DNA of 64,000 nucleotides from Parapedobacter composti. GTDB taxonomy: Bacteria; Bacteroidota; Bacteroidia; Sphingobacteriales; Sphingobacteriaceae. A program made the position numbers and the translations under genes. The notes beneath the pieces are model-generated. The model had not been told where the DNA came from and searched no databases. It saw nothing but the letters and a program-made list of their open reading frames with translations. The stretch lies in the NCBI RefSeq assembly GCF_900112315.1, contig NZ_FOLL01000007.1:1-64000 (forward strand). The letters run 5' to 3'. This document shows positions 1 through 64,000 of the stretch, piece by piece (position 1 is the stretch's first letter; each line of letters starts with the position of its first letter).

Positions 1-70
1 CAGGTCAATTCAAATCAAAAAATCAAAGAACGACTATAATATATTTATATACAATGCTTTACAATGAATT

Positions 71-805
71 TTAAAAACTTAACGCATCACTAGTAATTTC
101 AAAATAAGCTTCGCCTGTCATCGTTACACGTCTTTCTTCATCGGAAAAATGTACAGGGTAGGTTAAGGACGAAGCAGCGTTTAGCAGCACATTGGAGCCG
201 TCCGGCAGCGTAACCCGGTACTGGCCTCCCCGGGGGGTCGTGATGGTGTTGTATGCGATTTCAGCAGGCCTCTCCTTTTGCTTCGCCCTATAGCGGATAC
301 TACCGTCATTTTTCTTTTCTACCTCCAACCCACCCTGCAAAGCGATCGTGCCCACTTTAGCATTGGACAAGGACACCACCGATCCATCTGCCAAGGTCAA
401 CAGCGCCTTGTCGGCTCCGGGAAGAATCAGCGTATCTCCTACCCTGGCTTGCGACTGAACGCCGGTATCCGTCTTAAAGAAATAGATGGACACCCCCGCC
501 AACAGCACCAATCCTATAAACACGGCGGCGTAGCTAAGCAGGGATCGTCTATTTCGCAAAACAGCGATTTGTTTATGGCCTTCCTGCTTTTCTACCGCAG
601 CAAGTAAACGCTTACTCCAACGATCCAGCAGGTTCTGGGGCGCGATATGCTTTATGGACTTAGATTTCCAGTCTTTCTGCGTAATTTCCTCCATCACCCC
701 TTGGGCTTCCGGCTTTCGCAGCAGCTGCTGTATATGTTCGTATTCCTCGGCTGAATAATTATCATCAAGAAACCTTTTTAACAACTCTTTTTCTAATTCA
801 GTCAC
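71..805 (-). pseudogene. FecR-family anti-sigma factor, 3'-truncated
   Basis: The 244-residue product has the FecR layout: a cytoplasmic sigma-binding N-terminus, one membrane segment at about residues 89-110, and a FecR domain starting near residue 189 (TPRGGQYRVTLPDGS). Reading stops right after the GEAYFEIT motif. Intact family members continue for roughly 100 or more residues through the rest of FecR and a DUF4974 domain; the second FecR gene of this window (22571-23635, 354 residues) shows the usual size. The sequence beyond the stop is AT-rich and I recognise no continuation in it. It lies downstream of an ECF sigma gene on the same strand, its expected partner. I infer a gene cut by rearrangement rather than a natural short form, because the break falls inside the conserved domain. 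Confidence 0.75.
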
Positions 806-877
806 TTTTTTCTTAAATAAGTATACAAAAGGCTTACCTACAAAAGTTAACCCCTCTATATGTAGAGTCGAAAAAAT

Positions 878-917
878 GCAGCTGTACCACCACTGGTATT
901 GGCACTTTTTTTCAATA
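878..917 (-). terminator. possible terminator between sigma and truncated fecR
   Basis: On the minus strand a small hairpin (TACCA, loop GTGG, TGGTA) is followed within about ten bases by a run of six T. It lies between the stop of the ECF sigma gene and the fecR start, so it could separate the two transcripts. The stem is only five base pairs, so this is a weak call. Confidence 0.3.
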
Positions 918-944
918 AATCATCAGAAGTTATGTTGTTCAGGA

Positions 945-1529
945 TTAAAGTCCTGTCAGAAGCGCGGCAATCAAAAAGGTCAGGTAGTCATGATAAAACA
1001 ACCGCATTCTCTTCAGGGCGGTGGAGATGTGGCGTTCAACCGTATGGCGGGAAATTTCAAGTTGGTTGGCAATCTGGTTATAAGACAGGTTCTCCTCCCG
1101 GCTTAGTTGAAACACTCTGCGACATTTTGGATGCAGCGTATTCAAAGCGAGTTGATAGCTGTCGTTTGCTTCCCTGTACCTCATCGGATAATCCGTGGAT
1201 TCCGCCGAAAAACGGTTATCGTCTTTCATCATTTCGACATCGACATACACCATCTGCTTTTTCCGGAGGTAGTCGATGCATCGAAAATGCATAGCCTTAA
1301 AAATATAGCTGGATATATCCTTTTCAATGGTAATTTCGCCTCTCCTTTGCCAGATATCCAGAAAAATATCAATACCAATCTCTTGACTTCTCTCTTCGTC
1401 CTTTAAGTAGCGCATGCCAAAATCATATAGTTGCGGAGCGTACCTATTGAATAGCTCGTTGTAAGCCCGAAGGTCCCCTTTTTTGCATCCGTCCCATAGA
1501 TTGTTGTCTGTCAAGTTTTTATAGTCCAC
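945..1529 (-). CDS. ECF RNA polymerase sigma factor (FecI-like)
   Basis: About 194 residues with the two ECF domains: region 2 (the stretch GMRYLKDEERSQEIGIDIFL, then DIWQRR) and region 4 with a helix-turn-helix (YNQIANQLEISRHTVERHI). Proteins of this class in Bacteroidota direct RNA polymerase to outer-membrane nutrient uptake genes and are held by a FecR partner; here that is the truncated gene downstream. The longest open frame starts at a TTG (1553). I prefer the GTG at 1529 because it begins a typical N-terminus (DYKNLTDNNLWDGCKKGD), but the start is not certain. No SusC gene is seen on the truncated side within the window. Confidence 0.85.
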   Translation of the reverse strand: MDYKNLTDNNLWDGCKKGDLRAYNELFNRYAPQLYDFGMRYLKDEERSQEIGIDIFLDIWQRRGEITIEKDISSYIFKAMHFRCIDYLRKKQMVYVDVEMMKDDNRFSAESTDYPMRYREANDSYQLALNTLHPKCRRVFQLSREENLSYNQIANQLEISRHTVERHISTALKRMRLFYHDYLTFLIAALLTGL

Positions 1530-1603
1530 GCTATAGAGAATTAACCGGTACAAACTTGGCTATCACGTTTGATCTTATTGCAAGTCAGTGATTAATTATT
1601 TGT

Positions 1604-1611
1604 TAATTTTG
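1604..1611 (+). promoter_or_regulatory. -7 promoter element (TAATTTTG)
   Basis: TAATTTTG fits the Bacteroidota -7 consensus TAnnTTTG and points toward the PiT-like gene at 1745. That would give a leader of about 130 bases, which contains a run of seven C and a short GC-rich patch (1630-1660). I tested this patch for known riboswitch motifs and recognised none. Confidence 0.35.
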
Positions 1612-1744
1612 TATGTAGAATTATGAGCCAGCCCCCCCGGTGAAACCCCGAAGGCAGCCGGAAAAACATAACACAATAGTAACCTATTCGTAATCGCCAG
1701 CAGACATTAATTAAGTTTCTTGCATAGCAACTTATATCAACTGC

Positions 1745-2704
1745 ATGGACGTTTCTTCAATTGTTATGTGTCTGGGATTTGTTTTGGCGTCTTACTCCGT
1801 CGTGGGAAATGACACTATTCAGACCCTGGGTACATTTTTAAGCTCCAATGAACGGAAGAGGTGGTGGGTCCTCTGGTTTTTTGCGGGAGGCATTCTTACT
1901 TGTACCCTTATATTTGGTTATTTGGACCATGGCGGGGATGTTTCCTATGGCCGGCTGGAAAAATATCCACTGCCGGATCCTTTTGAGTGGTATTTTCTTT
2001 TACCGCCCATTATCCTGCTGCTCCTAACGCGTACGGGGATACCAGTGAGCACCTCTTTTCTGATCCTGATGTTTTTCAATCCGGAAAACCTGATCAGTAT
2101 GGTAACCAAATCTGTCTGGGGATATGTGGTGGCTTTTGTGGCGGCGGTGGTGCTGTATATCGCCATTTCAAAGATGCTGGAAAAAAAGTTTATTGAACAT
2201 CCGATTACCCGCAGGGAAAACGGAATATGGACAGTCTTGCAATGGGGTTCTACCGGATTTCTGTGGTCGCAGTGGCTTATTCAGGATTTTGCCAATATTT
2301 ATGTATACCTGCCCCGCGAGCTGCCCCCATGGGGACTCGTATTTTCCCTATTGGTTATACTCGTGATATTGGCCTACATCATTGCCTCAAAAGGTGGAAC
2401 CATCCAGCATATCGTCCGGTCGAAGACCAATACGATCGATGTCCGGTCGGCCACGATCATCGATTTCTCGTACGGCATTATTCTTTATTTTTTTAAAGAG
2501 CTGAACAATGTGCCCATGAGTACCACATGGGTATTTATTGGTATTTTGGCCGGCAGGGAAATCGCGCTTAATTTTATGTTGCGGAAAAATGAGGGCCGCC
2601 GCGCGATGTTCAGAACGCTGGCCGTGGATCTGGCCAAGGTTGTTATCGGGTTGGCAGTAAGTATTCTGTTGGTTTTTGCGGTTAAATACCTGGCCACGTT
2701 ATGA
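1745..2704 (+). CDS. PiT-like inorganic phosphate transporter family permease
   Basis: A 319-residue polytopic membrane protein with about eight or nine hydrophobic segments. Two internally repeated signatures resemble the PiT (COG0306) family: VGNDTIQTLGT near residues 20-30 in place of GANDVANA, and PVSTS (100-104) and PMSTTW (257-262) in place of PVSTTH. The gene is shorter than typical PiT permeases and the key motifs are altered, so the substrate cannot be read from sequence; phosphate or another oxyanion is an inference. A universal stress protein gene follows 100 bases downstream on the same strand. The ATG at 1745 has no visible Shine-Dalgarno sequence, as is usual in this phylum. Confidence 0.7.
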   Translation: MDVSSIVMCLGFVLASYSVVGNDTIQTLGTFLSSNERKRWWVLWFFAGGILTCTLIFGYLDHGGDVSYGRLEKYPLPDPFEWYFLLPPIILLLLTRTGIPVSTSFLILMFFNPENLISMVTKSVWGYVVAFVAAVVLYIAISKMLEKKFIEHPITRRENGIWTVLQWGSTGFLWSQWLIQDFANIYVYLPRELPPWGLVFSLLVILVILAYIIASKGGTIQHIVRSKTNTIDVRSATIIDFSYGIILYFFKELNNVPMSTTWVFIGILAGREIALNFMLRKNEGRRAMFRTLAVDLAKVVIGLAVSILLVFAVKYLATL

Positions 2705-2811
2705 AACCTCCTGCCCTTTCATAGGCGAAAGGACGTCTCTCCCCGAACTGGCGGTGATGGGGACGCGCGGCAAAGGACTAAGATATATGAACAAAGTTTT
2801 ACAGCATCATG

Positions 2812-3657
2812 ATGAAAAGCATACTTTTCCCGACCGATTTCTCAAGTGCGTCCCTTAACGCATTCGGTTATGCAGTTAAATACGCCGAGAAAACGCAGGC
2901 CAGGCTGGTTGTTTACCATAGTTTTATGCCGGACACGGAACTTAACGAAGAAACCCGCGAAATTTATAAAAAACTCGATATTGAAAACTTCCGTTCTAAG
3001 AAGGATAAGTTCCCGCCGTTTGAAAAGCTCATCGAACAGCTCGGTGTAGACAGCGTAACGGTAAAGTATATTGTTGAAGAAGGGGCTTTTATAGAAAATT
3101 TCAAAGCATATGTCAAGCGTAAGGAGGACGCGATAGAACTGGTGGTTATCGGTTCGCAGGCAGCAAAAAAAGGAATGTTTGAAGTCTTCCTGGAAACCAA
3201 CACGGCTATCATCCTTGAGGAAATCAACAAACCGGTAATCGCCGTGCCACAGCGGGCGCGATTTGATGGCGTTATCGATCACATAGCATTTCTGGTGGAC
3301 TACCGTGAGGATGAGCGGGCTCCCCTGACCCAGGTGATGAAAACTTGCCGGGAATTCGGGGCTAAGCTCCATGTCCTGCATTTTGATTTGGCTCATGGAG
3401 AGTCTATCGTGCCGTTAATGGAACGGTTCAAGAAATCCCTCCGCGTGCCGCCGCACACAAGCGATACCGTGTTCCGGTCCATCGACACGATAAACCTGAA
3501 GGCGTCCCTTGCTGATTATTGCAGGGCCAACCATATCGATCTGGTCTGTCTGGTTAACCATAAACGTAATTTTTACCAACGCCTTTTTTCTTACAGCCTG
3601 GCCCAGGATCTCTTGCGTAATATCGACGTGCCGGTTATGGCTATTTACAACGATTAA
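2812..3657 (+). CDS. universal stress protein, tandem UspA domains
   Basis: The 281-residue soluble protein has two Usp folds in tandem, roughly residues 1-145 and 148-281. The first opens with the family hallmark KSILFPTDFSSASLNAFGYA, and each half ends in a hydrophobic strand followed by a conserved Pro-Val (INKPVIAVPQ; NIDVPVMAIYND). Such tandem proteins bind nucleotides and respond to starvation or stress, though individual substrates are unknown. An ATG three bases earlier (2809) is equally possible; MKSILFPTDF is the more typical start. Its neighbour is a PiT-like permease on the same strand. Confidence 0.9.
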   Translation: MKSILFPTDFSSASLNAFGYAVKYAEKTQARLVVYHSFMPDTELNEETREIYKKLDIENFRSKKDKFPPFEKLIEQLGVDSVTVKYIVEEGAFIENFKAYVKRKEDAIELVVIGSQAAKKGMFEVFLETNTAIILEEINKPVIAVPQRARFDGVIDHIAFLVDYREDERAPLTQVMKTCREFGAKLHVLHFDLAHGESIVPLMERFKKSLRVPPHTSDTVFRSIDTINLKASLADYCRANHIDLVCLVNHKRNFYQRLFSYSLAQDLLRNIDVPVMAIYND

Positions 3658-3744
3658 GGCGCCGGGTCCCTATTGTAACGGTGAAGAAGGCAAAAAAGTA
3701 CTTATCTTTATCACAGATCGAATAAAAAGGAACGGGCCATCAAC

Positions 3745-4680
3745 ATGAAAGCAAAAAAACAGATGAAAGCAGTTATTTGTACAAGATACGGTTCGCCTGA
3801 AGTTTTACAACTGCAGGAAATAGCTAAGCCCGTTCCGAACAGCCATCAAATACTTGTCAAAATTGTCGCAACTGCCGTTAATTCGGGAGATGTAAGGGTT
3901 AGGAGTCTTGATGTCAACGGGTTTATGAGGATTATTATGCGCCTGGCTTTAGGGATTTCAAAACCAAGAAAACCAATTCTGGGCACGGTATTTTCGGGTG
4001 TTGTTGAAAAAGTTGGAAAAAACGTATCCAAATTCAACGTCGGAGACCGCGTATTCGGGATGACGGGGTTTACGTTCGGCACGTATGCGGAATACATCGC
4101 TGTACATCAAAACAGTAACGTAATCGAGATGCCGAATAATGCAACGTACGAAGAAGCCGCAGCTATCGTCTTTGGCGGGCAAACAGCCATTCATTTTTTG
4201 GATAAAGCGGGGATAGCTGGGAGGCCAAACCCAAAAGTCCTGGTTATCGGTGCTACAGGTTCCGTCGGCACAGCAGCCATCCAGCTGGCAAAGCATCACC
4301 ATGCCGATATCACAGCCGTTTGCAGTGCCGAAGGAATCGGGCTGGTGAAAAGCCTGGGAGTAACCAACATTATGCGCTACGACAGTGCGGACCATACCAG
4401 GCAGACAGATAAGTTTGACATCATCTTTGACGCAGTGGGCAAAACGCGCAAAAATGAATGGAAACACCTACTGAACAAAAATGGCGTGTACAAAAGCGTG
4501 CGTACGGGATATGCTTCCGAAACCATACAGCAACTGATGTTGTTAAAGGAGCTATTTGAAAACGGAAAATATAAAGCGGTAATCGGCAAGACCTTTTCCA
4601 TGGACGAGGTAGTGGAGGCGCACCGATACGTAGACACAGGCCGGAAAAAGGGAAATGCCGTTCTGAGAATCAGCGAATGA
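3745..4680 (+). CDS. NAD(P)-dependent MDR-family alcohol dehydrogenase / quinone oxidoreductase
   Basis: A 311-residue medium-chain reductase. An N-terminal GroES-like domain (MKAVICTRYGSPEVLQLQEI) is followed by a Rossmann fold with the nucleotide-binding glycine motif GATGSVGTAAIQLAK near residues 169-183. I see no cysteine-rich structural zinc site and no classical catalytic zinc ligands, which points to the zinc-independent quinone oxidoreductase branch. The C-terminus (FSMDEVVEAHRYVDTGRKKGNAVL) is typical. It sits seven bases upstream of an AraC regulator, so the two are probably co-transcribed. The true substrate is unknown. Confidence 0.88.
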   Translation: MKAKKQMKAVICTRYGSPEVLQLQEIAKPVPNSHQILVKIVATAVNSGDVRVRSLDVNGFMRIIMRLALGISKPRKPILGTVFSGVVEKVGKNVSKFNVGDRVFGMTGFTFGTYAEYIAVHQNSNVIEMPNNATYEEAAAIVFGGQTAIHFLDKAGIAGRPNPKVLVIGATGSVGTAAIQLAKHHHADITAVCSAEGIGLVKSLGVTNIMRYDSADHTRQTDKFDIIFDAVGKTRKNEWKHLLNKNGVYKSVRTGYASETIQQLMLLKELFENGKYKAVIGKTFSMDEVVEAHRYVDTGRKKGNAVLRISE

Positions 4681-4687
4681 GGGGAAA

Positions 4688-5599
4688 ATGATGCGTAACG
4701 CCCAGAACGATATCCGTGAATTCCTGAAAGCGCACGTCAAGCTACGGGGCGGCAGTTCGCAATACGAGAAGTACCTTGCCAGGCCAGGCAGCTTACTTGC
4801 TGAAGGCTTCACCGTTGTTGAGGTTGGCGCCGACTTTGAAAAGGTTTCGCAGGTTGACCCTGCCTTTCATACCATCGCATTGTGCATTTCCGGATCGGCA
4901 GTCATCAACGGCGGCACCAGCCTGCCTGCCCGGCACATGACATTTATCCCGGCCGGCAGGTCGTTTGTATTTACGGATTTCACCCGCGATTTCCGTGCAG
5001 ACCTCCTGCTCTTCACTCCCCAGTTCATCCGGAAAGGACTTGCCGTGAACGAGGCAATGGACGACCTGCTCCCTGCGGAAGAGGGTTTGTTGCACTGTTA
5101 CCCGTTATTTCCTGAGGCTTATGCGGATGTTTCCGCCAAGTTCGCTGGCATCAGCCGTGAACTGGAATGGGCTGCTCCGTTCCAACCGGAGATGGTACGG
5201 CTGTATCTTATGCAGATCTTGTACAGCTTTAACCGGGTGTGCGAAACCTGTTTGCTACAGGCTAAATATAAAGACAGCAGAAAATACAGCTTGGCCCATG
5301 AATTCCGGAAACTGGTCAATCAGCATTTCCGGGAAGTCAGGTCGGTAGCTGAATACGCATCCATGCTTCATATCACCCCGAAATACCTGAGTGAGTGTAC
5401 ACAGGCCCGGTATCGCTATCCGGCCATAAAACTCATCCATCAGCGGCTACTGCTGGAAAGCGAACTGTTATTGCTCTATTCCTCCATGAGCATCAAGGAG
5501 ATTGCCCATGTTCTGCGTTTTGACACCACGGCCCATTTTGCCCGCTTTTTTAGATCGTACAAAGGCATTGCACCAGCGGCCTACCGGAGCAAACCGTAA
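4688..5599 (+). CDS. AraC-family transcriptional regulator
   Basis: A 303-residue protein with an N-terminal cupin-like sensing domain (about residues 30-150) and a C-terminal AraC DNA-binding domain with two helix-turn-helix units (EYASMLHITPKYLSECTQA and SIKEIAHVLRFDTTAHFARFFRSY), about residues 200-303. It follows the MDR reductase by seven bases and precedes a thioredoxin-reductase-like gene, so it may control this small redox cluster. The effector cannot be deduced. The start is one of two adjacent ATGs (4688 or 4691). Confidence 0.9.
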   Translation: MMRNAQNDIREFLKAHVKLRGGSSQYEKYLARPGSLLAEGFTVVEVGADFEKVSQVDPAFHTIALCISGSAVINGGTSLPARHMTFIPAGRSFVFTDFTRDFRADLLLFTPQFIRKGLAVNEAMDDLLPAEEGLLHCYPLFPEAYADVSAKFAGISRELEWAAPFQPEMVRLYLMQILYSFNRVCETCLLQAKYKDSRKYSLAHEFRKLVNQHFREVRSVAEYASMLHITPKYLSECTQARYRYPAIKLIHQRLLLESELLLLYSSMSIKEIAHVLRFDTTAHFARFFRSYKGIAPAAYRSKP

Positions 5600-5628
5600 A
5601 ATTGGTTCTACTTGCCGGAATACCGGTA

Positions 5629-5659
5629 TTGGCGTGAACAGCAATTCCGGCGACCTTTG
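5629..5659 (+). promoter_or_regulatory. promoter of the flavoprotein gene (TTG, 20 bases, GACCTTTG)
   Basis: TTG at 5629-5631 is separated by 20 bases from GACCTTTG at 5652-5659, close to the Bacteroidota -33/-7 pattern. The ATG at 5665 follows after only five bases, so the transcript would be nearly leaderless. This supports translation from 5665, and so of the Tat-like leader, rather than from the internal Met at 5758. Confidence 0.4.
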
Positions 5660-5664
5660 TATGT

Positions 5665-6666
5665 ATGCTTTCCAGAAGGGAGTTCATCAAACAGGGCTGC
5701 GCAGCGGCATCGATGCTGGCACTGCCACACCCATGGACATCGTTAACACCAAAAGACATGATATCAGAAAAAGATTACGACACCATCATCATCGGCGGCA
5801 GCTATGCCGGCCTTTCTGCGGCGATGGCCCTTGGCCGCTCACTCAGGAATATTTTGATCATAGACAACGGCAATCCTTGTAATGCACAAACACCGCATTC
5901 GCATAATTTCCTTACGCAGGATGGCGAAAAACCCGCTGTGATTGCAAAAAAAGCTTGGGAGCAAGTCTCGAAATACCACACCGTGGAATTCTTGAACGGC
6001 CTGGCGGTGGATGGAAAGCAAACGGCTGACGGCTTCTCCATCGTTACCCAATCGGGTGAAACGTTCAGCGCGAAAAAACTCATTTTGGCCACTGGAATAA
6101 GCGATACCCTGCCGGATATAAAGGGGTTTGCGGAATGCTGGGGTATCTCTGTTATCCATTGCCCCTACTGCCACGGTTACGAGTTCCGCGGCAAAAACAC
6201 CGGCATCATGGCCAACGGGGAGCGGGCCTTCCATATAACGTCATTAGTCAACAACCTGACCGATACCATCTCCGTGCTGACTTCAGGCAATGCGGATTTC
6301 AGTGCAGAACAAATGGAGAAGTTCCGCAAACACGGCATCCAAATCATCGAAACACCGGTCGCCGAAATCGAACACGAAAACGGGCATCTCAGTCACGTGG
6401 TCTTTGCGGATGGCCGAAAACTGGCGTTCGATGCAGTTTATGCGGCAGTTCCATTTTCGCAACATTCAGACATCCCGGTGTTGTTGGGTTGTGAACTGAC
6501 CGAACAGGGGCACATCAAAGTGGATATGATGCAGAAAACGACGATTGATGGTGTCTACGCCTGCGGCGACAACTCCAGCATGATGCGCTCGGTGGCTTGG
6601 GCCGTGGCAACGGGAAATATCGCCGGGGCGATGGTGAATAGCGCCCTTACGGGCGAAACGTTCTGA
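5665..6666 (+). CDS. thioredoxin-reductase-like FAD/NAD(P) oxidoreductase with Tat-type leader
   Basis: A 333-residue flavoprotein of the thioredoxin reductase family: FAD-binding GGSYAGLSAAMALG near residues 44-57, redox pair C166-P-Y-C169 (HCPYCHGYE), and a C-terminal FAD motif GVYACGDNSSM. The first ~30 residues (SRREFIKQG, then a short hydrophobic stretch) look like a twin-arginine signal. That is unusual for this family, which is normally cytoplasmic. An internal Met at 5758 (residue 32) would give a conventional cytoplasmic enzyme. The promoter-like sequence just upstream of 5665 favours the long form. The active site has CPYC instead of the CxTC of true thioredoxin reductases, so the partner is unlikely to be ordinary thioredoxin. 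Confidence 0.82.
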   Translation: MLSRREFIKQGCAAASMLALPHPWTSLTPKDMISEKDYDTIIIGGSYAGLSAAMALGRSLRNILIIDNGNPCNAQTPHSHNFLTQDGEKPAVIAKKAWEQVSKYHTVEFLNGLAVDGKQTADGFSIVTQSGETFSAKKLILATGISDTLPDIKGFAECWGISVIHCPYCHGYEFRGKNTGIMANGERAFHITSLVNNLTDTISVLTSGNADFSAEQMEKFRKHGIQIIETPVAEIEHENGHLSHVVFADGRKLAFDAVYAAVPFSQHSDIPVLLGCELTEQGHIKVDMMQKTTIDGVYACGDNSSMMRSVAWAVATGNIAGAMVNSALTGETF

Positions 6667-6668
6667 AC

Positions 6669-7400
6669 CTATTTCTTGGCAAACATTCCCTCGGTCCGGG
6701 CGCGTCTTCCTTTCTGGTCTTCGACGGTAAGGATAACCCGGTAGTCGCCTTCCGGAGCTTCTGAAACATGCACATGCTCATGGAAATGGTGGGTAAGTTG
6801 CCCTACCAATTGCTCGCCGGCGAACTTGAATTCTTTGCTCCATGCATTTCCTTCTATCGCAACGAACACGCTTTTGATGCCACTGGGGGCAGTCAGTTCC
6901 GTTTCCAGGTGGAGGTCGTTGCCGGCGGCGTTGATACCTACGTCCAGGCCGGAAGCGGTCGGCACGGTACTGTCAATGGTCAGCCGGAAATCCGCAGACG
7001 CTTCCGTAACGGAACCATCCGCTTCGACGAGGCGGAGTGTCAACCGGTAGTTACCCGGTTCGGCTGTGGCGGGTATCGCCACGTCGGTACGGAAATCCGC
7101 CTTGTTTTTTCCGGCGATGCCGTCGCTGTACTGCGCTGCGAATGTCCAGCCTTCATCTGAAACCGGCCGGATCGCAATACTTATTTCAACTATCGCCGCC
7201 TCGGCGCTCACCCGTGCCGAAACAGGAAGCGACAAGCCCACGAAGGCTTCCGCTTTTTCGCCCACCTGTAAGTCGGAAATTCCCCTGCCGGGTGAGCTGC
7301 AACCGGCCAGCAGGATGATAAGTGCGAATAATAAACCGGGCACGCCGGTCAAACGGTGTCCGGCCCGGTTTAAGCGTGGTATTGTTAACGATGCCATCAT
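6669..7400 (-). CDS. DUF4625-type lipoprotein of the metal locus
   Basis: A 243-residue predicted lipoprotein with a signal peptide ending at a lipobox (LLAGC) and two immunoglobulin-like beta domains. The second has the DUF4625 pattern: a His cluster (HHFHEHVHV) followed by EGDYRVILTVEDQKG. The longest frame begins at a TTG (7418), so I start at the first ATG, 7400. It is one of three paralogues here, the others being at 10134 and 10650. A promoter and a 15-bp palindrome shared with two neighbouring units lie just upstream. The family function is unknown; the His cluster and the neighbouring COG0523 GTPase and TonB receptor suggest periplasmic zinc handling, which is an inference. Confidence 0.78.
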   Translation of the reverse strand: MMASLTIPRLNRAGHRLTGVPGLLFALIILLAGCSSPGRGISDLQVGEKAEAFVGLSLPVSARVSAEAAIVEISIAIRPVSDEGWTFAAQYSDGIAGKNKADFRTDVAIPATAEPGNYRLTLRLVEADGSVTEASADFRLTIDSTVPTASGLDVGINAAGNDLHLETELTAPSGIKSVFVAIEGNAWSKEFKFAGEQLVGQLTHHFHEHVHVSEAPEGDYRVILTVEDQKGRRARTEGMFAKK

Positions 7401-7431
7401 AAAATAACGGTTATGCAATTCGATTTAACAA

Positions 7432-7461
7432 CAAAGGTACACAATTGATGGTGATTTGCAA
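7432..7461 (-). promoter_or_regulatory. promoter of the DUF4625 gene (TTG, 19 bases, TACCTTTG)
   Basis: On the minus strand TTG (7459-7461) and TACCTTTG (7432-7439) are separated by 19 bases, a near-ideal Bacteroidota promoter. The -33 TTG lies inside the palindrome at 7457-7471, so a protein bound there would block RNA polymerase. Confidence 0.6.
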
Positions 7462-7471
7462 CAAAATTGCA
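7457..7471. promoter_or_regulatory. 15-bp operator-like palindrome, copy A (candidate Zur box)
   Basis: TGCAACAAAATTGCA has perfect 5-bp arms (TGCAA/TTGCA) around a 5-base centre. Eleven of its 15 positions are the same in all three copies of the window (9265-9279 and 14030-14044). It overlaps the -33 element of the DUF4625 promoter. Assignment to a zinc-sensing Fur-family repressor is inferred from the genes it precedes; no regulator gene is in the window. Confidence 0.6.
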
Positions 7472-7472
7472 T

Positions 7473-7748
7473 CCGATTCACCGGCATGTTCCATCATTTG
7501 CAGATACATCGAAATATACGGAACCAGCGCTTATATATGCGAATCCGCAATCGATAACGCTGAAAATGATGGCGCTCTACCTGGGAGTATGGCTGGAGGC
7601 TTGCGGCTCGATGGATACTGGTCAATGGTATCACTCATAGGTTGCGGAATGCATCGAGTGAGATTCATTTGCTTCAGACCCGGCCGGAGTCCCTTGTTCC
7701 GGTTGCTCTTTCACGGTTGGTCTTGGGAGATCAGCGTTCCATATCGTT
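7473..7748. other. intergenic stretch without a recognised gene
   Basis: Between the operator of the DUF4625 gene and the end of the COG0523 gene I see no supported coding region. A short forward frame around 7569-7640 has no recognisable family, and the reverse frame is a shadow of the GTPase gene. No convincing terminator was found for the GTPase transcript. Confidence 0.5.
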
Positions 7749-8948
7749 TTATATATTTTTCGGAAAATCATCGTGCCAAAGCGTATAGCGCCAATCGTCT
7801 GCCTCGCCTTCGGTGAGCAGACACTTTTCCAGGTCGCGCAGGTGCTTCTCCCTGTCGAGATGCTGGCCGATGAACACCAGTTCCGTCTTCCGGTCAGCCC
7901 ATTGCGGGTGCCATCGCGCCTCAATGGATGTGCGGTGCTCAAGGTAGTCGGCATAGCGGTACCGTTCGGATTCAGGGATGCTGCACCACCACGCTCCCGC
8001 GCTCTCAATGCGCAGGCTGCCGCCGGCTTGGCTGAAGCTTATGGCCACATTAGGTCGGGAAGCCATCCAGAACAGCCCTTTTGCCCGGATCATTCCTGCT
8101 GGATAGTGCTCATTGAGGTATTTATACCACCGTTGCGGATGAAAAGGCCGTTGCGTGCGGAACACAAACGAAGAAATACCGTACTCCTCCGTTTCAGGCG
8201 TGTGCTCATTTTCCAGTTCCTTTATCCAACCCGCTGAAGAAGACGCCTTCTCGAAGTCGAAAAGTCCCGTGCCGATGATATCCCCCGGCAAGACCTTCCC
8301 GAAGTGTGACCGGATAATCCTCGCATCCGGGTTCAACTTACGTAAGGCCGCCTCCAACGTACCCACGGTTTCATCCGAAACCAGATCTGTCTTGTTCAGC
8401 ACGATGACATTGGCAAACTCTATTTGATCGGTGAGCAGGTTCACGATGGTCCGCATATCCCGTTCATCAGTTGTCAACGCCCGGTCAGTGAGCGTCTCAT
8501 CCGAGCCGAAGTCCCGGAAGAAATTATAGCAGTCGACCACCGTTACCATCGTATCGATATAGCTAAACCGGGAAAGGTCTATCCCGCTGCCTTCATCCAC
8601 ATAGCTGAATGTCTGCGCCACGGGGATTGGTTCAGCGATGCCCGTGCTTTCGATAAGCAGGTAATCGAAACGGTTTTCCATGGCCAGCCGTTCCACTTCC
8701 ACCATCAGGTCTTCGCGCAGCGTGCAGCAGATGCAGCCGTTGCTCATCTCTACCAACCGCTCTTCGGTTCGCGACAGGGTATTTTCCCGCTCTACCAGCT
8801 GGGCATCGATGTTAACCTCGCTCATGTCGTTAACGATAACCGCCACCTTGAGGTTATCTTTATTGTGCAAAATGTGGTTGAGTAAAGTCGTTTTCCCCGC
8901 TCCGAGGAATCCGCTTAATACGGTTACCGGCAGTTTCTTTGCTCCCAT
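7749..8948 (-). CDS. COG0523 GTPase, zinc metallochaperone type
   Basis: A 399-residue G3E-family P-loop GTPase: Walker [16 protein letters not shown] (residues 13-27), the family metal-binding motif C72-I-C74-C75 (GCICC), Walker B region ESTGIAEP (100-107), guanine-specificity motif NKTD (185-188), and a C-terminal CobW-type domain. Proteins of this group (ZigA, YeiR, ZagA) bind zinc through CxCC and pass it to client enzymes when zinc is scarce. The neighbouring TonB receptor and repeated operator argue for zinc rather than cobalt or nitrile hydratase maturation; no cob gene is nearby. It is the second gene of a unit that starts with the 69-residue gene at 9216 and has operator copy B upstream. 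Confidence 0.9.
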
Positions 8949-9006
8949 TGTATTCTATTAATTTTAGTAGCTTCCTTGTAAACACCTCGTTAACAGACCG
9001 GCCGAT

Positions 9007-9216
9007 TCACAGCACGCGCTCCGTTGCTATCCGCGTAAACCAAGACACGACACGCCGATGGTGTTCCTCCCCATATAGCTTGATAAATTGCCGCGTCTCT
9101 GAATGACTGAGGTTGTTGTAGACCTCCAACCGTTCCCTGGCAAATGCGGCGGTAAGCCGTATCCGGCACCTGCGTTCAATGCAGTCTTTCCAGTCTTCAA
9201 AATCCTGTGGTATCAT
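9007..9216 (-). CDS. small conserved-looking protein, first gene of the GTPase unit
   Basis: A 69-residue basic protein (QDFEDWKDCIERRCRIRLTA..., then ...YGEEHHRRVVSWFTRIA) that I do not recognise. It has two cysteines three residues apart (CIERRC) and a His pair, which could bind a metal, but there is no known motif. A strong promoter (TAACTTTG with TTG 20 bases upstream) overlapped by operator copy B lies 23-63 bases upstream of its ATG, and the GTPase gene starts 58 bases after its stop. This placement is the main support that it is a real gene. Confidence 0.6.
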   Translation of the reverse strand: MIPQDFEDWKDCIERRCRIRLTAAFARERLEVYNNLSHSETRQFIKLYGEEHHRRVVSWFTRIATERVL

Positions 9217-9238
9217 CTGTTAACGTTTTCGAGCATGC

Positions 9239-9269
9239 CAAAGTTAGGAACTAAAACCAGTAAAAGCAA
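9239..9269 (-). promoter_or_regulatory. promoter of the small gene plus GTPase unit (TTG, 20 bases, TAACTTTG)
   Basis: On the minus strand TTG (9267-9269) and TAACTTTG (9239-9246) are 20 bases apart, a perfect match to the phylum consensus. The TTG lies inside operator copy B. Confidence 0.65.
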
Positions 9270-9279
9270 CAAGGTTGCA
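9265..9279. promoter_or_regulatory. 15-bp operator-like palindrome, copy B (candidate Zur box)
   Basis: AGCAACAAGGTTGCA matches copy A at 12 of 15 positions and overlaps the -33 element of the GTPase-unit promoter, the same geometry as copy A. Confidence 0.6.
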
Positions 9280-9390
9280 AATGTATTTATGAGAAGCCAG
9301 CGCGGTAAGTATAAAACGATAAAGGCGGCGGAATCCGATACCGGTCCGCCGCCCTCGCACAAACACACAATATGTAAATATTGTAAATAT

Positions 9391-10095
9391 TTAGTGGTGG
9401 TGCCCGTGTTCCGCGTGGATTTCGAACTTCAGCTCCAGTACATTTTCGCCCGGAAACGCCGTAGTATAATCGCTGCGGTTCCAATCCGACCGGGTGATAT
9501 TAGCCTTCACACCGGCGTTCAATTTACGCAACACGTACGTCACTTCCTTGGTGGGCCCTTCATTATCGTGCCCGATGGTGAAGTAGCTCAGTATGCCCGT
9601 GGTTTCATATTTCCCCCCCACCGCTGTACCGTCAGCGTATGTTTGCTCCCGCGGCTGGAAAATAGCTCCGCTTTCATCATCGCTGTCAGGATTCAGGACG
9701 AAATCCCCGCCGATGAGGAATGCTTTGTATTGATCGGCCGTCGCCTTATCGGCGATGAAATCGTTCTGCACCTCTTTTCCGGTGTAGTCCCAGGCTTTCA
9801 GTTCGATTTTGTAGACCGCATCGGCCTCCAGATGCAGGTGGCCATTGGAAGTGGCGATGCCGTTCTCATCGAACTTGACGGTGATGGACTCACCTTCAAC
9901 AGCACCTCCCAGTCCGTGGAAATGGTCTCCGTGCGGATAAACGCCATCACCGCTGACCTCCGTAAAAATGAGCTCAGCCTTTTCAATCCCTTCCTTCACC
10001 GGGTCAGGGTCATTGTTATCCTTATTGCAGGATGCCAGTGAGCATGCTGTAAGTCCTACCAAAGCCAGTGCCGCAAATTTGTTTTGTTTTTTCAT
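9391..10095 (-). CDS. His-rich lipoprotein of the metal locus
   Basis: A 234-residue predicted lipoprotein: signal peptide, lipobox (SLASC), then a domain with paired His motifs (PHGDHFHGLGG and SNGHLHLEADAVY) and a C-terminal His tail (HAEHGHHH). The repeated HxH and HHH groups suggest metal binding at the outer membrane or in the periplasm. It is the last gene of the unit that starts with the TonB receptor or the His-rich protein upstream, 32 bases after the second DUF4625 gene. I do not recognise a named family. An ATG six bases earlier (10101) is also possible. Confidence 0.75.
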   Translation of the reverse strand: MKKQNKFAALALVGLTACSLASCNKDNNDPDPVKEGIEKAELIFTEVSGDGVYPHGDHFHGLGGAVEGESITVKFDENGIATSNGHLHLEADAVYKIELKAWDYTGKEVQNDFIADKATADQYKAFLIGGDFVLNPDSDDESGAIFQPREQTYADGTAVGGKYETTGILSYFTIGHDNEGPTKEVTYVLRKLNAGVKANITRSDWNRSDYTTAFPGENVLELKFEIHAEHGHHH

Positions 10096-10133
10096 TTCCA
10101 TTAGTATTTAATATCGTTTGTATAAAAAAATGC

Positions 10134-10595
10134 CTATTGTATTTTTATGCTCAGCCCCCGCATCGTCTGCCAACCCTCGCGGTCGGTCACCCGAATCATG
10201 AAGTGATAATCGCCAGGATCCACGTCGGCCGGTACTGTCAGTTCCACGCTGGCTTCATAGATACGCGGCGCGCCCGGAATTTCGAACGAGTTGATGTAGA
10301 CAAAAGGTTTGACCGGTGTTTTCACCGGTTCCATATCGCATTCGTTCACCTCTGTGCTGTGCGTATGGTGATCGAAATTATCGTGCACATCCAGACTGAA
10401 GGATCCCAGCGCGACGTTATCGCTGAATTTTGCCCGAAATACGAAGGTTTCACCGCGCTGGATGGTACTGCACTGCACGGGAAAAGCATCGGCATAGGCA
10501 ATGTCAATAACCGGATACTCCGTGTCGGTCGTGCCGTCATCCTTGCCGCACGACAGCAACGATGCCATGGCAAAAAAAATGATAATTCGTTTCAT
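10134..10595 (-). CDS. DUF4625-type lipoprotein
   Basis: A 153-residue lipoprotein (lipobox LLSC) consisting mainly of one DUF4625 immunoglobulin-like domain with a His cluster (DNFDHHTHSTEV) and a C-terminal DPGDYHFMIRVTDREG strand pair. It lies between two other periplasmic proteins of the same operon. Function is unknown; surface or periplasmic metal delivery to the TonB receptor is an inference from context. Confidence 0.8.
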   Translation of the reverse strand: MKRIIIFFAMASLLSCGKDDGTTDTEYPVIDIAYADAFPVQCSTIQRGETFVFRAKFSDNVALGSFSLDVHDNFDHHTHSTEVNECDMEPVKTPVKPFVYINSFEIPGAPRIYEASVELTVPADVDPGDYHFMIRVTDREGWQTMRGLSIKIQ

Positions 10596-10649
10596 GATTC
10601 GCTGTGTTTAAATGCCTGTACTGAACTTATGTTTTTGGGTTTACCAATG

Positions 10650-11117
10650 TTAACTGATGATCAACGTCGGGTCAACAGGAAGGTTTTCGCGCAGGTAAAT
10701 ACGAATCGTGTGCTTTTCTTCCAGCTTGGCACCGTTCTGATCCTGCACCACAATCACAAAGTCGTAAGTTCCTTCCGGCGCATCCTCGGGGATATCAAAA
10801 TGCTTATGCACATTAGTATTCCGGGCGCCGCGGTATTGATCCCAGGTAACCTCGTAGCTCCATTGCCCGGCATAAGTTTCATCGGGCCGTTGCTCGATCC
10901 GGATTTGAATGAAGTCGATCCGTTCGCCTGCCACCACATCCATATCGAAGTGGAAATCCTCGCCGACAACGCCGATTCCGTTGTTGCCCGACCCTATTTC
11001 CACGTTCTCCACGGTGGGCATGGCGGGGTCTGCCGGGGAATCCTTCTTGCAGGACGAAACAATCAACGCAGCAGCCCCGATAAATCCGAGGATGAAATTT
11101 AATTTTCTTGTTCTCAT
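10650..11117 (-). CDS. DUF4625-type lipoprotein
   Basis: A 155-residue lipoprotein (lipobox VSSC) with a DUF4625 domain: SGNNGIGVVGEDFHFDMDVV in the first half, NVHKHFDIP in the middle, and EGTYDFVIVVQDQNG near the end. It starts 18 bases after the TonB-dependent receptor gene, so the two are surely co-transcribed. It is shorter than the copy at 6669 and has only a single domain. Confidence 0.82.
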   Translation of the reverse strand: MRTRKLNFILGFIGAAALIVSSCKKDSPADPAMPTVENVEIGSGNNGIGVVGEDFHFDMDVVAGERIDFIQIRIEQRPDETYAGQWSYEVTWDQYRGARNTNVHKHFDIPEDAPEGTYDFVIVVQDQNGAKLEEKHTIRIYLRENLPVDPTLIIS

Positions 11118-11135
11118 TTTCTTACTATTTATCCA

Positions 11136-13544
11136 CTACTCTTTAATACTATTGCGATTCGCTATACCGACCGGTATCCGCATGGAGAAGACAATATTCC
11201 TGCCCATCTCGGGGAGTTCTATCAGCCGGTAAAAGCTTGTATGATCCATATATCTCGTATTCAGCAAGTTTTGTACCTGCAGGTTCAGGTGAACCTCCTG
11301 GTTCGCCACGGATACGGTATACCCCGCCTGTAGCGCCGCCACGCCATAGCCATCAGTCTTCCGCTCGGGGGGCACGATCCGGTATTGTCGGCCCACCAGC
11401 TTATAATCCAGCGACACAAAGGGGTTTCCTGCCCTATCCGGAGCCCAGGTCATGTTCATCAATACCGACGGTGGTGGGGCAAACGGCAGCGAAAACCCTT
11501 TTTTTGCGCCGGAGAGCTGTTTGGAAAACAGGTATTCCGCAAGCACCTCAGCGGTCAGCGCACTGCTTATGCGACGGGATAGCTGCAATTCGCCACCGTA
11601 CCGCATTACCCGGCTTTGTTCGTACTGGAATACCTGATTACCCGCTCCATAATAGTGGTCGAAGCGTGCTGTGGGATTCAGGTAAATGTAATTGGGAAAA
11701 TAATTATAAAACGGACTCACTATGATGCGCCAGCCACCATGTTGCCACGCTGCCGACAGGTCTGCTTGGTACGATTGCTCAGCCGACAATGACGGGTTGC
11801 CCTGTTCATAGCTGAAATAATGGTAATTCACCCCGTTGGCCGAAAGCTCCTTGGCAATCGGCATGCGGAAGCTCTTGCCGATGTTAGCCTTCAATGAAAC
11901 CGCATCAGCCGGGTCGTAATTAATCCCCACGGACCACACCACGCTATTGAAACGGCGGTGCAGGTCTGCAGCCCGCAGCAAGTATTCCTGCGTACCGCTG
12001 TCGTCTACCGGTGATGGAAACCAGTCGCGGTATGCCGACATGCGCAAGCTACCGTGGTCATACCGCAGGGCTGCATGCAGCAACGTCTTATCGTTCAGCC
12101 GGTATTTATCATACACAAACGCTCCGGCTGTCAGCTGGTCAAACGAAGGCACCAGAAACGTCCACCCGTCAATAGCGTTATCCTGGTACTCGCCATTAAA
12201 TCCGAACGTCAGCGTATGGCGACCGGTCTCCCAGTGATCTTTCACATTCAGTGAATAAACAAATTTATCAAATTCCCGTTCAAGCCCCATTGGTATACCG
12301 AGTGTATCGGGGAACACCGGCGGCATGTAACCGTGGTTGACATACTGGCTGAACTCCTGCCTGAAATTTCGCTGGAATCCCAGTTCCGCCTGCAAGTGGT
12401 GCGCTCCGAAATGGACGGCGTTCCGGCTGATCACCTTGAAATGGTTCACTTGCTGGCGGGGCATCAGAATGTCCCTCGCCGAACGGTCGTGCATACCGGC
12501 GTCAACCCTGCGCGGTTCCAGGCCATGCGCGTTGGCAAAGAATCCGGCCTTATTGTACGTATTGCTCACATAAAGGACGGAGTTGAACCGCTCACCGAGG
12601 TAACCCGCCGTCAGGTGAAGATTCATCTCCTGTCCGGCTGTATTCCGCAGGTGTTGCTTATGAAGTGCTACCGCATAATCATAAACATGCACCGTGTCTG
12701 TGGGAACCCGGTAATCGCCATAGCGCTGATAGGTGGCACGCCCATCGCCGAACCATCTGCTCCCGCGGCCTCCAAAACGTACGGAGGTGCCGTAGCTGCC
12801 GTTATTGCTTCTCCCCATAAGATCTACCGAAGCCATCGCCGTGTGCGGCGCCGGCGGCGACTCGGGCTTCACGTCAATAGCGCCGCCGATGGCATCCGAA
12901 CCGTAAACGAAAGATGCGGCACCTTTGATGATTTCCACCTCGCCGGCAGCGAACTGATCCAGTTCCAGGCCATGATCGGCTCCCCACTGCTGGCCTTCAT
13001 GCTTAACTCCCCTATCCACAACCATTACCCGGTTGAATCCCAACCCCCGGATAAGCGGTTTCGATTGGCCCGAGCCGATGCCGATGGTCTGTACCCCCGG
13101 CAACCGCTCCAGCGTTTTCATCAAGCTACCGCCCAGATTCCGGTAGATGAAATCCCGGCCGACGACCTCTACGTTCAGCGATTCGTGCTGTTTTCGCCGC
13201 TCCACATGGTTATCGGTAACCAGCACTTCATCAAGTACATGCATCGCACTGTCGAGTCGTATCGCTATCTGCTGGCCATCACGCTCCAGCCGGATTTCAG
13301 TCCGGTGGCTCCGGTAACCTTCCTTCTGGACACGGATACTGTAACTTCCCTTTGCCAGCGCGGCAAAGGAAAATTCGCCATCCTTACCGGTGTTTGCCTG
13401 CCTGCCGGTTCCCAGCAGCACAACATGAGCGTCTGAAACAGGAGCCCCATCCCCACCAGTCACCCGGCCGGACAACCGGAAGCCCTGTCCGCAGGCGAAA
13501 CTAACGTAAAACAATCCGGCAACAACACCGAGAACGATTTTCAT
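11136..13544 (-). CDS. TonB-dependent outer-membrane receptor, probable zinc uptake
   Basis: An 802-residue receptor: signal peptide, a carboxypeptidase-like beta-sandwich (about residues 22-92), a plug domain (about 110-235, with IRGLGFNRVMVVDRGVKHEG and YGSDAIGGAIDV), and a 22-strand barrel. It has no SusC-type signature and no SusD partner. The plug loop EGQQWGADHGLELDQ is typical of a metal-receptor branch common in Bacteroidota. The three DUF4625 lipoproteins, the COG0523 GTPase and the shared operator point to zinc (ZnuD-like role); iron or copper cannot be excluded. The last residues (IANRNSIKE) run past the usual terminal aromatic strand, a small oddity. Confidence 0.85.
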   Translation of the reverse strand: MKIVLGVVAGLFYVSFACGQGFRLSGRVTGGDGAPVSDAHVVLLGTGRQANTGKDGEFSFAALAKGSYSIRVQKEGYRSHRTEIRLERDGQQIAIRLDSAMHVLDEVLVTDNHVERRKQHESLNVEVVGRDFIYRNLGGSLMKTLERLPGVQTIGIGSGQSKPLIRGLGFNRVMVVDRGVKHEGQQWGADHGLELDQFAAGEVEIIKGAASFVYGSDAIGGAIDVKPESPPAPHTAMASVDLMGRSNNGSYGTSVRFGGRGSRWFGDGRATYQRYGDYRVPTDTVHVYDYAVALHKQHLRNTAGQEMNLHLTAGYLGERFNSVLYVSNTYNKAGFFANAHGLEPRRVDAGMHDRSARDILMPRQQVNHFKVISRNAVHFGAHHLQAELGFQRNFRQEFSQYVNHGYMPPVFPDTLGIPMGLEREFDKFVYSLNVKDHWETGRHTLTFGFNGEYQDNAIDGWTFLVPSFDQLTAGAFVYDKYRLNDKTLLHAALRYDHGSLRMSAYRDWFPSPVDDSGTQEYLLRAADLHRRFNSVVWSVGINYDPADAVSLKANIGKSFRMPIAKELSANGVNYHYFSYEQGNPSLSAEQSYQADLSAAWQHGGWRIIVSPFYNYFPNYIYLNPTARFDHYYGAGNQVFQYEQSRVMRYGGELQLSRRISSALTAEVLAEYLFSKQLSGAKKGFSLPFAPPPSVLMNMTWAPDRAGNPFVSLDYKLVGRQYRIVPPERKTDGYGVAALQAGYTVSVANQEVHLNLQVQNLLNTRYMDHTSFYRLIELPEMGRNIVFSMRIPVGIANRNSIKE

Positions 13545-13546
13545 CG

Positions 13547-13560
13547 AATATTATAATGTT
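13547..13560. promoter_or_regulatory. near-palindrome abutting the receptor start
   Basis: AATATTATAATGTT, or AACATTATAATATT on the coding strand, is symmetric at 12 of 14 positions and ends two bases before the receptor ATG. It could be an operator or a sequence that controls translation. It differs from the 15-bp palindrome shared by the locus. Confidence 0.3.
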
Positions 13561-13656
13561 AAAAAGACTTATGCACAATGCAGATGTACAACCATTTCCG
13601 GCTCGGAAACGGAAGAAAACGAACTCACGCAGGCAGTAGACAGCCTGTCTGGTTTG

Positions 13657-14025
13657 TTAAACTGATTGGGAAACGAGAGGCGGCCCCTTATTGGTGTGCC
13701 GGTCGCACAAGCCTTCATTGGGGGCCTTGGCTACGGGATGCGCGGCTAACCTTTTCAATTGAAATAAAGGAGCACACAGCGTAAAAGCCGGTTTAAGCAC
13801 GGCCTGCGCAGGAATGTAGTGGGTATACAGCTGGCAGAACGTACAATCCTGCATAGCTGCAGCGTCGTCATGATTTTCCTCGTGGTGATTATGGCTCTCA
13901 CAAGGGGAACCAGCATGATGATGAGTATGCATCGCATACATCAACGGCACGCTGATAACCGCCATCATTACGCTTATCGCGGCTATTTGCATGAATACCT
14001 TTGACATCTGTACGCAACGCTTCAT
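13657..14025 (-). CDS. His-rich small membrane protein (DUF2946-like layout)
   Basis: About 122 residues: one hydrophobic segment (SKVFMQIAAISVMMAVISV), then a His-rich stretch (HTHHHAG and SHNHHEENHDD) and a CxxC pair (DCTFCQLYTHY). This order resembles the DUF2946 proteins found beside metal-transport TonB receptors in other phyla. The longest open frame begins at 14100, but the promoter and operator copy C lie inside that stretch, so I start at 14025; the ATG at 14007 is a further option. The receptor gene follows 112 bases downstream. A periplasmic zinc-buffering or delivery role is inferred. Confidence 0.65.
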   Translation of the reverse strand: MKRCVQMSKVFMQIAAISVMMAVISVPLMYAMHTHHHAGSPCESHNHHEENHDDAAAMQDCTFCQLYTHYIPAQAVLKPAFTLCAPLFQLKRLAAHPVAKAPNEGLCDRHTNKGPPLVSQSV

Positions 14026-14029
14026 AATT

Positions 14030-14044
14030 CGCAGCAAAGTTGCA
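14030..14044. promoter_or_regulatory. 15-bp operator-like palindrome, copy C (candidate Zur box)
   Basis: CGCAGCAAAGTTGCA matches copy A at 12 of 15 positions. Here it covers the -7 element rather than the -33, and lies five bases upstream of the His-rich gene's ATG. Confidence 0.55.
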
Positions 14045-14065
14045 TTAAAATTCCGTAAATGACAA
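14035..14065 (-). promoter_or_regulatory. promoter of the His-rich protein and receptor unit (TTG, 20 bases, CAACTTTG)
   Basis: TTG (14063-14065) and CAACTTTG (14035-14042) on the minus strand are 20 bases apart, close to consensus. The transcript would start only a few bases before 14025, so translation is leaderless or starts at the downstream ATG at 14007. Confidence 0.5.
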
Positions 14066-14116
14066 ATCAGGATCGATATTTTTACGACATTGCTTACCAT
14101 TTGGCACCCACTTAAC

Positions 14117-14158
14117 GTAAAGAAGCCGTCTCGACTTTCGTTGAAACGGCTTCTTTAC
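14117..14158 (-). terminator. strong hairpin terminator at the end of the SusCD operon
   Basis: GTAAAGAAGCCGT (14117-14129) and ACGGCTTCTTTAC (14146-14158) form a perfect 13-bp stem with a 16-base loop. It lies just downstream of the leftward TIM-barrel gene and upstream of the metal locus, so it insulates the two. The U-run is imperfect. Confidence 0.7.
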
Positions 14159-14192
14159 GCGGTATTCGGTAACCGCATGGCTGATCGATCAA

Positions 14193-15095
14193 TCAACTCA
14201 ATTCTGCACCAATGCGCTCAAGCAGCCGCTTGGTCGCTTTTATTCCGTCCTCTTCGCTGAGCTCCTTGCCCTCGTATTCGATGCCGATATACCCCCGGTA
14301 TCCCGCATCCTTGACGATCCGGAGCATCCTCCGGTAATCGATATTGGCCTCGTCGCCGTTCGCATCAAACACGTTGGCCTTAGCGCTTACGCCTTTGGCG
14401 AATGGCATCAGTTCCGTTACGCCCTGGTAACGATCATATTCATAAAAATTACCGAAATCAGGAAGACTTCCACAATTGGGTTTGTTTACGCCTTTCAGCA
14501 CCGCGGCAAGCCAATCGCCATGCGAGGATATGCCCCCATGGTTTTCCACGATGACGTTTATGCCGTGCTTCGCCCCGAACTCGCTCAATCTGCCCAAACC
14601 GTCAATGGCGGCATCTTTCACCTCTTCCGGCGTACCTTTACCGGCCGCATTAACCCGGATGGCATGGCAGCCGAGGAATTTGGCTGCCTCTACCCATTTA
14701 TAATGATTTTCAACAGCCTTGATGCGTTCGTTGTCGTCGGTAGAGCCCAATGGCCCCTCCCCATCAACCATGATCAGCACATTTTTTACGCCGTGGTCCG
14801 TGGCCCGCCGGAGCAAGTCGGTCAAATATCCGTTATCTTTCGCCTTGTCTTTGAAAAACTGATTTACATATTCCACGGCGTGGATACCAAACGTTTCAGC
14901 GGCCGTCTTCGGAAAGTCAAGATTATCCAACCGTTTTGCAAAGATTGTCTTGTGGAGCGACCATTGTGCGAGCGAAATATCGAAAAACAAAGCATTCTTA
15001 TGTTCAGACATGGACGACATCGCTACCGACGGTAACACGGACAACCCCAGGGCGCCAACACCCAACTGTTTCAAAAATGATCTTCTATCTGTCAT
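14193..15095 (-). CDS. xylose-isomerase-like TIM-barrel protein with Tat signal
   Basis: About 300 residues. A twin-arginine signal (TDRRSFLKQLGVGALGLSVL) is followed by an AP-endonuclease-2/sugar isomerase TIM barrel (SLAQWSLHKTIF, HAIRVNAAG, INVIVENHGG, GYIGIEYEG). His and Glu residues at strand ends fit a metal-dependent sugar isomerase or epimerase, exported folded to the periplasm. The longest frame starts at 15140, inside the upstream Fe-S gene; the ATG at 15095 starts right before the Tat motif and is preferred. It is the last gene of the SusCD-led operon and may act on the imported sugar, but the substrate is unknown. Confidence 0.85.
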   Translation of the reverse strand: MTDRRSFLKQLGVGALGLSVLPSVAMSSMSEHKNALFFDISLAQWSLHKTIFAKRLDNLDFPKTAAETFGIHAVEYVNQFFKDKAKDNGYLTDLLRRATDHGVKNVLIMVDGEGPLGSTDDNERIKAVENHYKWVEAAKFLGCHAIRVNAAGKGTPEEVKDAAIDGLGRLSEFGAKHGINVIVENHGGISSHGDWLAAVLKGVNKPNCGSLPDFGNFYEYDRYQGVTELMPFAKGVSAKANVFDANGDEANIDYRRMLRIVKDAGYRGYIGIEYEGKELSEEDGIKATKRLLERIGAELS

Positions 15096-15124
15096 CGTAT
15101 TTATAATTTGGTCTCTTTTCTCCG

Positions 15125-15853
15125 CTAAATATTGGCCCAACCATGAGCAAGCACGTCCGCCAGATGCATGGTTTTAATGGGCAGCTGGTGTTTGTCTATA
15201 TACCCTTGGAGGTGTAACAAGCAGGATGAATCCGTGGAAATGATAAAATCCGCTTCCATTTCCAGTGCGTTATGTACTTTCTGTTCGGCCATGGCACTGG
15301 ATATGGCTTCAAATTTGACGGCAAAGGTACCTCCGAAACCACAGCAGGTATCCGTATCCCGCATCTCTACCAGTTCCAATCCGTCCACTCTACTTAACAG
15401 TTGCCTTGGTTCTTCCTTGATGCGGCATTCCCGCAGGGCCGAACAGGAATCGTGGTACACCGCGCGCCCCTCCAATTCTGCGCCAAAGTAATCCTTTTTA
15501 AGCACATTTACCAGAAAATCAGACAGCTCATAACTGTTTCCCTGAATTGCCCGGCAACGGTTATGCACCATGGTATTGGTGAACAAATCATTATATGCAT
15601 TCTTAACCATCCCCGTGCAGGAAGCCGACGGCGACACGATGGGCTGGTCATCTGCAAAGTCATGCAGGAACTTATTCCCTATTTTCTTAGCCTCATCCCA
15701 GAACCCCGCGTTATAAGCCGGCTGCCCACAACAGGTTTGCTGCGGATTATAAACCACTGTGCACCCAGCTTTCTCCAATACACGGACGGTATTGAAAGCC
15801 GTTTCGGGGAACAACTGGTCAACGAAACAAGGGATAAAGAGCTGAACCGTCAT
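15125..15853 (-). CDS. (Fe-S)-binding protein, LutA/LldE family
   Basis: A 242-residue protein with two CCG cysteine-rich domains: CFVDQLFPE with QTCCGQPAYNAG in the first half, and HDSCSALREC with DTCCGFGGTF in the second. This is the pattern of the A subunit of the LutABC/LldEFG L-lactate oxidase. No LutB or LutC gene is beside it, so whether it works in lactate oxidation, glycolate oxidation or with a distant partner is open. It is 81 bases downstream of the discoidin-like lipoprotein gene on the same strand and 29 bases upstream of the TIM-barrel gene. Confidence 0.88.
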   Translation of the reverse strand: MTVQLFIPCFVDQLFPETAFNTVRVLEKAGCTVVYNPQQTCCGQPAYNAGFWDEAKKIGNKFLHDFADDQPIVSPSASCTGMVKNAYNDLFTNTMVHNRCRAIQGNSYELSDFLVNVLKKDYFGAELEGRAVYHDSCSALRECRIKEEPRQLLSRVDGLELVEMRDTDTCCGFGGTFAVKFEAISSAMAEQKVHNALEMEADFIISTDSSCLLHLQGYIDKHQLPIKTMHLADVLAHGWANI

Positions 15854-15934
15854 GCGCTGTATGATATGGCAGCAAATTTAAGGGAATCTTTGACAAATCG
15901 ATTACGCCTTACCCATTCAGCACATGAATCTGCA

Positions 15935-16789
15935 TCAATACACCCCTATTTGTTCCACATTAATAAATTGATTGGCAACGATATGCGGCTCTGTTGCAAT
16001 AAATTTAATATACCTTGCACGAACGCGGCTTTCCAACTGAAAGGTATGCCAGATACCCGGATTAGTTAGTGGTATTTCCGTATCTATCACTTTTTCCCAA
16101 TGTTCGTTGTCTGTGCTCACGTGAAATTCAAGCCTCTTGATGGGGCCATTGTTACTGGCGCGCTGAGTCATTCCAAAACCATTCACGAAACGTTCGGTTT
16201 TCATGTCGATAATCAGCCAATGCGGATATGGCGTGGCTCCTCCTGCATAGTTGGTATGCCATATCTGGGTGTTGTTTTGCAGAACGTTGGCCCCAATATT
16301 CTGGGTTGGGTTCGTTGTTTGATGATAGCTGCTCACTCCCAGCACATCCCAGCCGTCGGTATTCATCACCGATTCACGGTCCCACCGCGTGCTTACCTCC
16401 ATATCAATAGCCGCTGATTTTTGACCTAACACTTTGGTGGTTAAAGGACTACCTCCAGGGAAGCGCGTGTCATCTACTTCCACCTGCAGAATATTAGGTA
16501 CCGTCACGCCTTCCAGCACCAGTATCCCAGCTTCATTGGTTTGCCCTTCATAAATCAAGCTGAAGTCTTCCTGCCCCCGGGGCTTCTCGTACACGTTCAG
16601 GTTTACGTTGGAGAGTGGTTCTCCATTTGTCCGTCCGCGTACGGAAATAGTAACATCAGCTTCTGTTTCCTCGGGCCCGCCATAGCTGTCAATATCCAAG
16701 TCGCCGCTGCAAGCCATTATCAATAGTTGCCCAATGGATACAATGGCCCACATAAGCAAATTCTTTTGTTTGAATCGTGTCATTGTCAT
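15935..16789 (-). CDS. discoidin (F5/8 type C)-like lipoprotein of the SusCD operon
   Basis: A 284-residue lipoprotein (lipobox IMAC). An N-terminal beta-sandwich (about residues 40-125) is followed by a discoidin-type carbohydrate-binding fold, with PHWLIIDMKTERFVNGFGMT, RLEFHVSTDNEHWEKV and RARYIKFIA as family landmarks. Such surface proteins bind glycans beside SusCD pairs. Neither a glycoside hydrolase nor a sulfatase is present in the operon, so the glycan cannot be named. It ends the SusCD core and is followed by the Fe-S gene. Confidence 0.8.
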   Translation of the reverse strand: MTMTRFKQKNLLMWAIVSIGQLLIMACSGDLDIDSYGGPEETEADVTISVRGRTNGEPLSNVNLNVYEKPRGQEDFSLIYEGQTNEAGILVLEGVTVPNILQVEVDDTRFPGGSPLTTKVLGQKSAAIDMEVSTRWDRESVMNTDGWDVLGVSSYHQTTNPTQNIGANVLQNNTQIWHTNYAGGATPYPHWLIIDMKTERFVNGFGMTQRASNNGPIKRLEFHVSTDNEHWEKVIDTEIPLTNPGIWHTFQLESRVRARYIKFIATEPHIVANQFINVEQIGVY

Positions 16790-16810
16790 GGTTTATTTCA
16801 TCTTTAACAT

Positions 16811-17827
16811 TTATTCACACTGCCTCATTGCATGGTTTTGTGGATAGCTGAACGCGTTATCCACCAGCCATCGTGCTTTATAAATCCGCAGATCATTTTG
16901 CTGAAAAATGCTCCGTCCATCGGTATCCTTTACCTCATCGGTATACCATTCCCGTTTGGGTTGTATCAAAATGACCGGAAAACCATCCGGTCCGGACGAA
17001 ATGCTTTTAATTGCATATTGTAATTCCGTATCCAGCATGGAGAACGTTTGGGTCACCAGATTGAATTTGTACACATTAGTGGTTGTGGAAACAAACATCG
17101 CGTCTTCGCCATATACCGGAAAAAGGTCGTGGGCGTTGGTTCCAGGCCCGGGGATGTTGATGGTCTCCACTTCCGAGAGGTCTGGCGACTGGCAATTGTT
17201 GTTATAGGCGAACGCTTTCAATACCGTATTGGACGTCGCCCAAAGCACCTTCCGAGTGTTATCCCAAACCACATTATGTCCGTCATCAATGGCAATGACA
17301 CGTTTAAACCCCTCATTCGGGTAGGCCAACGTGTCCACATGTAGCAACGTCAGCCGATTTCCCGTGCTCGATGAGGTTACAATGTTTCCATCTGGGAGTA
17401 TTTCAGCCGAATGCGGATTCCCGCCGACATTGGCATAAAACAAAGTCTTTTTGTCTTTGATGCGGATCAGCGCTACACCGCCACCTGACGCTGTCATCAA
17501 TATATACCGTCCGCCATAAACCGGTTTGGCCTCATCCGGCAGGTTAAACCAGGCGATATGGGGAGTAAGGACATTCGACTCAACGGCTGTCCATTCCCAG
17601 ATAATATTCGCCGTGTTAATGTCAACGATTGCAATTCTGTTTTTTGATTGCTCGGCCAGCACAAGACACCGCTGGCAATCTTCCACCTCAATCAACTCTA
17701 CAGGCGGCTCAGGTTTTTCAGGAACAGCAGGCGCGTTGCTATTTCCTTTTGAACAAGCGGTGGCGAGCAACGCTATTTTCAAAAATGAATAAAAGGTGGT
17801 GATGCTCATCTTTTTTCTGAGGTTCAT
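16811..17827 (-). CDS. DUF6528-type beta-propeller lipoprotein
   Basis: About 338 residues: signal peptide with lipobox (LLATAC), a CQRC motif soon after a proline-rich linker, and repeated propeller blades (SKNRIAIVDINTANIIWEW; GGNPHSAEILPDGNIVTSSS; DDGHNVVWDNTRKVLWAT; GTNAHDLFPVYGEDAMFVS). This looks like the DUF6528 family, frequent next to SusCD pairs; its biochemical role is unknown and surface glycan binding is a guess. The longest frame begins inside susD, so I start at the ATG at 17827, five bases after the susD stop. Confidence 0.75.
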   Translation of the reverse strand: MNLRKKMSITTFYSFLKIALLATACSKGNSNAPAVPEKPEPPVELIEVEDCQRCLVLAEQSKNRIAIVDINTANIIWEWTAVESNVLTPHIAWFNLPDEAKPVYGGRYILMTASGGGVALIRIKDKKTLFYANVGGNPHSAEILPDGNIVTSSSTGNRLTLLHVDTLAYPNEGFKRVIAIDDGHNVVWDNTRKVLWATSNTVLKAFAYNNNCQSPDLSEVETINIPGPGTNAHDLFPVYGEDAMFVSTTTNVYKFNLVTQTFSMLDTELQYAIKSISSGPDGFPVILIQPKREWYTDEVKDTDGRSIFQQNDLRIYKARWLVDNAFSYPQNHAMRQCE

Positions 17828-17832
17828 TATCG

Positions 17833-19395
17833 TTACCAGTTGGGATTCGGTTGCAACTCTGGGTTCAGTTCGCGCTGCCGGTCGGTAATCGGCCACCAAT
17901 AGTCGCGTTGCGGATTAAACGACCGAACGACAATTGGATTTCCAGCATGATTGTGTACAGGGCCGTTCATCACCTCTTCGGCAATGCGCCACCGCCTTAT
18001 ATCCGTATAGTAAAGGCCTTCTCCCGCCAATTCTATACGCCGCTCCCGGCGAATAATTTCACGCATTTCGCCCTTGGATAACCCACTGGGAAGCGTATAC
18101 GGATCTAAGCCAGCCCGGCGGCGGACGGCGTGCAGGGCGTCGTAAACACTTTGGTCGGGCACTTCCGATGCTTCGTTATGCGCCTCCGCATACATCAGCA
18201 ACACATCGGCATACCGGAGTATCATGTAGTTGATTTCCGACACTGCCGGGATAGTGCTGTTGGGGGCTTCGTCGTAAATGCTGTATTTCTTTTGTGTATA
18301 ACCCGTATTCACGAATGTACCGGCGGTAACCACCGATCCGCGGAACGTAGCCCCCGGATAAACAATCGTTTGCGCCATGCGCGGATCGCGGTTGGCATAA
18401 GGGTTATTAGCATCGTACAAATTTGACTCTTCCTTTGTTTTCCCATCGCGCATCCAGTAGGCATCTACCAAATTTCTCAATGGCGCAACGGTATTGTACT
18501 GACGTAGCACAACGTCAAACCCTGTCCCATACTCGGGAGCCTTAAACTGCACGTCAAAAATAGATTCCGAACTATTTTCATTGTCAAGCATAAACAGGTT
18601 ACGATAATTCGGAAACAAGGCATAGCCGGCGCCCTGCAGCTCCATCACGGCTTTGGCAGCTGCGGCGGCATCCGCCCATCTTTGTGCATTATTGCTGACA
18701 TTAATTAACGGACTGGCCTCAAAGAGCAAGACACGAGCTTTGAGGGCCAAAGCGGCGCCGCGGGTGGCACGTCCAATATCCGATACGGTTGTATACCGCG
18801 GCGGCAATACACCGGCCGCATCATCAAGGTCTATCAATATTTGTGCTACTACCTCGGCCCGTGGCGTTCGGGGTAGGCGCTCCTGGGTAATGTTGGGTTC
18901 ATCCAGAATGAGCGGGGCGTCGCCATAGTAAGTTGTCAGTAGGTAGTAATAGAGTGCACGAAGGAATTTCGCTTCAGCTTTCATCCTTTCTTTTACGGAC
19001 TCATCAAGCGGTGAGCGGTCTACCCGGGCAAGAAACATATTACACCGTCCGATGCCTTCATAAGCGTGGTTCCATCGATCATTGATGATGGCAGAATTGG
19101 TTGCCGATGTATGGGTGCCCAGCGCAATCACGTTAAAACCGCCCGAATTATCATAATTATAGGCGTTCGGCGTGGCGGTTTCTTCCCATAGCACCGTGGC
19201 AGTTCCACCAAATGTACCGCTCTTGGTCAGACTGTTATAACAGGCAGTCAACGCGCCGATGGTCCCTTTTTCTGATTCCCAGAAATTCTCAATGGTATAG
19301 CGGTCTGTTGGTATCGTGTCCAACAAATGGCCACAAGACTGGAGTATCATGGCGGTCACCGCGGTATAAAATAGTTTTTTCATGTTCTGTCTCAT
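17833..19395 (-). CDS. SusD/RagB-family outer-membrane nutrient-binding lipoprotein
   Basis: A 520-residue lipoprotein (lipobox LQSC, then GHLLDTIPTDRYTIENFW) with the tetratricopeptide-like SusD fold (KFLRALYYYLLTTYYGDAPLI) and the typical C-terminus (VRRRAGLDPY, RRERRIELAGEGLYYTDIRRW, YWWPITDRQRELNPEL). It captures the nutrient and sits as a lid on the SusC channel encoded upstream. The ATG at 19395 overlaps the susC stop as TAATG, indicating translational coupling; the ATG at 19383 is the alternative. Confidence 0.96.
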   Translation of the reverse strand: MRQNMKKLFYTAVTAMILQSCGHLLDTIPTDRYTIENFWESEKGTIGALTACYNSLTKSGTFGGTATVLWEETATPNAYNYDNSGGFNVIALGTHTSATNSAIINDRWNHAYEGIGRCNMFLARVDRSPLDESVKERMKAEAKFLRALYYYLLTTYYGDAPLILDEPNITQERLPRTPRAEVVAQILIDLDDAAGVLPPRYTTVSDIGRATRGAALALKARVLLFEASPLINVSNNAQRWADAAAAAKAVMELQGAGYALFPNYRNLFMLDNENSSESIFDVQFKAPEYGTGFDVVLRQYNTVAPLRNLVDAYWMRDGKTKEESNLYDANNPYANRDPRMAQTIVYPGATFRGSVVTAGTFVNTGYTQKKYSIYDEAPNSTIPAVSEINYMILRYADVLLMYAEAHNEASEVPDQSVYDALHAVRRRAGLDPYTLPSGLSKGEMREIIRRERRIELAGEGLYYTDIRRWRIAEEVMNGPVHNHAGNPIVVRSFNPQRDYWWPITDRQRELNPELQPNPNW

Positions 19396-22300
19396 TAGAA
19401 GGTTACGTTCACTCCGAAGTTGACGGTTTTCAAAAAGGGATAATCATAGAGGTTGTCGGTTTTGATGTCTTTTTCCGGATCCCATTGTGTATAGTTCGCG
19501 AAAGTGAGCATGTTCTGCCCATTCACGAACACTACCGCGCGACTGATATGTGCCCTGGTTAACCAAGCTTCCGGCAGGTTGTAGTTAAGTTGCACATTTT
19601 GCAACCTGAGGTAAGAGGCGTCCTTGAGCCAAAATGTTGAGTTCTGGAAGTTTTCCGTTGCGCCGGTTGCGGTGGTCAACAGTGGGTAGCGGGCATCGGG
19701 ACGCTCGGGCGTCCATGTATTATCAATCCAATCGCGTGTAATACCGGCTCCATTATTGAAAGGAAAGGCCAGGTTTGCGGTGGGGTAAATACTCAACCCA
19801 CTTACTCCTTGAAAATACGTGGTTAGTGCAAACCGTTTATAGTTCAAATTGACGCCAAAAGCAAACGTATAGTCAGGCATCGATTGTCCGGTTATGATGC
19901 GATCATCACCATCTATCTTTCCATCCCGGTTGATATCCCGGTATTTGATATAGCCCGGCTTCACGGCATTGCTCACCGTGGCACTATAATTGACATCGTC
20001 CCAACTTTGATAATAACCATCAGCCAACAAAAGGTAATAAGAATCAATAGGGTATCCCTCCTTGATGATCCGGCGCCCACTGATGATGGTTTCCCCGGCC
20101 AAATCGACCACTCTGTTCTTCACGTAATTGATGCTGGCATTGACATCATAGCTAAATTCCCCGATGCGATGCCCGTGCCGTAGCATCAATTCGTAACCTA
20201 TATTATCCACTACACCGATATTCCGCTGCGGCCCCGACAGGTTACCGATCTGCGCCGGTATGCCGACCGACCGGAGAATGCCCGAAGTACGCCGTTTAAA
20301 GACATCGGCAACCACCCCGAGCTTGCCTTGCCAGAGGTCTACGTCTATCCCTGCATTAATAGATGTGGTCGTTTCCCAAGAAATACCCGGATCGTTATAA
20401 CTGTTTACTGCTGCTCCGGGGCTAATCACGTTTCCGAAGGAATAACGGTATTCATTGCCTACATTGACAATGCTCAAGTAACTATAAAGTGGAACGGACT
20501 GATTACCAAGCTTTCCCCAGGAAAGACGCAGTTTCAACTGGTCAATCCAGTCGGTGTCATTCAGGAAGTCTTCGCGATCAATGCGCCATGCAGCCGATAC
20601 CGCGGGGAAAAAGCTCCATCGATTGTTTGGTGAAAACCGCGACGAACCATCGTAGCGAGAAGTGATTTCTAACAGGTATTTTTCGTCATAAGCATAATTC
20701 ACACGGCCGAAATAACTCAATAACCTGTCCTGTGATGTTCTCCCCCTTGCAACCTGATTGGTGGAACCTGCATCCAGATCGGTCAATTGGTTATCAAAGA
20801 AGCCTTCCGTATAGGCATCGAAACTTCGGTTATTGAAACTTACGTAACTGCTCCCCAGCATAACAGCGAGATCATGCTTGCCCGCAAATGTCTTTTTCCA
20901 ATTTAGCGTATGGTAGAGCGTTAGGTTTAAATAATTGGAACTCCAATCCCGTACACGAGGTGCCGCGGTATTAAATGCCCGCTGTTCGCCTGTTTTTGGA
21001 TTATAGGTATACATCTGCGGGATGTGGTCTTTACTGAACCTATCGTGCTTATCGAACCCGATATCACCGTTATAAGTGATACCTAAGGGTAGTTGGACTT
21101 CGGTAAATGCTTTTGCCAGAAAACGCTGGTTCTGCCTAAATATGGTTCCTTCTTGCACCTCCATGCGCGGGTTTTCGTAATTATTACGGCCCGGCGTGGG
21201 GAGCCATGAATTGCCATAGGTGCCGTTCGCCAGTGTATCAGTCATAATCGGTAGACCGCGCATTGTCACGTTGAAAATCGTGGTTGCCCCATAACCGGGT
21301 TCTATGAACTGACGCAAATTACCGGTCACGCTTCCTCCCACCTTAATCCGTTCGGTAACCTGCGCGGTTACTTTCATATCGAGCGAATAACGATTGGCTT
21401 CGTCATTTGCGATTAAGATACCTCGCTGGTCCATATACCCCAAGCCAATATTATATTGAGTCCGTTCGTTGCCACCTCGAAAAGCGAGGTTATGTTGCTG
21501 AATCTGCCCGTCTTTCAGGATAATATCGAACCAATCAGACGCCGGATATACTACGGGGTCCGTACCTAACCCGTTCCGGTATTCTTCAATCCATGCATCC
21601 GTATAATCGCCAACCAACTTGCCTTCATTCAACACCGCTTCATTCCGCAGTTCCATATAACGGATAGGATCCGTTAACACATCCGGCAGAAAGGTGGGGC
21701 GTTGAATACCGTACGAATAACTGTAGTTGATGGCATTTCGGCCCTCCCGTCCTCGTTTCGATGTAATCAAGATAACGCCATTTGCTGCCCGCGACCCGTA
21801 AATGGCAGCTGATGCGTCTTTCAGTACAGTTATGGTTTCAATATCGTTTGGGTTGATCTCGCTCATCGGATACTCCACTCCATCGAGCAGCACCAAAGGC
21901 GCACTGTTGTTAAGCGTACCTATTCCGCGGATGCGGATAGAAGCACCGTCTTGCCCGGGTTGCGACCCTGCCTGATTGACCCACAGCCCCGGAACACCGT
22001 GGAGTGCCTGGCTGACGTCGGTAATGGGTTGGTTTTCCTTTTCCTGCATATTCAATACCGATACCGCTCCGGTAAGGTTTTCCTTGCGGGTACTTCCGTA
22101 CCCTACCACTATTACTTCCTGCAAGTCTTCCGAAACTTCACCGAGCCTCACCAGGAGCGAATTATTGTCGCCGGGGCGGATAATGAAACCGCTTTCTGTG
22201 TGTGTTTCATATCCGATAAGGCTTATTACAATATCATAAGCTCTATTAGGACTTAGTCCGCTCATGGCAAACGTTCCGCTGTTGTCCGTTGCCGTCTTTT

Positions 22301-22508
22301 CAACCACATTTCCTTCATCGACAACTGTTACCAGTACACCACTAAGTGGCCGCCCCGCTTGGTCTATGACGGTTCCTCTAACAACACCTCGCTGCTGCGC
22401 GACCGATACTAACGGCAACAACAATATCCATAGGCTGCAACACCATCTGGAAATCCATGATAATCTGCATCTTTTCATAGTATTATGACATTTACATTTA
22501 TTAATCAT
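19395..22508 (-). CDS. SusC/RagA-family TonB-linked outer-membrane transporter
   Basis: A 1037-residue transporter: signal peptide, carboxypeptidase-like domain (GTVIDQAGRPLSGVLVTVVD), TonB box region (EVIVVGYGSTRKENLTGAV), the SusC signature (IRGIGTLNNSAPLVLLDGVE, then NDIETITVLKDASAAIYGSR and ANGVILIT), and a large beta barrel ending in FLKTVNFGVNVTF. It imports an oligomer captured by the SusD partner. The ECF sigma/FecR pair directly upstream lets it signal its own induction. An N-terminal STN domain, which would contact FecR, was not evident to me, so control may run another way. Confidence 0.96.
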   Translation of the reverse strand: MINKCKCHNTMKRCRLSWISRWCCSLWILLLPLVSVAQQRGVVRGTVIDQAGRPLSGVLVTVVDEGNVVEKTATDNSGTFAMSGLSPNRAYDIVISLIGYETHTESGFIIRPGDNNSLLVRLGEVSEDLQEVIVVGYGSTRKENLTGAVSVLNMQEKENQPITDVSQALHGVPGLWVNQAGSQPGQDGASIRIRGIGTLNNSAPLVLLDGVEYPMSEINPNDIETITVLKDASAAIYGSRAANGVILITSKRGREGRNAINYSYSYGIQRPTFLPDVLTDPIRYMELRNEAVLNEGKLVGDYTDAWIEEYRNGLGTDPVVYPASDWFDIILKDGQIQQHNLAFRGGNERTQYNIGLGYMDQRGILIANDEANRYSLDMKVTAQVTERIKVGGSVTGNLRQFIEPGYGATTIFNVTMRGLPIMTDTLANGTYGNSWLPTPGRNNYENPRMEVQEGTIFRQNQRFLAKAFTEVQLPLGITYNGDIGFDKHDRFSKDHIPQMYTYNPKTGEQRAFNTAAPRVRDWSSNYLNLTLYHTLNWKKTFAGKHDLAVMLGSSYVSFNNRSFDAYTEGFFDNQLTDLDAGSTNQVARGRTSQDRLLSYFGRVNYAYDEKYLLEITSRYDGSSRFSPNNRWSFFPAVSAAWRIDREDFLNDTDWIDQLKLRLSWGKLGNQSVPLYSYLSIVNVGNEYRYSFGNVISPGAAVNSYNDPGISWETTTSINAGIDVDLWQGKLGVVADVFKRRTSGILRSVGIPAQIGNLSGPQRNIGVVDNIGYELMLRHGHRIGEFSYDVNASINYVKNRVVDLAGETIISGRRIIKEGYPIDSYYLLLADGYYQSWDDVNYSATVSNAVKPGYIKYRDINRDGKIDGDDRIITGQSMPDYTFAFGVNLNYKRFALTTYFQGVSGLSIYPTANLAFPFNNGAGITRDWIDNTWTPERPDARYPLLTTATGATENFQNSTFWLKDASYLRLQNVQLNYNLPEAWLTRAHISRAVVFVNGQNMLTFANYTQWDPEKDIKTDNLYDYPFLKTVNFGVNVTF

Positions 22509-22570
22509 TAACCCAAAAGTCTCCCGTCCGGCTCCGAAAAGCCGATTATATCACTTCAATATGTTTACGC

Positions 22571-23635
22571 TTACTTGTTCCTTATGCGCAGCTTGCCATT
22601 GTCATCCTCGTATGTCAAATCGTTCATATTACAGATTACATTTAACATCACATGCAATGAATCCGTAGGCTCAAAGGTTCCCGTAAAGGTCAATCCGTCC
22701 AATCTGACTGACGCCAAATCGACAGTTTGGCCATGGCTTGCAGCAATACGGGCAAATACTTCTTTCAATGGTGCTTTATTAAACATCAGACGACCTTTTT
22801 CCTCCCATACCACTCGGCTATTCTCGATACGGTCATCGTTTATGATCGGTGCAGGAGTCTTTTGGCTTACAGACCAGCGCCCACTAAGCTCGTTAATATT
22901 CAATTCCTCTCCCGGCTTCAGATAAATGTCTGCCAATATTACCCCACTTTGCTCAGTGGCCCGCACAACTACCTTTCCTGTCAATAACTTAACAAATATC
23001 CGATTCGGCACCGCCGTGTTTACAACAAAAGACGTACCCAGAGCGGTAGTCGTATACCCTTTGGCGCGCACGGTAAAGGGCCGCAGTGTGTCTCGCGCCA
23101 CATCAAACCGGGCTTCGCCGTTCAAGTCGATTTCACGGGAAGCATCACTGAAGCCTTTCACATAAGCTATCGAACTTCCGGGCGAAAGGTACACGACCGT
23201 ACCGTCTTCTAAAGATATAGTTGTAGGATTGTCACCGTCATTGGTGTTGGACACCGTATCAAGCACCGCTATGCTATTTGATTCCAAAGGCAATGCGTCT
23301 CGTACCGAAACGGCTCGATATACATTCCAGCAAAGCACAACAACAGCTGCCGCTACTGCTACGCGTATGAAAGGCCGTAACCGCTGAATAATCGGCTTCG
23401 GCGGATTGGGCGTAATACCAGCCTTTGACTGAATGAGTGAAAACAATTCGTCGGCGCGCACCGGGTCAATCGGATTTCTACTATCGTCAGATACCTGAAA
23501 TTCACGCAGCAACTCGTCCCTCCACGCCTCATGCTGGTATTCAAGATAACCCAACAGTTCCTTTCGCTCCTCGTCAGTTGCTTCGTCTCTCCAGAATAGT
23601 TCAATAAGATAGCGTATCCGCTTTTCCATATTCAT
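22571..23635 (-). CDS. FecR-family anti-sigma factor
   Basis: A 354-residue protein of standard length: N-terminal sigma-binding region, a single membrane helix (about residues 88-108), FecR domain (about 135-235, DGTVVYLSPGSSIAYVKGF and GEARFDVARDTLRPFTVRA), and a C-terminal DUF4974 domain (FNKAPLKEVFARIAASHGQT, LTFTGTFEPTDSLHVML). It holds the ECF sigma factor encoded 57 bases upstream until the outer-membrane transporter signals substrate. It lies 63 bases before susC. Confidence 0.93.
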   Translation of the reverse strand: MNMEKRIRYLIELFWRDEATDEERKELLGYLEYQHEAWRDELLREFQVSDDSRNPIDPVRADELFSLIQSKAGITPNPPKPIIQRLRPFIRVAVAAAVVVLCWNVYRAVSVRDALPLESNSIAVLDTVSNTNDGDNPTTISLEDGTVVYLSPGSSIAYVKGFSDASREIDLNGEARFDVARDTLRPFTVRAKGYTTTALGTSFVVNTAVPNRIFVKLLTGKVVVRATEQSGVILADIYLKPGEELNINELSGRWSVSQKTPAPIINDDRIENSRVVWEEKGRLMFNKAPLKEVFARIAASHGQTVDLASVRLDGLTFTGTFEPTDSLHVMLNVICNMNDLTYEDDNGKLRIRNK

Positions 23636-23691
23636 TGTTTCTATAATAAATACTCAGGAAAAGCAAAAAGGGGATGCTTTTTTTTTTAAAA

Positions 23692-24318
23692 TCAAATGTT
23701 TTCGGCTAATAAAGCGAAAACCGTTAGACTGGCGGTGCCATAGGGATACTTGGAAATGATGTAATTGCGTATTGCCCGGTTGGATTGTTTGAGATAGTCT
23801 TTGACCGAATCGGGCGATATGCCCATCATCGAGGCGACCTCTTCCTTAGACCTGCCTTCAAAGCGGCATAAACGGAACACCTGCCGCTTTCGGGCCGGCA
23901 AGGCGTTTACGGCCTCCTCTACCATGGCCAACTGGCTCGTATAATGCTCCTCATCTACCGATTCTTCTGGAACAACCTGCTCGAAAGCCTCATAATTTCC
24001 CACATATTCCAAGGACTCATTAACTTTCTTCTTCAGGAAGGAAAGCGCCTTGTTGTAACTGACTACAAAAAGCCAGCCACCCACCGATTGATCAGACCGT
24101 ATTTTGAAGCGGTTTTGCCACAACGAAACAAAAACATCTTGGAGAAGATCCTCGGCATATTCAGTTCGCTGCACCAGCTTCAGTACGTTGGCATATACAG
24201 CCCGATGGTACCGCTCGTACAACAAACCGAATGCATCAACAGAACCAGTGGAAAGCGCAGCTGATAATTGCGAGTCAGATAAATTCTGAGACATCCCCAT
24301 TACAATTGGTCCATGCAA
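23692..24318 (-). CDS. ECF RNA polymerase sigma-70 factor
   Basis: A 208-residue sigma factor: region 2 (LYERYHRAVYANVLKLVQ; EDLLQDVFVSLWQNR) and region 4 (LPARKRQVFRLCRFEGRSKE; VASMMGISPDSVKDYLKQ). A short hydrophobic tail (ASLTVFALLAENI) ends the protein, a feature of many Bacteroidota FecI-like factors. It heads the SusCD operon and is paired with the FecR gene that follows. Confidence 0.93.
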   Translation of the reverse strand: MHGPIVMGMSQNLSDSQLSAALSTGSVDAFGLLYERYHRAVYANVLKLVQRTEYAEDLLQDVFVSLWQNRFKIRSDQSVGGWLFVVSYNKALSFLKKKVNESLEYVGNYEAFEQVVPEESVDEEHYTSQLAMVEEAVNALPARKRQVFRLCRFEGRSKEEVASMMGISPDSVKDYLKQSNRAIRNYIISKYPYGTASLTVFALLAENI

Positions 24319-24343
24319 AATTACTAATAATCAACAAACGCGG

Positions 24344-24351
24344 CAAATTTA
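24344..24351 (-). promoter_or_regulatory. -7 promoter element of the SusCD operon (TAAATTTG)
   Basis: TAAATTTG on the minus strand lies 26 bases upstream of the sigma gene's ATG and fits TAnnTTTG. A clear -33 TTG at the normal distance was not found. Confidence 0.45.
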
Positions 24352-24417
24352 CCCCAAAAACGGCCGACCGGAGTACAAAATAAGATTACGAAATTGTTAA
24401 TTCAACAGCGATAGCTC

Positions 24418-25716
24418 CTACCTTTCAGCCGGCAACAGCAACATCCGCCACAGCAGCGCCAAGCCCAGCAGGAAAAAAATCCCCAGAAACAAGGCCGAAT
24501 ACCGGATATTGTCGGTCAGTTGCTCAATAAGGGCAAAGGAGAAGAGTCCGATTACAATGGCCACTTTTTCCGTAACGTCATAGAAGCTGAAAAAAGACGC
24601 CGTATCTTCTTCGCCTACGGGCAATAATTTGGAGTACGTTGACCGCGAAAGCGACTGTATACCTCCCATTACCAGTCCAACCAAAACCGCCAACACGTAG
24701 AAGTGCACTTCATGGCTAATGAAATAAGCCGATACGCATATCGCCATCCACACGCATACCACCAGCATCAATACCCGGACATTGCCGATGTAGCGGGCAA
24801 GTACCGACATGAGGTAAGCCCCTCCAATAGCCACCAGTTGGATAATCAGGATGGTGCCAATCAACTTTGCTGCCCCCAAATGCAGCACTTTTTCGCCGAA
24901 GGCCGCAGCGACAATCATGACCGTCTGTACCCCCATGGCATAAAAGAAAAATGCGGGCAAAAACCGCTTAATGCCGGGGATGCCCTTCAACCTGTTCCAA
25001 ACATCGCGCAATTCCGAAAATCCTTTGCTTAACACTTGCTTGGTAACCCGTTCGCCCCGGTGTTCGTCAGGAGGGAGTTTCCGGAACGGTATCTGTGAAA
25101 ATCCCAGCCACCATACGCCAACAAGGAAAAAAGACAACCGCGCCGGTAAAGTGGGATCCGTAATACCAAACCATTCAGGCTTAAGTACAAACACAAAACA
25201 GATCAGCTGCAAGAGCACACACCCTACATATCCATAGGCAAAACCCTGCGCGCTCACGCGATCTTGCTGGTCTACAGTAGCGATCTGCGGCAGGTAGGAA
25301 TTATTAAACAACACCCCTCCCACATACCCCATGGCCGCCAGAATGAAACAAAAAATGCCCCATTCCAGTGTTTCGAGCCTAAAGAAAAACAAGCCCATAC
25401 AAGCCAAACTGCCCAGGTAGGTGAAGCCTTTCATGAAAGCCTTTTTGTTGCCCTTGAAGTCGGCCACAGATGACAGGACGGGCAACACCAATGCCATGAA
25501 CAGGTAGGCAAACGACAGGGCAAAATTGGACAGCGCGGTATTAACCATCGCTATACCGAAAAAGCGGACTTTGTCGCCATAGGCCTCTGTATACGTGATG
25601 GCGGTATAATATGCCGGAAAAATGGTTGAGGTAATAACCAGGTTATAAGCGGAATTTGCCCAGTCGAACATGGCCCATGCGCGTATGGTGGGCTTATCGT
25701 TTTTTATCAGTTTCAT
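24418..25716 (-). CDS. UMF1/Atg22-type MFS transporter
   Basis: A 432-residue membrane protein with about twelve hydrophobic segments. The N-terminus (PTIRAWAMFDWANSAYNLVI) and the later motif GLVMGGIQSLSRSTYSKLLP are hallmarks of the UMF1 family (related to fungal Atg22). Members are thought to be permeases, possibly for amino acids, but bacterial substrates are not established. It is a single-gene unit, divergent from the PQQ-type dehydrogenase gene. Confidence 0.9.
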   Translation of the reverse strand: MKLIKNDKPTIRAWAMFDWANSAYNLVITSTIFPAYYTAITYTEAYGDKVRFFGIAMVNTALSNFALSFAYLFMALVLPVLSSVADFKGNKKAFMKGFTYLGSLACMGLFFFRLETLEWGIFCFILAAMGYVGGVLFNNSYLPQIATVDQQDRVSAQGFAYGYVGCVLLQLICFVFVLKPEWFGITDPTLPARLSFFLVGVWWLGFSQIPFRKLPPDEHRGERVTKQVLSKGFSELRDVWNRLKGIPGIKRFLPAFFFYAMGVQTVMIVAAAFGEKVLHLGAAKLIGTILIIQLVAIGGAYLMSVLARYIGNVRVLMLVVCVWMAICVSAYFISHEVHFYVLAVLVGLVMGGIQSLSRSTYSKLLPVGEEDTASFFSFYDVTEKVAIVIGLFSFALIEQLTDNIRYSALFLGIFFLLGLALLWRMLLLPAER

Positions 25717-25756
25717 GGTCTATTGAAAAGGCTAATATAGGAAAAAGATTAAGTCC

Positions 25757-25764
25757 TATCTTTG
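25757..25764 (+). promoter_or_regulatory. -7 element TATCTTTG four bases before the ATG
   Basis: A perfect TAnnTTTG element ends four bases before the ATG at 25769. With the usual spacing the transcript would start at or next to the A of the start codon, so a leaderless mRNA is likely. Confidence 0.5.
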
Positions 25765-25768
25765 GGAC

Positions 25769-26938
25769 ATGATTATTCAGTATCCTAAACGTTTCGCTGA
25801 CATGCTGCCGTTGTTATCCGGCGCGCTGGTGGTGGGTTTGCTGTCGCTGGCCTGCAACGGCACAAACGGTAGCCGCTCACACCGCACGAGCGCTCCTGTA
25901 ACGACCGAAACGGTGACTTTCCGTATGGACACGATCAACACGGGGCTCAACCAGCCTTGGGGAATGGTGTGGTTGCCCGACGGCCGGATGCTGGTTACCG
26001 AACGCGAAGGCGCGATTCTGCTGCTCGAACGCGGGGCAGGCACCGGACGCCGCCTCGAGGGGAGTCCTGAAACCTATGTAGGCAGTCAGGGAGGATTGAT
26101 GGATATCCAACTGCATCCCCGGTATACCGAAACGGGATGGATATACGTAACCTATGCCATGCCCGACGGCGAAGGGGCGGGCACGGCATTGATGCGGTTC
26201 AAACTGCAAGGCAACCGTATTGCCGATCAAGAATTACTATACCGAACGGCACCGCCATCAACGTCTGGCATACACTTCGGGAGCCGCCTGGTGTTTGACC
26301 GCGAAGGGTACCTGTATTTCAGCGCGGGCGACCACGGCACAAGGGAAGACGCGCAGGATCTGGCCAACGGCCTTGGAAAAATCCACCGGCTGCATGACGA
26401 CGGGCGCATACCGGCCGATAACCCTTTCGTAAACCATCCGGGCGCCAACGGCAGTATCTGGTCATACGGGCATGGCAACATCCAGGGTATGGCATATGAT
26501 GCAGTGAACGACATCCTGTACGCTACCGAACATGGTGCGCGCGGCGGCGACGAACTGAACATCATTGAAAAAGGAAAGAACTACGGATGGCCTGTTATTA
26601 CCTATGGCTTGGATGACGACGGCACCGTCATTTCAGAAAGCCCCGAGCAGGAAGGTATGGAACAACCCATCCACTATTGGACACCCGCCATAGCCCCCTG
26701 CGGACTGCTGCTGTATACCGGAAGCAAGTATGCCGGCTGGGAAGGCAATCTTTTCGCCGGAGCGTTAGCGCAACGGCATGTGGCCCGTATCGTGGTCGTG
26801 AACAGACGTTACCGCCACGAAGAGAAACTGTTGCTGGATATCGGCCGGATAAGGCAACTGGCACAGGGCCCAGATGGGCTGATTTATGTGCTTACTGAAG
26901 ATCCCGGCATGCTGCTACGGCTGGTTCCCTCGGCATAA
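25769..26938 (+). CDS. PQQ-dependent sugar dehydrogenase (glucose/sorbosone type), lipoprotein
   Basis: A 389-residue predicted lipoprotein (lipobox LSLAC) with the six-bladed propeller of the soluble aldose dehydrogenase family (GSDH, COG2133). Landmarks are GLNQPWGMVWLPDGRMLVTE, SQGGLMDIQLHP, GIHFGSRLVFDREGYLYFS, GDHGTREDAQDL, YGHGNIQGMAYD, EHGARGGDELNIIEKGKNYG and DGLIYVLTEDPG. The enzyme oxidises sugars with PQQ and passes electrons to the respiratory chain. Neither PQQ biosynthesis genes nor a dedicated cytochrome gene are in the window, so activity depends on external PQQ or distant genes. Confidence 0.9.
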   Translation: MIIQYPKRFADMLPLLSGALVVGLLSLACNGTNGSRSHRTSAPVTTETVTFRMDTINTGLNQPWGMVWLPDGRMLVTEREGAILLLERGAGTGRRLEGSPETYVGSQGGLMDIQLHPRYTETGWIYVTYAMPDGEGAGTALMRFKLQGNRIADQELLYRTAPPSTSGIHFGSRLVFDREGYLYFSAGDHGTREDAQDLANGLGKIHRLHDDGRIPADNPFVNHPGANGSIWSYGHGNIQGMAYDAVNDILYATEHGARGGDELNIIEKGKNYGWPVITYGLDDDGTVISESPEQEGMEQPIHYWTPAIAPCGLLLYTGSKYAGWEGNLFAGALAQRHVARIVVVNRRYRHEEKLLLDIGRIRQLAQGPDGLIYVLTEDPGMLLRLVPSA

Positions 26939-26978
26939 AACAATATTTTTCCGGCCTATTGGATTGCCAAAAACTGCG

Positions 26979-26986
26979 TATCTTTG
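26979..26986 (+). promoter_or_regulatory. -7 element TATCTTTG four bases before the mqnC ATG
   Basis: TATCTTTG ends four bases before the ATG at 26991, the same arrangement as at 25757. It supports 26991 as the start and suggests a leaderless transcript. Confidence 0.5.
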
Positions 26987-26990
26987 TGTC

Positions 26991-28115
26991 ATGAATGTAG
27001 ACAATCTGCTTGGGCGTGCACTCGACTTCGAATTTCTCTCGAAAGACGAGGGCATCTACCTGTATGACCATGCTCCGACTGCCGAATTGACCTTTGTGGC
27101 CAATGAGTTGCGCAAAATACAGGTACCCCACGGTAAGGTCACCTGGCAGATAGACCGCAATGTCAACACCACCAACGTGTGTATTGCCAATTGCAAATTC
27201 TGCAACTTTTTCCGCAGGCCGGGGCATGAAGAAAGCTACATTACCGATATCGAGACATATAAGCGTAAAATTGCGGAGACGTTCCGTTATGGTGGCGATC
27301 AGCTGCTGCTGCAAGGGGGGCACCACCCTGATTTGGGGCTGAAGTTCTATACCGATCTTTTCAGGGAGCTGAAATCGCTGTACCCGGCGCTGAAGCTACA
27401 CGCGCTCGGCCCGCCTGAAGTAGCGCATATTGCAAAACTGGAAGGCATGAGTCACATAGACGTGCTCCGTGCCCTCCAGGAAGCCGGCTTGGATTCCCTG
27501 CCCGGTGCGGGGGCCGAAATTTTGAACGACCGGGTAAGGCGTTTGATCTCAAAAGGCAAATGCGGCGGCAAGGAGTGGTTGGATGTGATGCGTGCGGCGC
27601 ATCAAATCAACCTGCCTACTTCTGCAACGATGATGTTCGGCCACATCGAAACGGTAGCTGAGCGCTTTGAACACCTCGTATGGATCCGGGAAGTACAGGA
27701 AGAACGGCCGAAAGACGCCCATGGTTTTATCGCATTTATCCCTTGGCCTTTCCAGGACGACGGCACCCTGCTTAAACGCCTAAGGGGCATTACCAACAAT
27801 GTAACCGGCGAAGAATACATACGGATGATTGCCCTGAGCCGTATCATGCTTCCCAACATCAGGAATATCCAGGCATCCTGGCTCACGGTAGGGAAGCGCG
27901 TAGCCCAACTCTGCTTACATGCGGGAGCTAACGACTTTGGCTCCATCATGATCGAGGAAAATGTGGTTTCTGCTGCCGGGGCGCCGCATCGGTTTACCTC
28001 CTCATCCATTCAGGATGCCATACGCGAAGCGGGGTTTGAACCCCAGCTCCGCACGCAGAAGTACGAATTCAGGGAAATACCCCAAACGATGGAAGAGCAG
28101 GTCATTGACTATTAA
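26991..28115 (+). CDS. mqnC: cyclic dehypoxanthinyl futalosine synthase (menaquinone biosynthesis)
   Basis: A 374-residue radical SAM enzyme. The cluster motif is C64-x3-C68-x2-C71 (NVCIANCKFCNF), followed by SPASM-less MqnC landmarks: LPGAGAEIL, SATMMFGHIET, FIPWPFQDDGT, SWLTVGKRVAQLCLHAGAND and GSIMIEENVVSAAG. It cyclises dehypoxanthine futalosine in the futalosine route to menaquinone. The C-terminal signature separates it from the related aminofutalosine synthase MqnE. A longer frame opens at 26886, inside the preceding gene, but the promoter at 26979 and normal family length favour 26991. Other mqn genes are not in the window. Confidence 0.92.
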   Translation: MNVDNLLGRALDFEFLSKDEGIYLYDHAPTAELTFVANELRKIQVPHGKVTWQIDRNVNTTNVCIANCKFCNFFRRPGHEESYITDIETYKRKIAETFRYGGDQLLLQGGHHPDLGLKFYTDLFRELKSLYPALKLHALGPPEVAHIAKLEGMSHIDVLRALQEAGLDSLPGAGAEILNDRVRRLISKGKCGGKEWLDVMRAAHQINLPTSATMMFGHIETVAERFEHLVWIREVQEERPKDAHGFIAFIPWPFQDDGTLLKRLRGITNNVTGEEYIRMIALSRIMLPNIRNIQASWLTVGKRVAQLCLHAGANDFGSIMIEENVVSAAGAPHRFTSSSIQDAIREAGFEPQLRTQKYEFREIPQTMEEQVIDY

Positions 28116-28128
28116 CGTTGGCGAAGTT

Positions 28129-28689
28129 TTGGAAAACCTACAACAGCACATAGAAGCCCTTATCTTTGCCTCGGAACACGGCATCGGCATTGCGGAAATC
28201 AAACAGGTTATCGACGCCATCGCGGGTCACGAAATCGATGAACAGGCCATCCGGGATGCGGTAGCCGATATCACTGTCCGTTATCAGGCGGATAGCCATG
28301 TTTTTGAATTGAAACTGATAAACAACGGATACCAGTTTTTAACAAAACCCGGCTATTACGGAACCCTCAACCAATTGCAAGCGCACCGTGCGAAAAAGAA
28401 ACTCAGCCAAGCCGCACTGGAAACGCTGGCCATCATCGCTTACCGCCAGCCAATCACCAAACTGGAAATTGAACAGATCCGCGGCGTAAATTGCGACTAT
28501 TCAATTCAGCGGCTGTTGGAGAAGGAACTCATCAAAATCGTGGGCAAGGCCGATGCCGTGGGCAAACCCATTCTTTATGGCACCAGTGATCTGTTCATGG
28601 ATCATTTCGGAATAAACAGCACGGCCGACCTTCCCAAATTGAAAGAAATCGTGTCGGAAAACAACACCATAGGGGAAACAAGCGACTAA
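28129..28689 (+). CDS. scpB: segregation and condensation protein B
   Basis: About 186 residues of the ScpB winged-helix pair: ENLQQHIEALIFASEHGIGI at the start, then LSQAALETLAIIAYRQPITK, EIEQIRGVNCDYSIQRLLEK and VGKPILYGTSDLFMDHFGI. With ScpA and SMC it forms the chromosome condensation complex. No ATG precedes the conserved start in this frame except within mqnC. I chose TTG at 28129, which gives the normal N-terminus; TTG at 28105 overlapping mqnC is the alternative. The gene is probably co-transcribed with mqnC. Confidence 0.85.
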   Translation: MENLQQHIEALIFASEHGIGIAEIKQVIDAIAGHEIDEQAIRDAVADITVRYQADSHVFELKLINNGYQFLTKPGYYGTLNQLQAHRAKKKLSQAALETLAIIAYRQPITKLEIEQIRGVNCDYSIQRLLEKELIKIVGKADAVGKPILYGTSDLFMDHFGINSTADLPKLKEIVSENNTIGETSD

Positions 28690-28777
28690 ATTATGCCGGC
28701 GATATTTTTTTTAAAAAAAATGTTTTGAAATCAAAAACTTGCTATTTTTATCCTAATAAATCAGTACACATTTAACA

Positions 28778-28969
28778 ATGATTATGAAAACGCCAATGAT
28801 GCACGACAATGAATTAGCGATTTTGGAGGATGACGTTTTGGTCACGTTTGACGGTGGGCCCGATGATGATGACGATACGGATGACCTTTTCGATGATGAG
28901 GATAGTTTTGAGATAGATGAGCTCGATTCGTTGGATGACTTCGATGATTTCGATGACGATGACTATTGA
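28778..28969 (+). CDS. highly acidic 63-residue protein
   Basis: A small protein in which nearly half the residues are Asp or Glu, with Asp runs and alternating DDFDDFDDDD segments; no family is recognised beyond short acidic proteins seen in this phylum. Its frame starts 88 bases after scpB, with an AT-rich promoter-like stretch before it. Such proteins could buffer divalent cations or mimic DNA, but nothing here proves either. The Asp runs are encoded by near-tandem GAT/GAC codons, which may be prone to slippage. Confidence 0.6.
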   Translation: MIMKTPMMHDNELAILEDDVLVTFDGGPDDDDDTDDLFDDEDSFEIDELDSLDDFDDFDDDDY

Positions 28970-29066
28970 TAAAAAAGCCCTTCATATTTGAGAATACTCC
29001 TACCTAAACACCCATGAGTAGGCCGCCCCATTGTCGGTATTAACTACAGTGCGGCAAAACAAAACA

Positions 29067-29107
29067 ACACATCTACTATGCTGGCTACCTGCTCATAGTA
29101 GGTGTGT
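29067..29107 (-). terminator. hairpin terminator of the HTH regulator gene
   Basis: Arms of 14 bases (ACACATCTACTATG and CATAGTAGGTGTGT, one G-U pair) enclose a 13-base loop. On the minus strand the stem is followed by TGTTTTGTTTTG. It sits 16 bases downstream of the leftward HTH gene's stop. Confidence 0.75.
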
Positions 29108-29123
29108 TTGACCGTTAACCGGA

Positions 29124-29462
29124 TTACGGTGTTGATTTCTGGTGCAGCAACTCATACAGCTCAATCACTTTCTTCTGCAATTCGATAATCTCCGCTTCAC
29201 GTTCCTGCAGTTTCTTGTTCACCAAGGCTAATTCCGAAGCGTATTTTTTTTCTTCCTCCGAATCGCTTGTTGCCAGCAGTTGAACAACCGTTAAGCCGAA
29301 CAGGCGGGAAATCTGGTCCAGCCTTGACAGGTTAACATCCGTTATACCGGTTTCTATCTTCGAAAAAGCCGGGATGGAGATGTCCAGCCGTTTGGCCACA
29401 TCCTCTTGGCTCCACCCCCGCTGGTGCCGCAACAGCCTGATTTTTTTTCCTAATGCATTCAT
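29124..29462 (-). CDS. XRE-family helix-turn-helix regulator with C-terminal coiled coil
   Basis: A 112-residue protein: a Cro/C1-type HTH (IRLLRHQRGWSQEDVAKRLD, ISIPAFSKIETG, about residues 8-60) and a heptad-like, Glu/Lys-rich helix at residues 70-108 that probably dimerises. It is a stand-alone gene with its own terminator. This single-HTH-plus-coiled-coil layout is frequent in Bacteroidota housekeeping contexts, so a phage or toxin-antitoxin link is not implied. Confidence 0.88.
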   Translation of the reverse strand: MNALGKKIRLLRHQRGWSQEDVAKRLDISIPAFSKIETGITDVNLSRLDQISRLFGLTVVQLLATSDSEEEKKYASELALVNKKLQEREAEIIELQKKVIELYELLHQKSTP

Positions 29463-29534
29463 GGGTAAGATGGTATTGAAAACAAACGCTACTATAACTT
29501 ATTTTCTTAATAGCTAACTAAGATAATTAAACTT

Positions 29535-30893
29535 TCACTTAAATAAGAATTTATCGGCAAAATTAACCAGATTAACACCCCCATAATTTCCGGAACTCAT
29601 AAACAGCAGGTTCTTGCCGTCGGGCTCAAGATCCTGCAAGTAGTGTTTCATGCGCTCGATGCTGCTGAAATATTCCAGGTTGGGTTGGTTGAACGCTTTT
29701 TTCAGCGTGTCCGCCGTGATAGAACCGGCGTTCCGTTGTTTCAGTGCCTCTTGGTTGATGAAAACCGCCGGGTATTCCGCCTCTTTCATGGTATCGCGGT
29801 ATTCACTCAAGTAATCTTCATTGAGGCTGCTGTAGGTGTGCAGCTCAATAATGGCCACCAGGGCCTTCCCCGGAAACTGCTCCTTCAACGCGTGGATACT
29901 GGCCCTTAATTTTGCCGGAGTGTGGGCAAAATCCTGATAAACCACGCTGTCGTTATTACTCGCCACATATTCGAGGCGCCTGGAAGCTGCCCTGAATTGC
30001 TTGATAGCCGCGTAAAACGCTTCCCGTTCAACGCCCAGCCACTCGCATACCGTAAATGCTGCCGCGATATTAGACAGGTTATGTTTGCCGAAAACCTGCA
30101 ACGGGATATTACCAAGATGCGTATGCATATAGGTAATTCCTTTATTAATGGTATATTCAGGTGTCCGATAACCATGTTTATTAATCTTGGATTGATCTTC
30201 AAGCACCAGTTCCTGCAGGGTCTTGTCTTCTTTGTTATAAACCAACGTTCCCTTAGGTTCAATGCTTTTAATGAATAATCGGAACTGGTTTACGTAGGTT
30301 TCGAACGTAGGGAATACGTTTACATGATCCCAGGCTATGCCGCTGATCAGTCCGATATTCGGCCGGTATAAGTGGAACTTAGGCCGCTGGTCCATCGGCG
30401 AGGCCAGATACTCATCGCCCTCGATGACAATCAACGGCGCGTCTTTCGTCAGTTTGACCATGTATTCAAACTCATCGAGCTTTGCACCTACCAGGTAATC
30501 AAAATCGCGCCCGATTGCCTTAAGCACGTGCATAATCATGCTCGTGATGGTAGTTTTTCCATGGCTGCCGCCGATCACCACGCGCATTTTCTCTTTGGTT
30601 TGCTCGTAGATGAATTCGGGGTACGAACAAATGCGGATACCTAATTCCTTGGCTTTTAACAGTTCCGGATTATCCGCCTTGGCATGCATACCCACCACCA
30701 CCGCATCGATATCCGGGGTGATGCGCTCCGGAAACCACCCCTCCGGAGGAAGTAACCCCGCTACGGCCAGGTTGGTACGTGACGGCTCATAGATGTGATC
30801 GTCTGACCCGCTTATGATATACCCTTTCTTGGCCAATGCTATGGCGAGATTATGCATAATGCTGCCGCCGATGGCTATGAAATGTACACGCAT
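29535..30893 (-). CDS. mpl: UDP-N-acetylmuramate:L-alanyl-gamma-D-glutamyl-meso-diaminopimelate ligase (Mpl)
   Basis: About 452 residues of the Mur ligase fold: N-terminal Rossmann motif (VHFIAIGGSIMHNLAIALAK), ATP-binding loop GGSHGKTTITSMI, central EGDEYLASP and SGIAWDHVNVFPT, and a C-terminal domain with DFAHTPAKLRASIHALKE. It re-attaches recycled murein tripeptide to UDP-MurNAc in the cytoplasm. EGDEY and the absence of other mur genes nearby favour Mpl over MurC. It follows prmA by an overlap or a few bases; an ATG at 30902 would give ATGA overlap. Confidence 0.9.
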   Translation of the reverse strand: MRVHFIAIGGSIMHNLAIALAKKGYIISGSDDHIYEPSRTNLAVAGLLPPEGWFPERITPDIDAVVVGMHAKADNPELLKAKELGIRICSYPEFIYEQTKEKMRVVIGGSHGKTTITSMIMHVLKAIGRDFDYLVGAKLDEFEYMVKLTKDAPLIVIEGDEYLASPMDQRPKFHLYRPNIGLISGIAWDHVNVFPTFETYVNQFRLFIKSIEPKGTLVYNKEDKTLQELVLEDQSKINKHGYRTPEYTINKGITYMHTHLGNIPLQVFGKHNLSNIAAAFTVCEWLGVEREAFYAAIKQFRAASRRLEYVASNNDSVVYQDFAHTPAKLRASIHALKEQFPGKALVAIIELHTYSSLNEDYLSEYRDTMKEAEYPAVFINQEALKQRNAGSITADTLKKAFNQPNLEYFSSIERMKHYLQDLEPDGKNLLFMSSGNYGGVNLVNFADKFLFK

Positions 30894-30898
30894 AATGA

Positions 30899-31738
30899 TC
30901 AATGTTTAACAAACCGTGCCGCAGCCCAGCCGTCCAGCGTATCATGGCTGTCATAAACCAGTCCAACCACTGCACCGGCAGTGGTCAGCGCCGCCAAATC
31001 CCCACCTTCATAAAAACCGCTCATATAAAGTACACCGCCATCATCCAGGCTTCGGGCATAGCCGTCCAGGTGCTCCAACAGGATATTACGGTTAATGTTG
31101 GCCAGAATAACATCAAACTTCCTCCCTGCTATCCACTCCACCGACCCGCATGCGGTTATGACATGTTCCACCCCGTTGCGCACTTTATTTTCCTCCACAC
31201 TCGCCACACACACCGGATCGTTGTCAACCGCCCATACCGGCGATGCCCCCCGCTTGGCCGCCAAAATGGCCAGTATCCCTGTTCCACACCCCATGTCCAG
31301 CGTACGCTTGCCTTCCAGCTCCGCTGCTAACAGATAACCCAACATCAGGGATGTGGTTTGGTGGTGCCCCGTTCCGAAAGCCATTTTCGGATCGATCACG
31401 ATTTCATAGGGGTAATCCGGTTTCGGATCATGAAACGTGGCCCGCACATAGCACTGGCCGGCCACCACTACGGGCTCGAAATTACTTTCCCATACCGCGT
31501 TCCAGTTCTGCGGCACGATTTCCCGCACGGCATACGTTACCTGGAAGCCCGGGGGTTGGTGCACCAACAGTGACTCGATAGCCTGGAAATCCAGCTGCTC
31601 AGAAGCAATATACGCAGCAAAGCCATCTTCCCGGGGCTCGAACGTATCGAACCCCATGCTTGCCAAATCATGCATCAGCACGTCCTGCTGCCACTCCTCT
31701 CCGCCGTGACAGGTAAATATGACCTCGCTGTATTTCAT
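30899..31738 (-). CDS. prmA: ribosomal protein L11 methyltransferase
   Basis: A 279-residue protein: N-terminal substrate-recognition domain, then an AdoMet methyltransferase with IDPKMAFGTGHHQTTSLML, motif I LDMGCGTGILAILAAKRGA, VWAVDNDPVCVASVEEN and FDVILANINRNILLEHL. These are diagnostic of PrmA, which trimethylates L11. It lies between tpiA (20 bases upstream) and mpl in a leftward three-gene run. Confidence 0.95.
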   Translation of the reverse strand: MKYSEVIFTCHGGEEWQQDVLMHDLASMGFDTFEPREDGFAAYIASEQLDFQAIESLLVHQPPGFQVTYAVREIVPQNWNAVWESNFEPVVVAGQCYVRATFHDPKPDYPYEIVIDPKMAFGTGHHQTTSLMLGYLLAAELEGKRTLDMGCGTGILAILAAKRGASPVWAVDNDPVCVASVEENKVRNGVEHVITACGSVEWIAGRKFDVILANINRNILLEHLDGYARSLDDGGVLYMSGFYEGGDLAALTTAGAVVGLVYDSHDTLDGWAAARFVKH

Positions 31739-31758
31739 GGTATGAAACCTGGAACCGG

Positions 31759-32526
31759 CTAACGGTTAAACACCTTTACGATGTCGATAAAATCGCGGGA
31801 TTTCAGCGAAGCTCCGCCGATAAGTCCCCCGTCGATGTCGGGCTGTGCAAAAAGATCCGGCGCATTCTTCGGATTGCAGCTTCCGCCGTACAATATGGTG
31901 GCGCTGTCTGCGATCTCTTGCGTATATTTAGCGGCCACCTCGTTCCGGATGAACGCATGGACTTCCTGAGCCTGTTCCGGCGATGCGGTAAGCCCTGTGC
32001 CGATGGCCCATACGGGCTCATAAGCGAGCACCACCTGACTGAATGCATCATTGGATAAGTGGAAGATCCCCTTATCCAACTGTTGGCGGATTACTTCAAA
32101 ATAACGGCCCGATTCTCGTTCTTCCTGTGTTTCACCAATACAAAAAATGGGTATCAAACCATGCTTAAGTGCCGCATCAACCTTCTTGCTCAACAATTCG
32201 TCATCCTCATGGAAGTACGCCCGACGCTCCGAATGCCCCAGAATAACATAGGCCGCACCCGTGGATTTCACTTGGGTGGCGGAAATTTCGCCGGTATAAG
32301 CTCCTGACTCCTGGAAGTAAATATTCTGTGCTCCGATGGCCACCTGAGGAGTTCCTTTGGCCAGTTGCGCAATGCTATGCAGGTGTATAAATGGACTGCA
32401 TACGACCACTTGCTGGCTGCCCATCACCTCGTCCTTTGCCATATTGACGATTTCAGAAAAAAGACTTACCCCCTGCTGGTGGTCGAGATTCATCTTCCAG
32501 TTCCCGGCAACAATTTTCTTTCGCAT
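31759..32526 (-). CDS. tpiA: triosephosphate isomerase
   Basis: A 255-residue TIM barrel with the catalytic Lys in GNWKMN, catalytic His in VILGHSERR, catalytic Glu in VVLAYEPVWAIGTGLTAS, and phosphate-binding YGGSCNPKNA and GGLIGGASL. It interconverts dihydroxyacetone phosphate and glyceraldehyde-3-phosphate in glycolysis. It heads the leftward tpiA-prmA-mpl run. Confidence 0.98.
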   Translation of the reverse strand: MRKKIVAGNWKMNLDHQQGVSLFSEIVNMAKDEVMGSQQVVVCSPFIHLHSIAQLAKGTPQVAIGAQNIYFQESGAYTGEISATQVKSTGAAYVILGHSERRAYFHEDDELLSKKVDAALKHGLIPIFCIGETQEERESGRYFEVIRQQLDKGIFHLSNDAFSQVVLAYEPVWAIGTGLTASPEQAQEVHAFIRNEVAAKYTQEIADSATILYGGSCNPKNAPDLFAQPDIDGGLIGGASLKSRDFIDIVKVFNR

Positions 32527-32659
32527 AGTGCTTGTTTAAAATAGTTAACAATATAATGTGACAATCAATTTATCCTGTGCGTAATCGCCAGTATCACAAC
32601 CCCTCCGGAATCACATAGCCGCGTAAGGCGCCACATCTGGATCCCGTTTTTAGAACGGC

Positions 32660-32691
32660 TAAAATAAAAAAGTCCCGGTAATTACCGGGAC
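32660..32691 (-). terminator. intrinsic terminator of the L31 gene
   Basis: A perfect 20-base palindrome, GTCCCGGTAATTACCGGGAC (32672-32691), is followed on the minus strand by TTTTTTATTTT. It is a textbook rho-independent terminator just past the L31 stop. Confidence 0.9.
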
Positions 32692-32716
32692 CGATATGCA
32701 ATTATCTGCTATAGCC

Positions 32717-32965
32717 TTATTTCTTGTTATAACGGCTGCGGAACTTATCGATACGTCCGGCGGTATCAACCAGTTTCATCTTACCGGTATAAAAAGGATG
32801 AGAAGTATGCGATATTTCCAGTTTAACCAGCGGATATTCATTCCCATCTTCCCATGTAATGGTTTCCTTGGTATCAACGCATGATTTCGTCAGGAAAGCA
32901 TAATCATTTGACATGTCCTTGAAAACCACTAACCTGTAATTTGACGGATGCAAGTCTTTCTTCAT
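32717..32965 (-). CDS. rpmE2: 50S ribosomal protein L31 type B
   Basis: An 82-residue protein of the non-zinc L31 type: [20 protein letters not shown] at the start, then [20 protein letters not shown] and FRSRY. The Cys residues of type A are absent. In many bacteria type B is expressed when zinc is scarce; here no copy of the locus's 15-bp operator lies upstream, so no such control is visible. Confidence 0.96.
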
Positions 32966-33006
32966 TTTATTTATGAGTTACTATTATTCCAATTGAATTG
33001 AGCGGG

Positions 33007-33014
33007 CAAAGATA
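33007..33014 (-). promoter_or_regulatory. -7 promoter element of rpmE2 (TATCTTTG)
   Basis: A perfect TAnnTTTG on the minus strand, 42 bases before the L31 start codon. Confidence 0.5.
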
Positions 33015-33078
33015 GGGTATTTGAAATTAATTTCCAATATTATTTAGCCGAATTATGCAGAATCCAATCCACGGTACA

Positions 33079-33726
33079 CTATTGGAACCGCAATTCGCCG
33101 AAAAATTGGGGCAGGTGGAAATTCGGCACAGGGGCCACAATCCGGTTCCACGCCACAAAGTGCGGCACGGACAGGTCATCCCCGCACTTATAGAAATTAC
33201 CCCGGCACTGCAGGCCGGCCATTGTGGTGATACGGTGATGTTCAAACACCACCAAAGGAATATTCAACAACAATTGCCATGCGGTATCAGTCCCGTCCGG
33301 TACATGGCTTGCTGAAATGCTGCCGTATGCTTTCACCTTCCTGACGGTGTCGGGGTGCAGCCGTTTACGTTTCGCTTTGTCGCTGCCGCCATACCCTATC
33401 AATCCCGTTCCGACACAATTAAACTCCAGGTTATAGTAATGCTGTCCATCGAACGACAGGAAAAACTCCACGCAGCTGTCTTTATATACCGGATCGTTGG
33501 GCTTGCGATAAACGGCCTTAACGTTCTTCTCCCTGACGTCGTACAGCAGCACCAGGCTGTCTTCCGTATGGGCTATCCGGAAATTCACCGAAGGCCGATA
33601 AGGGAATTCCGGCCAGGGCACCTCCGCCAATGCCGTGGCAGGCACTGCGGCCAGGGCCTCCATTACGGTGCTGGCGGGCGTATCATATCCTATCGATGCC
33701 AAAAAAGGGATATCCAACTGTTTCAT
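33079..33726 (-). CDS. CBM9-like carbohydrate-binding domain protein
   Basis: A 215-residue soluble protein that consists of one family-9-like carbohydrate-binding fold (SVNFRIAHTEDSLVLLYDVR, DPVYKDSCVEFFLSFDGQHY, NLEFNCVGTGLIGYG, and the C-terminal NFYKCGDDLSVPHFVAWNRI). No signal peptide is seen, so it is probably cytoplasmic, which is odd for a binding module but common for this Bacteroidota group. It is four bases downstream of the sugar-kinase-like gene, so the two form an operon. Confidence 0.82.
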   Translation of the reverse strand: MKQLDIPFLASIGYDTPASTVMEALAAVPATALAEVPWPEFPYRPSVNFRIAHTEDSLVLLYDVREKNVKAVYRKPNDPVYKDSCVEFFLSFDGQHYYNLEFNCVGTGLIGYGGSDKAKRKRLHPDTVRKVKAYGSISASHVPDGTDTAWQLLLNIPLVVFEHHRITTMAGLQCRGNFYKCGDDLSVPHFVAWNRIVAPVPNFHLPQFFGELRFQ

Positions 33727-33730
33727 AGGG

Positions 33731-34864
33731 TCAATTTATTCCGTACCGGCTTTTCACCCGGTTGATGATGCCGAGCAATGCCGGCTCCTCGGCCTCCAGC
33801 CGTTCCACAAGCTTCAGTTGCGCCCTGGCACGTTGCAGGTTATGATCGGGATGGTGAGTCTTAAAATAGTGATCACCCTCCAGAAAATCCGTCAGGAACC
33901 TAACGGCCTGCATATACGGCAGCAGTAATACCCCTTCCATCAATGAATCCACTTCCCCAACGGTCAGAAAAGGGTGCGCTTCTTCAAAATACCCTTCGGT
34001 ATAGGCCTCAAACAAGGGAATATTCAACGCTATGCGGCGGAGATCGGCTTCATCCTCCGCAGCACGGTTAATGATGGTGCGGATGGCATCTCCGAAATCA
34101 TAAGCCACATACCCCGGCATCACGGTATCCAAATCAATCACACACTGCAATCTATCCTCCTCATCAAGCAGCACATTATTGAATTTAGTGTCGTTATGGA
34201 TAATACGCACGGGGAGTTCTCCGCTGTCTGCCAATTGCAGCACGGTATGCATGCGCCGTTCCCGCTTGCTGATAAATGCCAGCTCTTCCCCCACCCGTCG
34301 GCACCGCTGCACGGCATCTGCTGTTACCGCCCGGTGCAGTTTATCCAGGCGCCTGCCGATATGATGGAAGTCCGGCAGCACTTCGCGGATAAGCGCCGCA
34401 TCCAGATCAGACAGCAATCGCTGGAACTGACCGAATGCCCGGCCGCCTTCACGCGCCTGTTTCGGGGTTCCGACAATATCGTAGCTCCGTGTGTTCTCAA
34501 GCAGCACAAACATGCGCCAAAAGTTGCCTTGCTCATCGCGATAAAAAAACTGATCGGTTTTGGTGGGTATCAAGGTAAGCACTTTGCGATCCAGGAGGCG
34601 TTCATCTGAATCCCCGTTTGCGCGGTATTTGGCACGCAGGTGTCCGGTAACCAACCGAATATTCTCCATAACGGCTGGCACATCACTGAAAACGTGATGA
34701 TTAACCCGTTGAAGCAAGTAGCTTCTTTCCCCCGGTTTATCGATCTGCACCCGGTAAGTATCGTTGATGTGCCCCGAACCAAAGGGCATAACGCTGGCAA
34801 CCGTTCCCCTGACATGGAACTGCCCTACCAGGCCGGAAAGCTGATGCGAACTGAAACTGCTCAT
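33731..34864 (-). CDS. aminoglycoside-phosphotransferase-fold kinase, N-acetylhexosamine kinase (NahK)-like
   Basis: A 377-residue protein: Gly-rich N-lobe (VMPFGSGHINDTYRVQID), catalytic loop IIHNDTKFNNVLLD, and Mg-binding CVIDLDTVMPGYVAYDFGD. These fit the APH fold and closely resemble the NahK/MdsC group, which makes N-acetylhexosamine 1-phosphate and was earlier mislabelled as mucin desulfatase. The substrate is not proved by sequence. The downstream CBM9-like gene, four bases away, agrees with a sugar role. Confidence 0.8.
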   Translation of the reverse strand: MSSFSSHQLSGLVGQFHVRGTVASVMPFGSGHINDTYRVQIDKPGERSYLLQRVNHHVFSDVPAVMENIRLVTGHLRAKYRANGDSDERLLDRKVLTLIPTKTDQFFYRDEQGNFWRMFVLLENTRSYDIVGTPKQAREGGRAFGQFQRLLSDLDAALIREVLPDFHHIGRRLDKLHRAVTADAVQRCRRVGEELAFISKRERRMHTVLQLADSGELPVRIIHNDTKFNNVLLDEEDRLQCVIDLDTVMPGYVAYDFGDAIRTIINRAAEDEADLRRIALNIPLFEAYTEGYFEEAHPFLTVGEVDSLMEGVLLLPYMQAVRFLTDFLEGDHYFKTHHPDHNLQRARAQLKLVERLEAEEPALLGIINRVKSRYGIN

Positions 34865-34965
34865 ATATACAGGATAAATGGCCTGACGGCCGAAACGGAT
34901 GCAATATGCAAATTCATCCGTTAATTAACACACCAATCTCCCAAACAATCGTTTGCGCGATTTTC

Positions 34966-35002
34966 AAAAAAAAACCCCGTAAGCGGAATACCGTTTACAG
35001 GG
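34966..35002 (-). terminator. intrinsic terminator of pckA
   Basis: On the minus strand CCCTGTAAACGG and CCGCTTACGGGG pair around a short loop (one mismatch pair), followed by nine T. It lies 23 bases past the pckA stop. Confidence 0.85.
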
Positions 35003-35024
35003 CCGGGCTGTGATTATTAAACAA

Positions 35025-36641
35025 TTAACCGATAGGTTTAGCTTCCCATATCACAGGTGCGGCGTCCAGTACATCGGGGCTCACCTCCCTTTCAAATTTA
35101 CCGAAATTACCAATGAATCGCTTAGCCAGTTGGTTGGCCTGGGCATAGTAAGCCTCCTCATCGGCCCATAGCTTCACCGGATCGAGCACGGTATCGGGCA
35201 CGCCAGGACATGCCGTGGGATAACGAAACCCGAATACCGGATGCGTCCGGAAGGGCGCCTCCTTAAGGGTTCCATTGATGGCAGCACGTATGATGGACCG
35301 GGTATAATCCAGTTTAATACGGCGGCCTACGCCGTACGGCCCGGCAATCCACCCGGTATTGATAAGCCATACATCAATCTGCCGTGCTTCGAGCCTCTTC
35401 CGCAGCAGTTCCGCATAATAAGACGGATGCAACGGCAGGAATGCTTCGCCGAAGCACGCAGAAAAAACAGCCCTCGGCTCGCTGACGCCCACCTCCGTGC
35501 CCGCCACCTTTGCGGTGTACCCGGATATGAAGTGGTACATGGCCTGCGTGGTGGACAGCCGCGAAACGGGCGGCATCACGCCGAAAGCATCAGCAGTGAG
35601 GAAAAAAATATGGTTGGGCGCCGGTGCCATACCCGAAGCTATGCTGCCCGCAATATGGTGGATCGGGTAGGCCACGCGAGTATTTTCGGTTTTCGAGGTA
35701 TCAGCATAATCCGGTATCCGGGTACCGGGAAAGAAACCGATGTTTTCGATAAGCGCACCAAAGCGCACCGCCCTGAAGATTTCCGGCTCTTTATTTTCAT
35801 CCAGTCCTACACATTTCGCATAACAACCGCCTTCAAAGTTAAAAATGCCCTTATCGTCCCATCCATGCTCATCATCCCCCACCAGCAAACGACCCGTATC
35901 GGTAGACAGGGTGGTTTTCCCGGTACCAGACAGCCCGAAGAAAAGTGCGGTATGCCCCTGCCTGTCCGTATTGGCCGAACAATGCATGGACAGCACCCGC
36001 TTTTGAAGCGGAAGAATAAAATTAAGCACGGAAAACATCCCCTTCTTGATTTCGCCGGTATAGCCCGTACCGGCCACCAAAATCACTTTATGGGTAAAGC
36101 TAATCACCACAAAATTGGGATTATGCAAACCGTACTTCTCCGGTTGCCCGCAACGGTAACCCGGCGCGGCGAGGATGGACCATTCGGGGCGTGCCGACGG
36201 ATCCGCAACGGACGGCCGCAGAAAGAGGTTATGGGCAAAAATATTCTGATAGGCAGTTTCGGTAACCACCCGTACGCTAATCTGGTGGCCCGGATCAGCC
36301 CCTACCATAGCATCCCTGACGAAAACCGGCTTATCGTTAAAATAACTGCCCACCTGTTCGAACAACTGTTCAAAAGCGGAAGGCGATATCGGTTGATTAA
36401 TACTGCCCCACCATACCGTATCCCGGGTAAGTTTGTCTTGCACAATGAAACGGTCGTACGGCGCCCGGCCGGTAAAATGTCCCGTATCTGCTGCCAATGC
36501 GCCCGTGTCAGACAGGTACCCTTCTCGGCCCGCGACGGCATCTTCCACCAATTCGGCAATGTTTTTTTGATAGTGTACATTTCCATTGCCACGAATGAAA
36601 AGATAATCCAACTCAAGAATTGCTTTTTTTGAAGCCTCCAT
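35025..36641 (-). CDS. pckA: phosphoenolpyruvate carboxykinase (ATP)
   Basis: A 538-residue enzyme with the kinase-specific P-loop FFGLSGTGKTTLSTD, the substrate-site GRAPYDRFIV and the PEPCK motifs DDEHGWDDKGIFNFEGGCYA and YPIHHIAGSIASGMAP. It converts oxaloacetate and ATP to PEP and CO2 in gluconeogenesis. A single-gene unit with its own promoter and terminator. Confidence 0.98.
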   Translation of the reverse strand: MEASKKAILELDYLFIRGNGNVHYQKNIAELVEDAVAGREGYLSDTGALAADTGHFTGRAPYDRFIVQDKLTRDTVWWGSINQPISPSAFEQLFEQVGSYFNDKPVFVRDAMVGADPGHQISVRVVTETAYQNIFAHNLFLRPSVADPSARPEWSILAAPGYRCGQPEKYGLHNPNFVVISFTHKVILVAGTGYTGEIKKGMFSVLNFILPLQKRVLSMHCSANTDRQGHTALFFGLSGTGKTTLSTDTGRLLVGDDEHGWDDKGIFNFEGGCYAKCVGLDENKEPEIFRAVRFGALIENIGFFPGTRIPDYADTSKTENTRVAYPIHHIAGSIASGMAPAPNHIFFLTADAFGVMPPVSRLSTTQAMYHFISGYTAKVAGTEVGVSEPRAVFSACFGEAFLPLHPSYYAELLRKRLEARQIDVWLINTGWIAGPYGVGRRIKLDYTRSIIRAAINGTLKEAPFRTHPVFGFRYPTACPGVPDTVLDPVKLWADEEAYYAQANQLAKRFIGNFGKFEREVSPDVLDAAPVIWEAKPIG

Positions 36642-36679
36642 AGCTGTTTTTCAATATATTAAACCAAAAAGAACTGCGA

Positions 36680-36687
36680 CAAAGGTA
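36680..36687 (-). promoter_or_regulatory. -7 promoter element of pckA (TACCTTTG)
   Basis: A perfect TAnnTTTG element on the minus strand 39 bases upstream of the pckA ATG, in an AT-rich intergenic region shared with the divergent MBL-fold gene. Confidence 0.55.
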
Positions 36688-36857
36688 TAGATTAAAAATG
36701 CATATTATAAAATTAAAAATACTGAAAATCAGCTTTTTGTATAATTTACACTAAGTCAAAACACTATAAATCAGTGGTGTTTATCGTTTTAGCCGAATTC
36801 CAATAAAAATTTACGCATGTTTCCGCGCAATCGTTTACTTATTTTACTGGCATTTTT

Positions 36858-36865
36858 TATCTTTA
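36858..36865 (+). promoter_or_regulatory. -7-like element (TATCTTTA) before the MBL-fold gene
   Basis: TATCTTTA differs from TAnnTTTG at the last base and ends four bases before the ATG at 36870, another near-leaderless arrangement. Confidence 0.35.
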
Positions 36866-36869
36866 ATGC

Positions 36870-37718
36870 ATGAGATTATACAGCATTGACACTGGTTTTT
36901 TCAAACTTGACGGCGGCGCGATGTTCGGTGTCGTGCCAAAATCGATATGGCAACGCACCAACCCGGCCGACGAACGGAACATGTGTACATGGGCCGCGCG
37001 GTTATTGCTCATTGAAGACGGCCCAAGGCTTATTCTGGTAGACACCGGCATCGGCAATAAGCAGGATGAAAAATTCTTCAGCCACTATTACCGGCACGGC
37101 GATGCTACGCTCGACAGTTCTTTGGCCGCGCATGGTTTTCACCGCGACGACATTACCGATGTTTTCTTAACGCACCTCCATTTCGATCATGTCGGAGACG
37201 CCATCCGCCGCTCGGCCGACGACGGACGGCTGGTGCCGACCTTCAAAAATGCCACCTATTGGAGCAACAAACAGCACTGGGACTGGGCCCTGTTTCCCAA
37301 CCACAGGGAAAAACCCTCGTTCCTCCAGGAAAACATCATTCCCATCTATGAAAGCGGACAGCTCCGTTTCATTGAAACCGAAGACGGCATCCAGTTTTCA
37401 GAGAACATTACCGTTCGGTTCGCTCATGGCCATACCGACGCCATGATGTTGCCCCAAATCAATTACAACGGCAGGACATTACTATACATGGCTGACCTGC
37501 TTCCGTCCGCGGGCCACATCCCTATTCCTTATGTAATGAGCTATGACGTGCGTCCGCTGGTAACGATGGAAGAGCGCAAGAATTATTGGCAAGAGGCGGT
37601 GGATCATGAATACGCATTGTTCCTGGAGCATGATCCGGTAAACGAATGCTGCACCATACAGCTTACTGAAAAAGGATACCGGCTGAAGGAGACCTTCTCG
37701 TTGAACGAATGGCTATAA
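36870..37718 (+). CDS. metallo-beta-lactamase-fold hydrolase
   Basis: A 282-residue MBL-fold protein with the full zinc-ligand set: the H-x-H-x-D-H motif in LTHLHFDHVGDAIR, His in RFAHGHTDAMM, Asp in YMADLLPSAGH, and a distal His in FLEHDP. The layout resembles lactonases and the AHL-lactonase-like group, but no substrate can be assigned. It is a single gene, convergent with the aconitase gene over a shared terminator. Confidence 0.9.
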   Translation: MRLYSIDTGFFKLDGGAMFGVVPKSIWQRTNPADERNMCTWAARLLLIEDGPRLILVDTGIGNKQDEKFFSHYYRHGDATLDSSLAAHGFHRDDITDVFLTHLHFDHVGDAIRRSADDGRLVPTFKNATYWSNKQHWDWALFPNHREKPSFLQENIIPIYESGQLRFIETEDGIQFSENITVRFAHGHTDAMMLPQINYNGRTLLYMADLLPSAGHIPIPYVMSYDVRPLVTMEERKNYWQEAVDHEYALFLEHDPVNECCTIQLTEKGYRLKETFSLNEWL

Positions 37719-37720
37719 AA

Positions 37721-37750
37721 AAGCCGTCCCGGCGTATGCCCGGACGGCTT
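37721..37750. terminator. bidirectional terminator between the MBL gene and acnA
   Basis: GCCGTCC (37723-37729) pairs with GGACGGC (37742-37748) around a GC-rich loop, flanked by AAAAAA on the left and TTATGTTT on the right. It serves the two convergent genes. Confidence 0.75.
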
Positions 37751-37792
37751 ATGTTTAGTTGTTTAGTTTAGTTAATGCGCCTTTTTAGACCA

Positions 37793-40063
37793 TTATGCCG
37801 ATGCTAAGCCTTGGCGGATGATATTGAGTGCACCACCGGCCTTGAACCAGCCGATTTGCTGCTCGTTGTAACTGTGGTTAACCGCTATTTCATCCACTGT
37901 GCCGTCGGCATGGCGAATCACCAATGTCAGCGGTTTACCGGGGGCGAATTCGGTTAACCCCACGATATCAAAAGTGTCGTCTTCAAGGATTTTGTTGTAA
38001 TCCTCCTTGTCGGCAAACGTCAATGCCAGCATCCCCTGTTTCTTCAGGTTGGTTTCATGGATACGGGCAAATGATTTGACCAATACCGCGCGTACACCCA
38101 AATGACGCGGCTCCATGGCCGCATGCTCGCGCGACGAGCCTTCACCGTAATTTTCATCCCCCACTACGATGGAGCCTATTCCAGCAGCTTTGTACGCCCG
38201 TTGCGTAGCCGGTACCGGCCCATACTCACCCGTTAGCTGGTTCTTTACGGAATCCGTTTTATCATTAAAGAAATTGACCGCCCCGATAAGCAGGTTGTTG
38301 GAAATATTGTCGAGGTGCCCCCGGTATTTCAGCCAAGGTCCGGCCATCGAAATGTGGTCCGTGGTACATTTTCCCTTGGCCTTGATAAGCAACTTCAAGC
38401 CCTTCAAATCTGTACCCTCCCATGCCGGGAACGGATCTAACAGTTGCAAGCGGTCTGATGTGGGCGATACCGCAACCACCACATCGCTGCCATCGGCCGC
38501 CGGTGCCTGATATCCCGGATCTTCCACGTCAAAACCTTTCTTCGGAAGCTCATCACCCACCGGCGGATCCAGCTTCACTGCTTCTCCCTTATCATTGATT
38601 AAAGTATCGGTGAGCGGATTAAACGAAAGGTCGCCCGAAATCGCGATAGCAGCAACCATCTCCGGCGACGCTACAAACGCAAACGTATTGGGATTACCAT
38701 CGGCACGTTTGGCGAAATTGCGGTTAAACGAATGAACAATGGTGTTCTTTTCCGCCTTCTCTGCCCCTACGCGCGCCCACATGCCAATACAGGGGCCACA
38801 GGCGTTGGTAAAAATCGTTGCATCAAGATCGGTAAAGGTATTGAGCAGGCCATCACGGGCAGCCGTGTAACGTACCTGCTCAGAACCCGGGTTAATACCG
38901 AACTCGGCCTTCCTTACCAAGCCTTTGTCAACCGCCTGTTTGGCCACCGAGGCCGCTCTGGACAAATCTTCGTACGAAGAGTTGGTGCACGATCCAATCA
39001 GCCCCCATTCCACTTTCAGCGGCCAGCCGTTCTTAGCAGCCTCTTCTTTCATTTTAGACACCGGCGTTGCCAAATCCGGAGTGAACGGACCGTTGAGGTG
39101 CGGTTCCAGCTCAGATAAGTTAATCTCAATCACCTGATCGAAGTAACGTTCCGGATCGGCATACACTTCAGGGTCGGCCGTCAGGTGTTCCTTAACGGCG
39201 TTGGCGGCATCAGCCACATCGGCACGGTTGGTTGCCCGGAGGTACCGCTCCATGGATTCATCGTATCCGAACGTAGACGTGGTAGCGCCGATTTCGGCCC
39301 CCATATTACAGATGGTACCCTTGCCGGTACACGACATAGACTTCGCCCCTTCACCAAAATACTCCACCACACAGCCAGTACCGCCCTTTACCGTAAGGAT
39401 GCCCGCCACTTTAAGTATAACGTCTTTAGGCGCCGTCCAGCCGTTGAGTTTGCCTGTCAGCTTAACGCCGATAAGCTTCGGAAACTTGAGTTCCCAGGGC
39501 AGTCCAGCCATCACATCGCACGCATCAGCTCCACCTACCCCGATAGCCAACATGCCCAAACCACCCGCATTAACGGTATGGGAGTCAGTTCCTATCATCA
39601 TACCTCCGGGAAACGCATAATTTTCAAGCACCACCTGGTGGATGATGCCCGCACCCGGTTTCCAGAACCCGATGCCGTATTTATTGGACACTGAAGCCAG
39701 GAAATCAAAAACTTCACGGCTCTCGGTCGTCGCGACAGCCAAATCCTTCTCAGCCCCTTCTTTCGCACGGATCAAATGATCGCAATGCACCGTAGAGGGT
39801 ACGGCTACCTTAGGCCTTCCGGCCTGCATGAACTGCAATAAAGCCATCTGGGCCGTAGCGTCCTGCATCGCAACGCGATCCGGTGCAAAATCCACATACG
39901 AAACCCCTCGCTCATACGCTTGGGTGGCATTGCCATCCCACAGGTGAGCATATAAAATTTTCTCTGTCAAGGTCAACGGCCTATTTACCACCTTACGGGC
40001 AGCGGTAATCCGCTCGCCGTACCGGGCATAGACCTTTTTAATCATGTCGATATCAAAAGCCAT
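37793..40063 (-). CDS. acnA: aconitate hydratase
   Basis: A 756-residue aconitase of the mitochondrial type, with iron-sulfur ligand motifs [10 protein letters not shown] and [10 protein letters not shown] and the substrate loops [13 protein letters not shown] and [20 protein letters not shown]. It isomerises citrate and isocitrate in the TCA cycle. No other TCA gene is adjacent. Confidence 0.98.
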
Positions 40064-40234
40064 CTATTTGCTGTTTTGTTAAAATGAAATGAAAAATAAC
40101 GGGCGATAAGGTGTCGTTATTTTTATAAAACCCTGCGAATTTACAAAAAAAACCAGTTCAAACTAACGGTAAGGGATCCGCCAAGCAATTTGGAAATATT
40201 CTAAACAATTTCAACCTTCCGCTGCATGGGTCTT

Positions 40235-40915
40235 TCAGGCCGATATCAGATCGGGGGAAATCCGCTTCATTTCGGCAATGGTGTGAATGGGATTTTTAGC
40301 AGAAAAGACCGCGTTACCAGCCACCAGCACATCCGCGCCGGCCTTGAGGAGCGCGAGTGCATTATGGTTGCTCACGCCGCCATCCACTTCAATCAGCAAA
40401 TCGGCATTCCGGTCTGCCGCCATAGCCCTCAGTTCCCTGATTTTCCGGTAAGTGGCTTCAATAAACTTCTGTCCGCCGAAACCCGGATTAACCGACATGA
40501 TCAGCACCAGATCAACGTCATCGATAATTTCATACAGGTGAGATACCGGCGTACTCGGATTGATGGCCACTCCCGCCGTGCATCCCAATTCCCTGATGGC
40601 ATGCACCGTGCGGTGCAAGTGTGTGCAGGCCTCATAATGTACCGTAATGTTATCGGCTCCGGCCTCTTTGAACTGCTTGATGTATTTCTGGGGCTCCACG
40701 ATCATAAGATGCACATCCAGCGGCTTCTTCGCGTAGTGCGCGATGGATGCCAAGACCGGAAAACCAAAGGAAATATTCGGCACAAATACACCGTCCATGA
40801 CATCGATATGGAACCAATCGGCTTCGCTTTGGTTTACCATAACAATGTCATCATGCAAATGGGCAAAATCTGCAGACAATACGGAAGGGGCAACAAGGTG
40901 TTTGCGCTTGGGCAT
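40235..40915 (-). CDS. rpe: ribulose-phosphate 3-epimerase
   Basis: About 226 residues of the TIM-barrel epimerase: LVAPSVLSADFAHLHDDI, WFHIDVMDGVFVPNISFG, HLMIVEPQKYI, LIMSVNPGFGGQKFI and LIEVDGGVSNHNA carry the metal and substrate ligands. It links ribulose- and xylulose-5-phosphate in the pentose phosphate pathway. A longer frame opens at 40969, but a TATCTTTG promoter element lies inside that extension, so 40915 is taken as the start. Confidence 0.96.
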   Translation of the reverse strand: MPKRKHLVAPSVLSADFAHLHDDIVMVNQSEADWFHIDVMDGVFVPNISFGFPVLASIAHYAKKPLDVHLMIVEPQKYIKQFKEAGADNITVHYEACTHLHRTVHAIRELGCTAGVAINPSTPVSHLYEIIDDVDLVLIMSVNPGFGGQKFIEATYRKIRELRAMAADRNADLLIEVDGGVSNHNALALLKAGADVLVAGNAVFSAKNPIHTIAEMKRISPDLISA

Positions 40916-40935
40916 GGCAGTATGGCTTTTTTTGG

Positions 40936-40943
40936 CAAAGATA
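40936..40943 (-). promoter_or_regulatory. -7 promoter element of rpe (TATCTTTG)
   Basis: A perfect TAnnTTTG element on the minus strand, 20 bases before the chosen ATG. It decides the start codon of rpe. Confidence 0.55.
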
Positions 40944-40989
40944 ATGAATCGCCCCCATTTCTTTACCAAGAAAGCAATAAACCGCCCGC

Positions 40990-41199
40990 TTATTTATCGG
41001 CCAGAAAATCAAACCGATCGCCCAGATCGCTTGTGTACTTACCGGCGGGGAATTCATCGCCGCCGAATTCGTCATCGCTCTGGAAACTGCCGTTAAGCAG
41101 CCTGTTCAGCAACTTGCGCACCACCGGATATTCAAACTCCGCTTTATTGAGTTTGATGAGGTACGCATTGTCCGTGATTTCAATACTTGATTTTGTCAT
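40990..41199 (-). CDS. small conserved-looking hypothetical protein
   Basis: About 69 residues: a beta-alpha start (SIEITDNAYLIKLNKAEFEY, then VVRKLLNRLL) followed by an acidic, glycine-containing tail (DDEFGGDEFPAGKYTSDLGDRFDFLADK). I do not recognise a family; the size and layout resemble Phd/RelB-type antitoxin-like proteins, but no toxin gene is next to it. An ATG at 41226 would add nine residues. Confidence 0.5.
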   Translation of the reverse strand: MTKSSIEITDNAYLIKLNKAEFEYPVVRKLLNRLLNGSFQSDDEFGGDEFPAGKYTSDLGDRFDFLADK

Positions 41200-41314
41200 G
41201 TCATTACCCTTGTTAAAATTGCGCATGTTAAATTACAGCATCTATAATAAGTCAATGTTAACGGTAATTTATGATACCGTTAAAAGCGGCACACCGCCTA
41301 CATGACTAATTTAT

Positions 41315-41322
41315 TACCTTTG
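41315..41322 (+). promoter_or_regulatory. -7 promoter element of the HD-domain gene (TACCTTTG)
   Basis: A perfect TAnnTTTG element 65 bases upstream of the ATG at 41388. Confidence 0.5.
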
Positions 41323-41387
41323 CGCTGTACCCCCATTTCTTCGGTGCGTACCGATTTTTTAGTAAGTTTGGGATAAAATACCATACC

Positions 41388-43517
41388 GTGGCGAGATTGA
41401 AAATTAAATACAAGACAACCCATACCGGCGGCAAATATGCATACATGCTCAAGTACGGCATGATATTGGCAAGCATTGCATTGATCACGGTGTTTCTCCC
41501 TAAGCAACCGCGTTTCCGGTACGAGTTTGAAAAGGGCAAGGTATGGATGCATGAAGATCTCATATCGCCCTATAATTTTGCCATCCTGAAGACACAGGCG
41601 GAGCTGGAAAAAGACCGCGAAAGTGTGCTTAAATCGGTATATCCCATATATGACCACCATACGGAGGTCCTCGAGCAGCAACTTGCACAGTTTGAGGCAG
41701 CCCTGCCTGAAAAATGGCAAGCCGCCAGGCTGGACACGCTGGATGAAAACCTTAACACCTATGAACAGGTGGGCAAGCAAATACTGACCGAGATCTACCA
41801 ACGGGGGGTCATTGCACTGAATAATAAATTTCAGGGCGACCAACCCCATTATAATTTCACGCTGCTTACCGATAATGTAGCCAAGCAGACCAATACGGCT
41901 ACCGTATTCACCACTGAAACAGCGCGGGAGTATGCCCATAAAACCATTGCCGGCAAATCAGCCATCAAACAGAAAGCGTGGCTCGCCGATGTGCTGTCCA
42001 GTTACATTACCGTAAATTACGTGTTCAACGAGTCCCTGACGGCCCGGCTCGAACAGGACGCACTGTCGAGCATATCGGCCACAAGGGGCATGGTGCAACG
42101 GGGCGAGCTCATCGTGGCCAACGGCACCACCATCAATAACGAGATTTATCAAAAAATTGAATCCCTGCGCAAAGCGTATGAAGAAGAAGCCCGCATCGGC
42201 GGCAACCGCAGTCTGCTCATGCTGGGCCAGTTTCTCATTGTTGCACTGGTGGTTACCCTGCTGTTTGTCTTCATCTACCTGTTCCGGAAAGACATCTACC
42301 ACAACAACCGCCTCATTTTTCTGATTCTCATTGTCATTACCGGCATGCTGCTGGTGCTTTCATGGGCCATCAACATAAAACTACCTAATCTCTATTACAT
42401 CCCCTACTGTATCGTGCCGGTCATCATCCGCATATTGTTCGATACGCGCCTGGCGCTCAATATCCACCTGCTCATGGTGCTGCTGGCGGCCTTTTTTGTA
42501 CCCAACAGTTTTGAGTTTGTGTTTTTGCAGTTTTCAACCGGCATGGTGGCGATATACAGCATCAAAACACTGGTTAAGCGAGAGCAGTTCCTGATCTCGT
42601 CGGCCATCATTTTGGCCACCTATCTCATTGCCTACCTCGGGATGGGGCTCATGCGCGACGGGTCGTTCAGCAACCTCTATTGGTCAAATGTGCTGCCCTT
42701 TGTATTCAGCGTGCTGTTAACATTGCTTGCCTACCCGCTTATCTATGCATTTGAGCGCGTATTTGGCATTATATCCGACGTTACCCTGATGGAATTGACC
42801 AACAGCAATTCCAAATTGCTCCGCGAACTTTCCTACAAGGCACCGGGAACCTTTCAGCACTCCATGCAGGTGGCCAACCTGGCCGAAGCCGCCATATACA
42901 AAATAGGCGGCAACACGCTGCTGGTGCGGGCAGGAGCGCTGTATCACGATATCGGCAAAATGTCAAACCCGCAATATTTTATCGAAAACCAAACCAAGGG
43001 ATACAACCCGCATGACGGCCTCTCCTTCGAGCAAAGCGCGCAGATTATTATTTCCCATGTGGCCAAGGGAGTCGAGCTGGCGAGAAAACACCAATTACCG
43101 GAGGTCATCATTGATTTCATCCGTACGCACCACGGCACCACCCGTGTGGACTATTTCTACCAGTCATACATCAAGTCATTCCCCGAAAAGCTGGTAGATG
43201 AAGAAATATTCCACTATCCCGGTCCGATCCCCTTCTCCAGGGAAACCGCAGTGCTGATGATGGCCGACTCCGTAGAAGCCGCATCCCGAAGCCTCAAGGA
43301 ACCCAACGTTCAAAGCATCAATGATTTGGTAGATAAAATCATCGAATCCAAATTAAGCCAGAAGCAGCTCATCAACAGCAACATCACGTTGCGGGATATT
43401 ACGCAAGTAAGCGAGATTTTCAAGGACATGTTGAAGAGCATTTACCACGTCCGTATTGATTACGATGCGAACAAGAAAACCGGTGCTGCCCCGAAAACGG
43501 ATGCCAGTACACCGTAA
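41388..43517 (+). CDS. 7TM-HD (PgpH-type) phosphodiesterase-like protein
   Basis: A 709-residue membrane protein: one N-terminal membrane helix, a long extracytoplasmic domain (about residues 45-270), seven membrane helices (about 275-460), and a cytoplasmic HD domain with LYHDIGKM (H520-D521) and RTHHGTTRVDYFY. This is the layout of PgpH, which in Listeria degrades cyclic di-AMP. I infer the same reaction here; DisA or other cyclase genes are not in the window. Confidence 0.9.
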   Translation: MARLKIKYKTTHTGGKYAYMLKYGMILASIALITVFLPKQPRFRYEFEKGKVWMHEDLISPYNFAILKTQAELEKDRESVLKSVYPIYDHHTEVLEQQLAQFEAALPEKWQAARLDTLDENLNTYEQVGKQILTEIYQRGVIALNNKFQGDQPHYNFTLLTDNVAKQTNTATVFTTETAREYAHKTIAGKSAIKQKAWLADVLSSYITVNYVFNESLTARLEQDALSSISATRGMVQRGELIVANGTTINNEIYQKIESLRKAYEEEARIGGNRSLLMLGQFLIVALVVTLLFVFIYLFRKDIYHNNRLIFLILIVITGMLLVLSWAINIKLPNLYYIPYCIVPVIIRILFDTRLALNIHLLMVLLAAFFVPNSFEFVFLQFSTGMVAIYSIKTLVKREQFLISSAIILATYLIAYLGMGLMRDGSFSNLYWSNVLPFVFSVLLTLLAYPLIYAFERVFGIISDVTLMELTNSNSKLLRELSYKAPGTFQHSMQVANLAEAAIYKIGGNTLLVRAGALYHDIGKMSNPQYFIENQTKGYNPHDGLSFEQSAQIIISHVAKGVELARKHQLPEVIIDFIRTHHGTTRVDYFYQSYIKSFPEKLVDEEIFHYPGPIPFSRETAVLMMADSVEAASRSLKEPNVQSINDLVDKIIESKLSQKQLINSNITLRDITQVSEIFKDMLKSIYHVRIDYDANKKTGAAPKTDASTP

Positions 43518-43585
43518 CTGACCGTTAAATGCGTCAACCATCATTTTTTTCGCCTTAGAGGTTTTCAAAATTCATTTTTTTATAG

Positions 43586-43593
43586 TACGTTTG
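43586..43593 (+). promoter_or_regulatory. -7 promoter element of tRNA-Ser (TACGTTTG)
   Basis: TACGTTTG fits TAnnTTTG and ends 14 bases before the tRNA 5' end. Confidence 0.5.
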
Positions 43594-43607
43594 CACTCGC
43601 AAAAAAC

Positions 43608-43694
43608 GGTGAGGTGCCTGAGAGGCCGAAAGGAACAGTTTGCTAAACTGTCGTACTGGAAACGGTACCGCGGGTTCGAATCCCGCCCTCACCG
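43608..43694 (+). tRNA. tRNA-Ser (anticodon GCU)
   Basis: 87 bases with acceptor arms GGTGAGG (43608-43614) and CCTCACC (43687-43693), discriminator G, anticodon loop TTGCTAA closed by CAGT/ACTG, a long variable arm (TCGTACTGGAAACGGTACCG), and a T arm CGGGTTCGAATCCCG. CCA is not encoded. It marks the left edge of the accessory region. Confidence 0.97.
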
Positions 43695-43717
43695 CAACCA
43701 GCGAATCAAAAAATATC

Positions 43718-43753
43718 AAAACCCTATAAACAGCGCGTTTATAGGGTTTTTTC
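43718..43753 (+). terminator. intrinsic terminator of tRNA-Ser
   Basis: AAAACCCTATAAAC (43718-43731) and GTTTATAGGGTTTT (43737-43750) form a perfect 14-bp stem with loop AGCGC, followed by TTC and TTTT. Confidence 0.92.
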
Positions 43754-44015
43754 TTTTACATAAACATCTTGATTTAAGCTGTAAAAAGGAATATAATTGT
43801 TTGCCTGATTATTTCTAACAACTTGTGGGCACGTTGTGAACTAAATACCGATAGATTTTCCAGTTTTGCCATTCACCAATTCAATATGCATCATGGCAGT
43901 AGAAAAACGCGATCCGGCGGCTTTTGTATTAGTAAATTATGGCTAGTTACTAAATAAAGTTAACTTTGAGCAGCTTTTGCCCTCCGATAACCGGGGCACT
44001 TCAAAAAAACAATAA
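43754..44015 (+). promoter_or_regulatory. leader of the defence operon, with promoter TAACTTTG
   Basis: This gene-free stretch between the tRNA-Ser terminator and the helicase ATG is AT-rich. It holds TAACTTTG at 43961-43968, a perfect -7 element about 48 bases before the start codon. No -33 TTG at the ideal spacing stands out. Nothing else is recognised in it. Confidence 0.5.
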
Positions 44016-47000
44016 ATGGCAGTCGAAGTAGGACAAATCGTCAAGAACTTAAACCCCGGCGAGCCGGTGACGATCAATCAAATCCAGGCACTGGGCACCA
44101 TGGTGTCCCTGAAATACACCGGCATCAATACCAACAAGGTAAACACCAAAGTGATTTCAAGGGAGCAGTTCGAAGCTCTGGAGGTTCTTGCCGACGAAGG
44201 ATCGTTCAATTTCAGCGGAGACCCTACCCGGTTTGCGCTTTACGCCGAAGCGGAGCGCATCAACTCCGCCTACCAGTTCGATCCACTATTTGCCGTCAAT
44301 TGCAGTATCGTAGATCCATTGCCTCATCAGGTTGAGGCGGTGTACAAATTCTTGTTGCCGCTGCCGCAGATACGTTTTCTACTTGCCGACGATACCGGCG
44401 CGGGAAAAACCATCATGACGGGCCTGCTCATCAAGGAGTTGATGATGCGGGATTTGGTCGAGCGTGTACTGATCGTCACGCCCGGAGGGCTGACCAAGCA
44501 GTGGCAGGAAGACGAGATGGGGATGAAGTTCGGCATCCCCTTCACGCTGGTCAACCGCAGCCTGTTTGCGGCAGACCCCAACGTTTTCCACACCACGCCG
44601 CGGATTGTCACATCCATCGACTTTGTCAGCCGCGATGATGTCCTGAATGTGGTGAGCAATTCGCATTGGGATTTGGTCGTATTTGACGAATGCCACAAGC
44701 TTTCGGCATACGACTACGGCATGAAGCAGTATGCCTCCAGGCGGTATAAGGCCGCGCATACACTCTCGCAGCAATGTGAACACCTGCTGCTGCTCACGGC
44801 CACGCCGCACCGCGGCAGGAAGGATACGTTCAAGAAACTCCTGCAATTGCTGGACGAGGATATCTTCGCGACCGAGGATCTGGCCGCCACCCGGATCAAG
44901 GAATTGGAACATAACGGCATCAATAAGTTCTTTATCCGCCGTTTGAAGGAGGATATGAAAGACTGGAACGGCCAGCCGCTGTATAAAAACCGCTATACCA
45001 AAACGGTGGCCTATCAGCTCACCCCCGAAGAAAAAGAGCTGTACGATGCCGTCACCAGATACCTCACCAAACGCAAGGAGGAAGCCTCGCAAAGCAAAAA
45101 CATCCACGTATCCCTGGCGCTCACCGTCATGCAACGGCGCCTGGTGAGCTCCATTTTCGCCATAAAGAACACCTTGGAAAAGCGATGGAAAGCCTTGCAG
45201 GGTATCGTGGACGAGGTCTCCAAAAACCCGAACCTCTGGAACCAGCGGCACAAACTGGAAGCGTTCGATGTGGACGACATCGACGATTATGACGAACTGG
45301 AAGACGAAGAGCGTGACGCGCTGGAGAATATCCTGGCCGACCCGCGGAAGTTCAAGTTGTTTACCACGGCAAAGAGCCTGGGCGAAATCCAGCAGGAGGC
45401 TACCGAGGTGAAACGGTTGTACGAGATGGCACAAAGCCTCTACAACCGGCAGCAGGAGGAGAAAAAGTTCCAGGAGCTTCAGGAGTTGCTCAAGTCCAAT
45501 GGCGTGTTGGACCAGGGGGAAAAGCTGGTCATTTTCACCGAACACAAGGACACGTTGTTTTACCTCGAAGAACGGCTTTCCAAAAGCGGCGGATATCGCG
45601 TAGCCACCATACACGGTGGGAAAACGGTCGACGAGCGCAGGCAGGCCCAGTGGGATTTCGCAAAACCTGATACCCAGATCCTGATTGCTACCGATGCCGC
45701 CGGCGAGGGCATCAACCTGCAGTTTTGCCGGTTGCTCATCAATTGGGATATCCCATGGAACCCGAACCGCTTGGAACAGCGCATGGGCCGCATCCACCGT
45801 TACGGTCAGAAACAGGACGTCCTGGTCTTCAACATGGTGGCGAGCAATACCCGCGAGGGTAATGTGCTGAGGCGCCTGTTGACCAAACTTGATGTTATCC
45901 GCGAGAGCATGGGCGACGACCGCGTGTACGACGTCATCCAGGATGTGCTGGAAGGCGTGGGACTCGATGACATTATCGAATCTGTGTTCAACGGCCGGGA
46001 AACCGATCTTGACAGTTTCCTCGCCCAAGATACGGAAGTATTGAAATTGAAGTTTACCGAAAAGATAGCCGAACAGAAAGACAAGCTGGCCCATAGTGTC
46101 GTCGATTTCAGGGACGCGCGGATATTGAAAGAACATTCCGACGAAAAGCGCCTGCAACCCATATATATCCGGTTGTTTTTTGAGAAGGCATTCAAAAGCC
46201 TTGACGGCTCGTTCACCCAGGTCCGGCCGGACATCTACCGTATCGATAGCATGCCCGAGCGGGTGGCTGCCGAACTAAGGACCACCTACAACATCCATTT
46301 CGATGCCATCAAGTCCATCCTGTTTTGTTTTGACAAACAGGTATTTCTCGACTACCAGCTTGTGGCCGATTTGGGGAAGGTACATTACATCAATCCGGGC
46401 AATCCCGTGTTCGATAGCCTGGTTGCGGTCATTCGTCGGGAATACCGGGAAGATATGATCAAAGGAACCATATTAATTTCGCCCGATGAAAAAGAGGATT
46501 ACTTTGCTTTTTTTGTAAAAAGCCAAATTGTGGACAACCGGCCAAACAAAGGGGAAGACAGCATCGCCGATGAGCGATTGCTATTGGTGAGCCAGTCACA
46601 TGATAGGCAGTTTCGCATCACTTCGCCTGCCAAGTTCATCGACCTGCACGCACCGGCAGCATTCGCAAAACCCGTAACCCCGCCACCTGTACAGCATATC
46701 GATGACGTTGTGCAATGGAGCTTCCAGCACGTCACCCTTCGGCAATTCGACGATACGCAAGCCCACGTACAGAAAGATACCGAAGACCGGAAACGCTACC
46801 TCGAATCGGCTTTTTCACAGGTTATCATATCCCTGCAAGCAGAGATACAGGAACTGCAGACAAAGATGCTGTACGGAGACACGAAGCTCCAGGATAAAAT
46901 ATTGAAGAAACAGGAGCGTATCAACGCATTGATCCAAAAGAAAGCCGGCAGGCTGGAGCGTCTGGGGTTGATGACCCAGCTCAGCCCCAAGGCTCCCGAA

Positions 47001-47483
47001 ATACTGGGTTGCGCCTACGTGTTACCCCTCTCACAGGTGGAATACAACGGGCATTATGGCATGAGCCGCGACGACGAGGCCGAAGCGATAGCCATGCAGA
47101 CGGCCATGGCGTATGAACGCAGTGCGGGCTGGAGGCCCGAAGACGTGAGCGCCAACAACGAAGGGTACGATATCAAGAGCATCAGCCCGGATGAGCTCAA
47201 ACGCTATATCGAAGTAAAAGGACGCAGCGGTGCCGATGGCAGCATCATGCTCAGCGAAAACGAAATGAACCGATTGGCCCAGCTGGGCGATTCCGCCTGG
47301 CTATACATCGTGCTCAACTGCAAGACCAGCCCAGAGTTGTTCCGGTTGCAGAACCCGGCCAGGACCCTGAGGTTTGAGTTAAAAACCAAAGGCATCCAGT
47401 ACTTTTTGCCCATGGCAGAGTGGAAAGGAAAAAGCGCGCTGCATGAAACGAAAATACTTGGTAGCTTTGCCGACAATGATTAA
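44016..47483 (+). CDS. SNF2-type DEAD/DEAH helicase with C-terminal DUF3883 (defence operon gene 1)
   Basis: An 1155-residue protein. Walker A ADDTGAGKTIMTG (GAGKT near residue 128), DECH box near residue 224, motif III LLTATPHRG, helicase C domain with IHGGKTVDERRQAQ, ATDAAGEGINLQ and QRMGRIHRYGQK (near 588), a coiled-coil stretch near 930-990, and a C-terminal DUF3883 nuclease-like fold (EGYDIKS...YIEVKGR, about 1050-1070). This architecture occurs in DISARM DrmD and in the helicase of helicase-methyltransferase-ATPase defence systems. DUF3883 has restriction-endonuclease-like D...ExK residues (D in GYDIKS, E-V-K in YIEVKGR), so it may cut DNA. Its stop overlaps the next gene. Confidence 0.9.
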   Translation: MAVEVGQIVKNLNPGEPVTINQIQALGTMVSLKYTGINTNKVNTKVISREQFEALEVLADEGSFNFSGDPTRFALYAEAERINSAYQFDPLFAVNCSIVDPLPHQVEAVYKFLLPLPQIRFLLADDTGAGKTIMTGLLIKELMMRDLVERVLIVTPGGLTKQWQEDEMGMKFGIPFTLVNRSLFAADPNVFHTTPRIVTSIDFVSRDDVLNVVSNSHWDLVVFDECHKLSAYDYGMKQYASRRYKAAHTLSQQCEHLLLLTATPHRGRKDTFKKLLQLLDEDIFATEDLAATRIKELEHNGINKFFIRRLKEDMKDWNGQPLYKNRYTKTVAYQLTPEEKELYDAVTRYLTKRKEEASQSKNIHVSLALTVMQRRLVSSIFAIKNTLEKRWKALQGIVDEVSKNPNLWNQRHKLEAFDVDDIDDYDELEDEERDALENILADPRKFKLFTTAKSLGEIQQEATEVKRLYEMAQSLYNRQQEEKKFQELQELLKSNGVLDQGEKLVIFTEHKDTLFYLEERLSKSGGYRVATIHGGKTVDERRQAQWDFAKPDTQILIATDAAGEGINLQFCRLLINWDIPWNPNRLEQRMGRIHRYGQKQDVLVFNMVASNTREGNVLRRLLTKLDVIRESMGDDRVYDVIQDVLEGVGLDDIIESVFNGRETDLDSFLAQDTEVLKLKFTEKIAEQKDKLAHSVVDFRDARILKEHSDEKRLQPIYIRLFFEKAFKSLDGSFTQVRPDIYRIDSMPERVAAELRTTYNIHFDAIKSILFCFDKQVFLDYQLVADLGKVHYINPGNPVFDSLVAVIRREYREDMIKGTILISPDEKEDYFAFFVKSQIVDNRPNKGEDSIADERLLLVSQSHDRQFRITSPAKFIDLHAPAAFAKPVTPPPVQHIDDVVQWSFQHVTLRQFDDTQAHVQKDTEDRKRYLESAFSQVIISLQAEIQELQTKMLYGDTKLQDKILKKQERINALIQKKAGRLERLGLMTQLSPKAPEILGCAYVLPLSQVEYNGHYGMSRDDEAEAIAMQTAMAYERSAGWRPEDVSANNEGYDIKSISPDELKRYIEVKGRSGADGSIMLSENEMNRLAQLGDSAWLYIVLNCKTSPELFRLQNPARTLRFELKTKGIQYFLPMAEWKGKSALHETKILGSFADND

Positions 47484-50400
47484 TTACACAATGACCCCAC
47501 CCAAAAAACTCATCGAAGTAGCCATGCCGATCAAAGAGATATCGGCCGAAAGCGTGCGGGACAAGTCCATACGCCACGGGCATATCAGTACGCTGCACCT
47601 TTGGTGGGCGCGCCGGCCGCTGCCTGTATGCCGGGCGGTGGTTTTCGCCAGTTTGGTGCCGGACCCACTGGACGAAAACTGCCCGCAGGCTTTCCGGGAC
47701 GCAGTGGAGATGCTATTGGGTAATCAGGCCGAACAAATCGACTACTACGCACCCTATAAGGACATTCCCTGGACATCTGTATATGATCCGATGGAGGATA
47801 ATCTCCGTAATCGGCTGCAATTGTTTATCGGCAAATTCACGGACGAAATGCAGCAACATTTGCTGTATCATAAGCCAAAGCCTGCTGCGGGTAAGCAGAT
47901 AGCCGACAGCAGCCTTATCAAATGGGACAACAAAAACAACGAAAAAATCATCAACAAAGCCCGCAAGCTCATCTGGGTGGCTCATAACAGCAAAGAAAAT
48001 ACCGGCGCTACGGCAAATGATCTATTGGCCAGCTTTGACGACCACTACAAAGCCATAAAAGACGCCGAAAAAGCGCTATACCGCCTGCCCGACCGCCACA
48101 TCGAAACCGAACAAGTGCTGCAGGCCACGGCCAACTTACAGCGGGCCATCGATGCGTTCCTCGATAAAATGCCCCGTGTTTTCGACCCATTCGCCGGTGG
48201 CGGCGCCATCCCCCTGGAAGCGGCACGATTGGGCTGTAGAAGCTACGGCAATGACATCAACCCGGTGGCGCATATCATACAGAAGGGCAGCCTGGAGTTC
48301 CCGCAGAAATACGGCAAACCCATCAGTTACAGTAAGACGGAGTTCATCAAGCTGTACGGGCAGGATACCTGGGACAAGTTGAGTGGCAGCCAATTGGTCT
48401 ATCAAAATGGTGAAGCCATCGGGGCGAAGATTGACAACAGGCTCAGTTTCGATGTCGCTTTTTATGCAAGGAAACTTCTCAGCGAAGCGGAAAAGGAAAT
48501 CGGACACTACTATCCCGCCGATACAAAAGGAGGCAAACCCATCGCCTACTACTGGGCACGGGTCGGCACCTGCAGCAATCCGAGCTGCAAGGCGGAAGTG
48601 CCCTTGCTGAAAGGGTTTTATCTGGCCAATACCCAAACCAAGCAAGTCTATCTGCACCCTGTTATTAACGGGAAGCAAATTGATTTTGAGGTTAGGCATG
48701 GGAAATGTGATTTGGATGGATGGAATAATAGAGGTAATTTGAAATGCCCTTTTTGCGGCAGCATCACTGATGTCAAGCAAATTAAACAGCAGAATATTAA
48801 CGGCGGCTTAGGAGAAAGATTGTTAGCTATTATTGTCGATGGACAACACGGCAAAGAATACCGATTGCCCACTCTTTCTGAAATTGCTTCTGCGGCTATT
48901 ATTCCTACTGTCGAAAGACCCACCGAAAAAATGCAACGCAACTCTGCTGGTGGAGATACATTTAGTTGGGGCGTAACGGAATGGGGTCAAATGTTCTCCC
49001 CCCGCCAATTGCTGGCCCTGCAAACCCTCGTGCAAAAGCTGCAGGAAATAAAGGCCGCGTTGCAACCCGATAAGGACGATTATGCCAAAGCTGTGGTAAC
49101 GTATTTGGGGATTTTGTTAGACAGGGTAATTTTATCCAACACCTCGTTTGGTAGATGGCACAACGGACGTGAAACACTTGAACACCCTTTTGCGAAACAA
49201 GCAATTCCCATGATATTCGATTACCCGGAATCAAATATGTTTTGTAACTCCACGGGTAGTGCATATAATCAACTGGAATGGCTCACCCGGTACATTGAAT
49301 CGGAATCAAATTTTCCATTCGCATCCAAAATGCAAAATGCGAGCAGCGGGGAGAAAAACCAGTTCGCTGAAAAATACCTAACTGCAGTGGTTACTGACCC
49401 ACCGTACTATGACGCCATCGCTTACGCTGATCTGTCCGACTTCTTTTATGTATGGCTTAAAAGAACTTTAGGAGATGTATACCCGCTCAACTTCGCTACG
49501 CCGCAAACGCCAAAAACGGAGGAATGTACGGCGTTAAAACACCATCACAGCAACAGCAAAGACCGGGCTAAAGCGCATTTTGAAGACAAGCTTACCCAGA
49601 TTTTCGACGCCATAGAGCACCAAACATCCGATATTGTGAGCATCATGTTTGCCCACCAAAGTACCGCCGCCTGGACTACGCTATGCAACTCTATCCTCGG
49701 TGCACGGATGAACATCACCGGGTCGTGGGCCATGGATACAGAAATGGCCAATCGCAGTTTAGGTCTGGCCGGGGCTGCGCTGGAATCTTCCGTCACCGTT
49801 TCCTGCAAGCCTTCCCAGCGGGAAGGCTTTGGTAGCTACCGCGAGGTGAAGCGCGCCATCGAACAGACCGTGGCCATAGAGGTAGAGATGCTCTACAAGT
49901 TGGGCTTTCGCGGAGCGGACCTGCTTACGGCCTGTTTCGGCAAGGCGGTGAGCGAGTTCGGAAAATACCAGCGTGTGGAAAAGGCCGACGGCAGCGAGGT
50001 GTCCGTGGCCGAGCTGCTGGAAATGGCCCGCGAAGCGGCATTCAATGCACTGCTCAAAGGGTTTGACGGCGATGACGTTACCAAATTTTATATCGGCTGG
50101 CTACAGCTCTTCGGTTTTGCCGAAAGCGATTTCGACGACGCTGCCAAGTTCAGCCGGGTCGGCCTGAGCATCAATGTGGACGAATTGTTCAGGCAGCATA
50201 TCCTCATCAAAAACGGCAATAAACAAACGCTGGGTACCTATGAGGAGCGCATAATGGCGAGCAAAAGTCTGGGAGATAAAGCCGGCGGCAACCTGATCGA
50301 CCTGGTGCACCGTGCCATGATGATGTATAAGGGTAGCGACCGCCAGGCACTGTTGCGCTATATCAACGAGCGGGCATCACAGCCGGATGGCAACTTCTGG

Positions 50401-50550
50401 CGGGTACTCACCTCGCTCTGCGAGGTGCTGCCACAGGGAAGCGACGATTACAAACAGGCCAGCGGCCTGCTGGCCAACAAAGACAGCCTCATCCGGGAGA
50501 GCAAAACGGTACAGCAACCCGCCGTGGAACAAACGAGGTTATTTGAATAG
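47476..50550 (+). CDS. DUF1156-type adenine-specific DNA methyltransferase (defence operon gene 2)
   Basis: About 1024 residues. DUF1156 N-terminus (PKKLIEVAMPIKEISAESVR, then KSIRHGHISTLHLWWARRPL), AdoMet motif I VFDPFAGGGAIPLEAARLG near residue 237, two zinc-ribbon-like Cys pairs (TCSNPSC and KCPFCGS), and catalytic motif DPPYYDAIAY near 641. It probably methylates adenines to mark self DNA. I use the ATG at 47476, which overlaps the helicase stop; 47491 is possible. Part of the middle (about 48640-49000) is visibly richer in A+T than the rest. Confidence 0.9.
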   Translation: MINYTMTPPKKLIEVAMPIKEISAESVRDKSIRHGHISTLHLWWARRPLPVCRAVVFASLVPDPLDENCPQAFRDAVEMLLGNQAEQIDYYAPYKDIPWTSVYDPMEDNLRNRLQLFIGKFTDEMQQHLLYHKPKPAAGKQIADSSLIKWDNKNNEKIINKARKLIWVAHNSKENTGATANDLLASFDDHYKAIKDAEKALYRLPDRHIETEQVLQATANLQRAIDAFLDKMPRVFDPFAGGGAIPLEAARLGCRSYGNDINPVAHIIQKGSLEFPQKYGKPISYSKTEFIKLYGQDTWDKLSGSQLVYQNGEAIGAKIDNRLSFDVAFYARKLLSEAEKEIGHYYPADTKGGKPIAYYWARVGTCSNPSCKAEVPLLKGFYLANTQTKQVYLHPVINGKQIDFEVRHGKCDLDGWNNRGNLKCPFCGSITDVKQIKQQNINGGLGERLLAIIVDGQHGKEYRLPTLSEIASAAIIPTVERPTEKMQRNSAGGDTFSWGVTEWGQMFSPRQLLALQTLVQKLQEIKAALQPDKDDYAKAVVTYLGILLDRVILSNTSFGRWHNGRETLEHPFAKQAIPMIFDYPESNMFCNSTGSAYNQLEWLTRYIESESNFPFASKMQNASSGEKNQFAEKYLTAVVTDPPYYDAIAYADLSDFFYVWLKRTLGDVYPLNFATPQTPKTEECTALKHHHSNSKDRAKAHFEDKLTQIFDAIEHQTSDIVSIMFAHQSTAAWTTLCNSILGARMNITGSWAMDTEMANRSLGLAGAALESSVTVSCKPSQREGFGSYREVKRAIEQTVAIEVEMLYKLGFRGADLLTACFGKAVSEFGKYQRVEKADGSEVSVAELLEMAREAAFNALLKGFDGDDVTKFYIGWLQLFGFAESDFDDAAKFSRVGLSINVDELFRQHILIKNGNKQTLGTYEERIMASKSLGDKAGGNLIDLVHRAMMMYKGSDRQALLRYINERASQPDGNFWRVLTSLCEVLPQGSDDYKQASGLLANKDSLIRESKTVQQPAVEQTRLFE

Positions 50551-50553
50551 CAT

Positions 50554-51666
50554 ATGGCAAAAGATTTAACCAATTCGGTTGTAGACCGGAAAAACATCCT
50601 CAACAACAATTTTGCGATACAAGAGGTGTATCGGCAAATCGGGTTTTATGGCATTAAGTATGACGGTAAATACCGTTTTACGAAACAACAGGTAGCCAAT
50701 TATTTTGAAGTTGATATCCGGACGATTGAACGGATCGTGGAGGCTCACAAAGAGGAAATCACGGAAAGCGGTTATGAAGTGTATACCGGTGCTCAACTCA
50801 AAAAATTCAAAGATACAATTACGCATTTTATTAATGAAGTAAGGCATCGCGATGTTCCCGACACCGATGTCGGGAACATGCCGGAAACCCCGGAAGATCG
50901 GCAGGCCGTTGCTAACTTCTTTGAAGAGGAACTGGATAATCTCTCCAGAACACCGCAATTGTCCGTATTTACCTACAAAGCGTTCCTAAACATAGGAATG
51001 TTGTTAACCGGGTCTGAGAAAGCACAAGAACTCCGTTCTGCCATATTGGATATCGTCATCGATGTACTAAACCAAAAAATCGGGGGAAAAGCCAAATATA
51101 TCAATCAACGCGAAGAGGAATTTCTGCCAAGCGCTATTCGGGAGTACAACTATCGTAAAACGTTCACCGATGCATTGGATAATTACATCACGGAGAATAA
51201 ATTCAAGTATGCACAATTGACAGATAAAATCTACAAAGCGGTTTTCAAGGAAAATGCCAAGGAGTATCGCCAGATTTTACAGCTGAACGCCAAGGAAAGT
51301 GTAAGAAGTACCATGTATGCCGAAATACTGGATTTAATAGCCGGATATGAGAATGGCTTTTCGGCACTTTTGAAAGAGGAATCTGAAACAAACGGCAGGA
51401 AACTGACACTCTCCGAAGCGCACAAATTGTTCGCCAAATACGAAAGTCTAACACAGGCGACATTGACACCTTTGAGGGAAAAGGCCAGAAGCCTGATGGC
51501 AAGCAGGGACTTGGCTTTTAGGGATGCCTTGCACGAAAAGCTAAAGGACTACATCAATGAAGTCAGCGCCGAAGACTATGAGAAATTTATCGGGGAACGG
51601 AGCATGGATCTAGAAAAACGGCTGGAAGAAAACAGGGATGTCTTTAGGCGCTTAAAAGATAGATAA
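50554..51666 (+). CDS. HTH protein paired with the Fic protein (defence operon gene 3)
   Basis: A 370-residue protein. A winged-helix-like start (YRFTKQQVANYFEVDIRTIE, about residues 37-60) is followed by an all-helical body; proteins of this kind often sit directly before a Fic/Doc gene. It starts three bases after the methyltransferase stop and ends one base before the Fic gene. An in-frame 12-bp perfect inverted repeat lies at 50852-50879. G+C is clearly lower here than in the helicase gene, suggesting a separate origin for genes 3 and 4. I infer it acts as the regulator or antitoxin of the Fic protein. Confidence 0.75.
   Translation: MAKDLTNSVVDRKNILNNNFAIQEVYRQIGFYGIKYDGKYRFTKQQVANYFEVDIRTIERIVEAHKEEITESGYEVYTGAQLKKFKDTITHFINEVRHRDVPDTDVGNMPETPEDRQAVANFFEEELDNLSRTPQLSVFTYKAFLNIGMLLTGSEKAQELRSAILDIVIDVLNQKIGGKAKYINQREEEFLPSAIREYNYRKTFTDALDNYITENKFKYAQLTDKIYKAVFKENAKEYRQILQLNAKESVRSTMYAEILDLIAGYENGFSALLKEESETNGRKLTLSEAHKLFAKYESLTQATLTPLREKARSLMASRDLAFRDALHEKLKDYINEVSAEDYEKFIGERSMDLEKRLEENRDVFRRLKDR
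50852..50879. repeat. 12-bp perfect inverted repeat (REP-like) within a coding sequence
   Basis: ATGTTCCCGACA (50852-50863), loop CCGA, TGTCGGGAACAT (50868-50879). The hairpin is in frame and encodes DVPDTDVGN. TCCCGA/TCGGGA hairpins of this style occur as REP-like elements in Bacteroidota. Confidence 0.7.
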
Positions 51667-51667
51667 C

Positions 51668-52153
51668 ATGGCGTATAACTATTTCGAAACGGACTATGCC
51701 ATCCGCATCCACGATAAAATCATCGAAATATCGGGAGGTAGTCCGGGGATCAAGGATTTTGGAAATATAGACAGTCCGCTAACACACATTCAAAACGACG
51801 ATTATTATCCGGAGTTTGAAGATAAAATTACACACCTGATCTTCTCTTTCAATAAATTCCACGCTTTTAACGATGGCAACAAACGGACTTCAATAGCTTT
51901 GGGTGCTTTTTTCCTGGAAATAAATGGTTTGGGTGGCTTTGTAGATAAGTTTATCATCGAGATGGAAAACATTGCTGTCACGGTAGCCGACAATATTATC
52001 GACAAAGAACTGCTCCAGGAAATTGTCGCCGCTATCATCAACGAACCCGACTATAGCGAAGCATTGAAGCTGAAGATAGTCGACGCTTTGTTACAGGTCG
52101 ACCACAAAAAAGAGACGTTGAATCTCGGAAAAGGTTTTTACAAGGATTTATAA
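51668..52153 (+). CDS. Fic/Doc-family protein (defence operon gene 4)
   Basis: A 161-residue protein with the complete Fic/Doc active-site motif HAFNDGNKRT starting at H65 (HxFxDGNKR). Doc-type proteins transfer phosphate or AMP to target proteins and act as toxins, held by an antitoxin. The pairing with the HTH gene one base upstream and the small size fit the death-on-curing class. Its place inside the helicase-methyltransferase-ATPase operon suggests an effector or fail-safe role, which is an inference. Confidence 0.85.
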   Translation: MAYNYFETDYAIRIHDKIIEISGGSPGIKDFGNIDSPLTHIQNDDYYPEFEDKITHLIFSFNKFHAFNDGNKRTSIALGAFFLEINGLGGFVDKFIIEMENIAVTVADNIIDKELLQEIVAAIINEPDYSEALKLKIVDALLQVDHKKETLNLGKGFYKDL

Positions 52154-52169
52154 GTAATCATAAAACCAT

Positions 52170-55100
52170 ATGAATATCACCAGCAGCCAACAGGAACAAC
52201 TCTATAAAGCCTTCGGACTATTTATCGAAGCGTTTCGGTTTTATGTCGTGGAAGTGCTTTCCAAGGAATTTGGCGACAAATGGCCCGCCGCTTTTGTGGA
52301 TGCCCTGTACCCGGCACAGCGCGAGAGCTGGAACCTCGGATTGAAGTCGGGTTCTTCTCCCGATGCGCTGATCGACTTCCAGTACCTCAAACCGTTTGCA
52401 TTGAAACATAAAGACCTACTGAAAAAGGATTTCGGCAGGGATACCAACAAACTGGCTACCCGGCTGGAAACCATCTACGACACCCGCAACAAGCTGGCCC
52501 ATTTCCAGAGCATCACGGGCGACGAGTTTACCGAGACGTTCATCCAGATGAAAAGCATCGCCCGCGCTTTATCCATGGAAGAGCTCGAGCAGGAGCTCCA
52601 GGCGTTGCAGCATGCCGAGGAATCCACCCAAAAACCTGCCGTAAAAACAACCGCAGCTTTGCCGCATGAAGCCGCGCCTTGGTTTATGACCGTAAAGCCG
52701 CATGCCGATATCCGGCAGGGAAGGCTGGATGAGTCCGTCTTCGCGGCCAACCTCGCGGAAGTCGCGCTGGGCAACGGCCGGGAAGTATATAACAACCACG
52801 TGGTCTTCTTCGAAAAAACCTACTTCACCGCAGGGTTGAAAAACGTTGCCAAGACCGTTATCAAAGGCCTGAACGGCACGGAAGATGCTGAAAATCGCGT
52901 CATCAGTCTCCAAACCGGCTTCGGCGGCGGAAAAACGCACACCCTGATCAGCCTTTACCATATCGCGCGCCACGGAACGCTACTCGCCCAATCTTCCCAT
53001 GCCGAAGACCTGCTGGCCTATACGGGCATACCCCGGTTTGAAAAAGCCAATATCGCCGTATTCACCAATACCACCAACGATCCGGCCAACGGTCGGCGGG
53101 TGGCCGACGACCTGACCATCAACACCATCTGGGGGGAAATAGCTTACCAATTGGGTGGCCGGGAAGGTTATGAGATCGTACGCAAAAACGACGAACAGCT
53201 CATCGCTCCCGGCGGATTGTTCAAAAAGGTGCTTGCTCATGCCAAACCGGCCCTCATCCTCGTGGACGAACTGGCCGACTACTGCGTGAAGGCCGCAGCA
53301 CGGACGGCGGGGAACAGCAGTTTGGCCGACCAGACCATCAGCTTTATGCAGGAGCTCACCGAAGCGGTAGCGGGCACCGAAAACTGCGTGGCGGTCATCA
53401 CCCTGCCCGCCAGCCCGCAGGAAGTTGGCAATACGCCCGAAGCACAGGCCATATTGAGCAGCTTGCAGAAACGGGTAAGCCGGGTGGGCGCCGATACGCA
53501 GCCCGTAGCAGACGACGAGATCTATGAAGTCATCCGCCGTAGACTGTTCGAGGATATCGGAGACCCCCAAATAATTGAAGCGGTAGTGTCCAGGTACATG
53601 GACATGTACCAGCAATACTGGACAGAACTGCCACCCAATGCAAACAAGGGTGAGTACAGGCAACGCCTGTTAAAATCATACCCCTTCCATCCGGAACTGA
53701 TCGATGTGTTCCGGGTGCGGTGGGCCAGCAATTCGGATTTCCAGCGCACAAGAGGAGTGCTGCGGTTGCTGGCTGCTATCGTGAGCGACCTGTGGAAGCG
53801 GCAGCAGTCCTTGCCGGGTGGCAACCTCCTGATCCATTCCGGCCAGATCAACTTCGCCAACCTGGATGCCTTGAGCGGCCAACTGAAAAAACTGTACGGA
53901 AACGGCTATGATGCGGTAATTTCAGCAGACGTCTCCGGATCCTCGTCAAACGCATTTAAAATCGATGAAAACAAGTACGACTACGGCCAGTGGAATCTCA
54001 CGAAATCCGTAGCATCCGTGATCCTGTTGAATTCGTTTGGCAGCGAAGGGAGCAACAAAGGCATCTCCGTCGCCGAGCTGAAATTGAACCTGCTGGTGCC
54101 GGACGGCTTCAACCACAACAGCATAAACGGCGCATTGGATGAACTGGAGAACAAGGCCTATTACCTTTACTATGCCCAAACCGGAGGTAATGGCAAGCGG
54201 TATTGGTTCCACACCAAACCCAATATCAATATCCTGATCAACCAGGCAAAATCAGACGTCACGCCGGCAGACATCGATGCCGAAACCATCCGCCTGATCA
54301 AGCAGCGTACGGCAAACCGCATCCAATTGTTCAACACGATCGTGGACCCAACGGAAGACATGCCCGAACAACTGCGGCCTACCTTGATCATCCTGTCACC
54401 CAAGCACCTGTCCAACGGCGGACTGCATCGCGATACCCAGAAATTCATCGAGAAAATTGCCACAAAAAAAGGCACCAGCGAACGGATTTACCGGAATACC
54501 ATGCTTTATCTCGTAGCCACGGAAATCGGCATATCGAAACTGCAATCCGCTATCCGGGAGTACCTCGCCTGTGCGAAAATACACCAGGACTACGGAGGCC
54601 AGCTGGAACCCGAACAAAAATCAGACTTGCGCAAGCGGATGGAAGAAGCCCAAAAGCAATCCGAAGTCGCGCTTGCCGCCGCGTACTCGAATGTCATCAA
54701 ACACTCCACGAAGCATGGCACCGAAATCCTCGCCATCAAGCAATTCAAAGACAGTCTGGACAGCCAGATCAACACCCATATCATCGGCACATTAAAAGAC
54801 GAGGAATGGTTGCTGGAGAATGTCGGACTCGGCACGCTCCGTGCAAACAACCTGCTGCCCACCGTAGATAGCCCGATAAAGGTAAAAGACGTGTACGAGG
54901 CATTCGTGCGGTTCGACGACAAGCCCATGATCGTGGGCAAAGAGGCCGTATCCAGGAGCCTGCAAAAATACTGCACACACGGAGAACTCGCCATCGCCAG
55001 CGGTGATGGAAAAAAATTCACCAAAATCTATTACCAGGAAAACGTGCCGTTCCTCGATGCGGACGACGTAACGCTTTGGCTCGTAGACAAAAGCCTCGCG

Positions 55101-55472
55101 GTGAAGCACGAAGCCGATTCACCCGTTGCACCCATCCCGCCCCAAACGGTGACCGGATCAGCTAATATCGTCGGTGAGCATCCCCCCAATGTAATATACG
55201 GCAGTGAAACCAAAAACGAAGGCAGTGTCCCATCACCGACGCAGTTTAAGTCGCTAGTGATTTCCGGCAGGGTGCCCTCGGTAGACGAGTATACCAAATT
55301 GTTTAATTATTTCATCGCACCCTTCGTCATGAACGGAAATAAGGTCGAGATCGACGTGCGTTTCAGGATCAAATCCACGGCCGCTGGTCCATTGACTGAA
55401 AACATGATCCAGTACAAGTCCGCAAAGGAAGCTGCGAGCCAATTAGGGCTTGATTTTGAGGAAGAGGAATAA
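52170..55472 (+). CDS. DUF499 AAA+ ATPase with HEPN-like N-terminus (defence operon gene 5)
   Basis: An 1100-residue protein. The N-terminal ~140 residues resemble the Swt1-type HEPN domain with R106-N-K-L-A-H111, an Rx4H motif. The DUF499 ATPase follows with Walker A TGFGGGKTHTL near residue 250 and Walker B ALILVDELADY near 365. The C-terminus (VISGRVPSVDEYTKLFNYFI, then MNGNKVEIDVRFRIKSTAAG) is typical of the family. It lies 16 bases after the Fic gene. In Hma-type systems the ATPase works with the helicase and methyltransferase in restriction of phage DNA; HEPN RNase activity is possible but not shown. Confidence 0.88.
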   Translation: MNITSSQQEQLYKAFGLFIEAFRFYVVEVLSKEFGDKWPAAFVDALYPAQRESWNLGLKSGSSPDALIDFQYLKPFALKHKDLLKKDFGRDTNKLATRLETIYDTRNKLAHFQSITGDEFTETFIQMKSIARALSMEELEQELQALQHAEESTQKPAVKTTAALPHEAAPWFMTVKPHADIRQGRLDESVFAANLAEVALGNGREVYNNHVVFFEKTYFTAGLKNVAKTVIKGLNGTEDAENRVISLQTGFGGGKTHTLISLYHIARHGTLLAQSSHAEDLLAYTGIPRFEKANIAVFTNTTNDPANGRRVADDLTINTIWGEIAYQLGGREGYEIVRKNDEQLIAPGGLFKKVLAHAKPALILVDELADYCVKAAARTAGNSSLADQTISFMQELTEAVAGTENCVAVITLPASPQEVGNTPEAQAILSSLQKRVSRVGADTQPVADDEIYEVIRRRLFEDIGDPQIIEAVVSRYMDMYQQYWTELPPNANKGEYRQRLLKSYPFHPELIDVFRVRWASNSDFQRTRGVLRLLAAIVSDLWKRQQSLPGGNLLIHSGQINFANLDALSGQLKKLYGNGYDAVISADVSGSSSNAFKIDENKYDYGQWNLTKSVASVILLNSFGSEGSNKGISVAELKLNLLVPDGFNHNSINGALDELENKAYYLYYAQTGGNGKRYWFHTKPNINILINQAKSDVTPADIDAETIRLIKQRTANRIQLFNTIVDPTEDMPEQLRPTLIILSPKHLSNGGLHRDTQKFIEKIATKKGTSERIYRNTMLYLVATEIGISKLQSAIREYLACAKIHQDYGGQLEPEQKSDLRKRMEEAQKQSEVALAAAYSNVIKHSTKHGTEILAIKQFKDSLDSQINTHIIGTLKDEEWLLENVGLGTLRANNLLPTVDSPIKVKDVYEAFVRFDDKPMIVGKEAVSRSLQKYCTHGELAIASGDGKKFTKIYYQENVPFLDADDVTLWLVDKSLAVKHEADSPVAPIPPQTVTGSANIVGEHPPNVIYGSETKNEGSVPSPTQFKSLVISGRVPSVDEYTKLFNYFIAPFVMNGNKVEIDVRFRIKSTAAGPLTENMIQYKSAKEAASQLGLDFEEEE

Positions 55473-55950
55473 AAGCAATGGAACATTAGAAATGAAGATT
55501 TCGTACAAATATTTAGCCACTAACCAAACTTTATCTGAACAATACACAATGATTTATCATTTAAGTGACGAAATTTGAAAAGAGTGGTTGGGCAGGGCCT
55601 GAATGGTACGTTTTTATAAAGTACTTTTGGTAAACATGGATCGATGAATGCGGCTGGCTGGGCAGGGACGTCGTTGGAACCTGAAACCTTGGTAGCTTTC
55701 TCCCGACTTTTTACTGACTTTCTCCCCACTATCTCCCGCCGTATCTTTGGGACTGCTTTGCCCCTGCTTTGCTTTTTCTTTGGAATTTTGTGGACACGCC
55801 GTGGACCAGCCCAAAGCGGGCCGTGGGAGACGGGGGAATTTGGTCAGAAGAAAGGGGGTAGTTAAGGTGCTGTTGGCATGCTATAAGATTAAGGTTCAAA
55901 AATCAAACATGTAGTTCGTAAGGTGCAATAGGATTATTGATGAAAAATAG
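55473..55950. other. non-coding stretch right of the defence operon
   Basis: No supported gene. Short forward and reverse frames exist but show no family. From about 55690 to 55810 there is a C/T-rich stretch that includes TATCTTTG (a -7-like word). Similar pyrimidine-rich sequence accompanies conjugative elements in this phylum as I recall, but I cannot show it here. Confidence 0.4.
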
Positions 55951-56109
55951 GTCTGTGAACGGCTGAGCTATAAAGAGATTGCCGAAAAGATGCACATTTC
56001 CGAACTCTCCGTTAAGAAACACGTCCAGAACATTTTCGGCAAGGTTCTGGTCAATTCCCGGACGGAGCTGGCAAGAAAAATGAACGACCTGTTGGACAAT
56101 AAAAGATAA
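55951..56109 (+). pseudogene. LuxR/GerE-type HTH fragment
   Basis: 52 codons read VCERLSYKEIAEKMHISELS, then VKKHVQNIFGKVLVNSRTEL and ARKMNDLLDNKR before TAA. This is the C-terminal helix-turn-helix of a LuxR-type response regulator. An in-frame stop (TAG) lies immediately upstream and no receiver or sensor domain precedes it, so it is a remnant of a deleted gene. Confidence 0.7.
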
Positions 56110-56583
56110 ATTTCACCTTCTTTCCCTGTTTTTATTTCGGATATTTTCTTATATTGGCGTTCATTTGGTTGCAATGATGGTTTCTGCCACGACGTTCCTT
56201 GACAGCTGGGCACAGCATGATAGCAATTTATCGGGATATCCGGTTATGTAGCTGTCTGGATATACAGATAGTTGAATAAGCGGATATTACATATACACCT
56301 ATCCCTATAGCTGTATATAGCATCCCAAAAAACCGTTTTAAAGCTATTGGGGAATAACCCCTCTTTTTTGTTTAGTGGTGTGCAAGTTGTGCTTTTGTAC
56401 GTACAGCCCTCGTAACTCGGCCGTACCCACAAAAAGCCTAACTTGCCCCGGAACAGCCCGTCTCCGTTGTCGCGGGTCTGTACCGGGGGAGGAAAAATGT
56501 CGCAACTCCATTTTTCTCCGGGCAGGGGTATTAACAGGCGCAAAATGTGATTGTTCGTGTTTTGTTTGTTTCAGCAGATTATG
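56110..56583. other. intergenic remnant between the LuxR fragment and the toxin-antitoxin pair
   Basis: No supported gene. Around 56220-56320 there are repeated TATA- and GGATAT-like words. At 56349-56369 a 4-bp stem (GGGG/CCCC) precedes six T, a weak terminator. The 56390-56560 part is GC-richer. I interpret the stretch as debris of an excised or decayed mobile element, without a recognised integrase or repeat. Confidence 0.35.
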
Positions 56584-56591
56584 TAAATTTG
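56584..56591 (+). promoter_or_regulatory. -7 promoter element of the antitoxin gene (TAAATTTG)
   Basis: A perfect TAnnTTTG element 17 bases before the ATG at 56609. It decides that start over the longer open frame from 56375. Confidence 0.55.
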
Positions 56592-56608
56592 AAAAAAGGA
56601 TAGTTGTT

Positions 56609-56851
56609 ATGATAGCGGAAGAAATATTGCCAAGCGGAAAATTCACACAGGCTCAATTGGAGTTGCTTAGGATGTTTTCCAAGCAATACCCCGATAAGGT
56701 TTGGGTAGAGGTAAAGGATTTGCTCTCTAAATATTTTATGGAGAAAGCATCCGAAGAAATGGACAACCTATTCGACCAAAAAGGATGGGGAGAGGAAAAA
56801 ATACAGGAATGGGGTTCGGAACATATGCGGACGCCCTACCAATCCTTTTAA
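56609..56851 (+). CDS. antitoxin-like protein, partner of the PIN gene
   Basis: An 80-residue acidic protein (EEILPSGKFTQAQLELLRMF; KDLLSKYFMEKASEEMDNLF) ending HMRTPYQSF. This layout is familiar from Bacteroidota antitoxins that precede PIN-domain (COG1569) toxins and end with a similar RTPY motif. The longer frame starting at 56375 is rejected because the promoter element lies inside it. Its stop TAA shares its last A with the ATG of the toxin frame (TAATG). Confidence 0.75.
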   Translation: MIAEEILPSGKFTQAQLELLRMFSKQYPDKVWVEVKDLLSKYFMEKASEEMDNLFDQKGWGEEKIQEWGSEHMRTPYQSF

Positions 56852-57240
56852 TGGCCTTGCCAACCCGTTCCTCGTATCATAAAATTATACAGGCGTTTAA
56901 CAATCGTCAATTCGAATTGATCATCACCACGCCGATTTTTCTTGAATACGAAGAGATACTATCGGAAAAAGCAAACCCACTTATCGCCAATATTGTACTG
57001 GGTGCTTTCCTCGAAGCTCCAAATGTAATTGCTGTCACTGACTATTACTATTGGGAACTTATCCATGCTGATCCAGATGACAATAAATTCACAGATGCTT
57101 TTCTTAATGGACAGGCAGATTATCTGGTCACAAAGGATGCTCATTTCAATGTGCTAAAAAGAACCGATTTTCCAAAGGTTGATGTTATCTCTCCCGACAA
57201 GTTTTTAGAAATTTTAGAGAAAACCGTTACAAATACGTAA
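56851..57240 (+). CDS. PIN-domain toxin lacking its N-terminal catalytic strand
   Basis: About 129 residues that match the body of COG1569 PIN toxins: TRSSYHKIIQAFNNRQFELI, TTPIFLEYEEILSEKAN, then ADPDDNKFTDAFLNGQADYL and VTKDAHFNVL, which carry the later acidic residues. The first strand, normally MKIVLDTNVLL with the first catalytic Asp, is missing; the frame continues upstream as GTYADALPILLMALP, within the antitoxin gene. A deletion between the two genes, possibly at a shared ACCAAT word, would explain this. The product is probably inactive unless started upstream. Confidence 0.7.
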   Translation: MALPTRSSYHKIIQAFNNRQFELIITTPIFLEYEEILSEKANPLIANIVLGAFLEAPNVIAVTDYYYWELIHADPDDNKFTDAFLNGQADYLVTKDAHFNVLKRTDFPKVDVISPDKFLEILEKTVTNT

Positions 57241-57307
57241 CGGAATAAATTTCTCGGTTTCAAAAATATTGGCTAATATTGCCTCTGTAAGTCAGAAACG
57301 ATGTTTT

Positions 57308-57380
57308 GACTCCGTAGCTCAGCTGGTAGAGCAACTGACTCTTAATCAGTGGGTCGACAGTTCGAACCTGTCCGGGGTCA
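57308..57380 (+). tRNA. tRNA-Lys (anticodon CUU)
   Basis: 73 bases: acceptor GACTCCG (57308-57314) with CGGGGTC (57373-57379, one G-U pair), anticodon loop CTCTTAA in CTGACTCTTAATCAG, T arm GACAGTTCGAACCTGTC, discriminator A, no encoded CCA. It marks the right edge of the accessory region. Confidence 0.96.
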
Positions 57381-57384
57381 CGTA

Positions 57385-57420
57385 AAGGACAGCGCCTTGG
57401 ATGGGGTTGTCCTTTTTTTT
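57385..57420 (+). terminator. intrinsic terminator of tRNA-Lys
   Basis: AAGGACA (57385-57391) pairs with TGTCCTT (57408-57414), followed by a run of T. Confidence 0.85.
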
Positions 57421-57506
57421 ATATCCTCCTGATCTCAATAAGACCAAACAATCTGACTTTTTCTGTGTGTGAAAAGATAGGCAGCGAACATAGCGTGGAG
57501 GGAACG

Positions 57507-57719
57507 ATGAAAAAATGGACAACGGAAATACGAGCTATCGATCCGCTTACGGGTGAATTGGCAACATATGCGGGGCCTTATATCGACGCACCGACTTTTG
57601 AAGATGCCGAGCGTTTCTGCCAAGCCAATGGACTGGGATACTGTAAGGTAATCGGACAACTGGTGGCAGAGGTAGACAAAGTGACGGGCTTGCGGATTGA
57701 TTACGATAACATAAACTGA
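57507..57719 (+). CDS. small hypothetical protein
   Basis: A 70-residue protein (KKWTTEIRAIDPLTGELATY; TFEDAERFCQANGLGYCKV; LVAEVDKVTGLRIDYDNIN) that I do not recognise. The alternating strand-helix pattern suggests a compact alpha-beta fold. The ATG at 57507 is preferred over the frame opening at 57465 because it begins a normal hydrophilic N-terminus. Confidence 0.55.
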   Translation: MKKWTTEIRAIDPLTGELATYAGPYIDAPTFEDAERFCQANGLGYCKVIGQLVAEVDKVTGLRIDYDNIN

Positions 57720-57850
57720 AACAACGAAAGCAGATTAACTTGGCCTGCTCTGAAAATTTTTCCATCTTTAAACCGTGGAAACTGGACGGGGCTTTTCAAC
57801 ATGGATAACCCCATAAGGTTTCGGCATTACTACATATTGTTGTCTTGATA

Positions 57851-58636
57851 ATGAAAATAGCAACCTATAATGTCAACAGCATCAATGCCCGGCTCCCGGT
57901 CGTACTTCGCTGGCTGGAAGAAACCCAGCCGGATGTCGTATGCCTGCAGGAACTCAAATCCATCCAGGAAAACTTCCCGGAGACTGCCCTGCTGGACGCA
58001 GGCTACGAATCCATCTGGCATGGGCAAAAAAGCTGGAATGGTGTAGCTATCTTATCACGCATCGGGAAACCGGAAGAAATCTGTAGGGTACTCCCGGGAG
58101 ATCCGGAAGATGCGCATAGCCGTTATATCGAAGCCAAAGTCAACGAGGTAACTATCGGCTGCCTGTATTTACCCAACGGCAACCCCGCTCCGGGGCCAAA
58201 GTTCGACTACAAACTCCGTTGGCTCGACCGGCTGATTGCACATGGGCAATCCCTTCTGACTCAAAACACGCCTGTGATATTGACAGGAGATTTCAACGTA
58301 ATTCCCACAGAAATAGACGTGTACAAGCCTGAACGCTGGGTTGATGATGCGCTTTTCCGGCCGGAAACCCGCGCCGCGTTCAACAGACTGGTTGCACAGG
58401 GGTGGACCGATGCCATCAGAAGCCTCTACCCTGATGAAACCATCTACACGTTCTGGGATTACTTCCGCAATGCTTTTGGCCGTAATGCTGGCCTGCGCAT
58501 TGATCATTTTCTGCTGAGCCCTGCTGTGTTACCGCGGCTACGTGCCGCCGGCGTAGACCGCCATGTGCGGGGATGGGAAAAGACCAGTGACCACGCCCCG
58601 GTGTGGATTGAGCTCCAATCCGGCTCACCGACTTGA
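57851..58636 (+). CDS. xth: exodeoxyribonuclease III
   Basis: A 261-residue EEP-fold nuclease: MKIATYNVNSINARLPVVLR, the catalytic Glu in VCLQELKSI, GDFNVIPTEIDVY, RIDHFLLSP and the terminal TSDHAPVWIEL. It removes nucleotides from 3' ends and cuts at abasic sites in base-excision repair. ATG at 57851 is preferred over 57845. Confidence 0.95.
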   Translation: MKIATYNVNSINARLPVVLRWLEETQPDVVCLQELKSIQENFPETALLDAGYESIWHGQKSWNGVAILSRIGKPEEICRVLPGDPEDAHSRYIEAKVNEVTIGCLYLPNGNPAPGPKFDYKLRWLDRLIAHGQSLLTQNTPVILTGDFNVIPTEIDVYKPERWVDDALFRPETRAAFNRLVAQGWTDAIRSLYPDETIYTFWDYFRNAFGRNAGLRIDHFLLSPAVLPRLRAAGVDRHVRGWEKTSDHAPVWIELQSGSPT

Positions 58637-58795
58637 TTTCATGGCTTTAACCACCTTAATGCGGTCGTCATGGAGAAACCGTTCATATTCGGGCGTTTCC
58701 CGGCCGTATAATGGAGCAACCTCGCCTTTTTCCACCGGGCAATCGTCCGCCACAGCGATAAACGTATTTGTGTAATTGGTGGTATGTGCTTTCAT
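58625..58795 (-). CDS. short protein resembling the N-terminus of DUF6157
   Basis: 56 codons: MKAHTTNYTNTFIAVADDCP, then VEKGEVAPLYGRETPEYERF and LHDDRIKVVKAMKSSR. The first half (HTTNYTNTFIAVADDCP) is close to the start of DUF6157 proteins as I recall them, while the second half differs and the length is less than half of theirs. It overlaps the xth stop by 12 bases in convergent orientation. It could be a divergent short member or a recombined remnant. Confidence 0.5.
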   Translation of the reverse strand: MKAHTTNYTNTFIAVADDCPVEKGEVAPLYGRETPEYERFLHDDRIKVVKAMKSSR

Positions 58796-58910
58796 GCTCG
58801 TACGTTATACCGCAAAGCTACGCAATGCAACTGACAACCTATGACCTCCCCGTAATGCCCGCTATGGCAAGCCACGACAAGCGTGGGGGACAACCGGGAC
58901 AATTACCGAC

Positions 58911-59558
58911 TTACCATCTGACCAGCCGATATGCACTGTCCCAGAAGTTGTATTCCAGGCGGCTCGCGGTGATGAAGGCATCGATCATGCGCTTCCGCAT
59001 AACCTCCGTGGCGGCCGCCGCCGCATTGTCGCAGCTACGGATAGCCTGCTGCACAGAAGCTGCGAAGTCTTCCCCCGCGTAGGTGTCGATCCACCGCCGG
59101 TAAGGATTATCCGCCGCCCGTTGGCCGGCATAGATATGATCGCCAACCGCCTTATATATCCAGAAGCACGGCAACACGGCGGCCATCGCCACCTCAACGG
59201 GTTCCAATGCAGCCGTGCTCTTCAGGTAATGTACATAATGATGGCAGGCCGGTTCCATGGCGCTGCGCCCGGAGATACCAAAATCGCTGAAATACGATGC
59301 ATGCAGCGCGTTTTCGACGACAATGGCGTTTTCGCCGAAGCGCATAAAGGTCAGCGCATCATCGATACCATCTGCGCGCGCCCCTATCAGTGCCAGGGCC
59401 CGGCCGAAATGTTCCAAATAGGCCGAGTCCTGTATCATGTAAAACTGAAACTTCTCCAGTGGTAGCGTGCCTTCCTGCAATTCCAAAATAAACGGCATTT
59501 CAGTAATCGATTGGTAAATGGGCTCGATAGCAGCCCATGCCTGTTCAGACCAAGTCAT
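58911..59558 (-). CDS. tenA: TenA-family thiaminase II
   Basis: About 215 residues of the all-helical TenA fold: WSEQAWAAIEPIYQSITEMP, FQFYMIQDSAYLEHFGRALA, and a catalytic-type Cys in AAVLPCFWIYKAVGD. The enzyme salvages the pyrimidine part of degraded thiamine. It is the last gene of the TPP-riboswitch operon and overlaps thiD. An upstream ATG at 59582 would add eight residues. Confidence 0.9.
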   Translation of the reverse strand: MTWSEQAWAAIEPIYQSITEMPFILELQEGTLPLEKFQFYMIQDSAYLEHFGRALALIGARADGIDDALTFMRFGENAIVVENALHASYFSDFGISGRSAMEPACHHYVHYLKSTAALEPVEVAMAAVLPCFWIYKAVGDHIYAGQRAADNPYRRWIDTYAGEDFAASVQQAIRSCDNAAAAATEVMRKRMIDAFITASRLEYNFWDSAYRLVRW

Positions 59559-60384
59559 GTTTTTTAAGCTTTTGCGGATCAAAAAAGTGATTTAACGGAC
59601 CGTTCCCCTTGCCTACCAGCACATCTCGTCCGTGGAGAATGGCCCGGTGTACATAATCCTGCCCCGCTCCCACCGCCTCCAGCGTTTCCTTCCCGAGTGC
59701 GATATAGCTGGCAATAGCAGCCGACAGCGTGCACCCTGAACCGTGGGTATTGGCAGTGTGAAACCGCTCAAACCCGAATTCATGCACAGCGCCGGTTTCA
59801 TCGAAATAAAGCGATGTAAGCCGTGGCATATCCAGATGCCCACCCTTCAGCAACACGGAGCGGCAGCCCAGCTTGCGGATTTTTTCGCCTGCCCGATGCA
59901 TATCGTCCACTGTATGTACGGGCATCTCGGCAAGAATGGCCGCCTCATCCATGTTGGGTGTTAATACATCTGTAATGGGAAAGAGCTTACCTACAATGGC
60001 CTCAATGGTATCGTCCTCGATAAGCCTGTCGCCGCTGGTTGCCACCATCACCGGATCAAACACCAAGGGCATCCGCGGGTATCTTCTCAACGTATCCACA
60101 ACAGTGTCCACCAGCTCGGCCGTATGCACCATTCCTATTTTGACGGCATCGGGAAAAACATCATCGAGGATGGCCTCAAGCTGCTCCTGTACGGCGCCGT
60201 ATGGAATGGGATAGATAGACCGTACGCCTTGGGTATTCTGCACGGGCAATGCCGTTAACACAGAGGTCGCATAGCATCCCAGTGCCGAGATGGCCTTGAT
60301 GTCTGCTTGGATGCCGGCACCGCCGCTGCCGTCGAATCCGGCAATGGTCAGAACCGACGGATATCGGTATTGTTTCATCTTCAT
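59545..60384 (-). CDS. thiD: hydroxymethylpyrimidine/phosphomethylpyrimidine kinase
   Basis: A 279-residue ribokinase-fold enzyme with AGFDGSGGAGIQADIKAIS, DPVMVATSGDRL, LTPNMDEAAILA and the anion-hole motif THGSGCTLSAAIASY. It phosphorylates HMP twice to HMP-PP for thiamine synthesis. It overlaps thiE by four bases and tenA by about 14, a compact operon. Confidence 0.96.
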   Translation of the reverse strand: MKMKQYRYPSVLTIAGFDGSGGAGIQADIKAISALGCYATSVLTALPVQNTQGVRSIYPIPYGAVQEQLEAILDDVFPDAVKIGMVHTAELVDTVVDTLRRYPRMPLVFDPVMVATSGDRLIEDDTIEAIVGKLFPITDVLTPNMDEAAILAEMPVHTVDDMHRAGEKIRKLGCRSVLLKGGHLDMPRLTSLYFDETGAVHEFGFERFHTANTHGSGCTLSAAIASYIALGKETLEAVGAGQDYVHRAILHGRDVLVGKGNGPLNHFFDPQKLKKHDLV

Positions 60385-61022
60385 TTTACGTTTTCGATTA
60401 CCTGTTTCAATTCGCTGGCGGCCAGCCGGGGGTGTTCTGCCGCACAGATGGCCGACACCACAGCGATGCTATCCGCTCCGGCACGTATAGCCTCGGCCGC
60501 GTTGTCCCGGTTCATCCGGCCGATGGCGACCAACGGTTTGGCCGTCAGCCGCCGGATTTTCCGGATACCCGCAATACCCCATTCCGTTACGGTATCCGCT
60601 TTGGTGGGGGTGCTGAATACTGGGCTGATGCCGAGGTAGTCTGCCGCGGCCGCGGCGGTGCTTTCCAACTGCGCCAGTTCTTCGATGGAATACCCCAGCA
60701 GCCGGCATCCCGGCCACGCATCGCGCACAATCGGCGGGGGCATGTCCCGTTGCCCCACATGAATGCCGGCCGCGCCCACTTGCATCGCTACCCGCAGGTT
60801 GTCATTGATAATCAACGGCACTCCGTACCGGTCAGTAACCGCTTTCAACCGTTCTGCTTTCGCCAGAAACTCCGTATCCGACACACTTTTTTCACGCAGT
60901 TGGATGATATCCACTCCCCCCAGAATAGCCTCTTCGGCCACCCAAAGCAGATCCCTGCCTCGGCAGTCGGCCCCGGATATCACCAGGTATAACCCATAAG
61001 GGAATGAGCGGTCAGCCTTCAT
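60381..61022 (-). CDS. thiE: thiamine-phosphate synthase
   Basis: A 213-residue TIM barrel: IIQLREKSVSDTEFLAKAER, INDNLRVAMQVGAAGIHVGQ, DYLGISPVFSTPTKAD and GADSIAVVSAICAA. It couples HMP-PP and thiazole phosphate. It overlaps thiM by 11 bases and thiD by four. Confidence 0.95.
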   Translation of the reverse strand: MKADRSFPYGLYLVISGADCRGRDLLWVAEEAILGGVDIIQLREKSVSDTEFLAKAERLKAVTDRYGVPLIINDNLRVAMQVGAAGIHVGQRDMPPPIVRDAWPGCRLLGYSIEELAQLESTAAAAADYLGISPVFSTPTKADTVTEWGIAGIRKIRRLTAKPLVAIGRMNRDNAAEAIRAGADSIAVVSAICAAEHPRLAASELKQVIENVK

Positions 61023-61812
61023 CGGTTATCCGAAGGGTAGCGGCAAATTCCGCTTCCGTCAAATTATACAGCTTGTCCAGCAAATTGAGTTGTAAAGTGC
61101 CCGGCCCGGCGCTGGCCGTCGCGGCAAGCTCTCCGCTGATACCCATCAGCGCCATCGCTGCGCTCACCGCCTCCAAGGCATCATCCACCACAGCGATGAA
61201 TGCGCCGATCAGCGCCGTTGCCGAGCACCCCAGTCCGGTAACTTTGGCCATCAACGGATGCCCGTTACGGATATAGACCGTTTTTTTTTCACCCACCACA
61301 ATATCGACCTCGCCCGAAACGCATACCACACTACCGTACTGCCTGTGGATACGCTTGGCGGCATCCAACGCTTGGTTGCTGGCGGCCGTGCTGTCCACCC
61401 CTTTGGTAGCCGTGCCGCCCACATTAGCCAAAGCCATGATTTCCGATGCATTGCCACGCACCACGGTGGGCTTCCGCTTCAGCAGCTCATCAAGGGTAGC
61501 ATCGCGGTATGCCGACGCCCCCGCTCCAACCGGATCCAGCACCCAGGGCTTGCCCATGCGCTGCACCAGCGATGCTGCCTGCACCATCGCTTCCGTCCAG
61601 TAATTGTCCAGCGTGCCGATATTGATCACCAACGACCGGCAGATACGGGCCATATCCGCCAGTTCGGCGTGGCCATGCGCCATAATGGGCGATGCACCCG
61701 CCGCCAACAGGGCATTGGCCGTATTGTTCATAACCACGAAATTGGTGATATTCTGCACCAGCGGAGACTGCTGGCGCACGGTCTGTATGTGTTCCCAAAG
61801 GCGCTTTTCCAT
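61012..61812 (-). CDS. thiM: hydroxyethylthiazole kinase
   Basis: A 266-residue ThiM: NITNFVVMNNTANALLAAGA, WVLDPVGAGASAYRDATLDE, VRGNASEIMALAN and GLGCSATALIGAFIAVVDDA. It phosphorylates the salvaged thiazole alcohol. It is the first gene after the TPP riboswitch. Confidence 0.95.
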   Translation of the reverse strand: MEKRLWEHIQTVRQQSPLVQNITNFVVMNNTANALLAAGASPIMAHGHAELADMARICRSLVINIGTLDNYWTEAMVQAASLVQRMGKPWVLDPVGAGASAYRDATLDELLKRKPTVVRGNASEIMALANVGGTATKGVDSTAASNQALDAAKRIHRQYGSVVCVSGEVDIVVGEKKTVYIRNGHPLMAKVTGLGCSATALIGAFIAVVDDALEAVSAAMALMGISGELAATASAGPGTLQLNLLDKLYNLTEAEFAATLRITDEG

Positions 61813-61848
61813 ATCTAATAAAATAACTAAATGGCTAAAGCGGATTCC

Positions 61849-61940
61849 TTGGATTGCTTTTCCCTACGCCGGTATGAGCCGGATCAGGTTCAAAGGGTCT
61901 ATCTCAATTCTTATCCAGAATACCCCTAAAGCCAATCCAA
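61849..61940 (-). promoter_or_regulatory. TPP riboswitch (THI box)
   Basis: On the minus strand the sequence reads AGGGGTATTCTGGATAAGAA, then a TGAGATAGACCCTTTGAACC block, then TGATCCGGCTCATACCGGCG and TAGGGAA. The CCTTTGAACCTGATCCGG core and the CCGGCGTAGGGAA end are diagnostic; a P1 helix is formed by TTGGATTG (61849) and its partner near 61930-61940. It lies 36 bases upstream of thiM. Confidence 0.95.
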
Positions 61941-62015
61941 AGGTACGGAAAAATTTTCAAAACTGACGCTTCGCAAAAACCTTACGCCCGGCCAGCTGTT
62001 TCGTATACGGAGTCG

Positions 62016-62023
62016 TATCTTTG
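62016..62023 (+). promoter_or_regulatory. -7 promoter element of the aldo/keto reductase (TATCTTTG)
   Basis: A perfect TAnnTTTG, 24 bases before the ATG at 62048. The longer open frame begins inside it with a TTG and is therefore rejected. Confidence 0.55.
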
Positions 62024-62047
62024 GGCTTCCGTTTAATCAAACAAACT

Positions 62048-62890
62048 ATGGACGCAACCCTATCACTTGACTATAAACTCGGCGGCCAACTGGACATCAA
62101 CCGTATCGGATACGGCGCCATGCAACTGACCGGCCCCGGCGTATGGGGTGATGCGCCCGACCGCGATCGTGCCAAGCAGGTGCTGCTTACGGCGGTCGAA
62201 GCCGGTGTTAATTTCATTGACACTGCCGATTCCTACGGCCCGCACACCAATGAAGTTCTCATCCGCGAAGCGTTGTCTTCCCATTACGCAGATCTTGTCA
62301 TCGCAACCAAGGGCGGGCTGGAGCGCAGTGGCCCAAACCAGTGGCACAGCAACGGCGACCCCGAATACATCCGGAAGGCGATAGACGGTAGTCTCCAACG
62401 GCTCGGTAAAGACACCCTCCAACTGTGGCAACTTCACCGTGTGGATCCGAGGTTTCCCATAGAAGAAACGCTGAGGCCGGTGGCCGATGCCGTGAATGCC
62501 GGCAAAATTCAGCATGTAGGCCTCTCCGAAGTAGACATCCCCATCATTGAACGCGCGCAACAGGTGGTACCCATCGTTTCCGTGCAAAACCGCTACAACC
62601 TGGCTGAACGCACCTGGGAAAAGGTAGTCGACTATACCGCACAGCAGGGGATCGCCTTCATCCCTTGGTATCCGCTGGCCTCGGGTTCCGCTGACCTCCA
62701 GGAAAAAACAGCGGCAATGGCCAAGAAATACCGTACCACACCGGCCCAAATAGCGCTCGCCTGGCTGCTGAAACGGTCGCCCAACATCCTGCTTATACCT
62801 GGCACCAAATCGGTGCAGCACTTGGAGGAAAATCTGCAAACGGCGTGGATTTATTTGTCTGACGACGACTACGAGAGCCTCTCAGCCTGA
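62048..62890 (+). CDS. aldo/keto reductase
   Basis: A 280-residue TIM-barrel oxidoreductase with the catalytic set: Asp and Tyr in FIDTADSYGPHTNEV, Lys in VIATKGGLER, His in LWQLHRVDPRFP, and the NADPH loop LLIPGTKSVQHLEENL. It reduces an aldehyde or ketone; the natural substrate is not evident. Confidence 0.93.
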   Translation: MDATLSLDYKLGGQLDINRIGYGAMQLTGPGVWGDAPDRDRAKQVLLTAVEAGVNFIDTADSYGPHTNEVLIREALSSHYADLVIATKGGLERSGPNQWHSNGDPEYIRKAIDGSLQRLGKDTLQLWQLHRVDPRFPIEETLRPVADAVNAGKIQHVGLSEVDIPIIERAQQVVPIVSVQNRYNLAERTWEKVVDYTAQQGIAFIPWYPLASGSADLQEKTAAMAKKYRTTPAQIALAWLLKRSPNILLIPGTKSVQHLEENLQTAWIYLSDDDYESLSA

Positions 62891-62908
62891 TAATACATCG
62901 CCGAACCT

Positions 62909-63769
62909 TTAACCGTAATGGACAATCTGGGTTTCCGGCAAATCATTTACATGCCCCATTCTTCCGCGGTTGTATTCATGGTAGAGCCGGGGGATGTCGG
63001 CGCGCGTGTCCGCTATGAAGGGCCCATAGCTCACAATCGGCGCCCGCTGCGGTTCACCGGCATAATACACCAAGCGCGCACCGGCTGCGCCCGCGATCAA
63101 GACCAACTCCGTCATTCCCGCCTGCCGGGGCGCATCCAACCAGGCCACCTGCCCTTTTACCACCCGTTCACCGCCCCCCCATACGGCACCCTCAATTACG
63201 TAAATGAAGCCCGTGTACGTGGCGGGAACTTCTTGGGTGAACCTGCCCTCCGGGCCGAGCACAACGTCAACCACCGTCAACGGTGTCTGGTTTATGACAG
63301 GAGACGTCAACCCGTTACTTGCACCACTGTACACCTTGATTTCCGCTTTTTCCATTTGCTTTGCGGGCACAGATTCCGCTTTGATCGACTGGAAAAAAGG
63401 CTCCGTCCACCGCTTTTCCGGCGGTAGTGTCAACCAGAGTTGCAGTATCCGCATGCGCATCTTCGCCGTAATTTCCTCCGTGTGCACGATTCCCTTTCCT
63501 GCGGTCATCAGTTCAAAACTGCCCGTTTCCCAGTGTTGCCCGTCACCTTCCAGCACCAGCGTCACGGTTTCAAAACCAGCATGCGGATGCGGGCCGCCCA
63601 CCGGCGCCCCTCCCGGCAAGTCCAGTTGGTCGTCCATCAGCACAATAAACGGGTCGGTATCTTCAAAGTTACCGCCGCCCACAACCCGGGCCGCCTGATG
63701 GCCCTCCCCTAAGAACCCCCGTTCTAAACGCGGGGTCGCGATATTTCTTAATTTCCGCTGTATCATCAT
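62909..63769 (-). CDS. pirin family protein
   Basis: A 286-residue bicupin: the family signature around GGPHPHAGFETVTLVLEG and GSFELMTAGKGIVHTEE supplies metal-binding His and Glu residues in the first cupin. The second cupin (about residues 165-286) is less conserved. Pirins bind iron and some have quercetinase activity; no function can be fixed here. Confidence 0.92.
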   Translation of the reverse strand: MMIQRKLRNIATPRLERGFLGEGHQAARVVGGGNFEDTDPFIVLMDDQLDLPGGAPVGGPHPHAGFETVTLVLEGDGQHWETGSFELMTAGKGIVHTEEITAKMRMRILQLWLTLPPEKRWTEPFFQSIKAESVPAKQMEKAEIKVYSGASNGLTSPVINQTPLTVVDVVLGPEGRFTQEVPATYTGFIYVIEGAVWGGGERVVKGQVAWLDAPRQAGMTELVLIAGAAGARLVYYAGEPQRAPIVSYGPFIADTRADIPRLYHEYNRGRMGHVNDLPETQIVHYG

Positions 63770-63815
63770 TTAACTGTTGAGCCCCTGCCGTAAAGCAGGC
63801 ACACTATAACCATCA

Positions 63816-64000
63816 TCAATCACCGCCCCCAAAAATCAAACGCCTCCTTAGTTCCGGCAAACGCAGTATCCCGGCTACCCAAACCCCCACCTGCACAAGC
63901 ACCGCCATTCCAATGGGCTGATGGAGCTGTACATGCATGGCAATGGCGCCTCCCATGTAAGCGGCCAGGAGCAGCAAGCCCACCACCGCCGTGCGCGGTA
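63816..64000 (-). CDS. DoxX-like membrane protein (3' part, runs off the window)
   Basis: The last 61 codons are visible: TAVVGLLLLAAYMGGAIAMH, then VQLHQPIGMAVLVQVGVWVA and GILRLPELRRRLIFGGGD before TGA. Two hydrophobic helices separated by a GGAIAxHVQL motif fit the C-terminal half of small DoxX-like four-helix membrane proteins. The start lies beyond base 64000. Confidence 0.6.
   Translation of the reverse strand, partial: PRTAVVGLLLLAAYMGGAIAMHVQLHQPIGMAVLVQVGVWVAGILRLPELRRRLIFGGGD

Follow-up and report, generated by a model that had tools for sequence, protein, structure and literature searches.

A predicted Swt1/Abi2-type HEPN RNase domain in front of the BrxC-like ATPase HmaC in an Hma defense operon of Parapedobacter composti

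The DUF499 ATPase HmaC of Parapedobacter composti, encoded at 52170-55472 on the forward strand of the 64,000-nucleotide stretch of DNA analyzed here (the window) and, with 1100 amino acids, the product of the final gene in a run of five, begins with what appears to be a true HEPN-type domain for cutting RNA, its active-site residues being intact. Sequence and structure prediction taken together are best explained if residues 1-147 (52170-52610, forward strand) form a competent HEPN RNase that is tethered by a linker to a BrxC-like ATPase and activated by pairing, providing the Hma operon with a second output; this overall reading we consider probable. Neither the HEPN-DUF499 fusion nor an RNase or suicide output is new, as two papers from 2013 (PMC3710099) and 2026 (PMC12839542) illustrate. 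The fusion is common in bacteria, and HmaC of the window is a good but ordinary example of it. Its significance lies in the fact that a widespread, little-tested defense family probably acts on nucleic acids in two ways, with the helicase-nuclease cutting DNA and the ATPase cutting RNA.

By its sequence, the operon at 44016-55472 is a restriction-type defense operon of the Hma (Type-1 BREX-related) kind. HmaA, HmaB and HmaC are all encoded on the forward strand and are recognized by PADLOC with E-values of 2e-204, 8e-146 and 4e-147, respectively. The order of the five-gene run is HmaA, HmaB, PDC-M59A, Fic/Doc and HmaC, and it is flanked by genes for tRNA-Ser (43608-43695) and tRNA-Lys (57308-57381). 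HmaA (44016-47483; Pfam, PADLOC) is a Swi2/Snf2 helicase with a C-terminal NOV_C domain (Pfam, E 4e-21), i.e., a nuclease-type domain of the PD-(D/E)XK kind, which appears intact given that D1052, E1066 and K1068 are conserved in 55 of 55 sequences. HmaB (47443-50550; Pfam, PADLOC) is a DUF1156 N6-adenine methyltransferase. Helicase, DUF1156 methylase and DUF499 ATPase are common to the window and to the Type-1 BR/Hma systems described in PMC12839542 and PMC8565338, and no difference in kind is apparent. Of 395 genomes from the phylum, 30 gave HmaC-related matches at E 1e-10; within the family, the only one of 399 genomes to contain such a match is that of the window. Hence, the operon was probably acquired by transfer. 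No convincing direct repeats were detected around the island.

The preliminary description of this DNA had pointed to R106-N-K-L-A-H111 near the N-terminus of the ATPase and had noted a resemblance of the surrounding region to Swt1-type HEPN. The motif is indeed present in the translation of 52170-55472, where it is the one R-x(4-6)-H within residues 1-143. As such, the bare pattern is weak evidence for a HEPN domain: it occurs at least once in 22% of 10,000 shuffles of these residues. The Pfam profile PF18731 (HEPN_Swt1), however, matches residues 13-135 over all 115 profile positions with 61.4 bits (E 1.2e-16), well above its curated cut-off of 27.5 bits. An AlphaFold2 model of residues 1-147, calculated from an input alignment of 50 sequences, is all-helical (mean pLDDT 96.2, pTM 0.89; helices 5-44, 48-59, 64-67, 70-79, 81-110, 117-133 and 137-147), and the fold check that had been suggested earlier returned a HEPN fold. 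The top VIA-align match of this model is the HEPN domain of yeast Swt1 (4pqz; Z 9.6, rmsd 2.9 A, 120 residues), followed by AbiF (8vz6; Z 8.6, rmsd 4.0 A, 147 residues), although both scores lie under the caution level of about 13 below which matches between helical bundles are possibly accidental. Further down, HEPN or Csm6 chains (2hsb, 6tug, 5yjc, 4nqf) are interspersed with unrelated helical chains, among them an acyl-CoA dehydrogenase (Z 7.1) that ranks between the HEPN rows. Plain Foldseek against the PDB and viral structures gave no match at E 0.001 or better. In a sequence search of the PDB, the HEPN profile found a colicin best (E 0.0044) and HepS weakly (E 0.45), none of which was used, and phmmer with full-length HmaC found no matches. 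The HEPN assignment is made because profile, fold and motif agree, the VIA Z-score alone being possibly accidental. A coincidental R-x4-H in a helical domain of another kind, as the frequency of the motif in shuffled sequences and the Foldseek search alone would allow, is contradicted by the profile score, the fold match and the invariance described below, and its probability is negligible. Classification as Swt1/Abi2-type is supported by sequence and model.

For an estimate of conservation, relatives were collected independently of the HEPN domain: the genome scan employed an alignment of 11 HmaC sequences and the peptide patterns FGGGKTH and WGELAxQL of the ATPase core, and the best 80 of 572 relatives were taken. 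With loci from preceding searches and four plasmid loci added, the set amounted to 129 loci, in which profiles derived from the proteins of the window gave ORF matches to the core in 116 cases, to the HEPN profile in 91 and to both in 74. One of the latter (L031) is a copy of the window and was left out of all counts, so that 73 proteins including that of the window remain. In the plasmid records, such proteins are labeled "Swt1 family HEPN domain-containing protein". The 73 HEPN domains have a median pairwise identity of 34%, and the well-filled columns that do not vary among them are just three, D69, R106 and H111. R106 (codon CGC, 52485-52487) and H111 (CAT, 52500-52502) delimit the active-site motif R106-N107-x3-H111 (52485-52502), which is located at the end of helix 81-110, and D69 (52374-52376) directly precedes helix 70-79. 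Residue 107 is N in 67 proteins, H in four, D in one and I in one, so that 72 of 73 carry one of N, H and D, in keeping with the R-phi-xxxH pattern that PMC12373285 quotes. Among 17 HEPN_Swt1-like matches without DUF499 fusion, the aligned R is present in 15 and the H in 16, whereas D69 is found in only six; D69 therefore marks the HmaC version of the domain. A HEPN-bearing HmaC missing R or H was not found among the 73, a sample of best-scoring relatives beside which rarer degenerate forms may exist. Profile, fold and this strict conservation of the site thus bear out the Swt1-type claim. The two outcomes named beforehand as refuting it, a different fold and unconserved R and H in homologues, did not occur.

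Based on these sequence and model data, the HmaC HEPN domain is very likely catalytically competent. The RNase interpretation put forward in the preliminary description is supported as a prediction, and an RNA-degrading output would follow from it. The domain could instead be a non-catalytic module for RNA binding or self-association, as proposed for eukaryotic Swt1, considering that among solved structures the yeast Swt1 domain is closest in fold and that the eukaryotic Swt1 HEPN is regarded as inactive in PMC3710099. A binding module, however, would not need both R106 and H111 to be kept in 73 of 73 proteins, and a degenerate copy was not seen in the sample, which renders a non-catalytic role improbable.

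Anantharaman et al. (2013; PMC3710099) listed the HEPN(Swt1)-DUF499 fusion of the Ava_2192 type as active, described the conservation of Swt1-like HEPN domains as "partly conserved" and reported an operon that comprises a SNF2 helicase with DUF3883 nuclease as well as restriction-modification (R-M) components. The window shares with this type the N-terminal Swt1-like HEPN domain on a DUF499 AAA+ protein and the helicase-nuclease operon with R-M components, but has in addition PDC-M59A and Doc between methylase and ATPase. The second comparison concerns the AbiF/Abi2 toxins, since AbiF is the second-best structural match and its motif RNQCAH resembles RNKLAH of HmaC. The toxicity of the C. difficile AbiF depends on R202 and H207 within this motif (PMC12373285). 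The same source describes AbiF as a stand-alone toxin with an associated ncRNA, whereas the HEPN domain of HmaC is fused to an ATPase. In 43000-58000 of the window, no abiF RNA reaches the Rfam gathering score, which only two tRNAs do, and an undescribed RNA would escape this search.

Behind the HEPN domain, residues 148-168 (52611-52673) form a flexible linker. In a model of full-length HmaC (mean pLDDT 84.0, pTM 0.52), pLDDT is below 50 at 151-166, a disordered stretch which the AAA+ core follows. The spacing between HEPN domain and core ranges from 19 to 43 residues (median 38) in 71 proteins, L098 being excluded due to a core start misplaced by a split match. The BrxC/ORC-like AAA+ core (DUF499) and the C-terminal domains are encoded at 52674-55472 (Pfam, PADLOC, VIA), with DUF499 covering residues 313-961 in Pfam and the PADLOC HmaC profile (E 4e-147) residues 169-1096. 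Walker A (GGGKTH, 252-257) and the Walker B position (D366 E367) are found, and G252-H257, D366 and E367 are invariant in a 22-row alignment. With 210 bits against a cut-off of 1200, the NCBIfam equivalog NF042962 (DUF499_antiphage) is not assigned, and HmaC of the window thus belongs to another DUF499 subfamily. VIA aligns HmaC 169-681 with BrxC 1-551 (9zll, Z 16.6; 9zdx, Z 15.7) in the same AAA+ fold and domain order, and ORC/Cdc6 proteins rank lower. BrxC has no HEPN domain in front, its residue 1 aligning with HmaC 169; hence, HmaC is a BrxC-type ATPase to which a HEPN domain has been added N-terminally. This match from residue 169 onward agrees with the earlier notion of an ATPase switch carrying a fused RNase.

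How such a switch might operate is suggested by the two components. HEPN proteins commonly homodimerize, and the active site of AbiF lies in a groove of its dimer (PMC12373285). For BrxC, PMC13326643 reports N-terminal AAA+ domains that dimerize on ATP, a C-terminus that dimerizes constantly and higher assemblies in response to DNA. Since HEPN RNases act as dimers and the AAA+ domains of BrxC pair, pairing of the HEPN domains may be the means by which the ATPase activates the RNase. Foreign DNA would load the HmaC ATPase, ATP would pair its AAA+ domains as it does in BrxC, and the two tethered HEPN domains would thereby meet and complete the RNase site, upon which the active dimer would degrade cellular or phage RNA. 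RNA cutting would then represent a second layer beside DNA restriction by HmaA. By this analogy, activation through ATP- or DNA-driven pairing is a serious possibility, and we tentatively propose that HmaC unites sensor and effector in one chain, its BrxC-like AAA+ region acting as an ATP- and DNA-gated dimerizer for the RNase. According to PMC13326643, the AAA+ domains of BrxC pair back-to-face and full-length BrxC is constantly dimeric. How the back-to-face arrangement would accommodate a HEPN dimer of two-fold symmetry is not obvious unless the flexible linker permits it, and the HEPN domains may, like full-length BrxC, be dimeric all the time. No statement on ATP-gated HEPN pairing was found in the literature searched, the scope of which did not extend to preprints and most subscription papers. 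The BrxC structures of 2026 make the question of whether the ATPase turns the RNase on directly approachable.

The RNase may also be real and aimed at phage RNA or at transcripts on restricted DNA, helping to clear the infection with the host not being killed. The fusion of the site to a BrxC-like ATPase, which would deliver it to foreign DNA, and the retention of the DNase in HEPN-less operons are compatible with such a target. HEPN RNases of defense systems, however, usually cut host RNA and stop growth. AbiF is toxic as well (PMC12373285). Such a host-sparing action is rather unlikely. In PMC12839542, which reports HEPN in 1370 of 2446 Type-1 BR taxa, the domain is proposed to be a last-resort suicide effector.

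Returning to the RNase as a second output of the operon, its gain and loss among relatives are informative. On a tree of 112 HmaC cores (quick method, SH-aLRT), 73 proteins carry the HEPN domain, 35 lack it and four with truncated start (L004, L021, L109, L119) have no assigned state; L085, with its HEPN domain in a separate frame, was set to HEPN by hand. The HEPN label needs six changes on this tree, and the starred branches force at least four gains or losses. HEPN distances correlate with core distances (Mantel r 0.953, 72 proteins with L085 excluded, 0 of 999 permutations as high). Hence, HEPN domain and core have been passed on together, with occasional loss of the former. Within Prevotellaceae, the HEPN domain is present in L070 and missing from the closely related L073 and L074; here, about 1.0 kb of L070 stands opposite about 0.1 kb of L073, between flanks of alignable DNA. 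The nearest neighbor of L070 is L064 both for the HEPN domain and, among HEPN-bearing proteins, for the core, an affinity that fits a loss of the domain in L073 and L074. As a separate observation, a short frame that by eye appears antitoxin-like is located on the reverse strand within 9600-10030 of L070, between HmaB and HmaC, in the stretch missing from HEPN-less L073.

Throughout the sample, the HEPN domain is all-or-none: either its motif is intact or the domain is absent. This pattern argues that the domain is retained for the sake of catalysis. We read it as the signature of a costly catalytic output that would be either live or deleted, which is also its meaning if the AAA+ region indeed gates dimerization. 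The domain is optional for the Hma operon and constitutes an added layer, because operons lacking it have the helicase nuclease just as those carrying it do. NOV_C occurs in some helicase ORF of every locus counted, irrespective of HEPN. Compensation for a lost DNase by the HEPN domain was considered and rejected, as NOV_C is found in 40 of 41 helicase ORFs with visible ends at HEPN loci and in 11 of 12 at the others; the two exceptions (one in L072, one in L117) are pieces of broken helicases of which the other piece has NOV_C.

HEPN-less HmaC proteins with visible core start have an N-terminal extension of more than 60 residues in one case only, L022, where a DUF499 ATPase (730-3879, reverse strand) carries a Schlafen AlbA_2 domain (PF04326, E 5e-21) in place of HEPN. 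This single sequence suggests that HmaC may be able to accept various effectors at its N-terminus. AlbA is not mentioned in the main text of PMC12839542, and among seven genomes of the L022 family only that of L022 itself has the AlbA_2-DUF499 fusion. Apart from HmaC, stand-alone proteins of about 434 amino acids with the motif RTLWAH are encoded in L029 (628-1929, reverse strand) and L030 (1477-2775, forward strand), and that of L029 combines HEPN_Swt1 with an FHA domain (Pfam).

Hma operons frequently accommodate extra genes. The interval between HmaA and HmaB holds GmrSD in L050, AbiEi/AbiEii in L051, an AAA_21 ATPase with a second gene in L066, a 1496-aa ORF with a weak Sacsin match below cut-off in L046 and, on a Thermus brockianus plasmid (L049, 4548-5723), a Fic protein of 392 amino acids with the motif HPFLDGNGR, different from that of the window. 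A gap of more than 300 bases separates HmaA and HmaB in 31 of 39 HEPN loci vs two of 11 HEPN-less ones (Fisher p 0.0004), and HmaB and HmaC in 16 of 50 vs six of 21 (p 1.0); any such gap is present in 32 of 39 vs four of 11, some gaps possibly being helicase or methylase pieces broken in assembly. A tie between HEPN presence and embedded cargo is not claimed, considering that the tree offers only three supported independent pairs and the sign test is not significant. That one defense system can be nested in another, e.g., Septu in Hma, has been published (PMC12255303).

In the window, the embedded cargo consists of the PDC-M59A protein (50554-51666, forward strand) and PDC-M59B (51668-52153, forward strand), which together match the PADLOC candidate PDC-M59 as adjacent genes (E 6e-102 and 2e-31). 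The former, which we take to be RhuM-like, has no match over threshold in Pfam and NCBIfam. The latter is a Fic/Doc protein with the motif HAFNDGNKR (PF02661, E 5e-13; TIGR01550 DOC_P1, 52.6 bits at a cut-off of 38.65). HEPN toxins silenced by AMPylation exist, and in HEPN-MNT pairs a tyrosine is the residue AMPylated. As the pair immediately precedes HmaC within the same gene run and a different Fic protein occurs in the Hma operon of T. brockianus, Doc might modify the HEPN domain or form a toxin-antitoxin unit with it. The matching place in HmaC has no such tyrosine, the residues after H111 being F112 and Q113. Of 395 genomes from the phylum, 33 contain PDC-M59A matches. In 18 of the 30 loci fetched, window included, a Doc ORF like that of the window lies next to the match as a separate gene; the flanks, covered over about 1.5 kb in either direction, contain Hma genes at the window's locus only. 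At the sole locus with identified flanks, L140, the pair has a DNA methylase on one side and a ResIII helicase on the other. Conversely, the profiles of the window's PDC-M59A and Doc genes match no other HmaC locus searched. Control of the HEPN domain by the pair is very unlikely on these grounds, and a specific functional link between them was rejected, the pair recurring without Hma genes in the fetched flanks and being absent, by profile, from the other HmaC loci searched. It looks like exchangeable cargo. RhuM-like and Doc genes have been seen in loci of other HEPN proteins, for which a three-level arrangement of R-M, HEPN and Doc or RhuM was put forward (PMC3710099); Fic, RhuM and Doc are absent as whole words from the main text of PMC12839542.

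Two further observations concern the region downstream of the operon. The stretch 55950-56110 would, by eye, encode the terminal portion of a LuxR-type helix-turn-helix regulator; a full gene is not evident, and the stretch is a possible gene remnant. Directly downstream of the operon, an ORF with a PIN_3 domain (56785-57240) is preceded by a small ORF (56375-56851), and the two perhaps form a toxin-antitoxin pair.
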